From an uncultured Bacteroidota bacterium (GTDB taxonomy: Bacteria; Bacteroidota; Bacteroidia; Flavobacteriales; Flavobacteriaceae), in contig CACAZM010000001.1 in NCBI GenBank assembly GCA_902536935.1, positions 86,013 to 150,012 of the forward strand: 64,000 nucleotides of DNA, read 5' to 3'. A program made the translations under genes and the position numbers. The notes under the pieces were generated by a model. It saw nothing but the letters and a program-made list of their open reading frames with translations, made no database searches and was not told the origin of the DNA. Positions 1 through 64,000 of the stretch are shown one piece after another. How positions within the stretch are numbered: position 1 is the stretch's first letter; every line of letters starts with the position of its first letter.

Positions 1-911
1 CGTCTAACATTTTCTGAAAGCTTGGATGCGCCTTTCCATTCTCTTTGGTGATAGCTTAGGTAAAGCTTATTAGCTTTATTGTTTTTATATATGTAGGTGG
101 CAGTTAATGATTTACCAATTTTAGGTTTTTTATCCATTTCTAGCCTATAAATTTTGTAACTGTCTAGCCCAATATATAGTGTAATGGTTTCCTCTCCGCT
201 GATAACCCCTTCAACAATGATTACATCCTCATCATCGTATGAACTGTCTCCAATCGTTTCCCATTTATAGGACCTGAAATTTAATCCATTTCGTAAAGGA
301 TTGTTGTATTCCATATATTTTAATGCATGTAACTTTTGCTCATTTTTAACAAACCTATAGTCTGCTGAAGTCCTAGTATTCTCAATAGAAAATTTATTCA
401 GATATGAGCTTGGCCCTCGATCAATCGCCTTTATATTTTGCTCAATTAAAAACCTACAAATATTGTCCTCTACAGACCAGCGCCTATAGAGCAAATCCAA
501 TTCATGGTTTTTGTTCAGGGTGTTCACTTTTAATTTTTTTAACGCCTGCCCAACATAAAATGAAGATGAATTTACAACTACTTCGCTCAATGATGTAGTC
601 TTTTCTTCAAGGACAATAGCGACTTCTTCGCTTTGTATAAGTTTTAAAACAGGTAGTTTATGTGTAAAAAACCCTAAGGATGAAAAACTCAATGTGTCTT
701 TCAATTCAGCAGTAGAAATTTGGAAATAAAAAGTTCCATCTTCTGTAGAGGTGGTTCCAATATTTTTTGAAACGATACCAATCGCTGCATAGGGAACCTC
801 TTGCCCTTTATCATCAATAACTTTACCCGAAAGTGAAATATTCTTTTGTGCGTGCAAAGTTAGTGGCATAAAAATAAATAAAAAGACAAATGTTAAAAAA
901 CACCCATTCAT
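1..911 (-). CDS. Carboxypeptidase-like regulatory-domain (CarboxypepD_reg-like) secreted protein, C-terminal part outside window
   Basis: Manual minus-strand translation from ATG at 911 is open to the window edge: MNGCFLTFVFLFIFMPLTLHAQKNISLSGKVIDDKGQEVPYAAIGIVSKNIGTTSTEDGTFYFQI...; signal peptide followed by the GKVIDDKGQxVPYAxI pattern. Absent from the ORF track because it has no stop in the window. Confidence 0.8.
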   Translation of the reverse strand, partial: MNGCFLTFVFLFIFMPLTLHAQKNISLSGKVIDDKGQEVPYAAIGIVSKNIGTTSTEDGTFYFQISTAELKDTLSFSSLGFFTHKLPVLKLIQSEEVAIVLEEKTTSLSEVVVNSSSFYVGQALKKLKVNTLNKNHELDLLYRRWSVEDNICRFLIEQNIKAIDRGPSSYLNKFSIENTRTSADYRFVKNEQKLHALKYMEYNNPLRNGLNFRSYKWETIGDSSYDDEDVIIVEGVISGEETITLYIGLDSYKIYRLEMDKKPKIGKSLTATYIYKNNKANKLYLSYHQREWKGASKLSENVR

Positions 912-931
912 TTCTTTATAATACTTATTGA

Positions 932-3900
932 TTATTTTTCAATTAATAGTTCTTTTTTCTCCTTGTTCAGTAACCTATATTCTTTTGGTATCAGGCCTGT
1001 ATACTCTTTAAATCTTTTGGTATAATAGGATGGTGATGAAAAACCAACCTTGTAGCATATTTCTCCAATGGTCATATCAGTTATTTCTAAAAGTTCTTTT
1101 GACTTTTCCAACCTCATTTTACGAATCATTTCATTGGCAGATTTCCCAGTCAATTCTTTAATTTTGCGATATAATTTACTCCGGCTTAAAGCAAGTTCAT
1201 CAGCGATATCTTGAACACATAAATCCTCTTTCGATAAGTTTTCATTAATGATATGAATGACATCAGCAAGAATTTTTTTGTTACCCCCTGTCGTGTTTAT
1301 TTCCAAGTCTAGACTATTAAAATAGGTTTCATAAAATCTTTCTTTTGACTTAATGAGTTGTAGTAAATGGGTTTTCAAAAGATCAATACTAAATGGCTTT
1401 TTAAGATAAATATCAGCCCCTGAATCAATCCCATGTATTCTATCACTCTCTCCTACTTTTGCTGTTAGCATAACGATAGGAATATTCATAGTAGATTTCT
1501 CAGACTTCAATAACCTTGTCATTTGGAAGCCATCCATTTCAGGCATCATTACATCGGCAATAATGATATCTGGTTTGTTTTTTCTAGCTATTTCTAAACC
1601 ATTTTTTCCATTAGGTGCTTCAAGAACTTTGTACAAACTTTTTAATTCATACTTTAGATACTCGCGCAACTCCATATTGTCTTCCACAATTAATATTGTA
1701 TTGAGTTTAGAAATTTTTGAGTTTTCAAAAGGAAGTTCATCAGTAAGACCACTCAAATTTTTCGATTTTAATTGTGATGATTTTTTACCGTTAACAAGCT
1801 GTTCATTTTCATAAAATTGAATTTTTGTATCAGGCATAAATACTTTAAAAGTTGTTCCTACACCCTGTTCACTTTGCACTACAATTTTTCCCTTGTGATA
1901 ATCGACAAATTTCTTGACAACTTCTAAACCGATTCCTGTACCACTGTAATACTGTTCATTATTTTCTTCACTTTGATAAAAGCGATTGAATATTTTATTT
2001 ATGTTTTTTTTGTTTATTCCGATGCCTGTATCAGTAATATCAAATTCGAATCCACTTTGCACATTATTTTCATCAATTGATGGAAAAACTAGCCCTTGAT
2101 TGTGGTGTGATACTTTAACTCTTATTTTTCCATTCTCGCTTGTTGCCTTAAAAGCATTTGACAATAAATTAAAGAGAATTTTATCAAACATTGATGTGTC
2201 AACCATTATCTGTTTTGGTATTGATTCTTCAAAATCAATTTGAAAATCAATTTTGCGAAAATTAGCTTCTTCAATAAAGTTAGAAGTAATATTTGTCATG
2301 ATTTCCACCAAATCGACTTCTTGAATTTGAACTTTAAGTTCACTAAACTGCATTTTTCTAAAATCCATGAGCTCATCAATAAGACGCTTTAATCTCTTTG
2401 CATTGCGATGTATGATTTTATGCTTATCAATGATTTCGCTAGGAAGATTGGTAATGTGCTTATCTTTAATCAATGACTCTAAAGGATTCAAAATTAATGT
2501 CAAAGGAGTTCTAAATTCGTGCGATATATTGGTGAAGAATTGAATTTTTTTAGTATTCAACTCTTCATTTTGCTTCCGCTGACCTCGTTCAAGCTCTGCC
2601 TTTCTTTTTTCAGAAATTCTGAGGTTAATTAATCTGTAGATGTAATATCCTAGCGAAAGGAAAACGATTACATATGAAATTTTTGCCCACCAACTGAGCC
2701 ACCAAGGAGAGAGAACTTTAATAAAAATTGTTTTTGGTTTATTGGTCCAATAACCGTCATTATTGGCAGCTTTAAGCCTAAAAATATAGTCTCCAGGCTT
2801 GATGTTAGTATAATTTGCAGATCGTTGTTGCCCAACATAGTTCCAATCTTCATCCAAACCATCAAGCATATATGCATAGCTGTTTTTTTCAGATCTAGTA
2901 TGACTTACCCCCATATAGTCAATTGAGAATGATGATTGATTGTGTCTCAAAACCAGAGTGTCTAACTGATTGAGTGCTTTTTTGAGAGGCGAATTGTTTG
3001 AAACTCTTATTTCATTGTTTAAAATTTTCAGTTTTTGAAAGGTTAATTGAGGTAGGCTTTCATTTTTAGGTACACTAATTGGGTTGAAGAAATTTATACC
3101 CCCTATTGTTCCGAAGTAAAGTATGTTTTGCTCATTGTAGAAAGAATTGCGATTAATATTATTATTCAACAATCCATCACTTCTATCAAAAACTCTGTAT
3201 TTATCTGTGTCACTATTATACCGGATTAAACCATTGTCTGTTCCCAACCAAAATGACCCATCATAGGTTTGTGTGATCGAGTTAATGGACATATTTCTAA
3301 TTTCTTTTCCTTCTCCATGCCAAGTGATTATGTCTTCATTTGACGAGTAACTTAGTAACCCAAAGCCATCTGTTCCAATCCATATTTTATTATTAGTGTC
3401 TTCATAAATAGAAAAAACAACGAAATTAGAACCGGAATTTTTGATCACACTTTCAATTTTTTCATTGATTGAAGTAATCACTTTTGTTTTTGGATTATAT
3501 CTAAAAAGACCTTTGCGTGTTCCCATCCATACATTGTCGAACTCATCTACAATTATCTTTCTAATATTCCCTTTATCAAGCTCAAGGTCAATAAATTGTT
3601 CATCATTATAATGGGTTAATTTCCCATTCCCTAGATCATAGGAATGTAAGCCACCTAAAAAAGTACCAATCCAAATGACTTTACTTGAGTCCTCTGAAAA
3701 ACTTACGACCCGGTTTGACATTAGTTTATTCGGAAAAGAATCTGTATTTATATTGATAAAATTCGTCGTTCCATTTCTTAATAAATGTAAGCCATTATAC
3801 CATGACGCAATCCATATGTTATTTTGACTGTCAATAAATAAAGAAGTGATGTCAAGACTATTTAAACCCTTAGCAATTTTATTTTTAGGATCATTTAAGT

Positions 3901-5065
3901 GAATATATTCACCATTTGACTTATCATAGACATACACACCGTTATCTACTGAGCCAAACCAAAGTCGATTTTTATTGTCCTTTACAATTGATGAAATTGA
4001 TGATGGGAAAGGTTGTAGGTTGTCATCTGAGTTGTTTTGTAAAAACTGAAATTTAAAATGATTAGGGTCGGACTTTACAAGACCTTGGTCATAAGAACCT
4101 AACCATATGCGATTTTTATTGTCACATAAAATAGACCATATAGAATTGGACTGTAAGCCGAATTCATTCCCTTTTTCTTTCAAGTATCTTTTTAAAACTT
4201 TACCGTCAAAAGACACAAAAAATAAACCATCGTTTTCAGAGCCCAACAACATATACTTATTTTCATACTCTTTTATTGAAAAAATCCTTTTATTAGAAAT
4301 TTGATAGTGTTCTACATCAAAATTATTTACTCCACTTGGAAGGATTTTGAAAAGGCCATCATCTACAGTTCCAATCCAAATATTTCCAGTATGATCTATT
4401 TCGAAACTTAAAGCTTCAGTATTATTAGGATTTATATTTTTTGAACCTTTAAAAGATGCTCGAGTAAGCATCTTAACGTTTTTATCTATAATAAATATTC
4501 CATAATTTGTTCCAACCCATATTCGACTCAGTTGATCAACTACAATATCGTTTATAAGTAGTCCATTCTCATTAATCGTTTCTGGAATACCAACTTTATC
4601 AAATACTTTAGTTTTAGTATTAAAAAAGTAAATCCCTTTTTGATGGGTTCCTACTACCAAAACATTTTCATCTATTTCACATAGTGAATGAACCGAAATA
4701 AAATCTGAAGTGGGGTTGAATAAAGAAAAAGATTTTGTGTTTGGATTAAAATGGTTAATACCATTTTGAGTTGCTATCCAAAGGCCTTGATTTTCACTAA
4801 ATACCAAATCAAAAATAGTAGAGTTCGAAATTGAAGATTCAGAAAATGGATCATGGCTGTAAGTCTCAACATTCAACCCATCATATCGCTTTAACCCTCC
4901 TCCATAGGTACCAATCCACATATGATTTTTTGAATCAGTTGTCATACAAGTTATAGCACGATTTCCTAAATCTGGATTGGTTTTTACAAACAAATGAGAT
5001 AAATCTTGTGCATTAATTTTAGCAAAAAAGACCGTAGATATTGAAAATAAAATAATTCGAATCAT
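932..5065 (-). CDS. Hybrid two-component system regulator (HTCS): Reg_prop beta-propeller sensor, Y_Y_Y, HisKA/HATPase, receiver and AraC-type HTH
   Basis: 1377 aa; repeated propeller motifs (IWIGT.GGGL), HisKA HEFRTPLTLILNPLESL, receiver IIADVMMPEMDGF, C-terminal AraC HTH (DIADELALSRSKLYRKIKELTG...GFSSPSYYTKRFKEYTGLIPKEYR). Confidence 0.96.
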   Translation of the reverse strand: MIRIILFSISTVFFAKINAQDLSHLFVKTNPDLGNRAITCMTTDSKNHMWIGTYGGGLKRYDGLNVETYSHDPFSESSISNSTIFDLVFSENQGLWIATQNGINHFNPNTKSFSLFNPTSDFISVHSLCEIDENVLVVGTHQKGIYFFNTKTKVFDKVGIPETINENGLLINDIVVDQLSRIWVGTNYGIFIIDKNVKMLTRASFKGSKNINPNNTEALSFEIDHTGNIWIGTVDDGLFKILPSGVNNFDVEHYQISNKRIFSIKEYENKYMLLGSENDGLFFVSFDGKVLKRYLKEKGNEFGLQSNSIWSILCDNKNRIWLGSYDQGLVKSDPNHFKFQFLQNNSDDNLQPFPSSISSIVKDNKNRLWFGSVDNGVYVYDKSNGEYIHLNDPKNKIAKGLNSLDITSLFIDSQNNIWIASWYNGLHLLRNGTTNFININTDSFPNKLMSNRVVSFSEDSSKVIWIGTFLGGLHSYDLGNGKLTHYNDEQFIDLELDKGNIRKIIVDEFDNVWMGTRKGLFRYNPKTKVITSINEKIESVIKNSGSNFVVFSIYEDTNNKIWIGTDGFGLLSYSSNEDIITWHGEGKEIRNMSINSITQTYDGSFWLGTDNGLIRYNSDTDKYRVFDRSDGLLNNNINRNSFYNEQNILYFGTIGGINFFNPISVPKNESLPQLTFQKLKILNNEIRVSNNSPLKKALNQLDTLVLRHNQSSFSIDYMGVSHTRSEKNSYAYMLDGLDEDWNYVGQQRSANYTNIKPGDYIFRLKAANNDGYWTNKPKTIFIKVLSPWWLSWWAKISYVIVFLSLGYYIYRLINLRISEKRKAELERGQRKQNEELNTKKIQFFTNISHEFRTPLTLILNPLESLIKDKHITNLPSEIIDKHKIIHRNAKRLKRLIDELMDFRKMQFSELKVQIQEVDLVEIMTNITSNFIEEANFRKIDFQIDFEESIPKQIMVDTSMFDKILFNLLSNAFKATSENGKIRVKVSHHNQGLVFPSIDENNVQSGFEFDITDTGIGINKKNINKIFNRFYQSEENNEQYYSGTGIGLEVVKKFVDYHKGKIVVQSEQGVGTTFKVFMPDTKIQFYENEQLVNGKKSSQLKSKNLSGLTDELPFENSKISKLNTILIVEDNMELREYLKYELKSLYKVLEAPNGKNGLEIARKNKPDIIIADVMMPEMDGFQMTRLLKSEKSTMNIPIVMLTAKVGESDRIHGIDSGADIYLKKPFSIDLLKTHLLQLIKSKERFYETYFNSLDLEINTTGGNKKILADVIHIINENLSKEDLCVQDIADELALSRSKLYRKIKELTGKSANEMIRKMRLEKSKELLEITDMTIGEICYKVGFSSPSYYTKRFKEYTGLIPKEYRLLNKEKKELLIEK

Positions 5066-5091
5066 AAGGGAAAACTACTATAAAAAATGAA

Positions 5092-5103
5092 TCAAATATT
5101 TGA
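5092..5103. promoter_or_regulatory. Perfect palindrome TCAAATATTTGA in the HTCS/sulfatase divergent intergenic region (putative operator)
   Basis: Read directly: 12-bp perfect inverted repeat. Confidence 0.35.
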
Positions 5104-5148
5104 GTATAATGCTATATTTTAAACAAGCTATGAAATAAAAATTGTAAT

Positions 5149-5161
5149 TCAAATAATTTGA
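5149..5161. promoter_or_regulatory. Second palindrome TCAAAT-A-ATTTGA in the same intergenic region (putative operator)
   Basis: Read directly; same half-sites as the palindrome at 5092-5103 with one central base. Confidence 0.35.
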
Positions 5162-5209
5162 TGAATAAAAATTACTAAATTTAGTTAATTGTAAAAAATT
5201 AAACTTGAG

Positions 5210-6622
5210 ATGAATAACAATTTTAGAGATCAATTTTTTTTATTTTTTTTATTCTTATTAACCTGTGTAAATGCTTTTAGTCAATACGCTTATAATTCAA
5301 AACCAAATATTTTTATTTATATAGCAGACGACCATAACAGCTGGGACTATACAACATTTGGCAATACACAAGTAAAAACAACAAATTTTGATCGTTTGGT
5401 TAATGAGGGTTTGAGTTTTTCTAATGCATATACATCTCAAGCTATCTGTGCCCCTAGCAGATCCCAATTATTTACAGGATTATACCCCATGAAAAATGGA
5501 TGCTTTGCAAACCATCTCCCTGTAAGAAATGTCAAAGACATCAACGATTTTATGAGTGAACTGGGTTATGATGTCGTGCTCGCAGGTAAAGGCCACATCA
5601 AGCCAAATTCTGTTTTTAATTGGACTCGCTATTTCGCTAGCAATAATGACAGACTCATACCCATAAAAAAAGTAAAAGATTTTATTTCCAATTCTCAAAA
5701 ACCTCTCTGCATTATTTTTTCTTCTGACCTACCACATGGGCCATACCCAAAATCAAGTGACTACAACAATAAACCCTTAGATTATGATCCGTCTTCAAAA
5801 ACTATTTCACCAAAAATTGGAAATCATAAAGCGGGGTATTATCAAAATATTGAGGAAGATAACAATCAGTTGGGCAGAGTTTTAAATATGCTTGAAACTA
5901 TATCAGATATGGACGAGTCCGTATTTATTTACATTTCAGATCATGGGTTGAAAGGAAAATGGAGTGTTCGTGAAACAGGGCTTAAAATACCAATGGTATT
6001 CCGATGGCCTAATGTTATTCCTCCAAACACTATAAATGATAAACTTGTTTCTATTGTTGACATTCTTCCTACAATAATTGAAATTTCTGGTGGAGAAAAA
6101 ATTGAGAATCTTGATGGGGAAAGCTTGATCCCTATTTTGTCAAATACAAATATCCCTTTTCGCGATTATATTTTTGGGATTGCAACGCGGCAAAACATTC
6201 AAAAATGCTATGTTTTCCCTTCTAGGTCTGTTCGTGATAAACGCTACAAATATATTGTCAATTTCAATGCTAAAGAAAAGGTTCAAAATAACCTTGGACC
6301 AAACATAAATGTGAACTATTTTATTAAGCGCGGAGCTAATAAATTTGAGAATGTACCATTTGAAGAGCTCTACGACTTAGAAGTGGATCCTTACGAACAC
6401 GTAAACCTTGCCAATGACAATAGCTTCTTGCCCATCAAGCAAAAATTATCGTCAGTATTACGAGACTGGATGATCAACCAAAATGATGTTCTTATCCAAC
6501 ATAAAATGCCGTTAATTAAGCCAACTTTACATCCTCTCGATAGACCTTCAAAATGGAATAACCCCAAAAAAGAATCTCAATTTACATTATCAGGTACAGA
6601 ATATATCCCATCTCATTATTAG
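5210..6622 (+). CDS. Secreted sulfatase (S1 formylglycine-dependent family)
   Basis: 470 aa; KPNIFIYIADDHN metal-binding start and CxPSR maturation motif (AICAPSRSQLFTGLYP); YISDHGLKGKW. Confidence 0.93.
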   Translation: MNNNFRDQFFLFFLFLLTCVNAFSQYAYNSKPNIFIYIADDHNSWDYTTFGNTQVKTTNFDRLVNEGLSFSNAYTSQAICAPSRSQLFTGLYPMKNGCFANHLPVRNVKDINDFMSELGYDVVLAGKGHIKPNSVFNWTRYFASNNDRLIPIKKVKDFISNSQKPLCIIFSSDLPHGPYPKSSDYNNKPLDYDPSSKTISPKIGNHKAGYYQNIEEDNNQLGRVLNMLETISDMDESVFIYISDHGLKGKWSVRETGLKIPMVFRWPNVIPPNTINDKLVSIVDILPTIIEISGGEKIENLDGESLIPILSNTNIPFRDYIFGIATRQNIQKCYVFPSRSVRDKRYKYIVNFNAKEKVQNNLGPNINVNYFIKRGANKFENVPFEELYDLEVDPYEHVNLANDNSFLPIKQKLSSVLRDWMINQNDVLIQHKMPLIKPTLHPLDRPSKWNNPKKESQFTLSGTEYIPSHY

Positions 6623-6730
6623 ACCTGTAATTATAAAAACCGTTTGAATTTGTTGTATTATTTTTTGGTTAAATATTTATAAAATACATCAGCATGCGTT
6701 TATAAGTTTATGGTAACTAAACAATAAGCT

Positions 6731-7840
6731 ATGCCATTGAAAATTTTCTCGATAAAAAATTTTGTTTCATTATTCTCTCTATTTCTTCTGATTTCCTGCA
6801 TAGACAACTCAGCAGCTCAACTAAAAGAAAAGAATAACTTAAATCCAGATTTTAAAAACAGTGCATTGGTTTCTGAAATTTTCACAGCAGATCCTTCAGC
6901 ACATATTTTTGAAAACCAAATATATATTTATGCTTCACACGATATTGAGTCTGGAGGCATTGAGGATGATAGTGGAAATCATTTTAACATGATTGATTAT
7001 CATGTTTTATCAATGAATTTGGATGGGAGTAATGTGAAAGTTCACCCTGTAGCGCTTTCAGTTGATGATGTAGAATGGGCAGAGAGTAAATTTTGGGCCC
7101 CTGATGCAGCTTTCAAAAATGGAAAATATTATCTCTATTATCCTGCCAAGGATAAATACAATGTATTCAAACTAGGTGTGGCTGTTAGTGATCGTCCAGA
7201 AGGCCCTTTTTCTCCACAACCCGAACCTATGAAAGGAAGTTATAGTATCGATCCTGCAGTTTTTGTCGATGATGATGGTTCAGCATATTTATATTTTGGT
7301 GGAATTTGGGGAGGTCAGCTCCAAAGATGGGAAAATGGATCCTATGACAAGAATGGTTCTTTAAAGGATTTAGGAGAACCAGATGCACCTTCGATAATGC
7401 CGCGAATGGCTAAGTTGTCAGACGACATGCTCGAGTTTTCAGAAGAGGTACAAACCATTGATATCATTGATGAAGATGGAAATCCAATTTTGACCAAAGA
7501 CCTAGAACGTCGCTTTTTTGAAGCACCCTGGATTCACAAACACAAGGGTATGTATTATATGTCCTATTCCACTGGAGACACACATTTAATCGCATATGCA
7601 ACAAGTGATAACCCCTATGGCCCATTTGTCTTTCAGGGAACAATGCATGAACCTGTACAGGGATGGACAAATCATCACTCAACATTGAAGGTTGCAGACC
7701 AATGGTATTTTTTCTATCACGACACAGAGTTGTCAGGAAAAACTCATCTAAGAAATGTGAAGTTTACTTCATTTAATCACAATAGTGATGGAAGTATTGA
7801 TCCAATAAAAACATATTTTGGTTCTGATTTTAGATTTTAA
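6731..7840 (+). CDS. Glycoside hydrolase family 43 (beta-xylosidase / arabinofuranosidase-like) lipoprotein
   Basis: Lipobox-like LLISCID; GH43 motifs ADPSAHIFENQIYIYASHD, WAPDAAFKNGKYYLYYPA, SIDPAVFVDDDGSAYLYFGG, FFEAPWIHKHKGMYYMSYSTG. Confidence 0.9.
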   Translation: MPLKIFSIKNFVSLFSLFLLISCIDNSAAQLKEKNNLNPDFKNSALVSEIFTADPSAHIFENQIYIYASHDIESGGIEDDSGNHFNMIDYHVLSMNLDGSNVKVHPVALSVDDVEWAESKFWAPDAAFKNGKYYLYYPAKDKYNVFKLGVAVSDRPEGPFSPQPEPMKGSYSIDPAVFVDDDGSAYLYFGGIWGGQLQRWENGSYDKNGSLKDLGEPDAPSIMPRMAKLSDDMLEFSEEVQTIDIIDEDGNPILTKDLERRFFEAPWIHKHKGMYYMSYSTGDTHLIAYATSDNPYGPFVFQGTMHEPVQGWTNHHSTLKVADQWYFFYHDTELSGKTHLRNVKFTSFNHNSDGSIDPIKTYFGSDFRF

Positions 7841-7854
7841 TAAACATTTGATGG

Positions 7855-9336
7855 ATGTTTAGTCTAGGTTTAGATATCGGAAGTTCGTCAGTAAAAGCTG
7901 CTTTAACTGAAACCCATACCGGCAAAAAAATTGCTTTTGTGCAAGAACCAAAAGATGAAATGGAAATGATAAGTGTTCAGTCTTCTTGGGCAGAGCAAAA
8001 TCCAAATCAGTGGTGGAAAATCGTTTGTATTGCCATAAAAAAGTTATTGCAAAACAGTGGGGTTGACGCTAGTCAAATTCAAGGAATTGGAATTGCATAT
8101 CAAATGCATGGACTAGTTGTTGTTGATCAATCGGGAGAGTGTTTGAGAAATTCTATCATTTGGTGCGATAGTCGAGCAGTTTCTATTGGTGAAAAAGCAT
8201 ATCAAGATTTGGGTGCAAAGAAATGCATGGATCACTTGCTCAATAGTCCGGCAAACTTTACAGCATCCAAACTAAAATGGGTCAAAGAAAATGAACCTCA
8301 TATTTATGAAAAGATACATAAATACATGCTGCCAGGAGACTACATCGCCTACAAGTTTAGTGGAGAAATGACAACGACGATTAATGGTCTTTCTGAGGGG
8401 ACGATTTGGGATTTCAAATCCCAAGAGGTCGCTCAATGGCTTTTCGATTATTACAATATCGATTCTTCGATGACTCCTACAATCGTTCCTAATTTTGTGA
8501 CACAATGCGTGGTAAACAAAAAGGGTGCTGAAGATAGTGGTTTAAAGGAAGGAACTCCGATTACATATCGCGCTGGAGACCAACCCAACAATGCTTTCTC
8601 ACTGCATGTTATCAATCCAGGAGAAGTTGCTGCAACTGGCGGCACTTCTGGGGTGGTTTATGCATTGACAGATAATCTCCAATCAAAAGAGCATCAAAGA
8701 ATTAACCATTTTGCTCACATCAACTATTCCAAAGAATCTCCCGTTATTGGTAAACTGCTTTGTATCAATGGTGCGGGGATTCAATATCGCTGGATGAAAA
8801 ATAACACTGGCGCCAACAGTTATGAGGAAATGAATCAATTAGCAGCAAAAAAAGACATCGGTTCAGACGGATTACTAGTTTATCCTTTTGGAAATGGTGC
8901 CGAAAGAATGCTCAATAATCAGAACATAAATGCTAGATATCTAAATTTAAATCTCAATCAACATGACCTTGGGTCTATGTACAGAGCAACCCTTGAAGGA
9001 ATTGCCTTTTCTTTCGTTTATGGAATTAAATTCATTGAGGATGACAATTTTAATTTAGCTTTGATCAAAGCTGGAAATGATAATCTTTTTCAGTCCACTG
9101 TATTTAGCCAAACAATAGCTTCATTGGTTGGAAAGGAAATTCAATTATATAACACCACTGGCGCAATAGGAGCTGGTAGAGCGTCTTCTACAAATTTTAA
9201 AGACCTAAATGCTTTTGTTAAAATGAGTACTAAAAATGACTATTTTAAGAGTTTTACGCCAGAAAAAGACAAATCAAAATACGAGATGGCATTTTCCAAC
9301 TGGACAAGTGAACTTGAAAAAATGATTAACAGATAA
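7855..9336 (+). CDS. xylB: Xylulokinase (FGGY family)
   Basis: [52 protein letters not shown]-like region; directly upstream of xylose isomerase. Confidence 0.93.
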
Positions 9337-9347
9337 AACTAAAACCC

Positions 9348-10664
9348 ATGGCCAACACGGAATATTTTAAAGGAATAAATAAAATACCATTTGAGGGAAG
9401 TGAATCTGACAATCCATTTGCATTCAAATATTACAATCCTAATCAAATCATATCTGGAAAAACAATGCGTGACCATTTCAAATTTGCAATTGCCTATTGG
9501 CATAGCTTCTGTGGTCAAGGAACTGACCCATTTGGTGCAGGGACACAAAACTTTCCATGGGATAATGCAACAGATTCAGTTCAAGCTGCTCGAGACAAGG
9601 CAGATGCAGCCTTTGAGTTTATCTCAAAAATGGGGTTTGATTATTATTGTTTCCATGATTATGATTTGGTTCATGAGGCATCAACATTGTTAGAGTCTGA
9701 AAAAAGAGTTATTAAAATTACAGACTATATCAAAGAGAAACAAGCTGAAACAGGAATCAAATTGCTATGGGGAACAGCCAATTGCTTTTCTCATCCAAGA
9801 TATATGAATGGGGCTGCAACAAACCCCGATTTCAATGTTGTAGCTCATGCAGGAGCACAGGTAAAAATTGCTATTGATGCGACCATCAAACTTGGTGGTG
9901 AGAACTATGTGTTTTGGGGTGGTAGAGAAGGTTATATCAGTTTGTTGAACACTGATATGGGCAGAGAATTAGATCACATGGCTCGTTTTCTAACGATGGC
10001 TAAAGATTATGCTCGAAGTCAAGGATTCAAAGGGACTTTCTTCATCGAGCCTAAACCAATGGAGCCATCGAAACACCAATATGATTTTGATGCTGCAACT
10101 TCAATTGGTTTTATTCAAAAGTATGGACTGCAAGATGATTTTAAATTAAATATTGAGGTCAATCACGCAACACTAGCCCAACATACTTTTGAGCATGAAT
10201 TGGCTGTGGCAGCAAATGAAAATATGCTTGGTAGTATAGATGCCAACAGGGGGGATTATCAAAATGGTTGGGACACTGACCAATTTCCAAACAGCATTGA
10301 AGAGGCTGCTCGTGCTATGATTGTTTTTCTTAAAGCAGGAGGGTTACAGGGTGGTGGTGTAAATTTCGATGCAAAAATTAGGCGTAATTCAACAGATCTA
10401 GAGGACTTGTTTTTTGCTCACATTGGAGGTGCTGATACCTTTGCTAGAGGGCTAATTGCTGCTGATAAAATTATTAATGACCCATCTTATTCAAAAATTG
10501 TAGACCATAGATACGATTCATTTAATCGATCAAAAGGAAGTGATTTTGAAAAAGGTAAATTGCATTTGGCAGACCTATATGAATACGCATTAAATACAGG
10601 TTCATTTACAGCAACAAGTGGAAAACAAGAACGACTAGAAAACATTATCAATCAACACATATAA
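9348..10664 (+). CDS. xylA: Xylose isomerase
   Basis: [86 protein letters not shown]. Confidence 0.97.
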
Positions 10665-10667
10665 ATT

Positions 10668-12320
10668 ATGACTTCAGTATTAGAAACTTTAGACTGGATA
10701 GTATTAAGCATCTATTTCCTAGCACTAATTGCAGTTGCTGTTTGGGTGGTTTTACAAAAAAACAAAAACACAGAAGATTACTTTCTTGCTGGGCGAAACG
10801 TCGGCTGGTTTGTTATAGGGGCTTCCATTTTTGCTTCCAACATTGGTTCGGAGCACGTTGTTGGATTGGCTGGTACAGGATTTGAATCAGGTACTCCTAT
10901 GGCTCATTACGAGTTGCATGCTTGGATCGTACTCCTTCTTGGGTGGTTGTTTTTACCCTTTTATATTAGAAGTGGCGCTTTTACAATGCCAGAGTTTTTG
11001 GAAAAACGATTTGATAGCAGATCAAGGTGGTTTTTGTCTGTTTTCTCTCTACTTGCTTACGTGCTAACTAAAGTATCTGTGACTATATATGCTGGTGGAA
11101 TCGTTGTTTCTGAATTATTGGGAATTCCTTTTTGGTATGGAGCAATAGGAGTTGTTCTTTTTACTGGAATATATACAGTCATTGGAGGTATGAAAGCAGT
11201 AATTTACACAGAAACTCTTCAGACAATTGTTCTAATTCTAGGGTCAATCGTCATCACTTTTTTGGGTCTTCAAGAAGTTGGGGGATGGAATGAATTGCAA
11301 GACACTGTTCGTGCTGTCAGTCCTGATCATTTCAATATGTGGCGACCAATGTCTGATCCAGACTTTCCTTGGACAGGCTTGTTGATAGGGGGAACAATTG
11401 TCGGGATTTGGTATTGGTGTACAGACCAATATATTGTTCAAAGAACGCTGGCTGCACACAACATCAAAATTGGTCGTAGAGGTGCCATTTTTGGGGCCTA
11501 TTTGAAACTATTACCTATACTTATCTTTTTAATACCTGGAATTATTGCATTTGCATTGAGCATTCAAGACCCTGATGTATTTGCAATTGAGAAGGCCGAT
11601 CGTGCTTTCCCTATGCTTGTTAAGACGTTGCTGCCAGTGGGGCTAAAAGGTCTGGTAGCCGGAGGGCTAATGGCAGCACTTATGAGTTCTTTAGCATCAG
11701 TTTTTAACTCATGTTCGACAATTTTCACAATTGATATTTATAAAAAATTAAAACCGAAAAAGTCAGAAAGAGAATTGTTAACCACAGGAAAAATCGCAAC
11801 AGCAATTATCGTTGTACTGGGCATCGTTTGGATTCCAATAATGGAACGAATTGGTGGAGGTGTTATGTATCAATATTTACAAAACGTACAATCCTATATT
11901 GCTCCTCCTGTAACTGCTGTTTTCCTACTTGGTATAATTTGGAAAAGAGTAAATGCGCAAGCTGCTATTTCTACACTTATCGCAGGTTTGGTACTTCTTG
12001 TATTACGACTTTCATCTGAGATATATTATCAAGCAGATATTTCAGATGGTCTCATCAATGAAAACCTGCTCTATGGATTTGCGACAATTAATTTTGCTCA
12101 CATGGCCATATTTATGTTTCTATTTTCTGTAGCCCTCTGTATATCGGTAAGTTTAGCCACTAGTCCCCCGGATTACAAAAGAATTTCTGGATTATCATTT
12201 GGAACACTCACCAAAGAGCATAAGCTCGAAAACAAAGGGTCTTATGATACAATTGATGTTGTATTATCAGTCGTATTAGTTGCAATTGTAATTGGAATAT
12301 TGATGTACTTTACTAGCTAG
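10668..12320 (+). CDS. Sodium/solute symporter (SSS family), probable xylose transporter
   Basis: 550 aa, many hydrophobic segments; EDYFLAGRNVGWFVIGASIFASNIGSEHVVGLAGTG; YWCTDQYIVQRTLAA; adjacent to xylA/xylB. Confidence 0.92.
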   Translation: MTSVLETLDWIVLSIYFLALIAVAVWVVLQKNKNTEDYFLAGRNVGWFVIGASIFASNIGSEHVVGLAGTGFESGTPMAHYELHAWIVLLLGWLFLPFYIRSGAFTMPEFLEKRFDSRSRWFLSVFSLLAYVLTKVSVTIYAGGIVVSELLGIPFWYGAIGVVLFTGIYTVIGGMKAVIYTETLQTIVLILGSIVITFLGLQEVGGWNELQDTVRAVSPDHFNMWRPMSDPDFPWTGLLIGGTIVGIWYWCTDQYIVQRTLAAHNIKIGRRGAIFGAYLKLLPILIFLIPGIIAFALSIQDPDVFAIEKADRAFPMLVKTLLPVGLKGLVAGGLMAALMSSLASVFNSCSTIFTIDIYKKLKPKKSERELLTTGKIATAIIVVLGIVWIPIMERIGGGVMYQYLQNVQSYIAPPVTAVFLLGIIWKRVNAQAAISTLIAGLVLLVLRLSSEIYYQADISDGLINENLLYGFATINFAHMAIFMFLFSVALCISVSLATSPPDYKRISGLSFGTLTKEHKLENKGSYDTIDVVLSVVLVAIVIGILMYFTS

Positions 12321-12341
12321 TGTATGTCAGCTTTAGACCAA

Positions 12342-14669
12342 CTATTGCTTCATAATTTTTAAGCTTTTGGTCATTCCTTTTTCAGAAAATATTTGAACAA
12401 CATAAGTTCCTGGTAACAAGTATGATAAATCGATTTTAACACTTTGTAGTTCTGTATCATTAAAAACTTTTACATCACATTTCCGACCCGTAATATCAAA
12501 AATTTGGATTTCAGATTCTAAATCCAAATTAATCAAATGTAGTACATCTGATACTGGGTTTGGAAATGGTACAATATTATTTGTTATGCTTATTTCATGT
12601 GCAAAATCATTAATGCCTAGCGTAGACTCTATATATTCATATGCTCCAATGTCAACTATATCACCAACAGAGCTGAAATCAACTTCTGGCGATCCTTGAG
12701 AAACCAATGAAAAATTGTCAAAATAATAATCAACTCCTGTTCCATCAACTACTGGTGGACCCTTAACATATAAAAAGCTGCTATCATTTTGTGAATGAGT
12801 ATAATCAGCAATTAAAAGAGTCCATTGATTGTTGCTAATTTCAATTTGATTCGTAATATCATTGTATGTAACAGCATCGCCTGTGGTTTCGCGAACAGTT
12901 AATTGTGCAGTACCATTTGGCTGTGTATTTTTAACCCATAAGTATATTGTATAATTTTCTTCGGCAATTAAACCAGACAAGTCAAATTTTGCGCTGTGCC
13001 AATTTTTAGTTCTCCCAATTACTTTAATGCTTTTATTTCCGTGTTTACTAGCCTCTTCACTTAACTCAATATCGTTATTAGAACTATCGTTTGACCATTT
13101 AACCCAGCCATCAAAAGAGGTTTCAAAACTTGAGGAAGATTTGATGTTTTCAGCTATAATGGGTCTTGCATTTCCAAGGATATCAGTTTGAGGGGAAAAT
13201 TCAGATAAACCAGCATCAATTGCAGGCGATGTAGGTTTTAATGAAAAGTCAACATTATCCATGTATGTTTCCCAGTCTGACATTACATTTGCGTCATCTG
13301 ATAATCCGGGAGGATTTTCAAATTCAGGCGATACATTTATCAGATTTGTTGGATTGTTCTCTCCCCAACTTACCGATCCTTTTACAAAAATATTGTTGTT
13401 TACAAATCTGCTACCCTCAACATTGAAAAGCTCAAGTGCTGAATAATTATTAAATCTAGTCTCTACAATATTATTAACAACTGTCACCTCTTTAACAAAA
13501 TTTGCTTTAATCCCTGCGACTTTTTGTCCTCCATGCCTGGGGTTACCTTCAACACTTACAGAGATATCTTGTACTAAGTCATGTGTACCATTAAAATAAA
13601 TCGTATTGTTTCTGATCAATGCGGAACTAGCATTTGACCTGTCAAAATTAATACCATTCTTTCCATTGTTGACACATAGATTGTTTTCAAATAAAAATGT
13701 GCCATTATAGTTGGGATCACTCCGAGTTACATAAAGCCCTTGTCCATCCAAAATCGTAGAATAGCCAGCATTTCCATAGTCACCGCTTGGTGGCTGAGCA
13801 TTATCTGGAAATGAGCTCATATAAAAAGGAATCCGATTCCAGTTGTTGTACACTGTATTTCCTCGAATTATCATTTTTATATGATCTGTATTGTCCTCTT
13901 CCGAAATCGAAATAGTTTCTGCAAACACAACTGCACTTGATGCCGACGAAGTCCACCAAGTTGTGTTGTAGATTGTATTATTTTCAATTGTTATATGATC
14001 ACTGTCATTAAATCTTATTCCTGATCCAGGCGTATCGTGAACAATATTGTTTCTAATGATGATATGATGATGGTCATCGTAACCACCCCAAATTCCTTTT
14101 CCAGAAAAATAAGAGTAGTTGTTATTGTTTTGGTTTAAAGACTCCTTTAGAGTGATTCTGTTTCTACGATTCATAATAGCCTGATCGTATGTAATTGATT
14201 GTGAGGGTCCCTCAACCTCAAAGCCTTCAACAATAACATAATTTGCATTTGGACCTAGTTTGATTCCACCTTGTCCATCAAAAATAATTTTGGGCTTGTG
14301 GTCAGGATAGTTTTTTAAAGTAATGTAGCCATCAATTTGATTTCCAGATTTATTTATTGTTACTACATGTGGGTTATTAAGGTTATTTCCATTGCTGTAT
14401 ACATAATTATTACCTGCAGAATCTTGCTGAGAGGAGTCCTCGTAAAATGAAACTACTGGTAAACCAGCACTATCGTCACGATAAATACCATTCATTACAT
14501 ATACTGTTCCTCCTGGTACTACGTCCTGTATTCCTCTATTAATCGTTTTGTAAGGGGATTGTTCAGTTCCATTTCCTGAATCATTTCCAGTGTTAACACT
14601 AACATAAATTTCTTGTTGTGCAAATACAAAAACAGACACGAAAAGAAAAAAAACAACTTTATTAATCAT
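12342..14669 (-). CDS. Secreted right-handed parallel beta-helix protein with CBM-like module and T9SS type A sorting domain
   Basis: ORF 12342..14699; likely start at internal Met MINKVVFFLFVSVFVFAQ. IYVSVNTGNDSGNGTEQSPYKTINRGIQDVVPGGTVYVMNGIY, NNIVHDTPGSGIRFNDSDHITIENNTIYNT repeats; SSSFETSFDGWVKWSND (CBM_4_9-like); C-terminal FPNPVSDVLHL...GTYVVQIF. Confidence 0.85.
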   Translation of the reverse strand: MINKVVFFLFVSVFVFAQQEIYVSVNTGNDSGNGTEQSPYKTINRGIQDVVPGGTVYVMNGIYRDDSAGLPVVSFYEDSSQQDSAGNNYVYSNGNNLNNPHVVTINKSGNQIDGYITLKNYPDHKPKIIFDGQGGIKLGPNANYVIVEGFEVEGPSQSITYDQAIMNRRNRITLKESLNQNNNNYSYFSGKGIWGGYDDHHHIIIRNNIVHDTPGSGIRFNDSDHITIENNTIYNTTWWTSSASSAVVFAETISISEEDNTDHIKMIIRGNTVYNNWNRIPFYMSSFPDNAQPPSGDYGNAGYSTILDGQGLYVTRSDPNYNGTFLFENNLCVNNGKNGINFDRSNASSALIRNNTIYFNGTHDLVQDISVSVEGNPRHGGQKVAGIKANFVKEVTVVNNIVETRFNNYSALELFNVEGSRFVNNNIFVKGSVSWGENNPTNLINVSPEFENPPGLSDDANVMSDWETYMDNVDFSLKPTSPAIDAGLSEFSPQTDILGNARPIIAENIKSSSSFETSFDGWVKWSNDSSNNDIELSEEASKHGNKSIKVIGRTKNWHSAKFDLSGLIAEENYTIYLWVKNTQPNGTAQLTVRETTGDAVTYNDITNQIEISNNQWTLLIADYTHSQNDSSFLYVKGPPVVDGTGVDYYFDNFSLVSQGSPEVDFSSVGDIVDIGAYEYIESTLGINDFAHEISITNNIVPFPNPVSDVLHLINLDLESEIQIFDITGRKCDVKVFNDTELQSVKIDLSYLLPGTYVVQIFSEKGMTKSLKIMKQ

Positions 14670-14911
14670 TGTTATGTTTTTTGTGAATATAGAAATCAAT
14701 TATTCATTGTCAATATAACATCTAGTTCAAATCATTGTATTTATTTAATTATCTCTAGTTTTAAATTTATTTGATTAATATCAAAAACTTAATAATTACC
14801 ATTTTTTTTTAACTTTTTCTGATTATTGAACAATTTTTTACATAAAATATTTAATTTGTTTTAGTGTTACATGTTTTTTTTGACCAAATTTATTTTCAAA
14901 GAATAAACAAA

Positions 14912-17900
14912 ATGAAACAACTAACTTATTTTTTCTTATTGCTTCCTATAATTTTATTCTCACAACAACTAGTTGTTAAAGGAGTTGTTCTAGATGATAT
15001 TGGTGATCCACTTCCTGGAGCAACCATACAAATTCAAGGACTTAACGAGGTAGGAGCGATTACAAATTTTGATGGAGAGTTTTCTATCCTTCTTGATTCT
15101 CCAGACCAATCTATTGTTGTTTCTTATATTGGCTTTATCTCCGAGACTGTGCAGTTTAACGGCGAAAATAATCTTACTGTAATTCTATCTCAAGATATTT
15201 CCGAGCTTGAAGAAGTAGTTGTAATTGGATATGGAACAGTCTTGAAAAAAGATCTTACTGGTTCTGTTGCATCAGTTGAGGTGTCTGATGAAATTGCAAA
15301 ACAAACCTCAACAGTCGATCAGCTTTTACAAGGTAGGGCTGCTGGAGTTTATGTAACCCAAAACGCAGCAAACCCAGGTTCTGGAATTAGCGTAAGAATT
15401 AGAGGTACTAGTAGCTTGCGTGGTAACAATGAGCCATTGTATGTTGTTGACGGAATAATTATTTCATCTGCTAGTGAGGACGTTGTTGCTACAGGAGGTG
15501 GAAATACTGGTCAGGAACAACAGAACGGATTGAATGGAATAAATCCCCGTGATATTGAAGACATTCAGATTCTGAAAGATGCTTCCGCTACTGCAATTTA
15601 TGGCTCCAGAGGTGCAAATGGAGTAGTTTTGATAACAACTAAAAAAGGGACACCGAATCAAGTAAAAACAAATATATATGTAAATACCTCCATAAAAGCT
15701 ATTTCAAAAAATTATGATGTCCTTAATGCTGTTGACTATGCACGGTATAGAAATGAATCAAACCTAAGGACAACTGAAACACAATACCCAGCTTTCCACA
15801 TCGCAGGAGATCAAATATATCAAATTACCAATCTTGATGGAGTTGTAACTATCTCTGATACTCCTGTTAGTACAGTCAACTGGCAAGAGGAATTATTAAA
15901 TCCATCACCAAGTATAAATGCTGGAATTTCAATCTCAGGTGGTAGTGACAGTGGAAATTATTATTTGTCAGGTGGTATAAATGATAACAGAGGGCTGGTT
16001 GAAAATTCAAGTTTTAAAAGTGGAGATATTAGGCTTAATATTGATCAAATATTGAGTCCTAAAATTAAAATCAATGCACGACTAAGCGGATTTTTCAGTG
16101 AAACTGATTTTGCTGAAGGTGGAGATTTAATTGGAAGTTCCAATCAGAGTTTCATCAGAAATTTACTTTCATTTAGACCAATACTCCCTGACGGAATAGA
16201 AGATGCAGAAAATACAGATGATTTAGGAATTTCAAGCCCTTATTCATTTATTGATGATTTTGAAGATGTTTCAAGTGAAAACAGATTTTTCGGTGCAATT
16301 TCTACCACATTTGACCTAGGAATTAAGGGCCTTAGTTATCTTTTCCGTGCAGGTGGAAATATGCGTACAAAGGAAAGAAGACGTTTTTATGGCTTAACTA
16401 CTTACGTAGGTAAAAATGCTAACGGAATGCTCCAATTATCTAAGTTAGAAACTACTTCCTTTCAATTTACAAACACTCTAAGGTTCAACAGGGCGTACCG
16501 TGGTAACAATAGAATAAATGCAGTACTAGGTTTGACATATGATCAGCGTAACACACAAAATATGACTTATGTTGTTCAAGATTTTGTTACCCTTGAAAAA
16601 ACAACTGAGCAGCCGTTTTTTGGTCAAGTTATAACAAGTCCACTGGCTAACATAGATTCAGAAGTAAAATTATTTTCAGCGTTAGGTCGTGTTAATTATG
16701 TTTTTAATAATAAATACATTTTGACTGCTAGTTTTAGGAGAGATGGAGTTTCCAAATTTTTAGAGGAATCTAGATATGGTTTTTTTCCTTCTATGGCATT
16801 TGCATGGAATATGGATCGTGAGGACTTTGTAAAAAATATCCCATTTATTGATACACTCAAATTACGTTTGGGATGGGGCCAAATTGGTAATCACGGAATT
16901 GGCGCATATGGGTCATTATCGAACTATGGAATTAATGCTTCTGTATTATACGGGACATCCACTAACGGAACTAGCGTTCCTTTAATACTAAACAATATTT
17001 CAAATCCATCATTAACCTGGGAGACTACAGAACAACAAAATTTTGGTGTAGATTTTACTCTATCTGATAACTTAATTTCAGGGACTATAGATGTTTACAG
17101 TAAGCTTACAAAAGATTTATTGATTAACTCAAATATTGCACCTTCGACTGGTTTTAGTAATGTTTTGTTGAATAAAGGTGAGTTGTCTAATAAAGGACTT
17201 GAAATTGCATTACAAATTAGCCCTGAAGAATCAGGAGATTTAAATTTTAGTTTCGGTGGAAATATTGCATTTAATAAAACTGAAATTCAAGGTTTATCAT
17301 CACAACCTCTATCGTCAGTTTATTTAAATGACTCATCTACTGAACCTGAACAAAGAAGATTTTATCTTGGTAATGCTGTAAGTAGGGGAAATTATTTCAA
17401 ATACCCTGCTAACATTTTTATTCAGGGAGAAGAAACATCACTTTTTTACGGCTACAAAACTTATGGGATTTATCAACCTGACGATGAATTTATTGGAGGT
17501 GCCCAGGCTGGTGATGTTAGAATTATAGACATTAATGAAGACGGAGTAATTGATGAAACTGATAGAACTATAATTGGAAATCCAAATCCTGACTTTACAT
17601 TTGGTTTGAACTTCTCATTAAACTATAAATCATTTTCATTATCTGCACTAGTTAATGGAGTTCATGGAAATGACATTATTAATGGAAATGCTCTTCAAAT
17701 GGGTAATGCCGAGGGATTATACAGAAACATTACCCCAGAAGCATATCATAATGCTTGGCGGCCGGAGAAAGTGGGTCAAACTTCATCAACTGCGGTAACC
17801 CACCCAAGAATTGGTTATAAAGTTATCGAGGGACCAGAATTTAAAGCCATCTCTGATAGATTTGTTGAAGACGGGAGCTATCTAAGACTTAAAAATATTT

Positions 17901-18112
17901 CTCTAGCCTATGATATTCCTTTGTCAAAAAATAGTGCCCTTAAGAGTGCTAATATTTATGTAACCGCTCAAAACTTGTTTACGCTTACAAAATATACTGG
18001 CTTTGATCCAGAAATTACTAGCTTCATGTGGAATGGCTTAATTAATGGAGTTGATTGGAATGGACCTCCAAATGCCAAGTCTATCTTAATTGGATTAAAC
18101 TTTAACTACTAG
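14912..18112 (+). CDS. SusC/RagA-family TonB-linked outer membrane receptor
   Basis: ORF from 14864; signal peptide begins at MKQLTYFFLLL (14912). Carboxypeptidase-like N-terminus (VVLDDIGDPLPGATIQIQG), plug EEVVVIGYGTVLKKDLTGSV, IRGTSSLRGNNEPLYVVDGI, DIEDIQILKDASATAIYGSRGANGVVLITTKKG. Confidence 0.97.
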   Translation: MKQLTYFFLLLPIILFSQQLVVKGVVLDDIGDPLPGATIQIQGLNEVGAITNFDGEFSILLDSPDQSIVVSYIGFISETVQFNGENNLTVILSQDISELEEVVVIGYGTVLKKDLTGSVASVEVSDEIAKQTSTVDQLLQGRAAGVYVTQNAANPGSGISVRIRGTSSLRGNNEPLYVVDGIIISSASEDVVATGGGNTGQEQQNGLNGINPRDIEDIQILKDASATAIYGSRGANGVVLITTKKGTPNQVKTNIYVNTSIKAISKNYDVLNAVDYARYRNESNLRTTETQYPAFHIAGDQIYQITNLDGVVTISDTPVSTVNWQEELLNPSPSINAGISISGGSDSGNYYLSGGINDNRGLVENSSFKSGDIRLNIDQILSPKIKINARLSGFFSETDFAEGGDLIGSSNQSFIRNLLSFRPILPDGIEDAENTDDLGISSPYSFIDDFEDVSSENRFFGAISTTFDLGIKGLSYLFRAGGNMRTKERRRFYGLTTYVGKNANGMLQLSKLETTSFQFTNTLRFNRAYRGNNRINAVLGLTYDQRNTQNMTYVVQDFVTLEKTTEQPFFGQVITSPLANIDSEVKLFSALGRVNYVFNNKYILTASFRRDGVSKFLEESRYGFFPSMAFAWNMDREDFVKNIPFIDTLKLRLGWGQIGNHGIGAYGSLSNYGINASVLYGTSTNGTSVPLILNNISNPSLTWETTEQQNFGVDFTLSDNLISGTIDVYSKLTKDLLINSNIAPSTGFSNVLLNKGELSNKGLEIALQISPEESGDLNFSFGGNIAFNKTEIQGLSSQPLSSVYLNDSSTEPEQRRFYLGNAVSRGNYFKYPANIFIQGEETSLFYGYKTYGIYQPDDEFIGGAQAGDVRIIDINEDGVIDETDRTIIGNPNPDFTFGLNFSLNYKSFSLSALVNGVHGNDIINGNALQMGNAEGLYRNITPEAYHNAWRPEKVGQTSSTAVTHPRIGYKVIEGPEFKAISDRFVEDGSYLRLKNISLAYDIPLSKNSALKSANIYVTAQNLFTLTKYTGFDPEITSFMWNGLINGVDWNGPPNAKSILIGLNFNY

Positions 18113-18115
18113 ATC

Positions 18116-19678
18116 ATGTTTAAAAATTCATTATTAGTCATGGAAAAATTTCAAAATTATTCTTTAAAAGTTGTCAGCTTTATTACAATTGTAACTTTTT
18201 TTATTTCTTGTGATTTAGATGAGTATCCTCCCTTTATGGATAACACACTCTATAGTGACCCTCAGAGCGCTGAGGCAGCAAGAGATGGAATTTATGCAGC
18301 ATTTACTCACTATAATGCTATGGAGCAAAGAATGTTTGTTGAAAATGGTTATTCAGGCCTTTTTACAACTCGAAGGGGAGGAAACAAACTCAGTTCTGTT
18401 TGGATGAATGGAGTTATGAAGCTAAAACCCAATGAAAATGTTGACAATCAAAACACTTGGATAGGTTTGTATCGAATAATTTCCCGAGCCAATGCCGCAA
18501 TTGACAATTCCACAGTTGATTTAAATTCAACTGATCCATCTCAATTAAGAATTAATGATGTCGTTGGGCATGCATATTTTAGCAGATCTTTTGCTTATTT
18601 TTCTTTAACAAGGTTATGGGGTGATATTCCAGTTTGGACATCATTGCCAGAAGCGGACAACACTAATAAGGCTAAAACCACTTCAAAGGAAGTTTACAAA
18701 CTCATAATTGATGATGCGAATCAAGCTAAATCTCTTTTGAACGGAGCTGCAGTTGGTTTTCCAAAAGCTCATGCAGCTAAGATGCTCTTAGCAAAAGTTT
18801 ATATGCTTTTGGCAACAAATCCAGATCTACATGATGATGATTTATCAGAGCTGGATTATTGGAATTTAGCATATTCTGAGTCCAAAGATATTTATCTGTC
18901 TGGTGAATATTCACTAGTATCTGATTTTTCATCTTTATTTGATGGGACAAATGAAAACTCAACAGAATCAATTTTTGAACTTCAGAATAGCCAAGATGCT
19001 GGAAATTCACAAATGGGTCGTAACTACACACCTTGGAAATATAAAGCGGGTCAAGCATTTGGATGGTTTTTTGTTTCTGCTGACGTATATGATTATCATG
19101 TTGCTCATTACCCTGCCGATTTAAGACTCGATGCTACATATTTACATGAATACCAGCGTGCCGATACTGGTGGGACAGTGAGACTCTATCCGTCTAATTC
19201 CTCTAGAAGTAGTTTTGGAAATTCACATCCATATTTATTCAAACATGCTGAGAAAGATAAAACCCACACAAACCAATATAACAGCCAAAATTTAATCATT
19301 TTTAGATACGCAGATTTACTTTTAATGCTAGCTGAAATCTCAAATGAACTTGATAATGGTGAGCAGTTAGGTTATGTCACAGAAGTTTTAGAACGTGCTG
19401 GACAAACTCCTCATGCGGGTTATTTGGGTGACAAGAACAGCTTTAGAGATGCCATCATGGATGAGTATCGCTTTGAGTTATTGGGAGAAGGCCACGACTC
19501 CTATAACAATAGGAGAAGAGGATATGATTACTTCCTAGAAAACACTATCAATAGACATAATAACAACCCGAATTTTAAATCTTCTGTCGATGTATTATTA
19601 AACGACGTTGAATCTGAGGTTATGTTCTTAGATATTCCTCTTTTAGAAATAAATAACAACGAACTATTAAATGATTAA
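18116..19678 (+). CDS. RagB/SusD-family outer membrane glycan-binding lipoprotein
   Basis: FFISCDLDEYPPFMDNTLYSDPQSAEAARDGIYAAF; ARAYFSRSFAYFSLTRLWGDIPVWT-type motif; FRYADLLLMLAEISNE; follows susC by 3 nt. Actual start may be the Met at 18140. Confidence 0.95.
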   Translation: MFKNSLLVMEKFQNYSLKVVSFITIVTFFISCDLDEYPPFMDNTLYSDPQSAEAARDGIYAAFTHYNAMEQRMFVENGYSGLFTTRRGGNKLSSVWMNGVMKLKPNENVDNQNTWIGLYRIISRANAAIDNSTVDLNSTDPSQLRINDVVGHAYFSRSFAYFSLTRLWGDIPVWTSLPEADNTNKAKTTSKEVYKLIIDDANQAKSLLNGAAVGFPKAHAAKMLLAKVYMLLATNPDLHDDDLSELDYWNLAYSESKDIYLSGEYSLVSDFSSLFDGTNENSTESIFELQNSQDAGNSQMGRNYTPWKYKAGQAFGWFFVSADVYDYHVAHYPADLRLDATYLHEYQRADTGGTVRLYPSNSSRSSFGNSHPYLFKHAEKDKTHTNQYNSQNLIIFRYADLLLMLAEISNELDNGEQLGYVTEVLERAGQTPHAGYLGDKNSFRDAIMDEYRFELLGEGHDSYNNRRRGYDYFLENTINRHNNNPNFKSSVDVLLNDVESEVMFLDIPLLEINNNELLND

Positions 19679-19681
19679 ATC

Positions 19682-21319
19682 ATGAAAATTTCAAAAATTT
19701 TATTTTCAACTATTATTCTATTCTTCTTTGTTCTGTTAAGTTGTGAGGAGGAAGAAACAGTTGAATTATATGAACAAGAATCAATATCCTTAGATGATTC
19801 AATCTTAGTATACGATAAATTAACAGCTTATCCAGTGCTAGGAAGTATTCAGAGTGCTAATCCAACTGGGGTTGAATTTGAAACTCCCTATCGTTTTCGT
19901 TTGTTAAAGATTTCTTCCAGTACTCAAAGTAGTTTTGTACCAGCTGCTTTCTCTATAGACCCTGAAAGCGGTGTTCTTTCTTACAATAATGCTAATAATA
20001 CCATTGGCGTTGGCACATTTTCTGTCGATGTTGGGATAGCAAATACAAACGGAATGGCGGTAAAAGAGAATGCATTTGAGCTCACAATTTTAGATGTACC
20101 TGCTACAATAAATATTGATATTAGCGAAGTAGAGGCAGGTATTTTCGAGGAGGGCATTATGGCAACTGTCTCATACACAGATAACTCAGGGTCAGGAGCG
20201 ATTTCATCTGCAACATATGCATTAATCGATCCACCAGCTGGTTTTGAAATTAATTCGTCAACTGGTGCTATTTCTAAAGTTAGTGGAGCAATTTCTGGTC
20301 CAAATATTTTGAGTGTTAGAGTAAATACAAATGCTGGGGTAGTTATAGCCGAGAATATACTTACTGTTAATGTGGGAGAAGCACCTACAATTGAAATGAC
20401 ACAACAGGATGGAACGACTTTACTAACTAAAACGGTCTTATCTCCAAATACGCCTTATACAACCTCAGCTCCAAAAGTTACTGGTATGGTTCCAGCTCAG
20501 TGGGATATTATTTTTCCAAAGTCATTATTTAATGATAATCCTGACGCTACTGCTGGTGAAATTGCTATTGATTTTTCTGGAGCATTTAGTGTTGAAAATC
20601 CCTCTGGGAAGGTTTCAGTTTCTGCTGATTCTGGTCTTCCTATTGGGATACATGTTTTAAGTCTCAAAGCTACTAATTCAACAGGGAATGAATATACTTT
20701 TGAAGATGTTTTAACAATCGAAGTTGAAGAAAGATGGGACACCACTCCAATATATGAGAATGACCTCACTAATTTAGGGACTCAAATTAAACTACACGAG
20801 TTGAATGGGTCTACAAGCATAATGGGCACAAGTGGTAGCCATGGAAAAACTAAAAGTCCAGTGGTTAAATGGCAAACTCTAAATAACAATACTGCGAGGA
20901 AGGATGGTGCCATGGAAGTGAAAGTTTCAATAACTAATACATTAAAAAAAGTAAGAATCAGTTTTTACGAGGCATTTGGATATAACAACTTCTTTATACA
21001 GAGGCACACAAGGGAACTTTCTACCTTCCAAGCATCAGATTCTGCCGACCCCTCTCTAGATCCGAGTTCTTGGGATCTTTTGAAGGATGGTGAAGATACT
21101 GCATGGGCAGGAACGAATGGCTGGTCTACTCTTGGTCCAGATATTAGCACTATGAATAAAGTTACAAGTGAAGGAGTAAATGTTAATCAAGGTACACAAA
21201 ATTTTTATTTCTTTTTACGACTCTACAGAATGGAAGGAAAAGATCCAATTCAAGGACAATGGGTAATTAGAAACGTATCAGTTGAGGGGTCTTCTGCTTT
21301 TGCAGCTGAAGAACAATAA
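19682..21319 (+). CDS. Surface glycan-binding-type lipoprotein with cadherin/Ig-like repeats (SusE/F position)
   Basis: LLSCEEEE lipobox; repeated FSIDPESGVLSYN / FEINSSTGAISKVSG cadherin-like motifs; directly downstream of susD. Confidence 0.7.
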   Translation: MKISKILFSTIILFFFVLLSCEEEETVELYEQESISLDDSILVYDKLTAYPVLGSIQSANPTGVEFETPYRFRLLKISSSTQSSFVPAAFSIDPESGVLSYNNANNTIGVGTFSVDVGIANTNGMAVKENAFELTILDVPATINIDISEVEAGIFEEGIMATVSYTDNSGSGAISSATYALIDPPAGFEINSSTGAISKVSGAISGPNILSVRVNTNAGVVIAENILTVNVGEAPTIEMTQQDGTTLLTKTVLSPNTPYTTSAPKVTGMVPAQWDIIFPKSLFNDNPDATAGEIAIDFSGAFSVENPSGKVSVSADSGLPIGIHVLSLKATNSTGNEYTFEDVLTIEVEERWDTTPIYENDLTNLGTQIKLHELNGSTSIMGTSGSHGKTKSPVVKWQTLNNNTARKDGAMEVKVSITNTLKKVRISFYEAFGYNNFFIQRHTRELSTFQASDSADPSLDPSSWDLLKDGEDTAWAGTNGWSTLGPDISTMNKVTSEGVNVNQGTQNFYFFLRLYRMEGKDPIQGQWVIRNVSVEGSSAFAAEEQ

Positions 21320-21509
21320 TTTATATGATGCTGTAAGATTGTTTAAGTTGAAAATTATAAAAAGACTAAGCAAAATAAAACAGTATAATTGAATATTATA
21401 ATTAGTTCATTATCTGTATGATGAACAATAAATTATATATTAATGGTTATTTGTTTTATTTTAAATATTTAACCTCTAATATATTTATATGACTATAATC
21501 TAAATAATA

Positions 21510-22649
21510 ATGAAACATTTATACTTATTAATAATTTTTACAATCTCATTTAGTGTTTATTCCCAAAATACTGGATCAGTTTTTACTTACAACTTTGACG
21601 CAGCGACTAACGCAGCTGGTTTTATAACTGCAATTGACGAAAGCGAATCGTCCTGGCCAGGTACTAAAGCACAAGCTGGATACGTGGGTGTATTAGGTGT
21701 AGCAGACCCTAACATTCCTGGAGCTATTAAATGCCCTAAGGACACAGGTAACTCTGGATTACCCAAACCAGATGGTTCTACTGCATATTACACGCAGAGA
21801 TATCCTAACACCAATCAAGCAAATACTCCTAGTTTGAATGTAGATATTTCTAGTGTAGTTCACTATTCAGTAGCATTTAATGGATGGCAAATTACACACG
21901 AATCAAATAATAATTTTCAGTTTAACTTGAAAGATTCTTCAAATAAAATGATTGCCAGCATCAAAATTGAGCAAGATAAATCCAATAATGTATTTGTAGA
22001 AGATAAAGTTAGAATTGTTGGTACCTTATATAGCAACACGACTGCTGGTAAACAATTTTCAGCTGGTCATTTTGGAGTTGGAAGTGGTACCAGTACAACC
22101 CCAGTAAACGTTGGAGTAACAATTGATTATGCTAATGATACTTGGGAATTTTGGACAGGTAGTCCTGGAAGCACTGATGGATTTGAAGGTACCTATGGAG
22201 GTCAAACAGGAACTTTTGGAGCACAAGGTAGCGGTACACTTTCAGTTGCTGGAGTAATACCTGACTTTATTTCAATGGGTTTTAGAAGGCCTGCAGGTGG
22301 CGGTTCAGGAACGAACGATAATCCAGGAGAAGGAACAGTCGGAACAGAGGATTATATAATTATTAATCAGATTAAAGTATCTCAAGGCGCATATGTTGAA
22401 ACGTTTTCAGATGATAATTCTTTGGATGGCATTTCATTTAATATCTACCCAAACCCTGCTAATGATTTTATTTTTATTGAAAATATCTCGATCGGTAGTA
22501 AAGTTGATTTATTTAATGTGTTAGGTAAAAATATTAAATCCGTCGAAATAGAATCACATAACCAAAGGCTTGATATTAACGGGCTAAACAGTGGTGTATA
22601 TTTTGTAAAAGTTGACGACAAAGCAGCTGCTAAATTTATAAAGAGGTAG
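21510..22649 (+). CDS. T9SS-secreted protein of unknown function
   Basis: Signal peptide MKHLYLLIIFTISFSVYSQ; Gly/Ser/Thr-rich putative beta-sandwich; C-terminal sorting domain ISFNIYPNPANDFIFIENISIGSKVDLFNVLGKNI...SGVYFVKV. Confidence 0.75.
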   Translation: MKHLYLLIIFTISFSVYSQNTGSVFTYNFDAATNAAGFITAIDESESSWPGTKAQAGYVGVLGVADPNIPGAIKCPKDTGNSGLPKPDGSTAYYTQRYPNTNQANTPSLNVDISSVVHYSVAFNGWQITHESNNNFQFNLKDSSNKMIASIKIEQDKSNNVFVEDKVRIVGTLYSNTTAGKQFSAGHFGVGSGTSTTPVNVGVTIDYANDTWEFWTGSPGSTDGFEGTYGGQTGTFGAQGSGTLSVAGVIPDFISMGFRRPAGGGSGTNDNPGEGTVGTEDYIIINQIKVSQGAYVETFSDDNSLDGISFNIYPNPANDFIFIENISIGSKVDLFNVLGKNIKSVEIESHNQRLDINGLNSGVYFVKVDDKAAAKFIKR

Positions 22650-22668
22650 ACTAATCAAAATAATTATT

Positions 22669-23028
22669 ATGAAAAAATTAATTACACTAATTATTGCCTT
22701 TGGCTTTATTTCAATCAGCTCTTATGCTCAGGATTATACCAAATTCCAGATGCAGCGAGCTACATTGTTTTCAAATTATATTACAGAGCAGATGGGACTA
22801 AATGAAACTGAAAAAAAGTTTGTTTACGATGTTATGCTTGCAAGAATATATAATGCGAATACAAAAATTCAGTCAGGAAATTTAACTGCAAGTGAAGATA
22901 AGCGAGCTGTATATTCGGCTGAATATAAAACTGCGCAAGAAAAACTTGCTGACAAGTTTGGAGCAAAAATGGCTCGAAAAATGATGACTTTAAGTAATGA
23001 AGCAAGAAAGAAGGCTGAAAAGAAATAG
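22669..23028 (+). CDS. Small (119 aa) exported, Lys/Ala-rich predicted helical protein of unknown function
   Basis: Signal peptide MKKLITLIIAFGFISISSYAQ; mature part lacks obvious catalytic motifs. Confidence 0.65.
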   Translation: MKKLITLIIAFGFISISSYAQDYTKFQMQRATLFSNYITEQMGLNETEKKFVYDVMLARIYNANTKIQSGNLTASEDKRAVYSAEYKTAQEKLADKFGAKMARKMMTLSNEARKKAEKK

Positions 23029-25063
23029 TTTTTTATTTTCATACTTATTAAATACAACTAGCCTGCTGCTAATTTTAGTAGCAGGTTTTTTAAATGCTCA
23101 ACAGACTCCTCAACAACTTGTTGAAAAAATGGGTAGGGGAATAAATTTAGGTAATGTATTAAGTGCTCCAGTTGAAGGGAATTGGTCTGGTGCTGTAACG
23201 GAGAAGTATTTTATTGATGTAGCACAGGCAGGTTTTAAAAATGTAAGAATCCCAATGGATTTTTTTGGAACAAGAACCTCTGGCGATACTTCACAATACT
23301 CAGCTAATGCTAACACTACATTTACTGGATCTCGGGGTGATTTTGTTGTAGATCCTTTCTACTTTGACCGCTTAGAGCAAGTGATTGGCTGGGGACTTGC
23401 ACAAAACTTAGTAATTATTCTTGACTTCCATGGAGCTACACTAAAATCTGAATTTATTTACACTTTTGATGATTTGGAGGATGAATATACCTATCCAACT
23501 TCTGCTAAAAGAGCTGCCGATCTGGCTAAATTTTACTCCATTTGGGAACAAATCGCAAATCGCTTTAAAGACTACAGTGATGATTTAATTTTTGAGGTCA
23601 TCAATGAACCTTATTTTCATATTTCTGCAGAAGAAATGGATGATATAAACAATGAGGTTATATCCATTGTAAGAAGTTCTGGTGGAAATAATGTGACAAG
23701 AAAAGTGATTGTTACCGGTGGGACAAAAACAAGTTACCAGGCAATTACAACTATTGACCCCCAAATAATAAATAGTGATAATTTCTTGATAGCCACCTTT
23801 CATTACTATCGCCCATTTAGTTTCACTAAGTCTAGTGACTACAGATTCAATGTTAATAGCTGGGGAAGCCCAATGGATAAAAATAATGTAGATAGTGAAT
23901 TTGATATTGTAAAAAACTGGGCAAATGGGTTTGATCCTCCAGTAGCTGTTTACCTAGGAGAGTTTGGGGCAGATAATGTTTATGGATACAGCTACCGAAC
24001 AGGAGATCTACATCTTGTGACAGCTAACAATCCACCAAATGGCACTGGTTATGCAGACGGAGGTCCAGACCCCAACTCCAGAGTTAAATTTCACGGTTAC
24101 GTTGCTAATGCAGCAATAGATAGGGGATTTTCTTTTTCAGCTTGGGATGATGGTGGTAAAGGTTCAAAAACAATTCATCTACGAAAAGACAGTGGTTTAA
24201 CTACTTATGATATAAATTATTTTACAATTGACAGTTTTGTGCCAAAACAAACTAACCCTAGTACTGTAATTGAAAATAGCCTGTGGGTTGATGACGTTAA
24301 AGATGCGCTGCTCAATTCATATTCCGAAATTCAATGTAATGATACTAGTATTTTAAAAAATATTGATTTTGAATGTGGGTATTCAACAAGTTGGTCTTTA
24401 TTGGAAATAGGTAACAACGTTCAGGCCACTTTTCAAGATGCAGGATTTACTGCTCGTACTGGTTCTCATGGAGCTAAAGTGGTTGTTAATCAGGCACAAA
24501 GTTTAAACAGTGTAATACTTGCCAACCAAACAATATCTAATGACGGTAGCTTGGATAATATGCAACTCAAGTTTGGTGTCCATGGCAAAGCTTCAGTTTC
24601 AGGGTTACAATTTAAGCTTCGTGTTAAACACGTAATCAGCGGCGAGAATTATTTTTCTGCATCTCCACTCTTCACACTAGATACAAATTATTCTGAAAGT
24701 CCCTACGAATTTACTTTTGATGTTCCATTGGAAACAACCTCCATTCAATTCCAACTTATTTGCGGTGGTACAGTAGGCACATATTATTTTGATGATTTTT
24801 CTGCTTCATTAACATCCTTAAATATTACACGACAAAAGGAACTTTTTGAAGTTTACCCCAACCCTACTAAAGATTTCATTTTCATTGATAGCTCGGTTCC
24901 AATTGCCAAAATTCAACTCATTGATTTAAGGGGTAGAGAAGTTTTGTTTTGGAACAAGGAAATGGAAGCGTATGACATTTCTGTTTTAGAAAATGGTGTA
25001 TATTTTTTAAAAATATTTTCAACAAATGGTTTACTTCATATAAGAGAAATTTTAAAATACTAA
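22997..25063 (+). CDS. Glycoside hydrolase family 5 enzyme with C-terminal CBM-like region and T9SS sorting domain
   Basis: MGRGINLGNVLSAPVEGNW, GFKNVRIPMDFFGTR, LIFEVINEPYFHIS (acid/base Glu), VAVYLGEFGADN (nucleophile Glu); EVYPNPTKDFIFIDSS...NGVYFLKIF. Overlaps the upstream gene by 32 nt. Confidence 0.88.
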   Translation: MKQERRLKRNSFLFSYLLNTTSLLLILVAGFLNAQQTPQQLVEKMGRGINLGNVLSAPVEGNWSGAVTEKYFIDVAQAGFKNVRIPMDFFGTRTSGDTSQYSANANTTFTGSRGDFVVDPFYFDRLEQVIGWGLAQNLVIILDFHGATLKSEFIYTFDDLEDEYTYPTSAKRAADLAKFYSIWEQIANRFKDYSDDLIFEVINEPYFHISAEEMDDINNEVISIVRSSGGNNVTRKVIVTGGTKTSYQAITTIDPQIINSDNFLIATFHYYRPFSFTKSSDYRFNVNSWGSPMDKNNVDSEFDIVKNWANGFDPPVAVYLGEFGADNVYGYSYRTGDLHLVTANNPPNGTGYADGGPDPNSRVKFHGYVANAAIDRGFSFSAWDDGGKGSKTIHLRKDSGLTTYDINYFTIDSFVPKQTNPSTVIENSLWVDDVKDALLNSYSEIQCNDTSILKNIDFECGYSTSWSLLEIGNNVQATFQDAGFTARTGSHGAKVVVNQAQSLNSVILANQTISNDGSLDNMQLKFGVHGKASVSGLQFKLRVKHVISGENYFSASPLFTLDTNYSESPYEFTFDVPLETTSIQFQLICGGTVGTYYFDDFSASLTSLNITRQKELFEVYPNPTKDFIFIDSSVPIAKIQLIDLRGREVLFWNKEMEAYDISVLENGVYFLKIFSTNGLLHIREILKY
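23062..23091 (+). terminator. Rho-independent terminator-like hairpin inside the GH5 signal-peptide coding region
   Basis: cctgctgcta-attt-tagtagcagg (10-bp stem with one G-T pair, 4-nt loop) followed by tttttt. Confidence 0.6.
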
Positions 25064-25093
25064 TTATAAATTAGTTCCAATTTTTTAAACGCT

Positions 25094-27706
25094 GTGAACA
25101 AAAAGCTATTTTATTTTTTTTGTTATTTTTTGGTAATATTTTATGTTCAAAGCCAACAAAGTCCTAATGTTGTATTTATATCTGTTGATGACCTCAAACC
25201 AACATTAGGGAGCTTTGGTGATGAAATTGCGATCACACCCAACTTGGATTATCTTTCACGTTCATCAACAATTTTTTTAAACAATCACACCCAACAAGCT
25301 ATTTGTAGTCCATCAAGAATAAGTTTGCTTACGGGGATGCGTCCAGACTATACACAAGTGTATGATTTGAAAACCAAAATGAGAGACAAAAGACCAGATA
25401 TTTTGACTTTGCCTCAGTATTTCAAAGATAATGGTTATACAACAGCTGGAATTGGTAAAATATTTGACCCTAGAGGAGTAGACAATCTACTAGACGAGCC
25501 ATCATGGAGTATACCTTTTCTAAAAGCACATAAAATACCTTACCCTGACGATTTTGGTCAACCAAAACTAGGGTTTTATCAAAACCCAGAAATCAAAGCT
25601 AAGATCGATAGGATGATTGTTGAAAATAATCTTAAAAGAGGTAACTTGGGCAAATTTTTCAAAAATAAATACAAACCTCCAGTTTCCAATAGTAATGCTC
25701 CTGATCAAGCGTATACGGATGGAGCAATTGCTGAAGAAGCAATTCGTTTGATTGATCGCTTGTCTTCAGACAAAAACCCTTTTTTTCTTGCTGTTGGCTT
25801 CAAGAGACCTCACTTGCCATTTTCAGCACCTAAGAAATATTTTAATTTATATAACCCTAATAAAATTCCAATAGAACCATTTAGACAACGTGCAGAAAAT
25901 GTTGGAGAGCTTGCTTATCATAATTCTGGTGAACTACAAAGTTATGTAGAGGATGGAAGAGAATACATTTTGGACTCAAATCAACAACTCAAACTTGATA
26001 AAAATTTTGAAAGAGAATTGATTCACGGTTACTATGCGTGTGTCACATTCATTGATTTTCAAATCGGAAAAATTATAAAAAAATTAAACCAAAGTGGATT
26101 AATGAACAACACAATTATCGTAGTTTGGGGAGATCATGGGTATCACTTTGGAGACCACCAGCTTTGGAACAAACACTCCAATTTTGAGCAGGCTACTCGC
26201 TCACCACTTATCATCTATAACCCTAAAACAAAAACCGCTCAGAAAATTGTAACTCCAACAGAGTTTGTAGACGTTTTTCCAACATTAATAGAAATGGCGG
26301 AACTAAAACCACTTGATCACCTAGATGGTAATTCTCTTGCTCCTTTGATGCTTGGTCAACAACAAAAGGTAAAGGATTTTGCAGTTAGTCAATATCCTAG
26401 ACGTAATTTTATGGGATATAGTTTTAGAACTGCAAATCATCGCTATACGCTATGGATAGAAAAAGAAAAGATTGGCTCTAAAATTAATGAGAATGATATA
26501 AAACAAGAAGAGCTATTTGATTACAGCAGTGATCCATTAGAAACAGAAAATCATATTGGTAAAACAGGGTATAAAAATATTTACAATGACCTAAAGCAGC
26601 AAGCACTTCTATTTTTATCTCCAGCCCAAAAAATAGAAACGAATTCTATTAGTACAGGCCTTTCGACTGGTATTAAAGACTTGTTGATGCAATCAGATTA
26701 TAATACAAATAAAGTTTATGTTGGTGCCACGTTAAATCACTCGCAACTCAATACAAAAGTTTCTGATCTATTTCTCAATGAGTTCAATTATTCAACCCCG
26801 GAGAACTGCGCAAAACAAGCAAGAATTCACCCTAAACCAGGTGTTTGGGACTGGAACCGCATTGATGATTACTTAGACTTTGCAGATAAAAACAAAATTA
26901 CTCTTCGCATTCATGGACCAATCAGTCCCCAAGCTTCTCATTGGGCAAAGGCAGATAATCGGACAAAAGAAGAATTAGAAAATAATATGGTGGAGTACTT
27001 TACTGCGCTTTGTAAACGCATGAATAAAGAACCCTCTGTAAAGTGGATGGATGTTGTTAACGAAACAATAACTCCACAAGGAGATTGGTTTGAAGAGAAG
27101 CCAGGAGTCACACAATGGGAAAATCCTTGGGAGCAAATAGGAAGAGATGAAAATGACGTACCACTATACATAACTAAGGCATTCGAAATATCAAATAAGT
27201 ATGCTCCAAATGTTAGCCAGGTGTTTAATCAGCATGGAGGAATGGAGCCAAAAATGTGGGAGAAGGTTAAAGAGACAATAATCTATCTAAAAGCGAAAGG
27301 GTATCGTGTAGATGGACTTGGGTGGCAAGCACATTTGAGAAGTGATATTCCTTTGGCTTTAGACAAAAAACAGCTCGAATACTTTTCTTCTCTTATTGAT
27401 TGGGCTCATCAAAACGATTTAGACTTTCATGTTACCGAAATTGACTATAAAATTTGGGATAGAAATAATGATTTTAAAGCTCTTAATGATCAAGCTGATG
27501 CGTATGCAAATATTCTTAGTGTTCTATTGTCAAAGCGAGACAGTGGTGTAGTTACTTTTAACACTTGGGGAATGGTCGATGGTAAAAAAGGAAAACATCA
27601 CGATAAACATCGCTTTATTTTTGATAAAAACAACAATCCTAAGCCAGCATATTTTTCACTGAGAAACACAATTTTAAACCCTAATAATGAATTAAAAATT
27701 AAGTAA
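25094..27706 (+). CDS. Bimodular secreted sulfatase - GH10 (endo-xylanase-like) fusion
   Basis: 870 aa, GTG start. N-terminal S1 sulfatase (SPNVVFISVDDLKPTLGSFGD; QAICSPSRISLLTG, Cys71; FFLAVGFKRPHLPFSAP; VVWGDHGYHFGDH). C-terminal GH10-like barrel (FNYSTPENCAKQARIHPKPGVWDWNRIDDY; WMDVVNET, Glu657; FHVTEIDY, Glu782). Confidence 0.92.
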   Translation: MNKKLFYFFCYFLVIFYVQSQQSPNVVFISVDDLKPTLGSFGDEIAITPNLDYLSRSSTIFLNNHTQQAICSPSRISLLTGMRPDYTQVYDLKTKMRDKRPDILTLPQYFKDNGYTTAGIGKIFDPRGVDNLLDEPSWSIPFLKAHKIPYPDDFGQPKLGFYQNPEIKAKIDRMIVENNLKRGNLGKFFKNKYKPPVSNSNAPDQAYTDGAIAEEAIRLIDRLSSDKNPFFLAVGFKRPHLPFSAPKKYFNLYNPNKIPIEPFRQRAENVGELAYHNSGELQSYVEDGREYILDSNQQLKLDKNFERELIHGYYACVTFIDFQIGKIIKKLNQSGLMNNTIIVVWGDHGYHFGDHQLWNKHSNFEQATRSPLIIYNPKTKTAQKIVTPTEFVDVFPTLIEMAELKPLDHLDGNSLAPLMLGQQQKVKDFAVSQYPRRNFMGYSFRTANHRYTLWIEKEKIGSKINENDIKQEELFDYSSDPLETENHIGKTGYKNIYNDLKQQALLFLSPAQKIETNSISTGLSTGIKDLLMQSDYNTNKVYVGATLNHSQLNTKVSDLFLNEFNYSTPENCAKQARIHPKPGVWDWNRIDDYLDFADKNKITLRIHGPISPQASHWAKADNRTKEELENNMVEYFTALCKRMNKEPSVKWMDVVNETITPQGDWFEEKPGVTQWENPWEQIGRDENDVPLYITKAFEISNKYAPNVSQVFNQHGGMEPKMWEKVKETIIYLKAKGYRVDGLGWQAHLRSDIPLALDKKQLEYFSSLIDWAHQNDLDFHVTEIDYKIWDRNNDFKALNDQADAYANILSVLLSKRDSGVVTFNTWGMVDGKKGKHHDKHRFIFDKNNNPKPAYFSLRNTILNPNNELKIK

Positions 27707-27709
27707 GAT

Positions 27710-30052
27710 ATGAGACTATTGTTATTTATTTTCTTTACAACCTTTTCATTAATTGCTCAGAATAATCCTTTGTATTTGGAATCAAATGCTAACATAGAGG
27801 ATCGTCTCAGCGATTTGATGGCACGAATGACTCTTGAGGAAAAAGTAGGTCAAATGTGCCAATATGTTGGGTTAGAGTATTTAAAAAAACAAAAGAGAAA
27901 CAAAAAAGCCTCTGGCGATGTATCTAAGCTTAATAAAGATGCTTTTGCGATGTATGGCTTATCAGAAAATGAAATAATACAAGAAATTATTGATGGAAAA
28001 ATCGGCTCTTTTCTTCACGTTCTTGATCCAAAGGAAGTAAACTATTTACAAAGTTTCACTTTAAAATCTAGGTTAAAAATTCCTCTTATTATTGGAATTG
28101 ATGCGATTCATGGAAATGCTATGGTTAGTGGAACAACGGTTTATCCATCTCCAATATCAATTGCTGCAACTTTCAACAATGATTTTGCTTATGAAGTAGC
28201 AAAACAAACCGCAAGGGAGATGAGAGCTACTGGCTCCCAATGGACATTTATGCCAAATATTGATGTGGCACGTGACCCGAGATGGGGACGTGTCGGTGAA
28301 ACTTTTGGTGAGGATCCATTTATGGTGGGAGAAATGGGTGAAGCTATGATTAAAGGTTTTCAGGGAGAAGATTTTGGTAAACCAAATAATGTTATTGCTT
28401 GTGCAAAACATATGATTGCTGGAGGAGAACCGCTCAACGGCTTAAATATTTCTCCTATGGATGTTTCTGAAAGGTCACTTTATGAAATTCATTTACCACC
28501 TTATAAAAAGGCAATTGATGCAGGTGTATATTCAATTATGGCAGCTCACAATGAACTCAACGGAATTCCATGTCATATGCATAAAGGTTTTATGACTGAG
28601 CTTTTTAGAAATAAGTGGGGTTTTGATGGATTTTATGTTAGTGACTGGTATGATGTCAAGCGAATATGGTCATATCATAAAGTCGCTAGAAACTATAAGG
28701 AAGCATCATTATTTTCTGTAGATGCTGGAATGGATATGAATATGCATGGACCTGAATTTTTTGATTTTATTGTTGCTTTAGTAAAAGAAAAAAAATTGTC
28801 AATAGAAAGAGTTAATGAAGCTTGTTCAAAGATATTATATGCAAAATTCCAACTTGGGTTATTTGAAAACCGCCTTGTTGACAACTCCAAAATAGACGAA
28901 AATGTTTTTATTGAAAGTCACTTAAATAAAGCTGAGGAAATAGCTGACAATTCGATCACACTTTTAAAAAATAACGACTTACTCCCGATCAATAATTCAA
29001 ACTCAAAGCGGATATTGGTAACTGGACCTAATGCGCATAATCATACCATTTTGGGAGATTGGCATTTTGAGCAGCCAGAGGAAAATGTTGTGACTATTTT
29101 TGAAGGCATACAGGAAGTTGGAGATAATTATAATCATAAAGTAGATTATTTCGATTCTGGTATCAAGATTAGAAATATTCAAGATTCGAAGATCAAAGCT
29201 ACTGCTAAAATGTCAAAAGATTATGACCACGTATTTGTTGTTGTTGGCGACAATTCTCTAAGGTATACATGGGAAGGTGGTAAAAGCTTTCAAAAGACAG
29301 CAGGAGAAAACAAAGCGAGAAGTTTTTTAGGTCTTCCTGGAAAACAGCTTGATTTAGTAAAATCCATTTATGAAATAAACAAAAACCTCACAGTAGTTTA
29401 TGTTAGTGGAAAACCGATCAGTGAGCCATGGATAGAAGATAATATTAAGTCAATCATTCATGCATGGGAACCAGGAAGCATGGGAGGTAAATCTATGGGT
29501 AAAATCGTTTTTGGAGAGATAAATCCAAGCGGGAAAATGCCCATGACGACTGCAAGATCAGTGGGTCAACTCACGATGGTTTATAATCACAAACCCACGA
29601 ATTATATTCATAAGTATGCTTTTGAGAAAACAAAACCACTCTATCGATTTGGTTTTGGATTAAGTTATACCACATTCTCTATTTCAAAACCAACCTTGTC
29701 TAGATCCAAATGGGATGGCACAGGAAAGGTGCTTGTTGAGGTGGATGTTAAAAACACTGGCAAAAGAGATGGCATGGAAACTGTGCAGCTTTATGTTCGA
29801 GACTTATTCAGTAGCGTTACTCGACCGGTACTGGAACTCAAAGAATACAAAAAAGTAAATGTTGCTTCTGGGAAAACGAAACGCGTATCCTTTAGCCTAT
29901 CCCTAGATGATTTTGCATTTTATGATAGAGAAATGAAGTATAAAGCTGAAAAAGGTGATTTCAATATTTTGGTAGGTAACGCTGCAAATTTGTCTAAACT
30001 CAAAAAGGCTCCACTCGAACTAACCAAAAACATTTACATAAATGAAAACTAA
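27710..30052 (+). CDS. Glycoside hydrolase family 3 (beta-xylosidase/beta-glucosidase-like)
   Basis: IEDRLSDLMARMTLEEKVGQM, ARDPRWGRVGETFGEDP, GFDGFYVSDWYDV nucleophile motif, C-terminal fibronectin III-like domain LVEVDVKNTGKRDGMETVQLYV. Confidence 0.96.
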   Translation: MRLLLFIFFTTFSLIAQNNPLYLESNANIEDRLSDLMARMTLEEKVGQMCQYVGLEYLKKQKRNKKASGDVSKLNKDAFAMYGLSENEIIQEIIDGKIGSFLHVLDPKEVNYLQSFTLKSRLKIPLIIGIDAIHGNAMVSGTTVYPSPISIAATFNNDFAYEVAKQTAREMRATGSQWTFMPNIDVARDPRWGRVGETFGEDPFMVGEMGEAMIKGFQGEDFGKPNNVIACAKHMIAGGEPLNGLNISPMDVSERSLYEIHLPPYKKAIDAGVYSIMAAHNELNGIPCHMHKGFMTELFRNKWGFDGFYVSDWYDVKRIWSYHKVARNYKEASLFSVDAGMDMNMHGPEFFDFIVALVKEKKLSIERVNEACSKILYAKFQLGLFENRLVDNSKIDENVFIESHLNKAEEIADNSITLLKNNDLLPINNSNSKRILVTGPNAHNHTILGDWHFEQPEENVVTIFEGIQEVGDNYNHKVDYFDSGIKIRNIQDSKIKATAKMSKDYDHVFVVVGDNSLRYTWEGGKSFQKTAGENKARSFLGLPGKQLDLVKSIYEINKNLTVVYVSGKPISEPWIEDNIKSIIHAWEPGSMGGKSMGKIVFGEINPSGKMPMTTARSVGQLTMVYNHKPTNYIHKYAFEKTKPLYRFGFGLSYTTFSISKPTLSRSKWDGTGKVLVEVDVKNTGKRDGMETVQLYVRDLFSSVTRPVLELKEYKKVNVASGKTKRVSFSLSLDDFAFYDREMKYKAEKGDFNILVGNAANLSKLKKAPLELTKNIYINEN

Positions 30053-31466
30053 TATTTATTTACTTATAATCTTTAGCTTCTTTTGCTTATCAGCAATAGC
30101 TCAAGAATCAAACCAAAAAAATGTTCTCTTGATCATCGTAGATGACCTACGGCCTGCTCTACCAACATATGGGGAAACTCAGGTTGTAGCTCCCAACATT
30201 ACAGCGTTTTCAAAAGATGCAGTACAATTTAATAATGCTTTTGTGAACATTCCCACTTGTGGTGCTTCAAGGGCAAGTATCCTTACAGGCATTAGACCAA
30301 CAAGAGAATATTATAAGAAGTATTACACATCTATTGATGAAGATATGCCACAAGCCATAACCATCTCGGAATTGTTGCAAGCCAAGGGCTACACTACTAT
30401 TAGCAATGGAAAGGTTTCGCATAACAAATCAGATAAAGCTTCTACTTGGGATGATTTATGGCGACCTGGGTCAACAACCCCAAAAGATTATCTTTTGGAG
30501 GAAAATATCGAATCTAGCGAGCTTCCACATAAAAATAATCATATGCCTTATGAAAAGGCCAATGTTGAAGACCAAGCATACAAGGATGGGAAAATTGCTG
30601 CAAAGACAATCAGAGATTTAAAGAAATTGAAAGCGAATAAAGAATCATTTTTTCTAGTCGCAGGCTTTTTAAAGCCCCATCTCCCATTTAATGCTCCTGC
30701 AAAATATTGGGAAATGTATGACAGAAACAATATTGCCCCTCCAGTAAATAATAAATTTCCAGCAACCGCATATGTGGGTGCAGGGAATTGGTATGAGTTA
30801 TCTAAATACAAGGGAATTCAAAAAGGTTATTCAGATGATACGCGATTGAATGCAAAGACATTTACCATGGATGCAGAAATGACTAACAATTTAATTCATG
30901 GATATTATGCATGTGTGAGTTATATCGATCAACAAATCGGAAATGTTTTGCAGGCACTTGATGACCTTAGTCTTTCCGAAGATACGATTGTAATAATTAC
31001 TAGTGATCATGGTTTTAGTTTGTCTGACCACAATAGATGGTCAAAACATAATTTATTCAAGGTGGAAAACCATGTTCCTTTATTTATTAGGGTTCCAGGT
31101 CTTTCAAATTCTGGAAAGTCTGATAGCTTTGTTGAGCTCATCGATCTATACCCCACAATTTGTGACTTGTTGGGTATAGAAAAACCCAAACAACTAGAGG
31201 GTATGTCCTTAGTTGAAAACATTAAAAATCCAAATCTAATTTCTAAAACAAACACATACTCGCGCTACACAAATGGCGATATGTATATCTCTGACAATTA
31301 TGCCTACTCTGAATGGAAGTATTCTGAAGAGGGCAAAATCGTGGGTAGAATGCTTTATAATATGAAAAATGACCCATTGCAGATGGAAAACTTGTCGCAT
31401 CTCGAAAAATACGAGACCCTTATGGACAGTTTAAGCAATAACATCAAATCAAAGAAAATTTACTAA
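30042..31466 (+). CDS. Secreted sulfatase (iduronate-2-sulfatase-like S1 family)
   Basis: KNVLLIIVDDLRPALPTYGE; maturation motif C-G-A-S-R (PTCGASRASILTGIRP); FFLVAGFLKPHLPFNAP; ITSDHGFSLSDH. Confidence 0.93.
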   Translation: MKTNIYLLIIFSFFCLSAIAQESNQKNVLLIIVDDLRPALPTYGETQVVAPNITAFSKDAVQFNNAFVNIPTCGASRASILTGIRPTREYYKKYYTSIDEDMPQAITISELLQAKGYTTISNGKVSHNKSDKASTWDDLWRPGSTTPKDYLLEENIESSELPHKNNHMPYEKANVEDQAYKDGKIAAKTIRDLKKLKANKESFFLVAGFLKPHLPFNAPAKYWEMYDRNNIAPPVNNKFPATAYVGAGNWYELSKYKGIQKGYSDDTRLNAKTFTMDAEMTNNLIHGYYACVSYIDQQIGNVLQALDDLSLSEDTIVIITSDHGFSLSDHNRWSKHNLFKVENHVPLFIRVPGLSNSGKSDSFVELIDLYPTICDLLGIEKPKQLEGMSLVENIKNPNLISKTNTYSRYTNGDMYISDNYAYSEWKYSEEGKIVGRMLYNMKNDPLQMENLSHLEKYETLMDSLSNNIKSKKIY

Positions 31467-31467
31467 T

Positions 31468-33069
31468 ATGAAAAATTATAAAGTTATTTTATTACTAGTT
31501 TGGAGCTCGTTTGTTTTAGCGCAGGATAAAAGGCCAAATATTTTGTTTATAATGTCTGATGACCATGCTTATCAAGCGATTAGTGCATACAACGACAAAC
31601 TAATTCAGACCCCCAATATCGATAAGATTGCTAAGGAGGGGATTTTATTTTCAAACGCGAGTGTAACAAATTCTATTTGTGCTCCATCTAGAGCGACGAT
31701 TTTAACCGGAAAGTTTAGCCATATCAATGGAAAAGTTGATAATATTTTTCCTTTTGATACGACTCAGATGACATTTCCCCAATTGTTTCAGAAAGCAGGA
31801 TACCAAACGGCAATGTTTGGTAAACTTCACTTTGGAAACAACCCAAAAGGTTTTGACGACTTCTTAATTTTGCCTGGACAAGGTCACTATATCAATCCCA
31901 AATTTATCGGGAAGGAAAAAGACACAATCATTACGGGATATGTAACAGATGTTATTACAGATCTGACTCTAAATTGGTTTGAAGAAAAGAGAGATGCATC
32001 CAAGCCATTTTTAATGATGTATCTTCACAAGGCACCACACAGGGCTTGGTGGCCAAGTCCTGAAAAATTTGAGGAATTTTACAAAAAAGAATTTCCATTG
32101 CCAGAAACGCTTTTTGATGACTACTCAAACAGAGCTTCAGCTGCTTCAAGTGCCGAAATGAATATTTTTGAACACATGCATTTGATGCAAGACAATAAGG
32201 TCTATCCAAAGACAATACAGCAAATGGGGGATTTGGTCAAAGACATAACTTATACTGGAGAGAGTAGAAAGATAAAAAAAGCAGGAGCAGGCGAATTTTT
32301 AAGACCTTTTAGACGAGCAAACAAAGGACAAGAAGAGCAATACAGAAAAACATTAGATAAAATCAGTGCTGATTTTAAAAACAAATGGCCAAATATGTCT
32401 GACAAAGAAAAAACCATTTGGAAATATCAGCGATACATGCAAGATTATCTCGCAACGATTTCGTCGGTAGATGATAATGTTGGTAGGGTATTAGATTATC
32501 TGAAAGAAAATGACTTGAAAGACAATACGATTGTTGTTTACACTTCAGATCAAGGGTTTTATTTAGGTGAACATGGTTGGTTTGATAAAAGGTTTATTTA
32601 TAACGAATCTTTTAAAACCCCACTGCTTATACGCTGGCCTAATAAAATAAGACCAGGAATAACAAATGATGAAATGGTGCAAAACCTCGACTTTGCACAA
32701 ACATTTTTGGATGCAGCAAGTATAAAGGCGCCCAACGATATGCAGGGTGAAAGTTTACTTCCTTTACTATTTGAGAATCAAAAAAAATGGACACGAGAAG
32801 CTGTGTACTACCACTACTATGAATTCCCATCTGTTCACATGGTAAAGCGTCATTATGGGATCGTTTCAAAAGAATATAAACTGGTTCATTATTACTATGA
32901 TATTGATGAATGGGAGTTTTTTGACAGAAAAGCTGATCCGAATGAAATGACAAACCTTTACGATGACCCAAAATATCAAAGTATCATTCAAAAGATGAAA
33001 AAGAAGCTGAAAAAACTTCGTAAAAAATATAAAGACTCGGATGAATTATCTCAAAAATATTTATATTAG
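31468..33069 (+). CDS. Secreted sulfatase (S1 family)
   Basis: RPNILFIMSDDHAYQAISAY; SICAPSRATILTGKFSH; VYTSDQGFYLGEHGWFDKRFIYNESFKTPLLIRWP. Confidence 0.94.
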   Translation: MKNYKVILLLVWSSFVLAQDKRPNILFIMSDDHAYQAISAYNDKLIQTPNIDKIAKEGILFSNASVTNSICAPSRATILTGKFSHINGKVDNIFPFDTTQMTFPQLFQKAGYQTAMFGKLHFGNNPKGFDDFLILPGQGHYINPKFIGKEKDTIITGYVTDVITDLTLNWFEEKRDASKPFLMMYLHKAPHRAWWPSPEKFEEFYKKEFPLPETLFDDYSNRASAASSAEMNIFEHMHLMQDNKVYPKTIQQMGDLVKDITYTGESRKIKKAGAGEFLRPFRRANKGQEEQYRKTLDKISADFKNKWPNMSDKEKTIWKYQRYMQDYLATISSVDDNVGRVLDYLKENDLKDNTIVVYTSDQGFYLGEHGWFDKRFIYNESFKTPLLIRWPNKIRPGITNDEMVQNLDFAQTFLDAASIKAPNDMQGESLLPLLFENQKKWTREAVYYHYYEFPSVHMVKRHYGIVSKEYKLVHYYYDIDEWEFFDRKADPNEMTNLYDDPKYQSIIQKMKKKLKKLRKKYKDSDELSQKYLY

Positions 33070-33973
33070 TAAGTTTTCTCTTTTTGTTCTTTTATTTTTT
33101 TCATTTGCTGGCGTTTCATTGGGTCAGATTGCTGAAAAAACAAAAGTTTTTATTCTTGCTGGGCAATCAAACATGGATGGTAGAGGTGACGCATCAAAGC
33201 TATCCGAAGCGGAAATGAAATTGTTAGCCAATGCAAGTGAAAAAATACATTTTGTTTATAAGGGGACTGTGGGAGAAGGAAATGCCATCCAATATGAAGG
33301 TGCATTAGACTTTACAAATCCATGGAGTTTTGTGAAACAAAAATTCAGAATTGAAAAATGCTTTGGTCCTGAGCTTTTTTTTGGCATTGAGCTTGTGAAA
33401 AATCATCCCAAACAGGAATATCTTTTTATTAAAAGATCTCAGGGCGGAACGTCTTTGTATGGCGCTTGGAATCCTAATTGGTCTTTTGAAAAGGCAAGTT
33501 TTTTTAACGAACAAGATAAACCAAAACTTTATCAAGATTTTATAAATCTTGTAGATGCTGAGCTTGCGAAATTAAATCCTGACAGTTATGAAATTGTTGG
33601 TATGCTATGGGTGCAAGGTGAGACTGACAGTAATATAAGTAATGGATCAGTAGCTACAGATACGTACCATCTTAATTTAGAAAATTTAGTCAATTCAGTG
33701 AGAGGTCATTATGATATTCCTAATCTTCCTTTTTTGACATTAGGTGTGGGTAGTAAAAAAGTTCAAAAAGCAATGGTTGAGGTAAGTAAAAAATTAACTA
33801 ATGTAAGCTTTATTGAGAGAAGTCAAGACGTAAATAAGAGGAACTATACACCAATTTACACACACAAATGGAAAGACAAGTCAGTGGGACATTACAACTA
33901 TGAGGGGATGAAAAAAATTGGGCAGCTATTTTTTGAAAGTTATCAAGCATCTTACGTAAATCTTTTACAATGA
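33041..33973 (+). CDS. SASA-domain carbohydrate esterase (CE6 / sialate O-acetylesterase-like), probable acetyl-xylan esterase
   Basis: KVFILAGQSNMDGRGD catalytic Ser motif; ECFGPELFFG-type block (KCFGPELFFGIEL); IVGMLWVQGETDS. Overlaps the upstream sulfatase by 29 nt. Confidence 0.85.
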   Translation: MNYLKNIYISKFSLFVLLFFSFAGVSLGQIAEKTKVFILAGQSNMDGRGDASKLSEAEMKLLANASEKIHFVYKGTVGEGNAIQYEGALDFTNPWSFVKQKFRIEKCFGPELFFGIELVKNHPKQEYLFIKRSQGGTSLYGAWNPNWSFEKASFFNEQDKPKLYQDFINLVDAELAKLNPDSYEIVGMLWVQGETDSNISNGSVATDTYHLNLENLVNSVRGHYDIPNLPFLTLGVGSKKVQKAMVEVSKKLTNVSFIERSQDVNKRNYTPIYTHKWKDKSVGHYNYEGMKKIGQLFFESYQASYVNLLQ

Positions 33974-35370
33974 GTAAGTTCGTAAATTCTGTATTTTTTC
34001 TTTTAAGTATTATGTTTGTTTTTGCTCAAAAGAACAAGCCCAACATTATATGGCTTGTATGTGAAGACCAATCAGCACAATTTTTTCCGATGTATGGTGA
34101 CAAAACAGTTTCATTGCCACACCTTGAAAAATTAGCAGAAGACAGCGTTCTTTTTGAAAATATGCATGCAACAACCCCAGTGTGTGCTCCTGCCCGAAGT
34201 GCCATAATTACTGGGATGTACCCCACGAGTTTGGGGACTCACAACATGCGTACTTACAATGAAGGAAGAAAAACCAATCAGCCTCAACTTGGAATACCCA
34301 GCTACTCTCCAAAATTCCCAAACCACATCAAACCCTTCACTGTCTACTTGAGAGAAGAGGGATATTATTGCACCAACAGCAACAAGCAAGATTACAATTT
34401 TGAAATTAGGAGTGATGCTTGGGATCAAAGTTGTCGTTATTGTCAAGGAGAAGAGAAAGAAAACATTCATTGGAAAAAAAGAGATGCAGGCCAGCCTTTT
34501 TTCGCAGTTTTCAACTTCCAAATCACACATGAATCACAGATTTGGAAGCAACAACAAAAAATATTTTTAGACCCAAATGATATTGAATTTATTCCACCTT
34601 ATTTCCCCGATGACCCTGTAATTAGGCGAGACATGGCAACTAATTATTCAAACCTTGTTCGCATGGATAAGGAAGTAGGTGAAATAATTTCAGAGTTAAA
34701 AGAGCAAGGGTTATACGATGACGCCTATATATTTTTTTACTCTGATCATGGCGGACCTTTTCCAAGACATAAAAGGGCCATTTATCAAACAGGCACAAAA
34801 GTTCCTTTCTTTATAAAATTCCCAAAATCACTTCATGCAGGAGAAAAAGATGAAAGGCTACTGAGCTTTGTTGATTTGGCACCCTCTGTTTTGCAAATGG
34901 CTGGAATTGAAATCCCTGAGCACATGCAGGGAAAACCAATCAGCGAATATTTGCACAAAAGCTTGAGAGATTACTTAATCACCGCATCAGATAGATTTGA
35001 TGGACAATATGATAGAATTCGAGCAATTCAAGATAAGAGGTTTAAGCTCATTAGAAGTTTTTACCTAGATAAGTCACACCATCTTGATGTTCACTACAGA
35101 AAAAATATGCCAATGATGCAAAAGCTACTGAAGCTTCATGTAGATGGACAATTAAATCAAGACCAACAAAAGTGGTTTGGTCTGAAAGAAGAATATGAAT
35201 TTTATGACTTGCAAACGGACCCGTATGAGATGAAAAATCAAATCCATAATTCCGATTATCAAGATCATATTCAATTACTCAAAGTTGAATTGGAAAAATG
35301 GATGCTAAACACAAATGATTTGGGAGCAGTACCTGAACAAGTATTGATAAAACAAGCAACTTCTCATTAA
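33970..35370 (+). CDS. Secreted sulfatase (S1 family)
   Basis: KPNIIWLVCEDQSAQFFPMYGD; CxPAR motif (VCAPARSAIITGMYPTSLGTHNMR); FYSDHGGPFPRHKRAIYQTGTKVPFFIKFP; ATGA overlap with upstream esterase. Confidence 0.94.
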   Translation: MSKFVNSVFFLLSIMFVFAQKNKPNIIWLVCEDQSAQFFPMYGDKTVSLPHLEKLAEDSVLFENMHATTPVCAPARSAIITGMYPTSLGTHNMRTYNEGRKTNQPQLGIPSYSPKFPNHIKPFTVYLREEGYYCTNSNKQDYNFEIRSDAWDQSCRYCQGEEKENIHWKKRDAGQPFFAVFNFQITHESQIWKQQQKIFLDPNDIEFIPPYFPDDPVIRRDMATNYSNLVRMDKEVGEIISELKEQGLYDDAYIFFYSDHGGPFPRHKRAIYQTGTKVPFFIKFPKSLHAGEKDERLLSFVDLAPSVLQMAGIEIPEHMQGKPISEYLHKSLRDYLITASDRFDGQYDRIRAIQDKRFKLIRSFYLDKSHHLDVHYRKNMPMMQKLLKLHVDGQLNQDQQKWFGLKEEYEFYDLQTDPYEMKNQIHNSDYQDHIQLLKVELEKWMLNTNDLGAVPEQVLIKQATSH

Positions 35371-35405
35371 TTTTATGTACAAGAAATTTAAAGTACATTT
35401 TTGTT

Positions 35406-36896
35406 ATGAAACTTATTTTTAACCTTTTCTGGACTCCAATAAATCTGATTAGAAAAATTAGGGTTGTTTGGACGATACTACTGGTGCTTAGTTCTACTTT
35501 AGTGTTTTCCCAAAAAGAGAATAATAACTCTTCTCCAAATTTCATTGTTATTTTAGTTGATGATCAAGGTTGGAATGGGACTTCAGTTCAAATGAAAAAA
35601 GGTGATGCGTCTTCGATGAGTGATTATCATCATACGCCAAACTTAGAAAAACTAGCAGCAAATGGCATGCGTTTTTCCCAAGCCTATTCATCCTCTCCTG
35701 TGTGTGCACCTTCTCGATATAGTTTACAATTTGGTAAAAGTGCAGCCAGACTCAATATGATAAGAGTTCAAATGAACACAGATCACATTGATCACACAAC
35801 TAAAATGACCATCCCTAAGATTTTAAAAAAAGTAAACCCAAAATACATTACTGCTCATTATGGTAAATGGGGGATGGGTATCGGCAATTCAAAAATGGGG
35901 ATTGATTTCGGGGTTCATCCGTCGGTGCTTGGATATGATTACTCTGATGGTAAAACAGGAAATAAGGACGGAGGTTTCCAACCACCAGAATGGAAATTCT
36001 CTACTTCAAGCGACCCAAAAAAAATCTACTCACTCACACAGCGGTCTATTGCTTTTATTGAGAAGCAAGTACAATCTAAAACTCCTTTTTTTCTGCAACT
36101 GTCTCATTATGCTGTTCATTCTAATATTGAGGCCACAAAACTCTCTTTGGAGAAATATGAGAAAAAAGAAAAAGGTAAAATTCATAAAAATGCATATTTT
36201 GCTGCGCTCACAGAAGACTTGGATGATTCTGTTGGGATTTTACTCAACAAACTGCAAGAGCTTGGTATCGCAAATAATACCTATGTTATTTACTGTTCGG
36301 ATAATGGTGCAGTCCCAACACTACCACCAAGAAGAAAATATAAGAACAGTTACAACTACCCTCTAAGCAGAGGTAAATGGGATGCGACGGAGGGCGGTAT
36401 AAGAATCCCTTTCATTGTTTCAGGACCAAATATTGAACCCAATTCATTTTCTGATACTCCTATTTCTTTGGCTGACCTTTTGCCAACGATCGCAGATCTA
36501 GCAGGGCATAGCGGCCGAAGATTGATGAAAACTATTGATGGCGGCACCATAAAAAAAGTATTATTTAGCTCTGGTAATAGGAAAGTTAAAAGAAAGGATA
36601 AAGGATTTTATTTTCATGTACCTTACATAAATAACATCGCCCTAGGTAGACCTCACTCATCCATAATAACAGACTCTTATAAGCTAATTAAGTTTCATGA
36701 TAATAATGAGCTAAATTTATTTGATCTTACTATTGATATTGGAGAAAAAAACAATATTGCTGATGAGTTTCCCCTAAGAGCAAAAAAACTAGAATCCAAA
36801 ATGGAAGACTATTTTAAAAAATACAAAACGGTGAAGTGGGAAAAAGGGATAGATTGGAAATTCGAATCTATTGAAGAGATTAATTCGTTTTACTAA
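35406..36896 (+). CDS. Secreted sulfatase (S1 family, N-acetylgalactosamine-6-sulfatase-like)
   Basis: SPNFIVILVDDQGWNGTSVQM; VCAPSRYSLQFGKSAARLN; YCSDNGAVPTLPPRRKY. Confidence 0.92.
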   Translation: MKLIFNLFWTPINLIRKIRVVWTILLVLSSTLVFSQKENNNSSPNFIVILVDDQGWNGTSVQMKKGDASSMSDYHHTPNLEKLAANGMRFSQAYSSSPVCAPSRYSLQFGKSAARLNMIRVQMNTDHIDHTTKMTIPKILKKVNPKYITAHYGKWGMGIGNSKMGIDFGVHPSVLGYDYSDGKTGNKDGGFQPPEWKFSTSSDPKKIYSLTQRSIAFIEKQVQSKTPFFLQLSHYAVHSNIEATKLSLEKYEKKEKGKIHKNAYFAALTEDLDDSVGILLNKLQELGIANNTYVIYCSDNGAVPTLPPRRKYKNSYNYPLSRGKWDATEGGIRIPFIVSGPNIEPNSFSDTPISLADLLPTIADLAGHSGRRLMKTIDGGTIKKVLFSSGNRKVKRKDKGFYFHVPYINNIALGRPHSSIITDSYKLIKFHDNNELNLFDLTIDIGEKNNIADEFPLRAKKLESKMEDYFKKYKTVKWEKGIDWKFESIEEINSFY

Positions 36897-38433
36897 ATTT
36901 TCTTTGATGTAGATTAATTCTAGGTTCAAGCCAGGGTTTGACTTCATGTATTTGCCTTCCAAGGCCTTTTGGATACTCTTGTGCACTTTTAACTCTTTTT
37001 TTAAGAACTTTTGTAAGTGAATCGAGAATCCTAGTGTATTGCTGATGACTTGCCAAATTATTTAGTTCTTCCTGATCGTATTTGTGATCATAGAGTTCGT
37101 ACTCATAATAGTTTTCATCACTCCATCGATTTAACCGGTATCGTTTTGTTTTTATTGAGTAGCCTTGTGCCATTCCTTTGGGAGTTTTGATTAAAAGTTC
37201 GGTCAATGCGCTATTTCTAATCGGAATCTTAGATCCTATGAAATATGGATTTAAACTTTTGCCACGTACAAAATTCGGTATTTCCATATCTAATAAATCC
37301 ATAATTGTTGGGTACAAATCAACTAGCTCAACAGGGTCATGTATGGGATCCAAACCACTGGATATTCCAGGCCCTGAAAAAATTAAGGGAACCCTAGTTG
37401 AGTGTTCGAATAATGTTTGCTTTTGCCAATGTCCATGCTCACCAAGGTGATAGCCATGATCAGATGTAAAGACAACTATTGTGTTTTTATCTAAACCTGT
37501 TTTTGTTAGTTTGTCCAAAACACGACCTATTTGAGCATCCACAAAGCTAACAGTTGCATAATATGCCTGTATAATTTCTTGAGCCAGTTCAGAATCTAAT
37601 CCAATCTGTTCTTTTTTTGCACGAACTGAAATTGCAGCTGGTTCAGGAATAGAATTTAAATATTGATTTGAATTTTCGGGGACTGAAAAACCTTTGTTCT
37701 TATGCAGTTTAAAATATTTATCAGGTGCAACAAATGGTACGTGAGGCCTGTATAATCCAAAAGCCAAAAAGAAATTTTCTCCACTCTTAGCAAACTCGTC
37801 TAAAAATTCAATGGTGCTAGTTGCTCCAATTCCATCTGTTTGTTCTTCATCTTTACCAGAGGTCTTATACCAGCTTAAAACACCGCCATTAAATCTTGGT
37901 TTGAGATATGTTATTTTATGTTCTTCAATTTTATCTCTTCCATATGGGTTTACTGTTCTGTCCCAAGTATATTGATCATCATAACTGGCTGTGCCTATAT
38001 CTCTTGGGTTGTGGTAGTGATAAACTTTACCGACTCTAATTGAATGATAATTTTCCATCCTGAATTTTTGCCCTAAAGTTATAACGTCAGGGATTGTTTG
38101 GCGAACATGAAGTCTTAACTCTTTGGACTTTGTTTGATCTGGATACAAACCTGTCATAAAAGAAACTCTGGAAGGACCGCAAAGCGGATATTGAACGTGA
38201 GCATTTGTAAAAAACACACCCTCTTGAGCAAGCCTGTCAATGTTAGGAGTATCAGCAAGGGGATCACCATACGCACCAATGGCACAATTTAAATCATCTG
38301 CTATGATCATTAAAACATTAAATTTTTCGGAATTTTGAGAGAAATTTAATTGAGGATTTAATAAAATCAATAATATCAATCCACTGTACTTTAACTCATA
38401 TATATAATCCCAAAAAAATCTAAAATAAATCAT
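36880..38433 (-). CDS. Secreted sulfatase (iduronate-2-sulfatase-like S1 family)
   Basis: FNVLMIIADDLNCAIGAYGD; PLCGPSRVSFMTGLYPDQ; FFLAFGLYRPHVPFVAPDKY; VFTSDHGYHLGEHGHWQKQTLFEHSTRVPLI. Confidence 0.94.
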   Translation of the reverse strand: MIYFRFFWDYIYELKYSGLILLILLNPQLNFSQNSEKFNVLMIIADDLNCAIGAYGDPLADTPNIDRLAQEGVFFTNAHVQYPLCGPSRVSFMTGLYPDQTKSKELRLHVRQTIPDVITLGQKFRMENYHSIRVGKVYHYHNPRDIGTASYDDQYTWDRTVNPYGRDKIEEHKITYLKPRFNGGVLSWYKTSGKDEEQTDGIGATSTIEFLDEFAKSGENFFLAFGLYRPHVPFVAPDKYFKLHKNKGFSVPENSNQYLNSIPEPAAISVRAKKEQIGLDSELAQEIIQAYYATVSFVDAQIGRVLDKLTKTGLDKNTIVVFTSDHGYHLGEHGHWQKQTLFEHSTRVPLIFSGPGISSGLDPIHDPVELVDLYPTIMDLLDMEIPNFVRGKSLNPYFIGSKIPIRNSALTELLIKTPKGMAQGYSIKTKRYRLNRWSDENYYEYELYDHKYDQEELNNLASHQQYTRILDSLTKVLKKRVKSAQEYPKGLGRQIHEVKPWLEPRINLHQRKFSKTN

Positions 38434-39500
38434 TTTTTAACTATTAATTTGTGAGTTGTTTTGTTTATTTCATCACTTAATTCAATTAAATATATACCTC
38501 TTTTTAGCTCAGATATATCCATTTGGGTTTTAATAATTTTTTTCATCAGAATTCTTCCATTTAAATCGAAAATACTTGCTTTCAAACTTCTAGAACCATA
38601 AGCATCTATGTAAATTAAATTATTTGAGGGGTTCGGATATATTTTTGTCTCATCGATTTTTGTTTTATGATTTGAAAGGTTATTATTTGGGTTGTAACTC
38701 GCATAATACTCACCTAAAGTTGTTAGTTGATTATTTTCACTGATAATATCAGCAGTTTGAAGCATTGGGTATTTTTCATTATTGGCATTTGGATCGAACC
38801 AAGAGTATCTTTTTACATAATCTAAATCATGAATTTCATCTAATACATTTTGCATAAATGAGAGTACGTAACTTTCAGAATAGATATTTGGATTATTTTC
38901 GGTTGCATTTGTATCGCGTACGGCAAATTCAGTTATCCAAATAGGTTTTCCATAAGTTTGGAAGACCTCTTTTAAAAGCTCAATAAATTCAACTGGATCA
39001 TTTTTATGATAAATATGTATCGCAATAAAATCTACTCTAAGGTTTTGATTTGATACTTCCTCCATAAAATCTTTCATCCAATTATTTAGCGGGGCTGATG
39101 TTGCAGGACTTGAGATGGGTACATCTAGTGTTTCAATTAACGGCCAAAGATCTATAACTTCGTTAACTGACATGTTTGATTGACCCTCTAGGTCAGGCTC
39201 ATTAAATAACAATACATTTCCGATTTTCCCTGTATTTGCTAAGTTATTCAAATAATCTATTTTTGATTGAGTAGCACTTCCACGCCCCCATATCATTGGA
39301 ACAAATTCAATTCCATCTGGATAGTTTTCTCTGAGCTCCCAGTTCCAAGAGTAGTGCCAATGAGGTTTTAGTTTTTCAAAACGCTCTTGCCAACTATTTT
39401 CATATAAGAGATTAAAAACAACCCCCTTTTTTAACTCTGCATTGTCTTGGGCTGATAGGTTTATAGTTAAAAAGAGAAAAATAATTTTGATTTTTAGCAT
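38430..39500 (-). CDS. GH128-like (Asl1-type glycosyl hydrolase catalytic core) secreted enzyme with T9SS sorting domain
   Basis: KGVVFNLLYENSWQERFEKLKPHWHYSWNWEL, VLLFNEPDLEGQSNMSV, IDFIAIHIYH-type, PIWITEFAVRDTN, VKRYSWFDPNA; C-terminal KIYPNPSNNLIYIDAYGS...RGIYLIEL. Confidence 0.75.
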   Translation of the reverse strand: MLKIKIIFLFLTINLSAQDNAELKKGVVFNLLYENSWQERFEKLKPHWHYSWNWELRENYPDGIEFVPMIWGRGSATQSKIDYLNNLANTGKIGNVLLFNEPDLEGQSNMSVNEVIDLWPLIETLDVPISSPATSAPLNNWMKDFMEEVSNQNLRVDFIAIHIYHKNDPVEFIELLKEVFQTYGKPIWITEFAVRDTNATENNPNIYSESYVLSFMQNVLDEIHDLDYVKRYSWFDPNANNEKYPMLQTADIISENNQLTTLGEYYASYNPNNNLSNHKTKIDETKIYPNPSNNLIYIDAYGSRSLKASIFDLNGRILMKKIIKTQMDISELKRGIYLIELSDEINKTTHKLIVKK

Positions 39501-39672
39501 ACTTAAAATTATTAAATAAAATTTTTTTGAACTGTAAATTTTAAAGCATATTTTGAAACAAAATTCTAGTTTTTAAAATTTTATAAAATAAAGTTTATAG
39601 TTGAAACCCCAAATGTGAAAGCTATTTTTGGCTCAATTTCACTTTTATTGATAGATATAAAGAATAAAAAAA

Positions 39673-39702
39673 GGAGAATCAATTCTAGTGAATCAATTCT
39701 CC
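39673..39702 (-). terminator. Hairpin followed (on minus strand) by a T-run; leader attenuator or orphan terminator
   Basis: ggagaatcaattctagtgaatcaattctcc: outer 7-bp arms GGAGAAT/ATTCTCC and inner ATTC/GAAT; minus strand continues tttttttattc. Confidence 0.4.
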
Positions 39703-39714
39703 AATTTCGTAAAC

Positions 39715-39722
39715 CAAACATA
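39715..39722 (-). promoter_or_regulatory. Bacteroidota-type -7 element TATGTTTG on the minus strand (candidate promoter of the GH128-like/sulfatase pair)
   Basis: Plus strand caaacata; reverse complement matches TAnnTTTG. No convincing -33 TTG seen. Confidence 0.35.
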
Positions 39723-39726
39723 CAGT

Positions 39727-39873
39727 AGTTCGGACTTTTTGAGTGGAATTAGTGATATATATTCAAAAAAAAAATTCCAGATATAAAAATTATTTTTGGT
39801 AATAATCTGTGACCCTAAGCTTGAGCTGTTTAGACTTTTTGGATATAATTAGTTATATTTTCAAAAAAAATTT
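39727..39873. repeat. Imperfect direct repeat (about 46-nt units, about 101 bp apart)
   Basis: gttcggactttttgagtggaattagtgatatatattcaaaaaaaa (39727-) versus gtttagactttttggatataattagttatattttcaaaaaaaa (39828-). Confidence 0.6.
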
Positions 39874-39882
39874 AAGAAGAAG

Positions 39883-39890
39883 TAAATTTG
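39883..39890 (+). promoter_or_regulatory. Bacteroidota-type -7 element TAAATTTG upstream of the LPP20 / NlpC cassette
   Basis: Exact match to TAnnTTTG, 76 nt before ATG at 39966; -33 element weak. Confidence 0.45.
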
Positions 39891-39965
39891 TTTTACACAA
39901 TAAAAAAGAAATTCTTAAAAAGGTTGTTTAATTAAAAATATTATATTTAAAAAAAACAAATAATT

Positions 39966-40478
39966 ATGAATACTTACAAAACGCTTACTCTTTTTCTAAT
40001 AACAATGTGTTTAATTTCATGTGGCTCTAAGGCTAAGTATGTTAAGGAAACTGGAGCAGTTGAGATGAAGGAACCGTTTAAAGCACAAGATTTTAGAGAC
40101 ACCAATCGAGAATTTTACAGTATTAGAAATGCTGTAGGTACCGGTTTATCAGCTGTTAAAGCCGAAGCTAATTCAGCAGCTCAAGCAGATTTAGCACAGC
40201 GAATCCAAAACACATTGCAGAATATTGCAAGCCTTAAATTGTCAAATTCGAACGAAGTTTCCACGCAAGTATTTAAACAAAAGTTAGTAGCCGTAAGCAA
40301 CTCTTCAGTTTCTAAAATTATGATTGTTGACTCAAAAATATTTATGAGAGAAAATTCTGATAAAAATGCACCAACAAAATATGATTACTGGGCAGTATAT
40401 AAAGTAAATCTAAATGAAGTTGTTAAGTCAGCTAATATGGCAAACTTAAACTTTAATTTAACTTTAGATGATTTTTAA
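39966..40478 (+). CDS. LPP20-like lipoprotein
   Basis: Lipobox MCLISCGSKAKY; KAEANSAAQADLAQRIQNTLQNIASL... and YDYWAVYKVNLNEVVKS resemble LPP20-family lipoproteins. Confidence 0.65.
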   Translation: MNTYKTLTLFLITMCLISCGSKAKYVKETGAVEMKEPFKAQDFRDTNREFYSIRNAVGTGLSAVKAEANSAAQADLAQRIQNTLQNIASLKLSNSNEVSTQVFKQKLVAVSNSSVSKIMIVDSKIFMRENSDKNAPTKYDYWAVYKVNLNEVVKSANMANLNFNLTLDDF

Positions 40479-41863
40479 TGAATGTAAAAAACAATTTTAT
40501 CGTTTTTTTATTTCTCTTTTTATTCAACCCTATTTTTTCTCAAAATAATCAAAATATAACATGCCAACTAGAGGATGATTTCAATGATACTCATTACTCT
40601 GTAATTGAAAGGTCAGCTCAAATATCTAGCTCTGATTTAAGAAAAAAATTAGTTGAATCAATTATCAATTTTATTAGTGTTGAGTCTAGATTAGAGCTAG
40701 AAAATATTAATGAGTTGTCCTCAAGTAAGTTTTACCAATCTTCAATTACAAAATCTGAGGGACTTTTATTTAATGCAAAAGAAAAACTTTGTAATAATGG
40801 TAGCGTAATTGTTTATGTTAAGAAGTCTGATTTCAATAATACTTTTTTGTCAAAATTTAAAAATAAGCTTTCTGTTACTGAAAAAACTGCTTCAGATCTA
40901 TTAGCAAATAAAAACTTCAGCGGGAGTAATTACTTTTCTGAAAGGTATGATCTACTAAAAAACGATCTAGACGATCTTGATCTTTTTTTACCATTTGCAG
41001 AAAACATATCATCATCAAGCTTTGGGTTCAGATTAAAATCAATCTATGAGAAACTTTCTAAAATAGAATTTTATTTGGTCTCAATTGATGAGAATATCTC
41101 AAATTTAGAACGCTATTATTTAAATCTTGATTGTGTGACTGCTAAGAATCAGTTCATAACATTAGAGAATCTGTTGAGTAAAGCATCGAAAATTAAATAT
41201 AAAACTCGCTTAAATATTTTAAACTCAAAAATTAAAAGCCGCTGCAAAATTCTCAAAAAAGCTGAGTTAAAAAAAGCTAGAGAAAATTCAGACTTGTTCA
41301 ATAACTTCGGTTTTAGTTTTTTTGCACAAACAATTCCACTAGATATTTCTAATAATACAGAGTCAAATGAAATTAATTTTGACTTCGATTCCTTTTTTAT
41401 ATCTGCCAAAACACAATATTTTTTAGGTTTTGGTGATAGTGGTTTACGTGCTGGCCCCTACCTAAAATACTATTTTGTGGATGGAACATTAAATAATTCT
41501 GATGAATCTAATGATTTCTTTGATAAAAATTTTGGTATAGCAGGTTTATCCTTAAAAATAAGATTTATTAGAAAGTTTATTGACTTGGAATTTAGTGCTG
41601 GAAAAACTTTAAAATCATTCGAATATTCAACAAATACTAATAACATTGAAGAATTTTATTTTTATATTTTTTCACCACGATTTATTCTTGGCAATACAGA
41701 AAAAAGAATTTCATTTTCTGCATCTGTTGATTTTATGGTACCTGACAATTCCGATGTTAGTTATAAATACCTAAATGCAAACATTGGAATAAATTATAAT
41801 TTACAATTCAAAAAACTAAAATCCCAAGATAGAAAAGTTATAAAAGAAAAATATATTGAATGA
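40478..41863 (+). CDS. Envelope protein with LPP20-like N-terminal region and probable C-terminal outer-membrane beta-barrel
   Basis: Signal peptide; ERSAQISSSDLRKKLVESIINFISVESRLELEN; C-terminal alternating aromatic/hydrophobic strands (SLKIRFIRKFIDLEFSAGKTL, NANIGINYNLQFKKL). Coupled to upstream gene by TAATG. Confidence 0.55.
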   Translation: MNVKNNFIVFLFLFLFNPIFSQNNQNITCQLEDDFNDTHYSVIERSAQISSSDLRKKLVESIINFISVESRLELENINELSSSKFYQSSITKSEGLLFNAKEKLCNNGSVIVYVKKSDFNNTFLSKFKNKLSVTEKTASDLLANKNFSGSNYFSERYDLLKNDLDDLDLFLPFAENISSSSFGFRLKSIYEKLSKIEFYLVSIDENISNLERYYLNLDCVTAKNQFITLENLLSKASKIKYKTRLNILNSKIKSRCKILKKAELKKARENSDLFNNFGFSFFAQTIPLDISNNTESNEINFDFDSFFISAKTQYFLGFGDSGLRAGPYLKYYFVDGTLNNSDESNDFFDKNFGIAGLSLKIRFIRKFIDLEFSAGKTLKSFEYSTNTNNIEEFYFYIFSPRFILGNTEKRISFSASVDFMVPDNSDVSYKYLNANIGINYNLQFKKLKSQDRKVIKEKYIE

Positions 41864-42798
41864 GAATAATAATTCTTCTATTTTTTTTTACAATAAGTTC
41901 TTGTAGTTCTTTTAAGTTTACCCAAAAAAATAAAATTCTAGAGTTAGAGTTACCTTTTTCTAAGTTCGACTATCCTGACACAGAAAAATCATTATTTGTT
42001 ATAGTCAGTGCTAAAGGGGATTATAATCTATCCTCACTTAAATCAGCATTGAACTTAAATGCACTTGCTAGTATTAGTCAAAGAGTAGAATACTTAGTTG
42101 AGGGATACAATAAAATAAATCTAAAAAATGTTAACCAATTTTCAGATGTTGTGTCGTCCTCAAAAACAATAATGAAATCAAATTTTTTTTTAAATAAAAT
42201 TAGTATTGTAGATACAAAATTAATAAGGTTTGATGATTTATCTTATGAATATTGGGGGGTTTACAAAATTGATTTATCTGATGTAGTAACTGCTTTAAGA
42301 GCAAATAACCCAAATTTAAATGATGATTTTTATAAAGCCGTTATTGATAAAGAATTTAAACTTGAAGCCAAAAGAGAAAAAACTACTAACATCATAATTG
42401 AAAATAAAAGTTTTAACTCTCTGATTGTGAATGAAGCAAAAAAATATATTGGAGTTCCGTACGTATGGGGTGGTGATAATCCCTCTCGAGGTTTCGATTG
42501 TTCAGGATATGTACAATGGGTAATTAATGAAGCCATTAATATTTTATTACCAAGAACATCTTACCAACAGTCTCTTTTCTTATCAAATCATAAAAGATTA
42601 AACTTTGATAAAATTCGTCCTGGCGATATTTTATTTTTTAATACAAGTGGTAAAGACATTTCACACGTTGGTATTGCCATTGGAGATCATAAGTTTATTC
42701 ACGCTCCAAATAAAAAATCAAATATCAAAATTGATGCATTAGATGGTTACTGGAAAAAGAAGTTAATATCAGCTAATTATGTCCCAAATCTTCAATAA
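41860..42798 (+). CDS. Lipoprotein with LPP20-like N-terminal region and C-terminal NlpC/P60 peptidoglycan endopeptidase domain
   Basis: Lipobox ISSCSSF; AKKYIGVPYVWGGDNPSRGFDCSGYVQW (catalytic Cys), RPGDILFFNTSGKDISHVGIAIGDHKFIHAPN (His). ATGA overlap with upstream gene. Confidence 0.88.
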   Translation: MRIIILLFFFTISSCSSFKFTQKNKILELELPFSKFDYPDTEKSLFVIVSAKGDYNLSSLKSALNLNALASISQRVEYLVEGYNKINLKNVNQFSDVVSSSKTIMKSNFFLNKISIVDTKLIRFDDLSYEYWGVYKIDLSDVVTALRANNPNLNDDFYKAVIDKEFKLEAKREKTTNIIIENKSFNSLIVNEAKKYIGVPYVWGGDNPSRGFDCSGYVQWVINEAINILLPRTSYQQSLFLSNHKRLNFDKIRPGDILFFNTSGKDISHVGIAIGDHKFIHAPNKKSNIKIDALDGYWKKKLISANYVPNLQ

Positions 42799-42846
42799 TT
42801 AAGGGCATAATATTTTAATTTTTGATATTCAATAAAATATAAATAT

Positions 42847-42876
42847 CCCCAAAAAATAATTTATTATTCTTGGGGG
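42847..42876. terminator. Bidirectional terminator-like hairpin between the NlpC/P60 gene (+) and tRNA-Arg (-)
   Basis: ccccaaaaaataatttattattcttgggg: CCCCAA/TTGGGG outer stem and AATAAT/ATTATT inner stem with small internal loop. Confidence 0.55.
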
Positions 42877-42883
42877 TAATTAG

Positions 42884-42957
42884 TGACCCAGGGAGGATTC
42901 GAACCCCCAACCCTCAGAGCCGAAATCTGATATTCTATCCAGTTGAACTACTGGGCC
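42884..42957 (-). tRNA. tRNA-Arg (anticodon TCG)
   Basis: Minus strand GGCCCAGTAGTTCAACTGGATAGAATATCAGATTTCGGCTCTGAGGGTTGGGGGTTCGAATCCTCCCTGGGTCA: acceptor GGCCCAG/CTGGGTC, anticodon stem TCAGA/TCTGA with loop TTTCGGC, T-loop GTTCGAATC. Confidence 0.94.
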
Positions 42958-43002
42958 TTTGTGTTTGCGAATGTAATAACTTTACTTTGATAAAAAGTAA
43001 TG

Positions 43003-43452
43003 CTAACTCAAGTGTTTTCTTACAATCTCAGCGATTAGTTTACCGTCCGCCTTACCAGCCAAATTTTTGTTTACCATGCCCATGACCTTACCCATCTCTT
43101 TCATCGAAGTAGCACCCACTGAATGAATTACTTCATAAATAACTTTCTCTACTTCCTCCACTGAGAGCTGCTCAGGTAAAAACTGACTTATAACCTCAAT
43201 TTGAGCTTCCTCGGGCTCTGCTAAATCTACTCGCCCCTGCTTCCTAAAAATCGAGGCACTTTCCTTGCGCTGTTTAACGAGTTTTTGCAATAGCTTTGTG
43301 ATTTCAGAATCGTCAGGATTTTCTTTTGCACCCGACTGTGTTTGTAACAATAATATGCCTGATTTGATCGCACGTAATGACTCTAAAGCAACTTTATTTT
43401 TTTCACGCATGGCCGCTTTAAGTTTGAAATTTAATTGGTCTTGAAAGTTCAT
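43003..43452 (-). CDS. yqeY: GatB/YqeY domain-containing protein
   Basis: 149 aa; MREKNKVALESLRAIKSGI, LLQKLVKQRKESASIFRKQGR, EMGKVMGMVNKNLAGKADGKLIAEIVRKHL. Confidence 0.93.
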   Translation of the reverse strand: MNFQDQLNFKLKAAMREKNKVALESLRAIKSGILLLQTQSGAKENPDDSEITKLLQKLVKQRKESASIFRKQGRVDLAEPEEAQIEVISQFLPEQLSVEEVEKVIYEVIHSVGATSMKEMGKVMGMVNKNLAGKADGKLIAEIVRKHLS

Positions 43453-43454
43453 TT

Positions 43455-45308
43455 TTAATCTACATTATCGTGTAAAAAAGAATTGTTTGTCCGTATTCGC
43501 ATCTCATCATTAGAATCTGTATCGACAGAAAGACGAGATAAATCTTGATCTGCATTCATATCAACTTGAGCCCTTTTGTAAGCTGGTTCTTTTTCGAGCT
43601 CATCGATTCGGTTTGTCATAAATTTATGGTTAAATGACTTGAGTTTCTTTCGCCTTTCTTCAGCACGATGTGCCAGTCCTTGGGTAATCGTACTGTTTAG
43701 TGGAGTTAATTCCTCCTCTTCCTTTTCACTTAAATCTTCTGTTATTTTTTTTTCTTTTGGAGTTGACTCAACAATATTTTGTATTTCCTGCTCTTCGAAA
43801 ACCGGCTCAATATAATCTTCTAGATTGTACTTTTTTAATACTGGAGATTCTATCTCTTCCTCCACTTCTACTGAAGCCGAGGTCGATTTACTTTCATGAA
43901 GTGCTTGTGTTTGGGGTTGCTCTTCCAAATGAAAAAGTACTGGAACCTCATTTTCGTGGTGCTCATTTGTTTGTTTGGTCTCTTCTATCGGAACATCAAA
44001 TGGCTTTGTATCAGAAACAATTTCCTCATGATCAACAACATCAATTTCATTGACTTCACTTGGTAATTCATGGATAATAAACTCTTCACCGTCCGGAAGG
44101 GGCTCATGAGTTGGCTCAGAAATATCTTCGTGAGAAACCTCAATCGATCGAATTACGTCCGTTGTTTCTACAAGTTCCTCCATTTGCTGTTTGTCCTCGA
44201 CTTTTGGAGACAACTCCGAAAATAAATCCGTTTCTATTGTATCACTTTCAAGGGTGTGTACTACCGTTTGTTCATCATCAAGGGTATGAATGATTTTTTT
44301 AGGATCAGCATGAACAATCTCTTCTTGTTGTTCGACATCAAATCCAGTCGCGATAACCGTTACCGCAATATCCTCACCCAGTGATGGGTCTTCTCCGATT
44401 CCCATAATGATATTAGCACCATGACCTGCCTCGCGTTGGATATGTTCATTGATAATACCAATTTCATCTATAGTCACTTCATCGCCTCCCGAAACGACAA
44501 GTAATAATACATTTTTTGCTCCGATGATTTTATTATCATTGAGTAGTGGTGAATCAAGCGCTTTAGCGACTGCTTCCTCCCCTCGGTTTGGCCCAGAGGA
44601 CGTCGCCGATCCCATGATCGCTGTTCCACTGTCAGCCAATACCGTTTTAGCATCCCGAAGATCTATGTTTTGGGTATAATGATGCGTAATCACCTCGGCA
44701 ATTCCTCGGGATGCATTTGCCAGCACCTCATCGGCTTTTGCAAACCCTTGTTTGAATCCAAGGTCTCCATATACTTCTCGAAGTTTGTTGTTATTGATTA
44801 CAATGATTGAATCGACAAATTTCCTGAGCTTCGCCAAACCCACTTCCGCTTGATCGTTGCGCGTTTTTCCTTCAAACTGGAAGGGCATCGTGACGATTCC
44901 AACCGTGAGAATTCCCATATCACGTGCCATCTTGGCGATCACTGGCGCAGCACCCGTTCCAGTTCCTCCGCCCATTCCGGCGGTAATAAAAATCATCTTC
45001 GTATTGGTAGCAAGCATTCGGGATAGCTCATCTACACTTTCAATCGCAGAACGCTCTCCAATTTCGGGATTCGCACCTGCTCCCAGCCCCTCAGTTAGTG
45101 ATACTCCGAGTTGAATCTTATTGGGTAGTGGACTGTTTTGCAAAGCTTGCGCATCGGTATTGCAAGCCACAAAATCTACCCCCTTGATCCCCAAGTGGTA
45201 CATATAGTTTACCGCATTACTACCACCGCCACCAATTCCAATGACTTTTATGACATTGCTTTGGTTTTTAGGTAAGTCAAAATCTATTTTTTGATAATCT
45301 AATTCCAT
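43455..45308 (-). CDS. ftsZ: Cell division protein FtsZ (with long acidic C-terminal extension)
   Basis: IGIGGGGSNAVNYMY, ITAGMGGGTGTGAAPVIAKMAR, NIDLRDAKTVLADSGTAIMGS. Confidence 0.98.
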   Translation of the reverse strand: MELDYQKIDFDLPKNQSNVIKVIGIGGGGSNAVNYMYHLGIKGVDFVACNTDAQALQNSPLPNKIQLGVSLTEGLGAGANPEIGERSAIESVDELSRMLATNTKMIFITAGMGGGTGTGAAPVIAKMARDMGILTVGIVTMPFQFEGKTRNDQAEVGLAKLRKFVDSIIVINNNKLREVYGDLGFKQGFAKADEVLANASRGIAEVITHHYTQNIDLRDAKTVLADSGTAIMGSATSSGPNRGEEAVAKALDSPLLNDNKIIGAKNVLLLVVSGGDEVTIDEIGIINEHIQREAGHGANIIMGIGEDPSLGEDIAVTVIATGFDVEQQEEIVHADPKKIIHTLDDEQTVVHTLESDTIETDLFSELSPKVEDKQQMEELVETTDVIRSIEVSHEDISEPTHEPLPDGEEFIIHELPSEVNEIDVVDHEEIVSDTKPFDVPIEETKQTNEHHENEVPVLFHLEEQPQTQALHESKSTSASVEVEEEIESPVLKKYNLEDYIEPVFEEQEIQNIVESTPKEKKITEDLSEKEEEELTPLNSTITQGLAHRAEERRKKLKSFNHKFMTNRIDELEKEPAYKRAQVDMNADQDLSRLSVDTDSNDEMRIRTNNSFLHDNVD

Positions 45309-45318
45309 AGGTGCTTAT

Positions 45319-46632
45319 TTATTCTGCGTTATCTAAAAATTCTCGTATGCCCTCTGTAAAGCGATCAAAGATGGATCTTCGCTTTTTTACTTCTTGTTGC
45401 TCAGAAGATTCACCTGTCTGTGACTCTTCGGATTCATGCTCCTCAACCACCAATTCTTCATACGCGCTCATTTGTTCGACTGCTTTCATTACCAAACCAA
45501 CAGCGGTTGAAAACATCGGGCTTGCGGTTGATTCTGCATGCTCATCCCCTGCCAAATGTTCGTTTGGAAATCCAATTCGAGTATCCATCCCAGTTATATA
45601 TTCAACAAGTTGTTTGAGGTGTTTCAATTGACTTCCTCCGCCTGTTAAAACGATACCTGCAATCAACTTTTTCTTTTGTTCTTCGTGTCCATAGTTTTTG
45701 ATTTCGGTATAAACACTTTCTATGATTTCGGTAACACGTGCATGAATGATTTTAGAAAGGTTTTTTAGTGTGATTTCTTTAGGATCTCGTCCTCTTAGTC
45801 CCGGAATGGCAACAATTTCATTGTCTTTATTCTCCCCTGGCCATGCAGATCCAAATTTTGTTTTGAGAAGCTCTGCTTGCTTTTCAATAATCGAACAGCC
45901 CTCTTTGATGTCTTCTGTTATGATGTTTCCACCAAAGGGAATTACCGATGTGTGGCGAATAATCCCATCTTTAAAAATGGCAAGATCCGTTGTACCTCCA
46001 CCAATATCGATTAGCGCAACCCCAGCTTCTTTTTCTTCTTTGCTCAATACCGCTGAGGATGATGCCAAGGGCTCTAATGTAATCCCGCCGAACTCTAAAC
46101 CAGCTGATTTTACACATCGCGCAATATTGCGAATCGACGACATTTGTCCAACAACGACATGAAAGTTGGCTTCCAAGCGCGCCCCATACATCCCGATTGG
46201 CTCTTTGATTTCTGACTGCCCATCAACTTTGAACTCTTGCGGAAGAACATGGATAATCTCTTCCCCAGGAAGCATTACAAGTTTATAAACCTGGTTAATC
46301 AGCTCTTCCACATCCGATTCCTGAATGACCTCCTCTGGATTTGGCCTTGTTATATAGTCACTGTGTTGAAGACTGCGGATGTGCTGACCAGCAATCCCAA
46401 CAACCACCTCGCGGATTGTCTCACCAGAGGCTACTTCTGCCTCTTGTACGGCAGATTGTATGGATTGGATCGTTTGGGTAATATTGTTGACGACTCCTCT
46501 GTGAACGCCTAAGCTTTCGGATTTTCCAGCTCCGATGATTTTGAGTTTTCCGTACTCGTTTTTACGCCCAAGCATGGCCACAATTTTTGTGGTTCCAATA
46601 TCAAGTCCTACCCCTTTGTTTTCTGGCTTCAT
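45319..46632 (-). CDS. ftsA: Cell division protein FtsA
   Basis: GLDIGTTKIVAMLGRKNEYGKLKIIGAGKSESLGVHRGVV; ALIDIGGGTTDLAIFKDG; IVLTGGGSQLKHL. Confidence 0.97.
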   Translation of the reverse strand: MKPENKGVGLDIGTTKIVAMLGRKNEYGKLKIIGAGKSESLGVHRGVVNNITQTIQSIQSAVQEAEVASGETIREVVVGIAGQHIRSLQHSDYITRPNPEEVIQESDVEELINQVYKLVMLPGEEIIHVLPQEFKVDGQSEIKEPIGMYGARLEANFHVVVGQMSSIRNIARCVKSAGLEFGGITLEPLASSSAVLSKEEKEAGVALIDIGGGTTDLAIFKDGIIRHTSVIPFGGNIITEDIKEGCSIIEKQAELLKTKFGSAWPGENKDNEIVAIPGLRGRDPKEITLKNLSKIIHARVTEIIESVYTEIKNYGHEEQKKKLIAGIVLTGGGSQLKHLKQLVEYITGMDTRIGFPNEHLAGDEHAESTASPMFSTAVGLVMKAVEQMSAYEELVVEEHESEESQTGESSEQQEVKKRRSIFDRFTEGIREFLDNAE

Positions 46633-47345
46633 AACGTGTTTCTTTTACAAATGATTTGGTTGCTATAATCTAATGCGACTTCTGTGTAGTCTCGAATCAA
46701 ACCTTGATCTGTAGCTACAGCATAAAAAGCTTTATACTTTTTAAATTTTATTTGAATATCATCCACCGATTTGATTTTGATCTGGTACTTCTGATCAATC
46801 ACATGCATAGACACCTCATCTCCGTGATCTTGTATGTCTTTGATATGGGATGCTAAAAAGCCGTCTTGAGCAATCGCAACTGAGAGAGCAGAGAGGGCTT
46901 CGTATCGATCGACATCGGGATCGTTGACAATTGTTGGAACCTCCGAATCGTGAGTGGGTGAAAGCGGAATCGGCTTGCCTTCGTAGTCAAGATAAAATTC
47001 TGATTTACCTTTTACGCGAGCCACTGGAATCCTCGGTAGGACTTTTATGTGAAGAACGTCGTCCAACGTTAAAAATGCTTCTATTTTTTTGATTAAATCG
47101 TTTTGAGCAAGTTGCAACTCAAGATGCTTTAAATGTATTTCAGATTTTTGTTTACTTGTTGAGTCTTTGAAAACAACTTTCAACATGTTATCAACCGAAT
47201 CTTTAGAGATCATCTGTGGGTAATTCTCATCTATGTGCACATAAAATCCTTGTATAGACCTGACAGAATTTCGATGTGAGGACAGTACAATCATAGCTAT
47301 TGAGAGCACAATCCAAAAAGAAAATGACATCACTCTAACCCACAT
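46629..47345 (-). CDS. ftsQ: Cell division protein FtsQ
   Basis: 238 aa bitopic protein between murC and ftsA; IKVLPRIPVARVKGKSEFYLDYEGKPIPLS. Confidence 0.88.
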   Translation of the reverse strand: MWVRVMSFSFWIVLSIAMIVLSSHRNSVRSIQGFYVHIDENYPQMISKDSVDNMLKVVFKDSTSKQKSEIHLKHLELQLAQNDLIKKIEAFLTLDDVLHIKVLPRIPVARVKGKSEFYLDYEGKPIPLSPTHDSEVPTIVNDPDVDRYEALSALSVAIAQDGFLASHIKDIQDHGDEVSMHVIDQKYQIKIKSVDDIQIKFKKYKAFYAVATDQGLIRDYTEVALDYSNQIICKRNTL

Positions 47346-48687
47346 AGGACGTTCGTTTTAGATGTTCTACAATTGGTTGCACCTCAGCAGCAATATCGCC
47401 TGCGCCCATAACCACAACAACGTCTGCACCAGCATCAGCTACCTTTTCTGGTAATTGGCCCTTAGAAACAATTTCAACCGACCCACTCATCTTTTCAAGA
47501 ATAGATTGACTACTAACACCTGGAACCGGTAACTCACGTGCTGGATAGATATCGAGCAATATGGTATGGTCAAATTGAGACAAACTCTCCGCAAAACCCT
47601 TGCAAAAATCCCTCGTTCTACTAAACAAGTGAGGTTGAAACACTGCAATTCGCTTGGCAGAAGGATAAAACTGCTTGACTGCATCCGCCATTTGGTTTAT
47701 TTCAGTTGGATGATGAGCATAGTCATCTATGACCACCGCGGGTTCCTCGGTTCGAACGCTAAATCGGCGGTCAACTCCTTGAAAATGTTGCAAGGCCGTC
47801 GCGATTGACTGTGAATCACAACCAACAGACAATGCCATTGCGATAGCTACTGTGGCATTCATCAAATTATGCTCCCCAGGAAGACGAAGCTGAAGCCCTT
47901 TTAAGATTTGATCTTTACTGTGAAAATCAAAAACGTAATGACCATTTTCGATTCTGACATGTTCGACACGAACCTCTGCGTATTTGCTCATGCCATATGA
48001 AACCCCTGAAACATCAAGTCCTTCTCGAACCAAACGATTGTTTGGATTTGAAACCAAAGTGGCAAAGGATTGAAAACTCGCTTCGAGATTTTCCACATTC
48101 TGGTAAATGTCCAAATGGTCCACATCCATTGATGTTATACAGAGAAGATCAGGGTGAAGCGTTAAAAAGGAACGATCAAACTCATCTGCCTCTACCACCA
48201 TATAATCGTTGCCTTCGCTGATAAAGTTGGAACCGAAATTAGACGAAATTCCACCCAAAAACGCAGTGATTTTTTTTCCACTTTCGTGAAGTAGATGTGC
48301 CAGAATTGAGGATGTTGTGGTTTTGCCATGAGTTCCTCCTACAGCCAAACAGTGTAGGTCTTTGCTCAATTCACCAAGAACTTCAGAACGCTTAAAAATA
48401 TCAAACCCATTTGCTTTGAAAAACTTGAGCTGTGGAGAGTTTTGAGGGATTGCAGGGGTAAATACAACAGTCGTGTTAGCCTTGTTCTTGCATACGGATG
48501 GAATTCGATCAACTCGGTCATATGTATACACCTTTGCACCCAATTGAATGAGCTTATCGGTAATCTCTGTTTCGATTCGGTCATACCCATATACCTCATG
48601 CCCTTGCTTAATGAAATACTGTGCCAATGCGGACATTCCGATTCCACCAATCCCCAAAAAGTACAGCTGTTGCTTAATCATTGACAA
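47335..48687 (-). CDS. murC: UDP-N-acetylmuramate--L-alanine ligase
   Basis: YFLGIGGIGMSALAQYF; AVGGTHGKTTTSSILAHLL; VIDDYAHHPTEI; VFQPHLFSRTRDF. Confidence 0.98.
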   Translation of the reverse strand: MSMIKQQLYFLGIGGIGMSALAQYFIKQGHEVYGYDRIETEITDKLIQLGAKVYTYDRVDRIPSVCKNKANTTVVFTPAIPQNSPQLKFFKANGFDIFKRSEVLGELSKDLHCLAVGGTHGKTTTSSILAHLLHESGKKITAFLGGISSNFGSNFISEGNDYMVVEADEFDRSFLTLHPDLLCITSMDVDHLDIYQNVENLEASFQSFATLVSNPNNRLVREGLDVSGVSYGMSKYAEVRVEHVRIENGHYVFDFHSKDQILKGLQLRLPGEHNLMNATVAIAMALSVGCDSQSIATALQHFQGVDRRFSVRTEEPAVVIDDYAHHPTEINQMADAVKQFYPSAKRIAVFQPHLFSRTRDFCKGFAESLSQFDHTILLDIYPARELPVPGVSSQSILEKMSGSVEIVSKGQLPEKVADAGADVVVVMGAGDIAAEVQPIVEHLKRTSYVG

Positions 48688-49765
48688 GGGATCTAATTTG
48701 TTTCACAATCGATTGAGTCGCATTTGGTTTTGCCAAGTTTTTAATATTTTTCCCAAGATTTTCTCTCTTCTTTTTATCCGAAATAAGAATATCTAGTTGG
48801 ATTTTGAATTTTTGATCCAATTCATTTTCTTCTATAACGAAAGCTGCATCTTTTCTGGCTATAGCAAGTGCATTTTTATATTGGTGGTTTTCTGCAACAT
48901 TGGGTGATGGGATAAATAAAACCGCTTTGCCGACCTGACAAAGCTCTGAAACGGCAAGTGCACCAGCTCGTGAAATAATCACATCCGCCGCCGCATAAGC
49001 CACTGCCATATCATCAATAAAAGGCGTGATATGAACATGTGATGTTTGAAGTTTTACATATTCTTTTTCGTAAAGAGAACCGCATTGCCACACAATTTGA
49101 ACCCCCATCTTGGAAAGTCTAACATGGTGATTGGCCATAAGCTGATTTATTCGTCTTGCGCCCAGACTTCCACCGACAACGAGCAGGGTTGTTTTCTTTT
49201 GTAATAACCCCATCTTCTTTTTTGCTTCTGCGGGACTGATGTTCAGTTTAATCAACTCAGATCGTAAAGGGTTTCCTGTAAGTTCTGTTTTATGCTTCGG
49301 AAAAAATCTTTCTGATTCTGCATGAGCGATACATATTCGTTGCACATATTTGCCAAGCAGTCGATTGGTTATCCCAGGTAAAGCATTTTGCTCTTGAATG
49401 AGTGATGGAATATTCATACGTGTGGCCATATATAACAATGGTCCGCTTGCAAAACCCCCAGTACCAATAACAACCTTTGGCTGAAATCGCTTTAAAATAA
49501 AATAGGAACTCCACAAGCTCACAATTAACTTGAGTGGAAACAATAGATTTTGAACTGAAAGCTTACGCTGAATCCCTGATATCCAAAGCCCTTTGATTGG
49601 AAAACCAGCTTTGGGAACACGTTTCATTTCCATACGTTTACTTGCACCAACAAATAAAATCTCAGCAGAGCAATTTTCGCTTTTTATCGCGTTTGCAATA
49701 GCTAGTGCAGGGAAGATATGCCCCCCTGTTCCTCCGCCAGACAATATGGTTTTAAACTGCTTCAC
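48674..49765 (-). CDS. murG: UDP-GlcNAc--MurNAc-pentapeptide-lipid transferase MurG
   Basis: ILSGGGTGGHIFPALAIANAI; VIGTGGFASGPLLYMA; VVGGSLGARRINQL; ISRAGALAVSELCQVGKAVLFIPSP. Confidence 0.98.
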   Translation of the reverse strand: MKQFKTILSGGGTGGHIFPALAIANAIKSENCSAEILFVGASKRMEMKRVPKAGFPIKGLWISGIQRKLSVQNLLFPLKLIVSLWSSYFILKRFQPKVVIGTGGFASGPLLYMATRMNIPSLIQEQNALPGITNRLLGKYVQRICIAHAESERFFPKHKTELTGNPLRSELIKLNISPAEAKKKMGLLQKKTTLLVVGGSLGARRINQLMANHHVRLSKMGVQIVWQCGSLYEKEYVKLQTSHVHITPFIDDMAVAYAAADVIISRAGALAVSELCQVGKAVLFIPSPNVAENHQYKNALAIARKDAAFVIEENELDQKFKIQLDILISDKKKRENLGKNIKNLAKPNATQSIVKQIRSLVND

Positions 49766-50933
49766 TCAAAATTGCTAAAGGGTTTTTTTCATCGCTTTCT
49801 GCCATGCGGCATGCAGTCACACTCTGAACAATACCGAGTGCAAAAAATGTCATCCATATGGAAGTTCCACCACTACTAATCAATGGTAATGGTTGCCCCG
49901 TTACGGGGAAAATAGAAACGGCAACACCCATATTCACCAAAGACTGGATAATGATCGGAAGTCCAACTCCTACGATCAGAAGTTGACCAAAAAAGTGTTC
50001 TGTTTTATATACGCTCATGAAAATACGGAATAGAAGCAGCAGATATAAAAACAACAAACTCAAGCCGCCAGTCATACCGTACTCCTCAGTGATAATGGCA
50101 TAAATAAAATCAGATGTGCTTTGGGGTAATAAGTTTTTCATCACACTTTTACCAGCTCCTTTTCCAAGGATACCGCCAGTAGCAATTGCCGTTTTGGCAC
50201 GTTGCACTTGGTAGTTAGTATTTGCATCACCATCTCCAGTAAAACTTTCAATTCGACTCATCCATGTATCAACGCGGTTGGGGAAAGCATCTGGATATGC
50301 TTTTGCTGTCATGATAAACAAGGTTAGAAAGACTACAGCAGCACCCAACATCAAAAACAGATATTTTTTGGGATAGCCCCCAATAAATGCTAACACAAAT
50401 ACCAAAGCAACCAATAAAGCTGCCGTTGATAGGTTTGCGGGTAAGATAGTTGCAATCACCAACAAGACAGGCAACCATAGAACGAGCAAACTCCGCCAAA
50501 AATGAATGTCTTTGTCTTTATTGATTGAGAGGTAACGAGACACATACACCATCAGTACAACCGAAGCTAATGTTGATGTTTGAAAAGACAAGCCAAGGAT
50601 CGAAATTTTAATCCAACGACTTGCGTTTGCTCCTTCTATAATATTGCCCTGCAGGGCGGTGTAAACCAACAATATCCAAACAATAGGTAGCGCAATTACA
50701 GATAAACCGCTAAAGTATTTGAATGGAATACGGTGCGTCGCATACATAATACTGATTCCAATCAAGACAATGGCGACATGCTTGATCAAATGACCTGTAA
50801 CAGAGCCAATCCCTAAAACATATACCAGGTTAGAGCTTGCGCTGTAAACGGGTAAAAACGAAAACGCAGACAACAAGACTACAATAGCCCATATGGCGCG
50901 ATCTCCGTGGATATGTTTTGTGATAAAACGCAT
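49752..50933 (-). CDS. ftsW: SEDS-family peptidoglycan polymerase FtsW
   Basis: IEGANASRWIKI, NYQVQRAKTAIATGGILGKGAGKS, FIYAIITEEYGMTGG, TGQPLPLISSGGTSIW. Confidence 0.96.
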   Translation of the reverse strand: MRFITKHIHGDRAIWAIVVLLSAFSFLPVYSASSNLVYVLGIGSVTGHLIKHVAIVLIGISIMYATHRIPFKYFSGLSVIALPIVWILLVYTALQGNIIEGANASRWIKISILGLSFQTSTLASVVLMVYVSRYLSINKDKDIHFWRSLLVLWLPVLLVIATILPANLSTAALLVALVFVLAFIGGYPKKYLFLMLGAAVVFLTLFIMTAKAYPDAFPNRVDTWMSRIESFTGDGDANTNYQVQRAKTAIATGGILGKGAGKSVMKNLLPQSTSDFIYAIITEEYGMTGGLSLLFLYLLLLFRIFMSVYKTEHFFGQLLIVGVGLPIIIQSLVNMGVAVSIFPVTGQPLPLISSGGTSIWMTFFALGIVQSVTACRMAESDEKNPLAILSEAV

Positions 50934-50936
50934 AAA

Positions 50937-52238
50937 TTACAGTTGACGAACGAGTTGTTTAAATTGATCTCCCCGATCTTCATAGTTTTTGAATAGATCA
51001 AAGCTTGCACAAGCTGGTGACAACAGTACCGCATCTCCTTGCTTTGCCAAGTCATAGGATGCCTGAACAGCTTCAGACATTGACCCCGCTTCCACCAGAA
51101 GGTTTACAACAGGAGAGAAACAATCGATGATTTTTTCATTGTCAAGCCCAAGGCAAATAATGGCTTTTACATTTTTACGAACCAAAGGCATGAGTTTGGC
51201 GTAGTCATTACCTTTGTCAACACCACCTACAATCCAAATTGTTGGGCGTGTCATACTGTCGAGTGCGTAGTATGTTGCATTGACATTGGTTGCTTTGGAA
51301 TCGTTTATATAATCTACTTTTAAAATACGTAGCACCTTCTCCAATCGGTGCGGAGCACCTTGAAAGGTTCGCAAACTCTCCCGTATGGTTTGTTTGCGAA
51401 TGTTGACCAATTGGGCAATGGTCGCTGCTGCCATTGCATTTTTGGCATTGTGAATTCCCTCCAACGAGGGATTGTCAATCCTGATCATATCGGTTGTGTT
51501 AAATCGTTCGTGTTTAATTGTTTTATCTGTATAGGGTATGCGTTGAGATTTGGGCTTATGTCGTTCGATTGCCAAATTGATTTCATCATCTGTATCATCA
51601 TAGATGAAATAGTCTTCATTCGTTTGGTTTCTCAGCATGCAAAACTTGGCGTCAACATATCGCTCAAAACTGTTGTCATAGCGATCTAAATGGTCGGGGG
51701 TGAGATTGGTCATCACAGCATATCGAGGGTGGAACGAATGGATGTCCTCCAATTGAAAACTACTGAGTTCAAGTACCCAGTAATCGGGTGAACTTGTCGT
51801 TACTGCTTTGGCAAAGCTTGACCCAATATTCCCAGCAAGAGCGACAGACTTTCCTGCCGATGCAAGCAAGTGATGCGTAAGCATGGCCGTAGTCGTTTTT
51901 CCATTTGTGCCTGTGATGCCGATCAGCTCCGCATCTGTGTTTAGTGAAGCAAATTCAATTTCTGAAATCAAGGGAATCTCAGCAGACCTGATTTCTTCAA
52001 CGATTGGTACATTTGGGGGAATCCCAGGGCTTTTTACAACCAAATCGGCTTTTGTAATCCGTTCGTAAGTGTGTTGTCCTTGCTCCCATTCTATATAATG
52101 ATCATCCAATTCTTTTTGGAAGGACTCGCCAATTAATCCTATATCGCTCAAAAAGACATGATAGCCAAGTTGTTGACCAAGAAGTGCTGCGCCAACTCCG
52201 CTCTCTCCTCCACCCAATACAATCATATTTTTTGACAT
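50937..52238 (-). CDS. murD: UDP-N-acetylmuramoylalanine--D-glutamate ligase
   Basis: IVLGGGESGVGAALL; GITGTNGKTTTAMLTHHLL; AVMTNLTPDHLDRY; NDSKATNVNATYYAL; SPACASFDLFKNYEDRGDQF. Confidence 0.98.
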   Translation of the reverse strand: MSKNMIVLGGGESGVGAALLGQQLGYHVFLSDIGLIGESFQKELDDHYIEWEQGQHTYERITKADLVVKSPGIPPNVPIVEEIRSAEIPLISEIEFASLNTDAELIGITGTNGKTTTAMLTHHLLASAGKSVALAGNIGSSFAKAVTTSSPDYWVLELSSFQLEDIHSFHPRYAVMTNLTPDHLDRYDNSFERYVDAKFCMLRNQTNEDYFIYDDTDDEINLAIERHKPKSQRIPYTDKTIKHERFNTTDMIRIDNPSLEGIHNAKNAMAAATIAQLVNIRKQTIRESLRTFQGAPHRLEKVLRILKVDYINDSKATNVNATYYALDSMTRPTIWIVGGVDKGNDYAKLMPLVRKNVKAIICLGLDNEKIIDCFSPVVNLLVEAGSMSEAVQASYDLAKQGDAVLLSPACASFDLFKNYEDRGDQFKQLVRQL

Positions 52239-52241
52239 TGG

Positions 52242-53438
52242 CTATCTAATTTTTAGGGTTACAAGTGAGATAATCGCAAGAGCGATGGTGATAATCCAAA
52301 AACGAGTTACAATTTTACTCTCATGGTACCCTTGCTTTTGGAAATGATGATGGACAGGTGCCATCAAGAAAATTCGTTTCCCAATTCCAGTTTTCTTTTT
52401 GGTGTACTTGAAATACCCAACTTGAAGGATGACTGACAAGCTTTCAATGAAAAAAACACCGCACAGAACAGGAATAAGCAATTCTTTGCGAACCGAAAGC
52501 GCCAGAACGGCAATAATGCCGCCAATGGTCAAGCTTCCTGTATCGCCCATAAACACTTGAGCTGGATAGGTGTTGTACCATAAAAATCCGACCAGACCCC
52601 CAGCAAATGCCGCGATAAAAATCACGAGTTCACTCACATCGGGGATGTACATGACGTTGAGGTAATCTGAGAAAATAATGTTGCCCGAAACCCAAGCAAA
52701 AACCCCTAATACCAATACGATTAGGGTTGCTGTTCCTGCGGCTAATCCATCTATGCCATCTGTGAGGTTTGCACCATTTGAAACCGCCGCCACAATAAAA
52801 ATCACAAATGGAATAAAGACCAACCAAGCATACACAGACCAAGATTCGTCAATCCATGTAATCACTTGGGCATAGTCAAATTCATTATTTTTCAGTAAGG
52901 GAATTGTGGTTTTTGTCGATTTTTCATTGACAACAACCTCTAGTCCTAGTGTAGCGTTTTCTCTTATGGTGACATCAGGATGGAAGTAGAGCGTGATCCC
53001 GACAATAAGACCCAAACCGACTTGACCAATAATTTTAAACCTTCCTTTAAGACCTTCTTTATTTTTTCGTTTAATCTTAATATAATCATCTATGAATCCG
53101 ATGCCTCCCATCCAAATGGTCGTGATGATGAGAAGAATAATGTAGATGTTGTCGAGTTTGGCAAACAACAATACGGGCACAAGGGTTGCCAAAATGATGA
53201 TGAGACCTCCCATAGTAGGTGTACCAGCTTTTTCTTTTTGACCTTCTAGGCCCAGATCTCGAATACTCTCCCCCATTTGATTGCGGTTTAAGAGCTGTAT
53301 GATTTGTTTCCCAAAAATCAAAGAGACAAGTAGCGAAAAAATAATTGCTATGGAAGCTCGAAAAGTGATGAACTGGAATAAACTAGCTCCTGGAAGCTGG
53401 AATTCTTGTTCTAAATATTCAAAAAGATAGTACAGCAC
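52242..53438 (-). CDS. mraY: Phospho-N-acetylmuramoyl-pentapeptide transferase
   Basis: [78 protein letters not shown]. Confidence 0.98.
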
Positions 53439-54895
53439 TAGTTCTTGTTTTGTAAATGTTGTTTTAACTCTTTTACATCGTCAAATTCCAAACGCTCACC
53501 TTTGATGTCTTGATAGGTTTCATGACCCTTACCAGCCACCAAAATTATATCTCCCTTATGGGCAAGCTGACAAGCCGTTTTTATCGCTTGTAACCGGCTT
53601 GAAATACTTATGTATTTTTTATAATATTCTGCTGGTACACCCGATTCGATCTGCTCAATAATCTTTTCAGGGTCTTCATTGCGCGGGTTGTCGGAAGTGA
53701 AAATCACTTTATCACTTAGTGTTGAGGCAATCCGTCCCATAAGTGGGCGTTTTGCCTTATCGCGATCACCCCCACAACCAAAGACGGTGATCAACATCTC
53801 ATTTCCAGTCCTGATTTTGTTAATCGTATCCAATACGTGGTTTAATGCATCTGGTGTATGCGCATAATCAACAATCGCTCGGACTGGATGCCCTCTACTT
53901 ACAACATTAAACCTTCCTGACACGGGCTCTACCGCACTCATAGCACTTAGGCTCTGGTCTACATTCTCTCCAAGTAACTGTGTGCAAGCATATACCGCCA
54001 ACATATTCGATGCGTTGAAGTCACCAACCAATGCCACCCATGTTTCTTTCCCGTCTATCCGAAGTTGCATTCCCGAAAAGTCATGCTCAAGGATTTTCGC
54101 TTTAAATTCAGCTGTGTTTTTTAACGCGTAGGAATGCTGCTTTGCAGCGCAGTTTTGCAACATATACTTGCCATTCTTATCATCGTGATTGCTCAGTGCA
54201 AAAGCGGTTGCTGGAAGTTTGTCAAAAAACTTCTTTTTGGTATCTCTATAACTTTCAAAAGTCTTGTGATAGTCGAGGTGGTCATGCGTAAGATTGGTGA
54301 ATATCCCACCTGAAAAATGAAGCCCCTCTATTCGATGCTGGTCGATCCCATGAGACGAGACTTCCATAAAGCAATACGAAACGTCCGCTTCGACCATTTT
54401 TGCCAAAAGGGAATTGATCTCCATTGGGTCGGGTGTTGTGTGTGTTGCTGGGTAGTGATGCTCGTTAATGGCGTTGGCAATTGTGGATAACTTACCAACT
54501 GAAAACCCAAGGTGCTGGAATACTTCAAACAACAATTGAACAATCGATGTTTTGCCGTTGGTTCCTGTCACCCCAATAAGACTGAGTTTGGCAGAAGGTC
54601 GGTTGTGATAATTAGACGCGATAACAGCATAAGCACTACGGCATTGAAAGCTTTGCACATAGGTAATTCCTTCCACTTGCTTTATGGGTAATTCTTCGCA
54701 AAGGATTGCAATAGCACCCTTCTTTACAGCATCATCAATGTAGCTGTGCCCGTCGTGAAACTCTCCTCGAATGGCGACAAACAATGCATCAGGTTCAACC
54801 TGACGTGAATCAGCAGTCACGTTCCCAATCGAAACAGATGTAGTCCCGAAAACATACTCTATGGATACGCCAAAAAGTAATTCTTTCAGTTGCAT
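53438..54895 (-). CDS. murE: UDP-MurNAc-L-Ala-D-Glu--2,6-diaminopimelate ligase
   Basis: [60 protein letters not shown] (DNPR specificity motif for meso-DAP). Confidence 0.97.
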
Positions 54896-56754
54896 CAGGA
54901 TTTCTTTTGTGTTTTGGCTATTTTGACATCGGGTTCGACCAAGCTTTGGTTGGTCCCGTTCTTATTCCCCGTGATTTCCAAATAGCGATCTCTGCTGAGT
55001 TTGGTTTCTCTTGGAATTGAGCTGTATAGCTTGTGTGCAATTGTTTGAAAAACTGGGGCAGCTACCTGGTTTCCAAAATATCCTTTTTCTTTATCAGGGC
55101 GGTGAATGACCACTATGCAGGAATATTTGGGTTGGTCTGAGGGAAAATATCCTACAAAACTCGCCACGTATTGTACCTCCTCTGTATTGTAGTCCAGCTG
55201 ACAGGTTCCTGTTTTTCCAGAAATCGCAAAATTGGTATCATAAATGTTATGAGCTGTACCCCAAGGTTTTTCCACCACTCCTTTCAACATGCTTTTGACT
55301 TTGCCAATTGTCTCCTTGGAGCAAATGGAAGGGTTTATAATTTCGACTTCGGACTGCTTTTTGATTTGGCTCCTGGTGTTTTGAGTTTTTTCGATAAATC
55401 TGGGTCTCACCATGACGCCGTCATTGGCAATGGCGTTATAGAAAGTAAGCGTCTGCATTGGTGTCATTAACACCCCATACCCATAAGCCATCCATGGGAG
55501 AGATATCCCACTCCATCCTTTTTTATCGGGATGTGGGATGACTGGTTTTGCCTCGCCTACAATTGGTAATCCCAGTGGTTCGCTGAGCCCCATATTCATC
55601 AGACGATTTACAAATTGCTCTGGTTTTGAATTATACTCATTGTATATTGCCTGTACCATTCCTGTATTAGAGGAACGCTCAAAAATTTCGGAAATCGGAA
55701 TTTTGCCATAGCCCCCCTTTCGAGAATCACGCACTTTGTATTTACCGTAAAAAGTCAGTTCTCCATTTTGCGTATCAAAAACTGACGTCGTATCGATAAC
55801 TTGATCCTCAAGAGCAGCTACGAGTGCCATGAGCTTGAAGGTAGAACCGGGTTCGTGAGACTCCCCTATAGCGTAGTTGAGTTTTTCGTAATATTTTCCT
55901 TCTTTGGTACGACCCAAATTTGCCACGGCACGAATCGCTCCTGTTTCGGTTTCCATTACGATAGCTGTTCCGTGATCGGCTTCAAAATTTTCGAGAGCTC
56001 CAAGCAAAGCATGGTGAGTGACATCTTGAATGTTGACATCAAGTGTTGTTTGTACATCATACCCATCTTGTGGTTCTTGTAGATATGAATTGCTTAAAGG
56101 TTTCCATTCTCCATTTGCGATTTTTTGACGCATTTGTAGCCCTGGAATCCCGCGTAATTCATCTCCAAAAGCTCCTTCAAGCCCAACGCGCAGGTAGCTC
56201 CCGTTTGGCTGCTCTTGTTCATAGCCAATAGTCCGCTCGGCTATTTTACCTAAAGGTCTTTCGCGCACGGTCTTTCGCTCTACAACCAAGCCCCCGCGAA
56301 TGCCCCCCAATCGAAATAATGGAAAAGTTCTCAAACGATTCATTTGCCCATAACTCAGATCCTTTGCAATACGTTTGTACCGATGCTGTTTTTTATGAGC
56401 ATCAAGGAGGAGATTATGGTAATGATTGGGCGTATTCCCTAATAGAGAAGCAAGTGAGTCTGCAAGTACATCCACGTGACTCTCGAAACGACTAGTAGTC
56501 ACTGTAGCTGCATCAAAATGTATGGTATATCTCGGAACTGAAGTGGCAAGAAGACTGCCGTCATGCGCATATATATTTCCGCGAATCGGTTGAATATCAA
56601 AGTTTTGGACGGTTGTTTTTTCAGCAAGAAGTTTGTAGGAGTCTCCTTCTACTAGCTGGATGTGAATGATTTTATACCCAATCCCGAACCCGAGCAGAAA
56701 AAGCACAATCACCACAAATGAAAATCTAGAAATCAGTCTTTTTTGCTTTTCCAT
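54895..56754 (-). CDS. ftsI: Penicillin-binding protein / transpeptidase FtsI
   Basis: GSTFKLMALVAAL-type SxxK (EPGSTFKLM), RSSNTGMVQAIY (SxN), GKTGTCQ (KTG); IRGNIYAHDGSLLATSVPRYTIHFD; located in dcw cluster. Confidence 0.96.
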   Translation of the reverse strand: MEKQKRLISRFSFVVIVLFLLGFGIGYKIIHIQLVEGDSYKLLAEKTTVQNFDIQPIRGNIYAHDGSLLATSVPRYTIHFDAATVTTSRFESHVDVLADSLASLLGNTPNHYHNLLLDAHKKQHRYKRIAKDLSYGQMNRLRTFPLFRLGGIRGGLVVERKTVRERPLGKIAERTIGYEQEQPNGSYLRVGLEGAFGDELRGIPGLQMRQKIANGEWKPLSNSYLQEPQDGYDVQTTLDVNIQDVTHHALLGALENFEADHGTAIVMETETGAIRAVANLGRTKEGKYYEKLNYAIGESHEPGSTFKLMALVAALEDQVIDTTSVFDTQNGELTFYGKYKVRDSRKGGYGKIPISEIFERSSNTGMVQAIYNEYNSKPEQFVNRLMNMGLSEPLGLPIVGEAKPVIPHPDKKGWSGISLPWMAYGYGVLMTPMQTLTFYNAIANDGVMVRPRFIEKTQNTRSQIKKQSEVEIINPSICSKETIGKVKSMLKGVVEKPWGTAHNIYDTNFAISGKTGTCQLDYNTEEVQYVASFVGYFPSDQPKYSCIVVIHRPDKEKGYFGNQVAAPVFQTIAHKLYSSIPRETKLSRDRYLEITGNKNGTNQSLVEPDVKIAKTQKKS

Positions 56755-56759
56755 TTATC

Positions 56760-57068
56760 TTATTCGATTATGATTTTTGTGGGAGGGGTGATAGAGGATA
56801 CAAATCCACGTTTGGACAATTTGCTTTTTACTTCCGTTTCCAAACGCATATACATGGCTTGGGTTCTCGTTTCTGCAAACCGACTTTTTAACGCTTGGAT
56901 TTCAGTGTTTAAAGCCGAAATCTGCATAACCTTTTGATCGATATTGTGAGAGGATGTAATCATGACACCCGCCAGAAAAAAGAAGAAAAATATGAGTCGC
57001 CAGTTCCGCAAGGCACCTTGCTGTACCAAGAAAGAACCTCGAAGAATTTCTAACATACTTTGTCTCAT
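56760..57068 (-). CDS. ftsL: FtsL-like cell division protein
   Basis: 102 aa single-TM/coiled-coil ORF between rsmH and ftsI; WRLIFFFFFLAGVMITSSHNIDQKVMQISALNTEIQALKSRFAE. Confidence 0.8.
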   Translation of the reverse strand: MRQSMLEILRGSFLVQQGALRNWRLIFFFFFLAGVMITSSHNIDQKVMQISALNTEIQALKSRFAETRTQAMYMRLETEVKSKLSKRGFVSSITPPTKIIIE

Positions 57069-57967
57069 ATTTTCTCAGCTATTCGAAGTTTTGCACTACG
57101 TGCACGTTTGTTGTTTTGAATCTCAATTTCCATAGGCAGTGTCATGTTTCCCACCTTTTTCAGTGGCTTGTATGAACGCCCAAAATCATCTCTCACTGGC
57201 TCGTTTTCAAAGCAGCCATGCTGAATAAAGCGCTTAACAAGACGATCTTCTAAAGAGTGATAACTGATCACACAAAGTCTTCCGTTATGGTTGAGAACTT
57301 CTGCGCTTTGCTCTAAAAGCGATTTTAGGGCTTCCAACTCTTGATTAACCTCAATGCGTAGAGCTTGGAAAATTTGGGCCAATACTTTGTGTTGGATCTT
57401 TACTGGAACAATAGGGCGAAGAAGATCAACTAATTCCAAAGTTGTTTCGATGGGGTTTTCTTCTCTGGACTCAACGATCTTTGATGCAATCTTGCGCGCA
57501 TTCGTCAATTCCCCATATTGATAAAAGATATCACTCAGCTGCTCTTTTGTGTAGGTATTAATCACATCTTTTGCCGATGTTCCCTCAGACGAGTTCATTC
57601 GCATATCAAGTGGTCCGTCGAATCGTGTAGAAAACCCGCGAGTTGGTGTGTCAATTTGGTGAGAGGAAACACCTAAATCCGCAAGAATTCCGTCGACTTT
57701 ATCAACCTTATGAAATCGTAAAAAACGCTGTAGATAGGTAAAATTTTGATGGATGAAAATCAATCGCTCATCCACCCATGAATTTTCAATCGCATCTTCG
57801 TCCTGGTCAAAAGCAATCACCTTTCCGTCACTCCCAATCGCATCTAGAATAGCTTTAGTGTGTCCACCGCCACCAAAAGTCACGTCGACATAAGTGCCTG
57901 ATTCCTTGAGAGCCAACCCCTCAAGGCAAGCTTCCAATAAAACAGGATTATGATACATCTTCATCAT
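57065..57967 (-). CDS. rsmH: 16S rRNA (cytosine1402-N4)-methyltransferase RsmH
   Basis: YHNPVLLEACLEGLALKESGTYVDVTFGGGGHTKAIL; GILADLGVSSHQIDTPTRGFS; ISYHSLEDRLVKRF. Confidence 0.98.
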   Translation of the reverse strand: MMKMYHNPVLLEACLEGLALKESGTYVDVTFGGGGHTKAILDAIGSDGKVIAFDQDEDAIENSWVDERLIFIHQNFTYLQRFLRFHKVDKVDGILADLGVSSHQIDTPTRGFSTRFDGPLDMRMNSSEGTSAKDVINTYTKEQLSDIFYQYGELTNARKIASKIVESREENPIETTLELVDLLRPIVPVKIQHKVLAQIFQALRIEVNQELEALKSLLEQSAEVLNHNGRLCVISYHSLEDRLVKRFIQHGCFENEPVRDDFGRSYKPLKKVGNMTLPMEIEIQNNKRARSAKLRIAEKI

Positions 57968-58403
57968 GATTTCCCATCACCTCTTCTGCCAATTCAGCAA
58001 AGTCAAGAGCAGCATCGTCAATGGCTTGTTCGTACAATTCCTTGTCCCAGATTTCAATCATGTTGATTGCGGATGACAGAACGAGCGATTTATTTAAAGA
58101 AGCAATTCCAAGAAGATCCTTTGGGACCAATATCCTAGTTGCAGCGTCTATATCGATCATTTTCACCCCAGCAGTAAATCGACGAATGAAATCGTTGTTT
58201 TTCTTTCTAAATCGATTGAGCTTATTCACTTTCTCCATCATGGCTGACCACTCCTCTAACGTATAAAGCTCCAAACACTTTTGAAACACAGAACGTTTGA
58301 GCACAAAGGTTTCAACTCCTTTGAGTTGCTTAACCAAAGACACGGGAAGTTTTACCCTGCCCTTGGGGTCTAATTTGCATTCATATGTGCCAACTACGTG
58401 CAT
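57948..58403 (-). CDS. mraZ: Transcriptional regulator MraZ
   Basis: GTYECKLDPKGRVKLPVSLVKQL; FRRFTAGVKMIDIDAATRILVPKDLL; first gene of dcw cluster. Confidence 0.96.
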   Translation of the reverse strand: MHVVGTYECKLDPKGRVKLPVSLVKQLKGVETFVLKRSVFQKCLELYTLEEWSAMMEKVNKLNRFRKKNNDFIRRFTAGVKMIDIDAATRILVPKDLLGIASLNKSLVLSSAINMIEIWDKELYEQAIDDAALDFAELAEEVMGNHDEDVS

Positions 58404-58421
58404 TTACGACTTGAACTGAGT

Positions 58422-58429
58422 CAAATATA
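58422..58429 (-). promoter_or_regulatory. -7 promoter element TATATTTG upstream of mraZ
   Basis: Exact TAnnTTTG match on minus strand (plus strand caaatata), 19 nt upstream of the mraZ start. Confidence 0.6.
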
Positions 58430-58437
58430 TCAATAAA

Positions 58438-58467
58438 TTACCACTTTTTACCACTTTTTACCACTTT
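58438..58467 (-). promoter_or_regulatory. Three tandem 10-bp boxes AAAGTGGTAA (candidate MraZ-binding repeats)
   Basis: Plus strand ttaccacttt-ttaccacttt-ttaccacttt, three perfect consecutive copies adjacent to the mraZ -7 element. Confidence 0.7.
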
Positions 58468-58623
58468 GTTGATAAATTCAAACACCTTCCGTTTAAGTGT
58501 GGCTTAAATCATTTATAATGAGGTTGTTGCCATTTTGTTAAGCAATTTCAATTGAGATTGTGAATTCTAAACCATTTGCTTTCACTTTATGTCAAATGAA
58601 TAAGGCAACTGACTTGAAATGGT

Positions 58624-58631
58624 TATATTTG
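58624..58631 (+). promoter_or_regulatory. -7 promoter element TATATTTG for the alpha/beta hydrolase gene
   Basis: Exact TAnnTTTG match; supports the start at 58655 rather than 58619. Confidence 0.45.
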
Positions 58632-58654
58632 CGCACTATATTGGCTTCAATAAG

Positions 58655-59419
58655 ATGAAACAAACAATAAGAACATCGGGGAAATTCAAATTCCTTGAAG
58701 TAGGCGCTGGAAAGCCAATCGTAATTCTTCATGGACTTATGGGAAGCTTGAGTAACTTTCAAGGTGTTACTAACTACTTTCCTGACAAAGGGTATCGGGT
58801 GATAATCCCCATGTTACCCATTTACGACCTCCCCTTGCTGAAAACCAACGTCAAAGAGTTTGCCAATTATGTCAATCAATTTATTTCCCATCTGAATTTA
58901 TCAGAAGTTACTTTGCTTGGAAACTCCCTTGGTGGGCATATTGGGCTGCTTGTTTCTTTATTATATCCCAATTACATCAAGGGACTTATCATCACAGGAA
59001 GCTCTGGGTTATATGAAAATTCAATGGGTGAAAGCTACCCTAAGAGAGAAGATAAAGACTATATGACACGAAAGTGCCAAGAGGTTTTTTACGATCCTAA
59101 AGTTGCTACTGACGATATTATTGATGAAGTATTTGAAACCGTCAATGATCGAAAAAAATTGGTTAAAATTCTAGCCATTGCAAAAAGTGCAATTCGACAT
59201 AATATGGCGAAAGATTTGCCCAAAATCCATGTTCCAACCGCCATAATATGGGGAGAAAATGACATTGTAACACCCCCTGAGGTTGGACATGACTTTAATC
59301 GTTTACTACCAAATTCTTCTTTATTTTGGATTGAAAAATGTGGTCATGTCCCCATGATGGAACATCCAGATCTTTTCAATGTGCATATGGAAGCTTGGCT
59401 AAACTCTCATTCAAATTGA
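58655..59419 (+). CDS. Alpha/beta-fold hydrolase
   Basis: VILHGLMGSLSNF; LLGNSLGGHIGLLVS nucleophile elbow; IIWGENDIVTPPEVG; CGHVPMMEHPDLF. Confidence 0.92.
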   Translation: MKQTIRTSGKFKFLEVGAGKPIVILHGLMGSLSNFQGVTNYFPDKGYRVIIPMLPIYDLPLLKTNVKEFANYVNQFISHLNLSEVTLLGNSLGGHIGLLVSLLYPNYIKGLIITGSSGLYENSMGESYPKREDKDYMTRKCQEVFYDPKVATDDIIDEVFETVNDRKKLVKILAIAKSAIRHNMAKDLPKIHVPTAIIWGENDIVTPPEVGHDFNRLLPNSSLFWIEKCGHVPMMEHPDLFNVHMEAWLNSHSN

Positions 59420-59425
59420 GTTGCC

Positions 59426-60022
59426 ATGATTCATACTGCCCGTTTTTTGGTTAGCAACTCTTCTGTTGATCAGTGCCCAAAGTCTTCTCTTCCTGAGTAC
59501 GCGTTTATCGGCCGATCAAATGTTGGAAAATCATCAATAATCAATGCCTTGACCAACAATAAAAAACTAGCAAAAACATCTAGAACACCTGGAAAAACAA
59601 AGCTGATTAATCACTTTTTGATCAATGGAGCATGGTGCCTGGTTGACTTACCTGGTTATGGTTATGCCAAAATATCTAAACATGAGCGAAAGGAACTTAA
59701 AACACTGATCCAAAGATATTTTTCCAAACGTAAACAATTGGTCAATACTTTTGTTTTGATCGATAGTCGGCACAAACCGCAAGACATCGATGTCAATTTT
59801 ATCAATACTCTAGGTGCTAAACAATATCCATTCTCTATAGTTTTTACGAAGGTTGATAAACTCTCCAACACACAACGTCAAAACAATATATCAGTTTATA
59901 AATCGCATCTTTTGGATCAGGGATGGGAAAATGTTCCGCCATTATTTGAATCTTCAGCTAAGACTGGAGAAGGAAAAAAAGAAATTCTCAACTATATCGA
60001 AACAATCAATTCTAATCTTTAG
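59426..60022 (+). CDS. engB: YihA/EngB-family ribosome biogenesis GTP-binding protein
   Basis: FIGRSNVGKSSIINALTN; KTSRTPGKTKLINHFLIN; WCLVDLPGYGYAKIS; VFTKVDKL. Confidence 0.97.
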   Translation: MIHTARFLVSNSSVDQCPKSSLPEYAFIGRSNVGKSSIINALTNNKKLAKTSRTPGKTKLINHFLINGAWCLVDLPGYGYAKISKHERKELKTLIQRYFSKRKQLVNTFVLIDSRHKPQDIDVNFINTLGAKQYPFSIVFTKVDKLSNTQRQNNISVYKSHLLDQGWENVPPLFESSAKTGEGKKEILNYIETINSNL

Positions 60023-60356
60023 TTTTTTGGGCCTTGCCCAGGTTATGTTCACTTGAAAAATAATCGCAAAATTGCTGAAAAGCCTCGCCCATTTCAATAT
60101 CTTGTGTTGCTTTCATGTACGAGCTGCGAATCCCGACAAGCGTTTGGTGAACAAATACACGCATTTGATCAACAGGCATCTTTTTCGTCCATAAATCGAT
60201 GCGTGCACTTTCTTGGGTTTCTTTGTCCCAGGTGCTTAAAAAAACGGCGTGTGTTTCTTGCTGGTCAATACCACCATCTGTGGCAGACCAACTTAGCTTT
60301 TCTGGTACATGATTATCATCAAGGGTGACATCTATGGTGATACTGGTCTTTTTCAT
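60012..60356 (-). CDS. gldC: Gliding motility protein GldC
   Basis: 114 aa; MKKTSITIDVTLDDNHVPEKLSWSATDGGIDQQETHAVFLSTWDKETQESARIDLWTKKMPVDQM; paired with gldB. Confidence 0.92.
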   Translation of the reverse strand: MKKTSITIDVTLDDNHVPEKLSWSATDGGIDQQETHAVFLSTWDKETQESARIDLWTKKMPVDQMRVFVHQTLVGIRSSYMKATQDIEMGEAFQQFCDYFSSEHNLGKAQKTKD

Positions 60357-61327
60357 CTTCTTCGAGGTTTATATTTTGATTTTTCAAACAATTCTCTGTA
60401 AGGAGTACTAAGGAGCTGCGCAATGGATTTTTGTTCTTTCATTTGGTAGGCCTTAACGATTTGAAGACCTAGCCATTGACCGATTTGACCTGGAGAGTCT
60501 ACGTCAATATTCAAATAAAATTTTGAAAAGGGCGCCGGCGAAATAAAACGTTTTATCAACTCTGGATCTGTACTGTAAAGCAACTCTTTGGAAACAAAGA
60601 AATTCCAGATTTCTTTTTCGTTCGTCATTACCCAAGCGAGCTGGTCAGGGGTGTAGCCCAAAATTTTATTTTCTGAATAATCGGATAAAATCGATTGTTT
60701 CAAGAACTGAATTTTCCCTGAATAAATCAATTGTGCTAAAAAGGTACGGTCTTTGGGTAATTCAATTCGATTTTTTGCAAATGATTCTGCTAGTTCTTTT
60801 GATAGATTTTTCAACTCCATTTGCTGACGTAAATACAAGGCAATTCCCTCATACATATGGTGATTAATACCCAAAAAATTGTCAATTGCAATCAATGCCA
60901 TGCTATCGTTGAGAATGACTTTATTGTTGTAGTCAACGTCCGAAGTAATAGTAAACACCCTTTTGGGCACACGAGCATTCTCAAAAACACGAGGAAGACC
61001 ATCCATAAAAGGGTTCAGTTGGTCTTGAATATCCGAATTCGAAATCGATTTGGTCTGTTCATACAAAGTTAGCTGTAAGGAATCTGTACGTCGATTGACC
61101 CATACAGAAAAGGGATAGCTTTTTGGAAAAAAATAAGGAAACCTTTGCTCGACTTGTTTAAGGGAGTCGGGATGGGTATCAAAAAAAATCCTTTCAAAAC
61201 GTATGAGTTCATAGGATTGGGGAGAAGCCTTTGATGTTTTTCGGTTTGAGCAACTCCAAAATAGGATAGGAATAATCAAAAGAAGTAAAATTGAACAAAA
61301 CTTGTTTCTGAATCCGTGCATAAACAT
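60353..61327 (-). CDS. gldB: Gliding motility lipoprotein GldB
   Basis: LLIIPILFWSCSNR lipobox; YELIRFERIFFDTHPDSL; PFMDGLPRVFEN; LIALDNFLGINHHMYEGIALYLRQQM-like block. Confidence 0.92.
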   Translation of the reverse strand: MFMHGFRNKFCSILLLLIIPILFWSCSNRKTSKASPQSYELIRFERIFFDTHPDSLKQVEQRFPYFFPKSYPFSVWVNRRTDSLQLTLYEQTKSISNSDIQDQLNPFMDGLPRVFENARVPKRVFTITSDVDYNNKVILNDSMALIAIDNFLGINHHMYEGIALYLRQQMELKNLSKELAESFAKNRIELPKDRTFLAQLIYSGKIQFLKQSILSDYSENKILGYTPDQLAWVMTNEKEIWNFFVSKELLYSTDPELIKRFISPAPFSKFYLNIDVDSPGQIGQWLGLQIVKAYQMKEQKSIAQLLSTPYRELFEKSKYKPRRR

Positions 61328-61335
61328 TACCTTTG
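61328..61335 (+). promoter_or_regulatory. -7 promoter element TACCTTTG upstream of nadE
   Basis: TAnnTTTG match with a TTG about 23 nt upstream. Confidence 0.45.
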
Positions 61336-61393
61336 AAAGTAAAATTAGAGTTTACGAAGCTACTATTTTTTTAGACGATAATTCAGTTATGCT

Positions 61394-62182
61394 ATGAAAA
61401 CTAAAGACGTTGCCCATCATATTATAAATTGGTTAAATGACTATGCAGAAGAGTCAAAGCTATACGGCTTTGTTGTCGGAGTTTCCGGTGGTGTTGATTC
61501 CGCACTTACTTCTACCTTATGTGCCAATACAGGCAAACCTACACTTTGCCTTGAAATGCCAATACACCAAGAGAAAGATCAAGTTAGTCGAGCCAATAGT
61601 CATACAAATTGGCTTGCAAAAAATTTCAGTAATGTAAGAGTAAAAGTCGTGGCGCTAAATACCTTGTATGATAGCTTTTGCCAGTTGGACGCTGAAAGGA
61701 ATGACAACACAAACACCCCCCTTTCTTTAGCAAATACACGTTCTCGTTTACGAATGGCAACTTTATACTATTTCGCATCACAAGAACGCTTTCTTGTAGC
61801 TGGTACGGGTAATAAAGTTGAAGATTTTGGGGTTGGGTTTTACACCAAATACGGAGATGGCGGAGTTGATGTTAGTCCTATAGCAGATTTGATGAAAAGT
61901 CAGGTGAGAGAACTCGCTGCACATTTGGGGGTACATGGTTCCATTGTTCAGGCAGCTCCAACTGATGGGTTGTGGGACGATAATCGAACTGATGAAGACC
62001 AACTAGGTGCAACCTATGATGAGCTTGAATGGGCAATGAAACAACAAGAAAACGGAAAAAACGTAGCTGACTTTACAGATCGAGAGCAGACCGTTTTTAC
62101 TATTTATGAAAAACACCACACAATGAATAAACACAAAATGGTTCCGATCCCCGTTTGTGTGATACCGCAGCATTTAAAATAA
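61394..62182 (+). CDS. nadE: NAD(+) synthetase (ammonia-dependent type)
   Basis: VVGVSGGVDSALTSTLCANTG; LVAGTGNKVEDFGVGFYTKYGDGGVDVSPIADLMKSQVREL; no glutaminase domain. Confidence 0.96.
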   Translation: MKTKDVAHHIINWLNDYAEESKLYGFVVGVSGGVDSALTSTLCANTGKPTLCLEMPIHQEKDQVSRANSHTNWLAKNFSNVRVKVVALNTLYDSFCQLDAERNDNTNTPLSLANTRSRLRMATLYYFASQERFLVAGTGNKVEDFGVGFYTKYGDGGVDVSPIADLMKSQVRELAAHLGVHGSIVQAAPTDGLWDDNRTDEDQLGATYDELEWAMKQQENGKNVADFTDREQTVFTIYEKHHTMNKHKMVPIPVCVIPQHLK

Positions 62183-62285
62183 TTTTTTGTTATTTTTTTG
62201 AAGAATTTACTTACGTTCTTTGTAGTTTGTTTCAATTGTTGTTTCTTTAGGCAACCAACACAATTAAACATATTATTTTAAGTCT

Positions 62286-62921
62286 GTGATAAAAGTTGTA
62301 GTAGCTGATTCTCATCCAATAATCCATAAAGGGATCAAAGCCAGTTTTAAAAATTCCACAGAAATTTCAATCACTGGAAAAGCCCTGGTTCCAGATGATC
62401 TCTTCGATATTCTTGAGCGTAAGATGGTTGATATTATCGTCCTGGAACTCGATTTGCAAAAATCAGATGGATTAACGGTAATGCGACGAATTAAAAATGA
62501 GCACCCAGAGGTTCGTGTTTTGATCTTTTCAAATCAGCCTGAAGAAGTCTATGCTATTTCGTCATTAAAAGCAGGTGCATCTGGTTATCTGAACAAAAAG
62601 GCCAACCCTACTGCAATTCGTCATGCAATTTTGAAAATTGCATCTGGGGGAGTATACATCACCAATGAGCTTGCCCAAACTATTGCATTTGACGAGTCTA
62701 CAGGAAGACCAAGAAGAATGTTTAAAAAGCTATCTATGCGTGAAGTCGAGGTCCTTAAGATGCTTTGCGATGGCAGAAGGAACAAAGAGATTGCATTGGA
62801 ACTAGAACTAAACGAAAAAACTGTGAGTACATACCGTAGTCGAATAATGAAAAAATTACGCGTTCGAAACATCGTTGAGCTCGTTCGAAAAGCCCAATCG
62901 ATTCAAGTAGACTCCTTTTAA
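62286..62921 (+). CDS. LuxR/NarL-family response regulator with degenerate phosphoacceptor (Glu54)
   Basis: VVVADSHPIIHKGI; VLELDLQKSDG (Asp to Glu at the phosphoacceptor position); GASGYLNKKA; HTH LSMREVEVLKMLCDGRRNKEIALELELNEKTVSTYRSRIMKKL. Confidence 0.94.
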   Translation: MIKVVVADSHPIIHKGIKASFKNSTEISITGKALVPDDLFDILERKMVDIIVLELDLQKSDGLTVMRRIKNEHPEVRVLIFSNQPEEVYAISSLKAGASGYLNKKANPTAIRHAILKIASGGVYITNELAQTIAFDESTGRPRRMFKKLSMREVEVLKMLCDGRRNKEIALELELNEKTVSTYRSRIMKKLRVRNIVELVRKAQSIQVDSF

Positions 62922-64000
62922 AAGATAACACGATCCAAGCGCTTACTCAAATTCTTTTTAAGTCCAACATAATCATTGACCTCCTCTAAAATCTCCCGAT
63001 GGGTTTCAATATGGCTCTTTGTGGTTTGATTTTGTAATTCCCCTATTTTTTCTTGGATTAACAAACACCTGAGGTTAAGAATGGTTTGTTGTAACCACCT
63101 TCCGATTTCAGTCTTTTTGTCCTTAATCACTATATTTTTTCGTTCCCAATCGTGGAGAACATTGTTTTCATTATTCATTATAATACTGCTAACCAATTTG
63201 GACTGCTCTGGAGAAAGCTCTTGCAGAAACGTATCAATGACTAGAGGTTTTTGAGCATTATAAATTGACAATAAAGAATGGTAAAGTTCCCGAAAGTTTT
63301 GGGTCGATAGCTCGACTTCGTCCTGTTGGAGATCGAGATAAATTTTTTCATACACCTTGGCACTAATTTCAGTTGAAGTAAGAACAATTTTACCTTCGTC
63401 ATCAGACTGCATCACGACATCTTCAAATGAGACTTCTTCCTGTCCATACAGTAATAGGAGAGAGATGATATTTCTTTCGAGTTCAAAACGGAGATCAACT
63501 TTTTGTTTCGGAACATTGACCACTTGCATCTCAGTTAATTTTCGAGCTTGTGGTGCTTGCTGACCCTTTTTCTGAAGCAACTGGGCAAGGGTCGAAAACA
63601 GTACATCTTCACTGATATTCATCAAATAAGCACAGCTCTGTACATAGACCTCTCGGCGAATGGGATCTGGAATAATTGAAATACTCTGTACAATTTCACG
63701 AATAGTTTCGGCTTTTCTGATGGGCTCGTTTTTTCCTTGCTCTGCGAGTAATTTTGCTTTGAATTGAATAAAATCAACAGTATTGTTTTCCAAAAATTGT
63801 TTGACCTCTGAGAGCTGATGATTTCTGACAAAACTGTCAGGATCTTCACCATTGGGGAACGTACAAATGGAAACCTGCATCCCTGCTTCCAAGATGATAT
63901 CGACCCCACGCATGGCTGCGCGAAGACCTGCTGTATCTCCATCAAACAACAATGTAATGGTGTCTGTCAATCTTCGAATTAGACGAACTTGATCAGGAGT
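62918..64000 (-). CDS. dnaG: DNA primase, C-terminal portion (5' end outside window)
   Basis: Frame remains open to window edge (TPDQVRLIRRLTDTITLLFDGDTAGLRAAMRGVDIILEAGMQVSICTFPNGEDPDSFV), Toprim motif DGDTAG. Confidence 0.95.
   Translation of the reverse strand, partial: TPDQVRLIRRLTDTITLLFDGDTAGLRAAMRGVDIILEAGMQVSICTFPNGEDPDSFVRNHQLSEVKQFLENNTVDFIQFKAKLLAEQGKNEPIRKAETIREIVQSISIIPDPIRREVYVQSCAYLMNISEDVLFSTLAQLLQKKGQQAPQARKLTEMQVVNVPKQKVDLRFELERNIISLLLLYGQEEVSFEDVVMQSDDEGKIVLTSTEISAKVYEKIYLDLQQDEVELSTQNFRELYHSLLSIYNAQKPLVIDTFLQELSPEQSKLVSSIIMNNENNVLHDWERKNIVIKDKKTEIGRWLQQTILNLRCLLIQEKIGELQNQTTKSHIETHREILEEVNDYVGLKKNLSKRLDRVIF

What the first reader, a model, noticed from the sequence alone, without database searches (positions are those of the whole stretch)
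25094..27706. Single-polypeptide sulfatase-GH10 xylanase fusion
One uninterrupted 870-aa ORF carries a complete S1 sulfatase (CSPSR maturation motif at Cys71, SVDD metal site, GDHGYHFGDH) and a C-terminal GH10-like barrel with acid/base (WMDVVNET, Glu657) and nucleophile (HVTEIDY, Glu782) motifs. S1 sulfatases and GH10 xylanases are normally separate proteins, and GH10 acts on beta-1,4-xylan. Inference: one enzyme removes sulfate and cuts the backbone of a sulfated xylan, either sequentially or with the sulfate required for productive binding.
Basis: partly seen in the sequence, partly recalled or inferred. Interest (0 to 1): 0.85.

Follow-up and report, generated by a model that had tools for sequence, protein, structure and literature searches.

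The report
Sulfatase–xylanase fusion in marine bacteria
A marine bacterium makes one protein that joins a sulfate-removing enzyme to a xylan-cutting enzyme; this combination is real, conserved in at least 24 genomes and already mentioned in the literature, but its xylan-cutting half has an unusual, consistently altered active site that I found no description or test of.

Summary
It is no assembly chimera: the same fusion occurs in 24 distinct genomes or contigs (5 of 13 congeners; other Flavobacteriaceae; another family of the order; a Marinoscillum variant), inside a conserved PUL (SusCD–GH5–[S1-GH10]–GH3–S1–S1–esterase–S1). Both domains are under purifying selection (dN/dS about 0.06-0.10), the linker far less. 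The architecture is not new: Krüger et al. 2019 reported a 'sulfatase domain-containing GH10' as a recurrent part of putative sulfated-xylan PULs. The S1 half is closest to the ulvan endo-xylose-2-sulfatase P18_S1_7. What looks new: the GH10 half belongs to a distinct clade in which all 27 members examined (19 fused, 8 solo) lack the Trp-His pair of the HTLVWHSQ motif and the C-terminal 'SW' tryptophan that 17 of 17 canonical flavobacterial GH10s keep, and all fused sulfatases replace the GKxxH histidine by GKI[FY]DPR. Best reading: a periplasmic two-step enzyme for imported sulfated xylo-oligosaccharides. Activity and substrate remain untested.

The parts
25094..27706 (+). S1 sulfatase-GH10 fusion gene, 870 aa, GTG start
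   Evidence: 24 fused homologues including this one
25094..25153 (+). N-terminal signal peptide (aa 1-20, by eye; no lipobox, no T9SS tail on the protein) implying periplasmic location
   Evidence: sequence; no Por_Secre_tail hit
25163..26602 (+). S1 sulfatase domain with C-terminal subdomain (aa 24-503), S1_7-like
   Evidence: best PDB sequence match 6hhm 1e-78; best fold match 6hhm, TM 0.86 by target
25304..25318 (+). CSPSR formylglycine motif, Cys71
   Evidence: Cys present in 18/18 fused rows that cover it
25454..25474 (+). GKIFDPR (aa 121-127): replaces the GKxxH segment of P18_S1_7 and IDS
   Evidence: D-P-R 19/19 fused; P18 and IDS have His
26129..26140 (+). GDHG metal motif (Asp347, His348)
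   Evidence: 19/19 fused
26615..26683 (+). variable inter-domain linker (aa 508-530)
   Evidence: variable in length and sequence; dN/dS 0.45-0.64 where measurable; pLDDT <50 at 511-524
26705..27664 (+). GH10 domain (aa 538-857)
   Evidence: model pTM 0.88, GH10 xylanases are the top PDB fold matches
26912..26932 (+). HGPISPQ (aa 607-613) in place of canonical HTLVWHSQ; Trp and His lost
   Evidence: 27/27 clade vs 17/17 canonical
27062..27064 (+). Glu657, acid/base
   Evidence: invariant 27/27 and 17/17
27437..27439 (+). Glu782, nucleophile
   Evidence: invariant 27/27 and 17/17
27578..27604 (+). DGKKGKHHD (aa 829-837) in place of the canonical D..[ST]W segment
932..5065 (-). hybrid two-component sensor/regulator (HTCS)
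5210..6622 (+). S1 sulfatase
6731..7840 (+). GH43, nearest PDB 5glk and beta-xylosidases
7855..9336 (+). xylulokinase-like FGGY kinase
   Evidence: best model XylB, 277.7 bits, below its 380.25 cut-off
9348..10664 (+). xylose isomerase XylA
   Evidence: above cut-off
10668..12320 (+). sodium:solute symporter, probably for xylose (inference)
14864..18112 (+). SusC-like TonB receptor
   Evidence: sequence read; conserved upstream of the fusion
18116..19678 (+). SusD-like protein
   Evidence: sequence read; conserved upstream of the fusion
22997..25063 (+). GH5 with T9SS tail, probable surface endo-glycanase
27710..30052 (+). GH3, nearest PDB beta-xylosidase 7zb3
30042..31466 (+). S1 sulfatase, conserved next to the fusion
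31468..33069 (+). S1 sulfatase nearest to 6-O-sulfatases (S1_11 type)
33041..33973 (+). SASA-family carbohydrate esterase
33970..35370 (+). S1 sulfatase nearest to S1_8 structures
35406..36896 (+). S1 sulfatase
36880..38433 (-). S1 sulfatase
38430..39500 (-). Glyco_hydro_cc (GH128-like) with T9SS tail

Best explanation
A periplasmic bifunctional enzyme of a sulfated-xylan (or sulfated heteroxylan) PUL. Surface T9SS enzymes (GH5, GH128-like) release oligosaccharides, SusCD imports them, and the fusion processes them in two tethered steps: the S1_7-like domain removes sulfate (most likely 2-O on xylose), and the GH10 domain cuts the beta-1,4-xylosyl chain by a retaining mechanism (Glu657 acid/base, Glu782 nucleophile). 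Loss of the Trp-His pair and the C-terminal Trp of the canonical GH10 cleft probably opens it to substituted xylose. GH3 and GH43 xylosidases and the other sulfatases finish the job, and xylose enters XylA/XylB. Shown: the gene, its conservation, the catalytic residues, the remodelled motifs, the operon. Inferred: location, regiospecificity, order of steps, substrate.
For: S1 half closest by sequence and by fold to 6hhm, the ulvan sulfatase P18_S1_7, reported as an endo-2-sulfo-xylose sulfatase (PMC9096561). A second PUL sulfatase falls with S1_8 structures, the subfamily of the ulvan exo-2-sulfo-xylose sulfatase P32 (PMC9096561). Xylose isomerase, xylulokinase-like kinase, beta-xylosidase-like GH3 and GH43 in the same locus. 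Conserved PUL core in about 14 loci. Both catalytic domains under purifying selection, linker relaxed. Unfused S1 and GH10 relatives sit as near neighbours on one strand in other Bacteroidota. Precedent for consecutive action in a sulfatase-GH fusion: P36 (PMC8511951). Seven of 16 fused-specific basic positions, against 0 of 11 acidic ones, lie within 4 residues of catalytic or subsite positions (Fisher p 0.02; post hoc).
Against: No biochemical data. S1_7 is not monospecific (it also holds a kappa-carrageenan 4-sulfatase, PMC9096561), so 2-O-xylose is not assured. The GKxxH histidine is replaced in the S1 half and the GH10 cleft lacks conserved aromatics, so either activity could differ from its family's norm. 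No true FGE or anSME was found in this 78%-complete MAG, although all four other fusion-bearing congeners carry an FGE. A 6-O-type sulfatase and an endoglucanase-like GH5 suggest the glycan also holds hexoses. The charge argument is post hoc.
Confidence: 0.52

Rival explanations
1. Sulfate-dependent xylanase: the remodelled GH10 cleft accepts sulfated xylose at or next to the cleavage site, so GH10 cuts first (or only) sulfated chains and the S1 domain then desulfates the products.
For: Loss of bulky aromatics and fused-specific basic residues near the catalytic motifs; the remodelled clade, fused or solo, is mostly found with sulfatase genes nearby.
Against: Whole-domain counts are not decisive (16 basic vs 11 acidic fused-specific positions). 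The P36 precedent has desulfation before cleavage (PMC8511951).
Confidence: 0.25
2. The GH10 domain acts on a different linkage or backbone (e.g. beta-1,3/1,4 mixed-linkage or a glucose-containing heteroxylan), so 'xylanase' is the wrong label.
For: Clade separated from canonical GH10 with 100/100 support on a long branch, with dozens of clade-specific positions; GH5 endoglucanase-like and GH128-like partners.
Against: Xylose isomerase, xylulokinase-like kinase and beta-xylosidase-like partners; Lys574, His607, Asn656, Gln745, His747 and Trp825 all kept.
Confidence: 0.15
3. One domain is not catalytic (e.g. the S1 domain with GKI[FY]DPR only binds sulfated sugar).
For: Replacement of the GKxxH histidine in 19/19 fused proteins.
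Against: Cys, Arg, metal ligands, Lys122, His240 and Lys360 invariant; dN/dS about 0.1.
Confidence: 0.06
4. Assembly or binning artefact joining two genes.
For: The window is from a MAG in 44 contigs.
Against: 24 distinct genomes/contigs with the same join at roughly 50-93% domain identity.
Confidence: 0.01

Closest known systems
'Sulfatase domain-containing GH10' of North Sea Bacteroidetes PULs (Krüger et al. 2019, PMC6794258)
   Same: Same architecture, with GH3 and further sulfatases, in putative sulfated-xylan PULs of Formosa, Aurantivirga and Polaribacter MAGs
   Different: The main text gives only the domain call; no active-site analysis, phylogeny or biochemistry of the fusion
Formosa agariphila P36 (S1_25-GH78), ulvan PUL (PMC8511951)
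   Same: S1 sulfatase fused to a glycoside hydrolase; the two act in consecutive steps
   Different: Other S1 subfamily, GH78 rhamnosidase instead of GH10, ulvan substrate
P18_S1_7 (6hhm), ulvan endo-2-sulfo-xylose sulfatase (PMC9096561)
   Same: Closest solved relative of the S1 half (32% identity in the fold match)
   Different: Stand-alone; has GKVYH where the fusion has GKIFDPR
Canonical GH10 endo-beta-1,4-xylanases (e.g. 3niy, 1vbr, 8hkg)
   Same: Fold, acid/base, nucleophile, Lys, His, Asn, Gln, His and first C-terminal Trp kept
   Different: Trp-His pair of HTLVWHSQ and the C-terminal [ST]W Trp replaced; about 17-26% identity in the fold matches
Marinoscillum sp. MHG1-6 S1-CBM4_9-GH10 protein (L058, 1181 aa)
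   Same: Same two families in the same order, in a SusCD/GH3/S1 locus
   Different: CBM4_9 between the domains and an extra C-terminal module; its S1 half lies outside the main fused S1 clade

Membership tests
S1 sulfatase (formylglycine-dependent) | C-x-P-S-R maturation motif | tested here: met
   CSPSR 71-75; Cys 18/18 in fused rows covering it
S1 sulfatase (formylglycine-dependent) | Metal-site Asp-Asp and Asp-His | tested here: met
   D32 D33 D347 H348
S1 sulfatase (formylglycine-dependent) | Sulfate-site GK-x(1,2)-H (usual, from my own knowledge; not required by the family profile) | tested here: not met
   Lys122 kept, His replaced; GKI[FY]DPR in 19/19 fused. Pfam, PDB sequence and fold matches still place it in S1, so it is filed as an S1 homologue with a variant site, not as a proven sulfatase
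S1_7 subfamily | Closest to characterised S1_7 members by sequence and fold | tested here: met
   6hhm (S1_7) first, then IDS,
S1_7 subfamily | Assignment by the SulfAtlas subfamily models | not testable with these tools
   SulfAtlas not held
GH10 | Family profile above cut-off and (beta/alpha)8 fold | tested here: met
   140.3 bits vs 22.1; GH10 structures top the fold search
GH10 | Catalytic pair (Asn-Glu acid/base, Glu nucleophile) | tested here: met
   N656 E657 E782 invariant
Canonical GH10 endo-beta-1,4-xylanase | Trp-His of HTLVWHSQ and the C-terminal [ST]W Trp in the sugar-binding cleft | tested here: not met
   0/27 in the clade vs 17/17 canonical (one canonical row has Tyr for His); also present in the PDB relatives shown
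Canonical GH10 endo-beta-1,4-xylanase | Hydrolysis of beta-1,4-xylan | not testable with these tools
   needs expressed enzyme
Sulfated-xylan PUL, pattern 1 of Krüger et al. 2019 | Sulfatase-domain GH10 + GH3 + two more sulfatases | tested here: met
   fusion 25094, GH3 27710, S1 at 30042 and 31468; definition

The most novel reading that the evidence does not exclude
The fused and solo GH10s form an unrecognised GH10 subfamily whose cleft has been rebuilt to bind sulfated xylose, so that sulfate (or a sulfated neighbour) is part of the recognised substrate and the tethered sulfatase acts on its products: a xylanase specific for sulfated xylan.
Probability: 0.25. Interest if true: 0.75.

Novelty: new variant of a known kind. 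Interest (0 to 1): 0.45.

Why it matters
Sulfated-xylan PULs are one of the four main predicted PUL types in phytoplankton-bloom Bacteroidetes (PMC6794258), yet the substrate has been assigned by analogy with canonical GH10 xylanases. If the GH10 half of the signature enzyme has a different cleft, those substrate predictions need testing, and a single two-domain protein gives a direct handle: its S1 and GH10 halves can be assayed separately on defined sulfated xylo-oligosaccharides to identify the glycan.

Tried and rejected
Assembly fusion: rejected by 24 distinct genomes/contigs. Novel architecture: rejected by PMC6794258. FGE in the window's own genome: the PF03781 hits are GldK and GldJ; anSME model TIGR03942 gave nothing. 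Global excess of basic residues in fused GH10: not clear, as fused-specific acidic positions are also numerous; only their nearness to catalytic motifs differs, and that test was post hoc. Single origin of the fusion: not established; both domain trees need 4 label changes, at least 2-3 forced by supported branches, so repeated fusion or fission both remain open. Domain orientation and channelling: the full-length model has pTM 0.57 and an unreliable linker, so nothing was inferred. Paper searches found no characterised S1-GH10 enzyme in the held library, which lacks most subscription journals.

Full report
Observation. The ORF at 25094-27706 is intact and carries both domains at the stated places. 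Cys71, the metal-site residues, Glu657 and Glu782 are invariant among 13 aligned fused homologues. The start is GTG; the nearest relatives also have GTG there and more distant ones ATG. The N-terminus reads as an ordinary signal peptide; there is no T9SS tail.

Is it real and maintained? Protein searches of whole genomes and of genome contigs gave 32 fused ORFs, which I count as 24 distinct genomes/contigs after removing duplicates: 5 of 13 congeners, other genera of the family, one genome of another family in the order, and Marinoscillum. Synteny is conserved: SusC, SusD, GH5, the fusion, GH3, S1, S1, SASA esterase, S1 in about 14 loci with small variations. Against two close congeners dN/dS is about 0.10 for S1 and 0.06-0.07 for GH10, but 0.47-0.64 for the linker. 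A 16-sequence AlphaFold model gives two folded domains and a linker below pLDDT 50, with pTM 0.57, so their mutual orientation is unknown.

Sulfatase half. The best PDB relative by sequence and by predicted fold is 6hhm, the ulvan sulfatase P18_S1_7, then human iduronate-2-sulfatase. A review lists P18_S1_7 as an endo-2-sulfo-xylose sulfatase and P32_S1_8 as the exo one (PMC9096561). The PUL also holds a sulfatase whose best structures are S1_8. In all 19 fused proteins the GKxxH segment of P18 and IDS reads GKI[FY]DPR, while the other active-site residues checked are kept.

GH10 half. The domain matches GH10 by profile and by fold. Aligned with 8 solo relatives and 17 canonical GH10s from flavobacterial genomes, all 27 clade members lack the Trp-His of HTLVWHSQ (Ser/Gly-Pro instead) and the C-terminal [ST]W Trp, which the 17 canonical ones keep (one has Tyr for the His); Asn571, Lys574, His607, Asn656, Glu657, Gln745, His747, Glu782 and Trp825 are invariant in the clade. 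The characterised PDB relatives shown also have the canonical motifs. From my own knowledge these correspond to Trp84, His85 and Trp274 of S. lividans Xyl10A, which line the -1 region. A tree separates the clade from canonical GH10 with 100/100 support on a long branch. Fused-specific basic positions cluster near catalytic motifs (7 of 16 within 4 residues, against 0 of 11 acidic ones), but that comparison was made after looking at the alignment.

Origin. Unfused relatives lie on one strand near each other: S1 directly followed by GH10 in L116 and L117, and with one gene between in L118 and L119; one search shows similar pairs a few kb apart in further genomes. Fused rows do not form one clade in either tree, so repeated fusion or later fission cannot be told apart. 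Marinoscillum has a variant with a CBM4_9 between the domains.

Setting. The locus has an HTCS regulator, xylose isomerase, a xylulokinase-like kinase, a symporter, beta-xylosidase-like GH3 and GH43, and six further S1 sulfatases. The GH5 and the GH128-like protein carry T9SS tails, which suggests surface cutting, import, then periplasmic work by the fusion (inference). One sulfatase resembles 6-O-sulfatases; xylopyranose has no O-6, so the glycan probably also holds hexoses. Maturation: this MAG shows only GldJ/GldK among FGE-family hits and no anSME, but a 372-380 aa FGE is present in all four other fusion-bearing congeners, right next to the PUL in one; the MAG is 78% complete.

Literature. 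Krüger et al. 2019 describe a sulfatase domain-containing GH10 with GH3 and two sulfatases as a conserved pattern in putative sulfated-xylan PULs (PMC6794258). P36 of Formosa agariphila (S1_25-GH78) is a characterised sulfatase-GH fusion whose domains act consecutively (PMC8511951). An Antarctic Polaribacter xylan PUL with sulfatases, GH10, xylA and xylB was also reported (PMC6383258). Multi-domain sulfatases, most often with glycoside hydrolase domains, are reported from Planctomycetes (PMC4807772).

Verdict. What remains worth attention is the consistent remodelling of the GH10 cleft and of one sulfate-site motif in this enzyme family, which makes the usual 'xylanase on sulfated xylan' label an open, directly testable question.

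Noticed in passing
L115 16341-17702 (contig C1:84353-85714, just left of the window): A second, very divergent GH10 (454 aa) next to GH43, a GH59-like T9SS protein, an AXE1-like protein (below cut-off) and an aldose epimerase, so the xylan-related region extends left of the window.
   Followed up: partly
L139 4584-9201 and L140 4993-9575: A DUF1800-DUF1501-FGE gene trio lies beside the PUL in congener G008 and elsewhere in G009; in the window's genome no such FGE was found.
   Followed up: partly
L058 7904-11446: Marinoscillum 1181-aa S1-CBM4_9-GH10 protein with an extra C-terminal module, possibly an independent fusion of the same two families.
   Followed up: partly
12342-14699: T9SS-tailed protein with CBM4_9 and a weak beta-helix match on the opposite strand, function unclear.
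   Followed up: no
43003-58403: Cell-division and peptidoglycan (dcw) gene cluster, ftsZ onward, directly right of the PUL.
   Followed up: no
L022 1141-3054 and L026 1378-3750: Other relatives of the S1 half carry different C-terminal extensions (an unassigned tail; a T9SS-tailed module) instead of GH10.
   Followed up: partly
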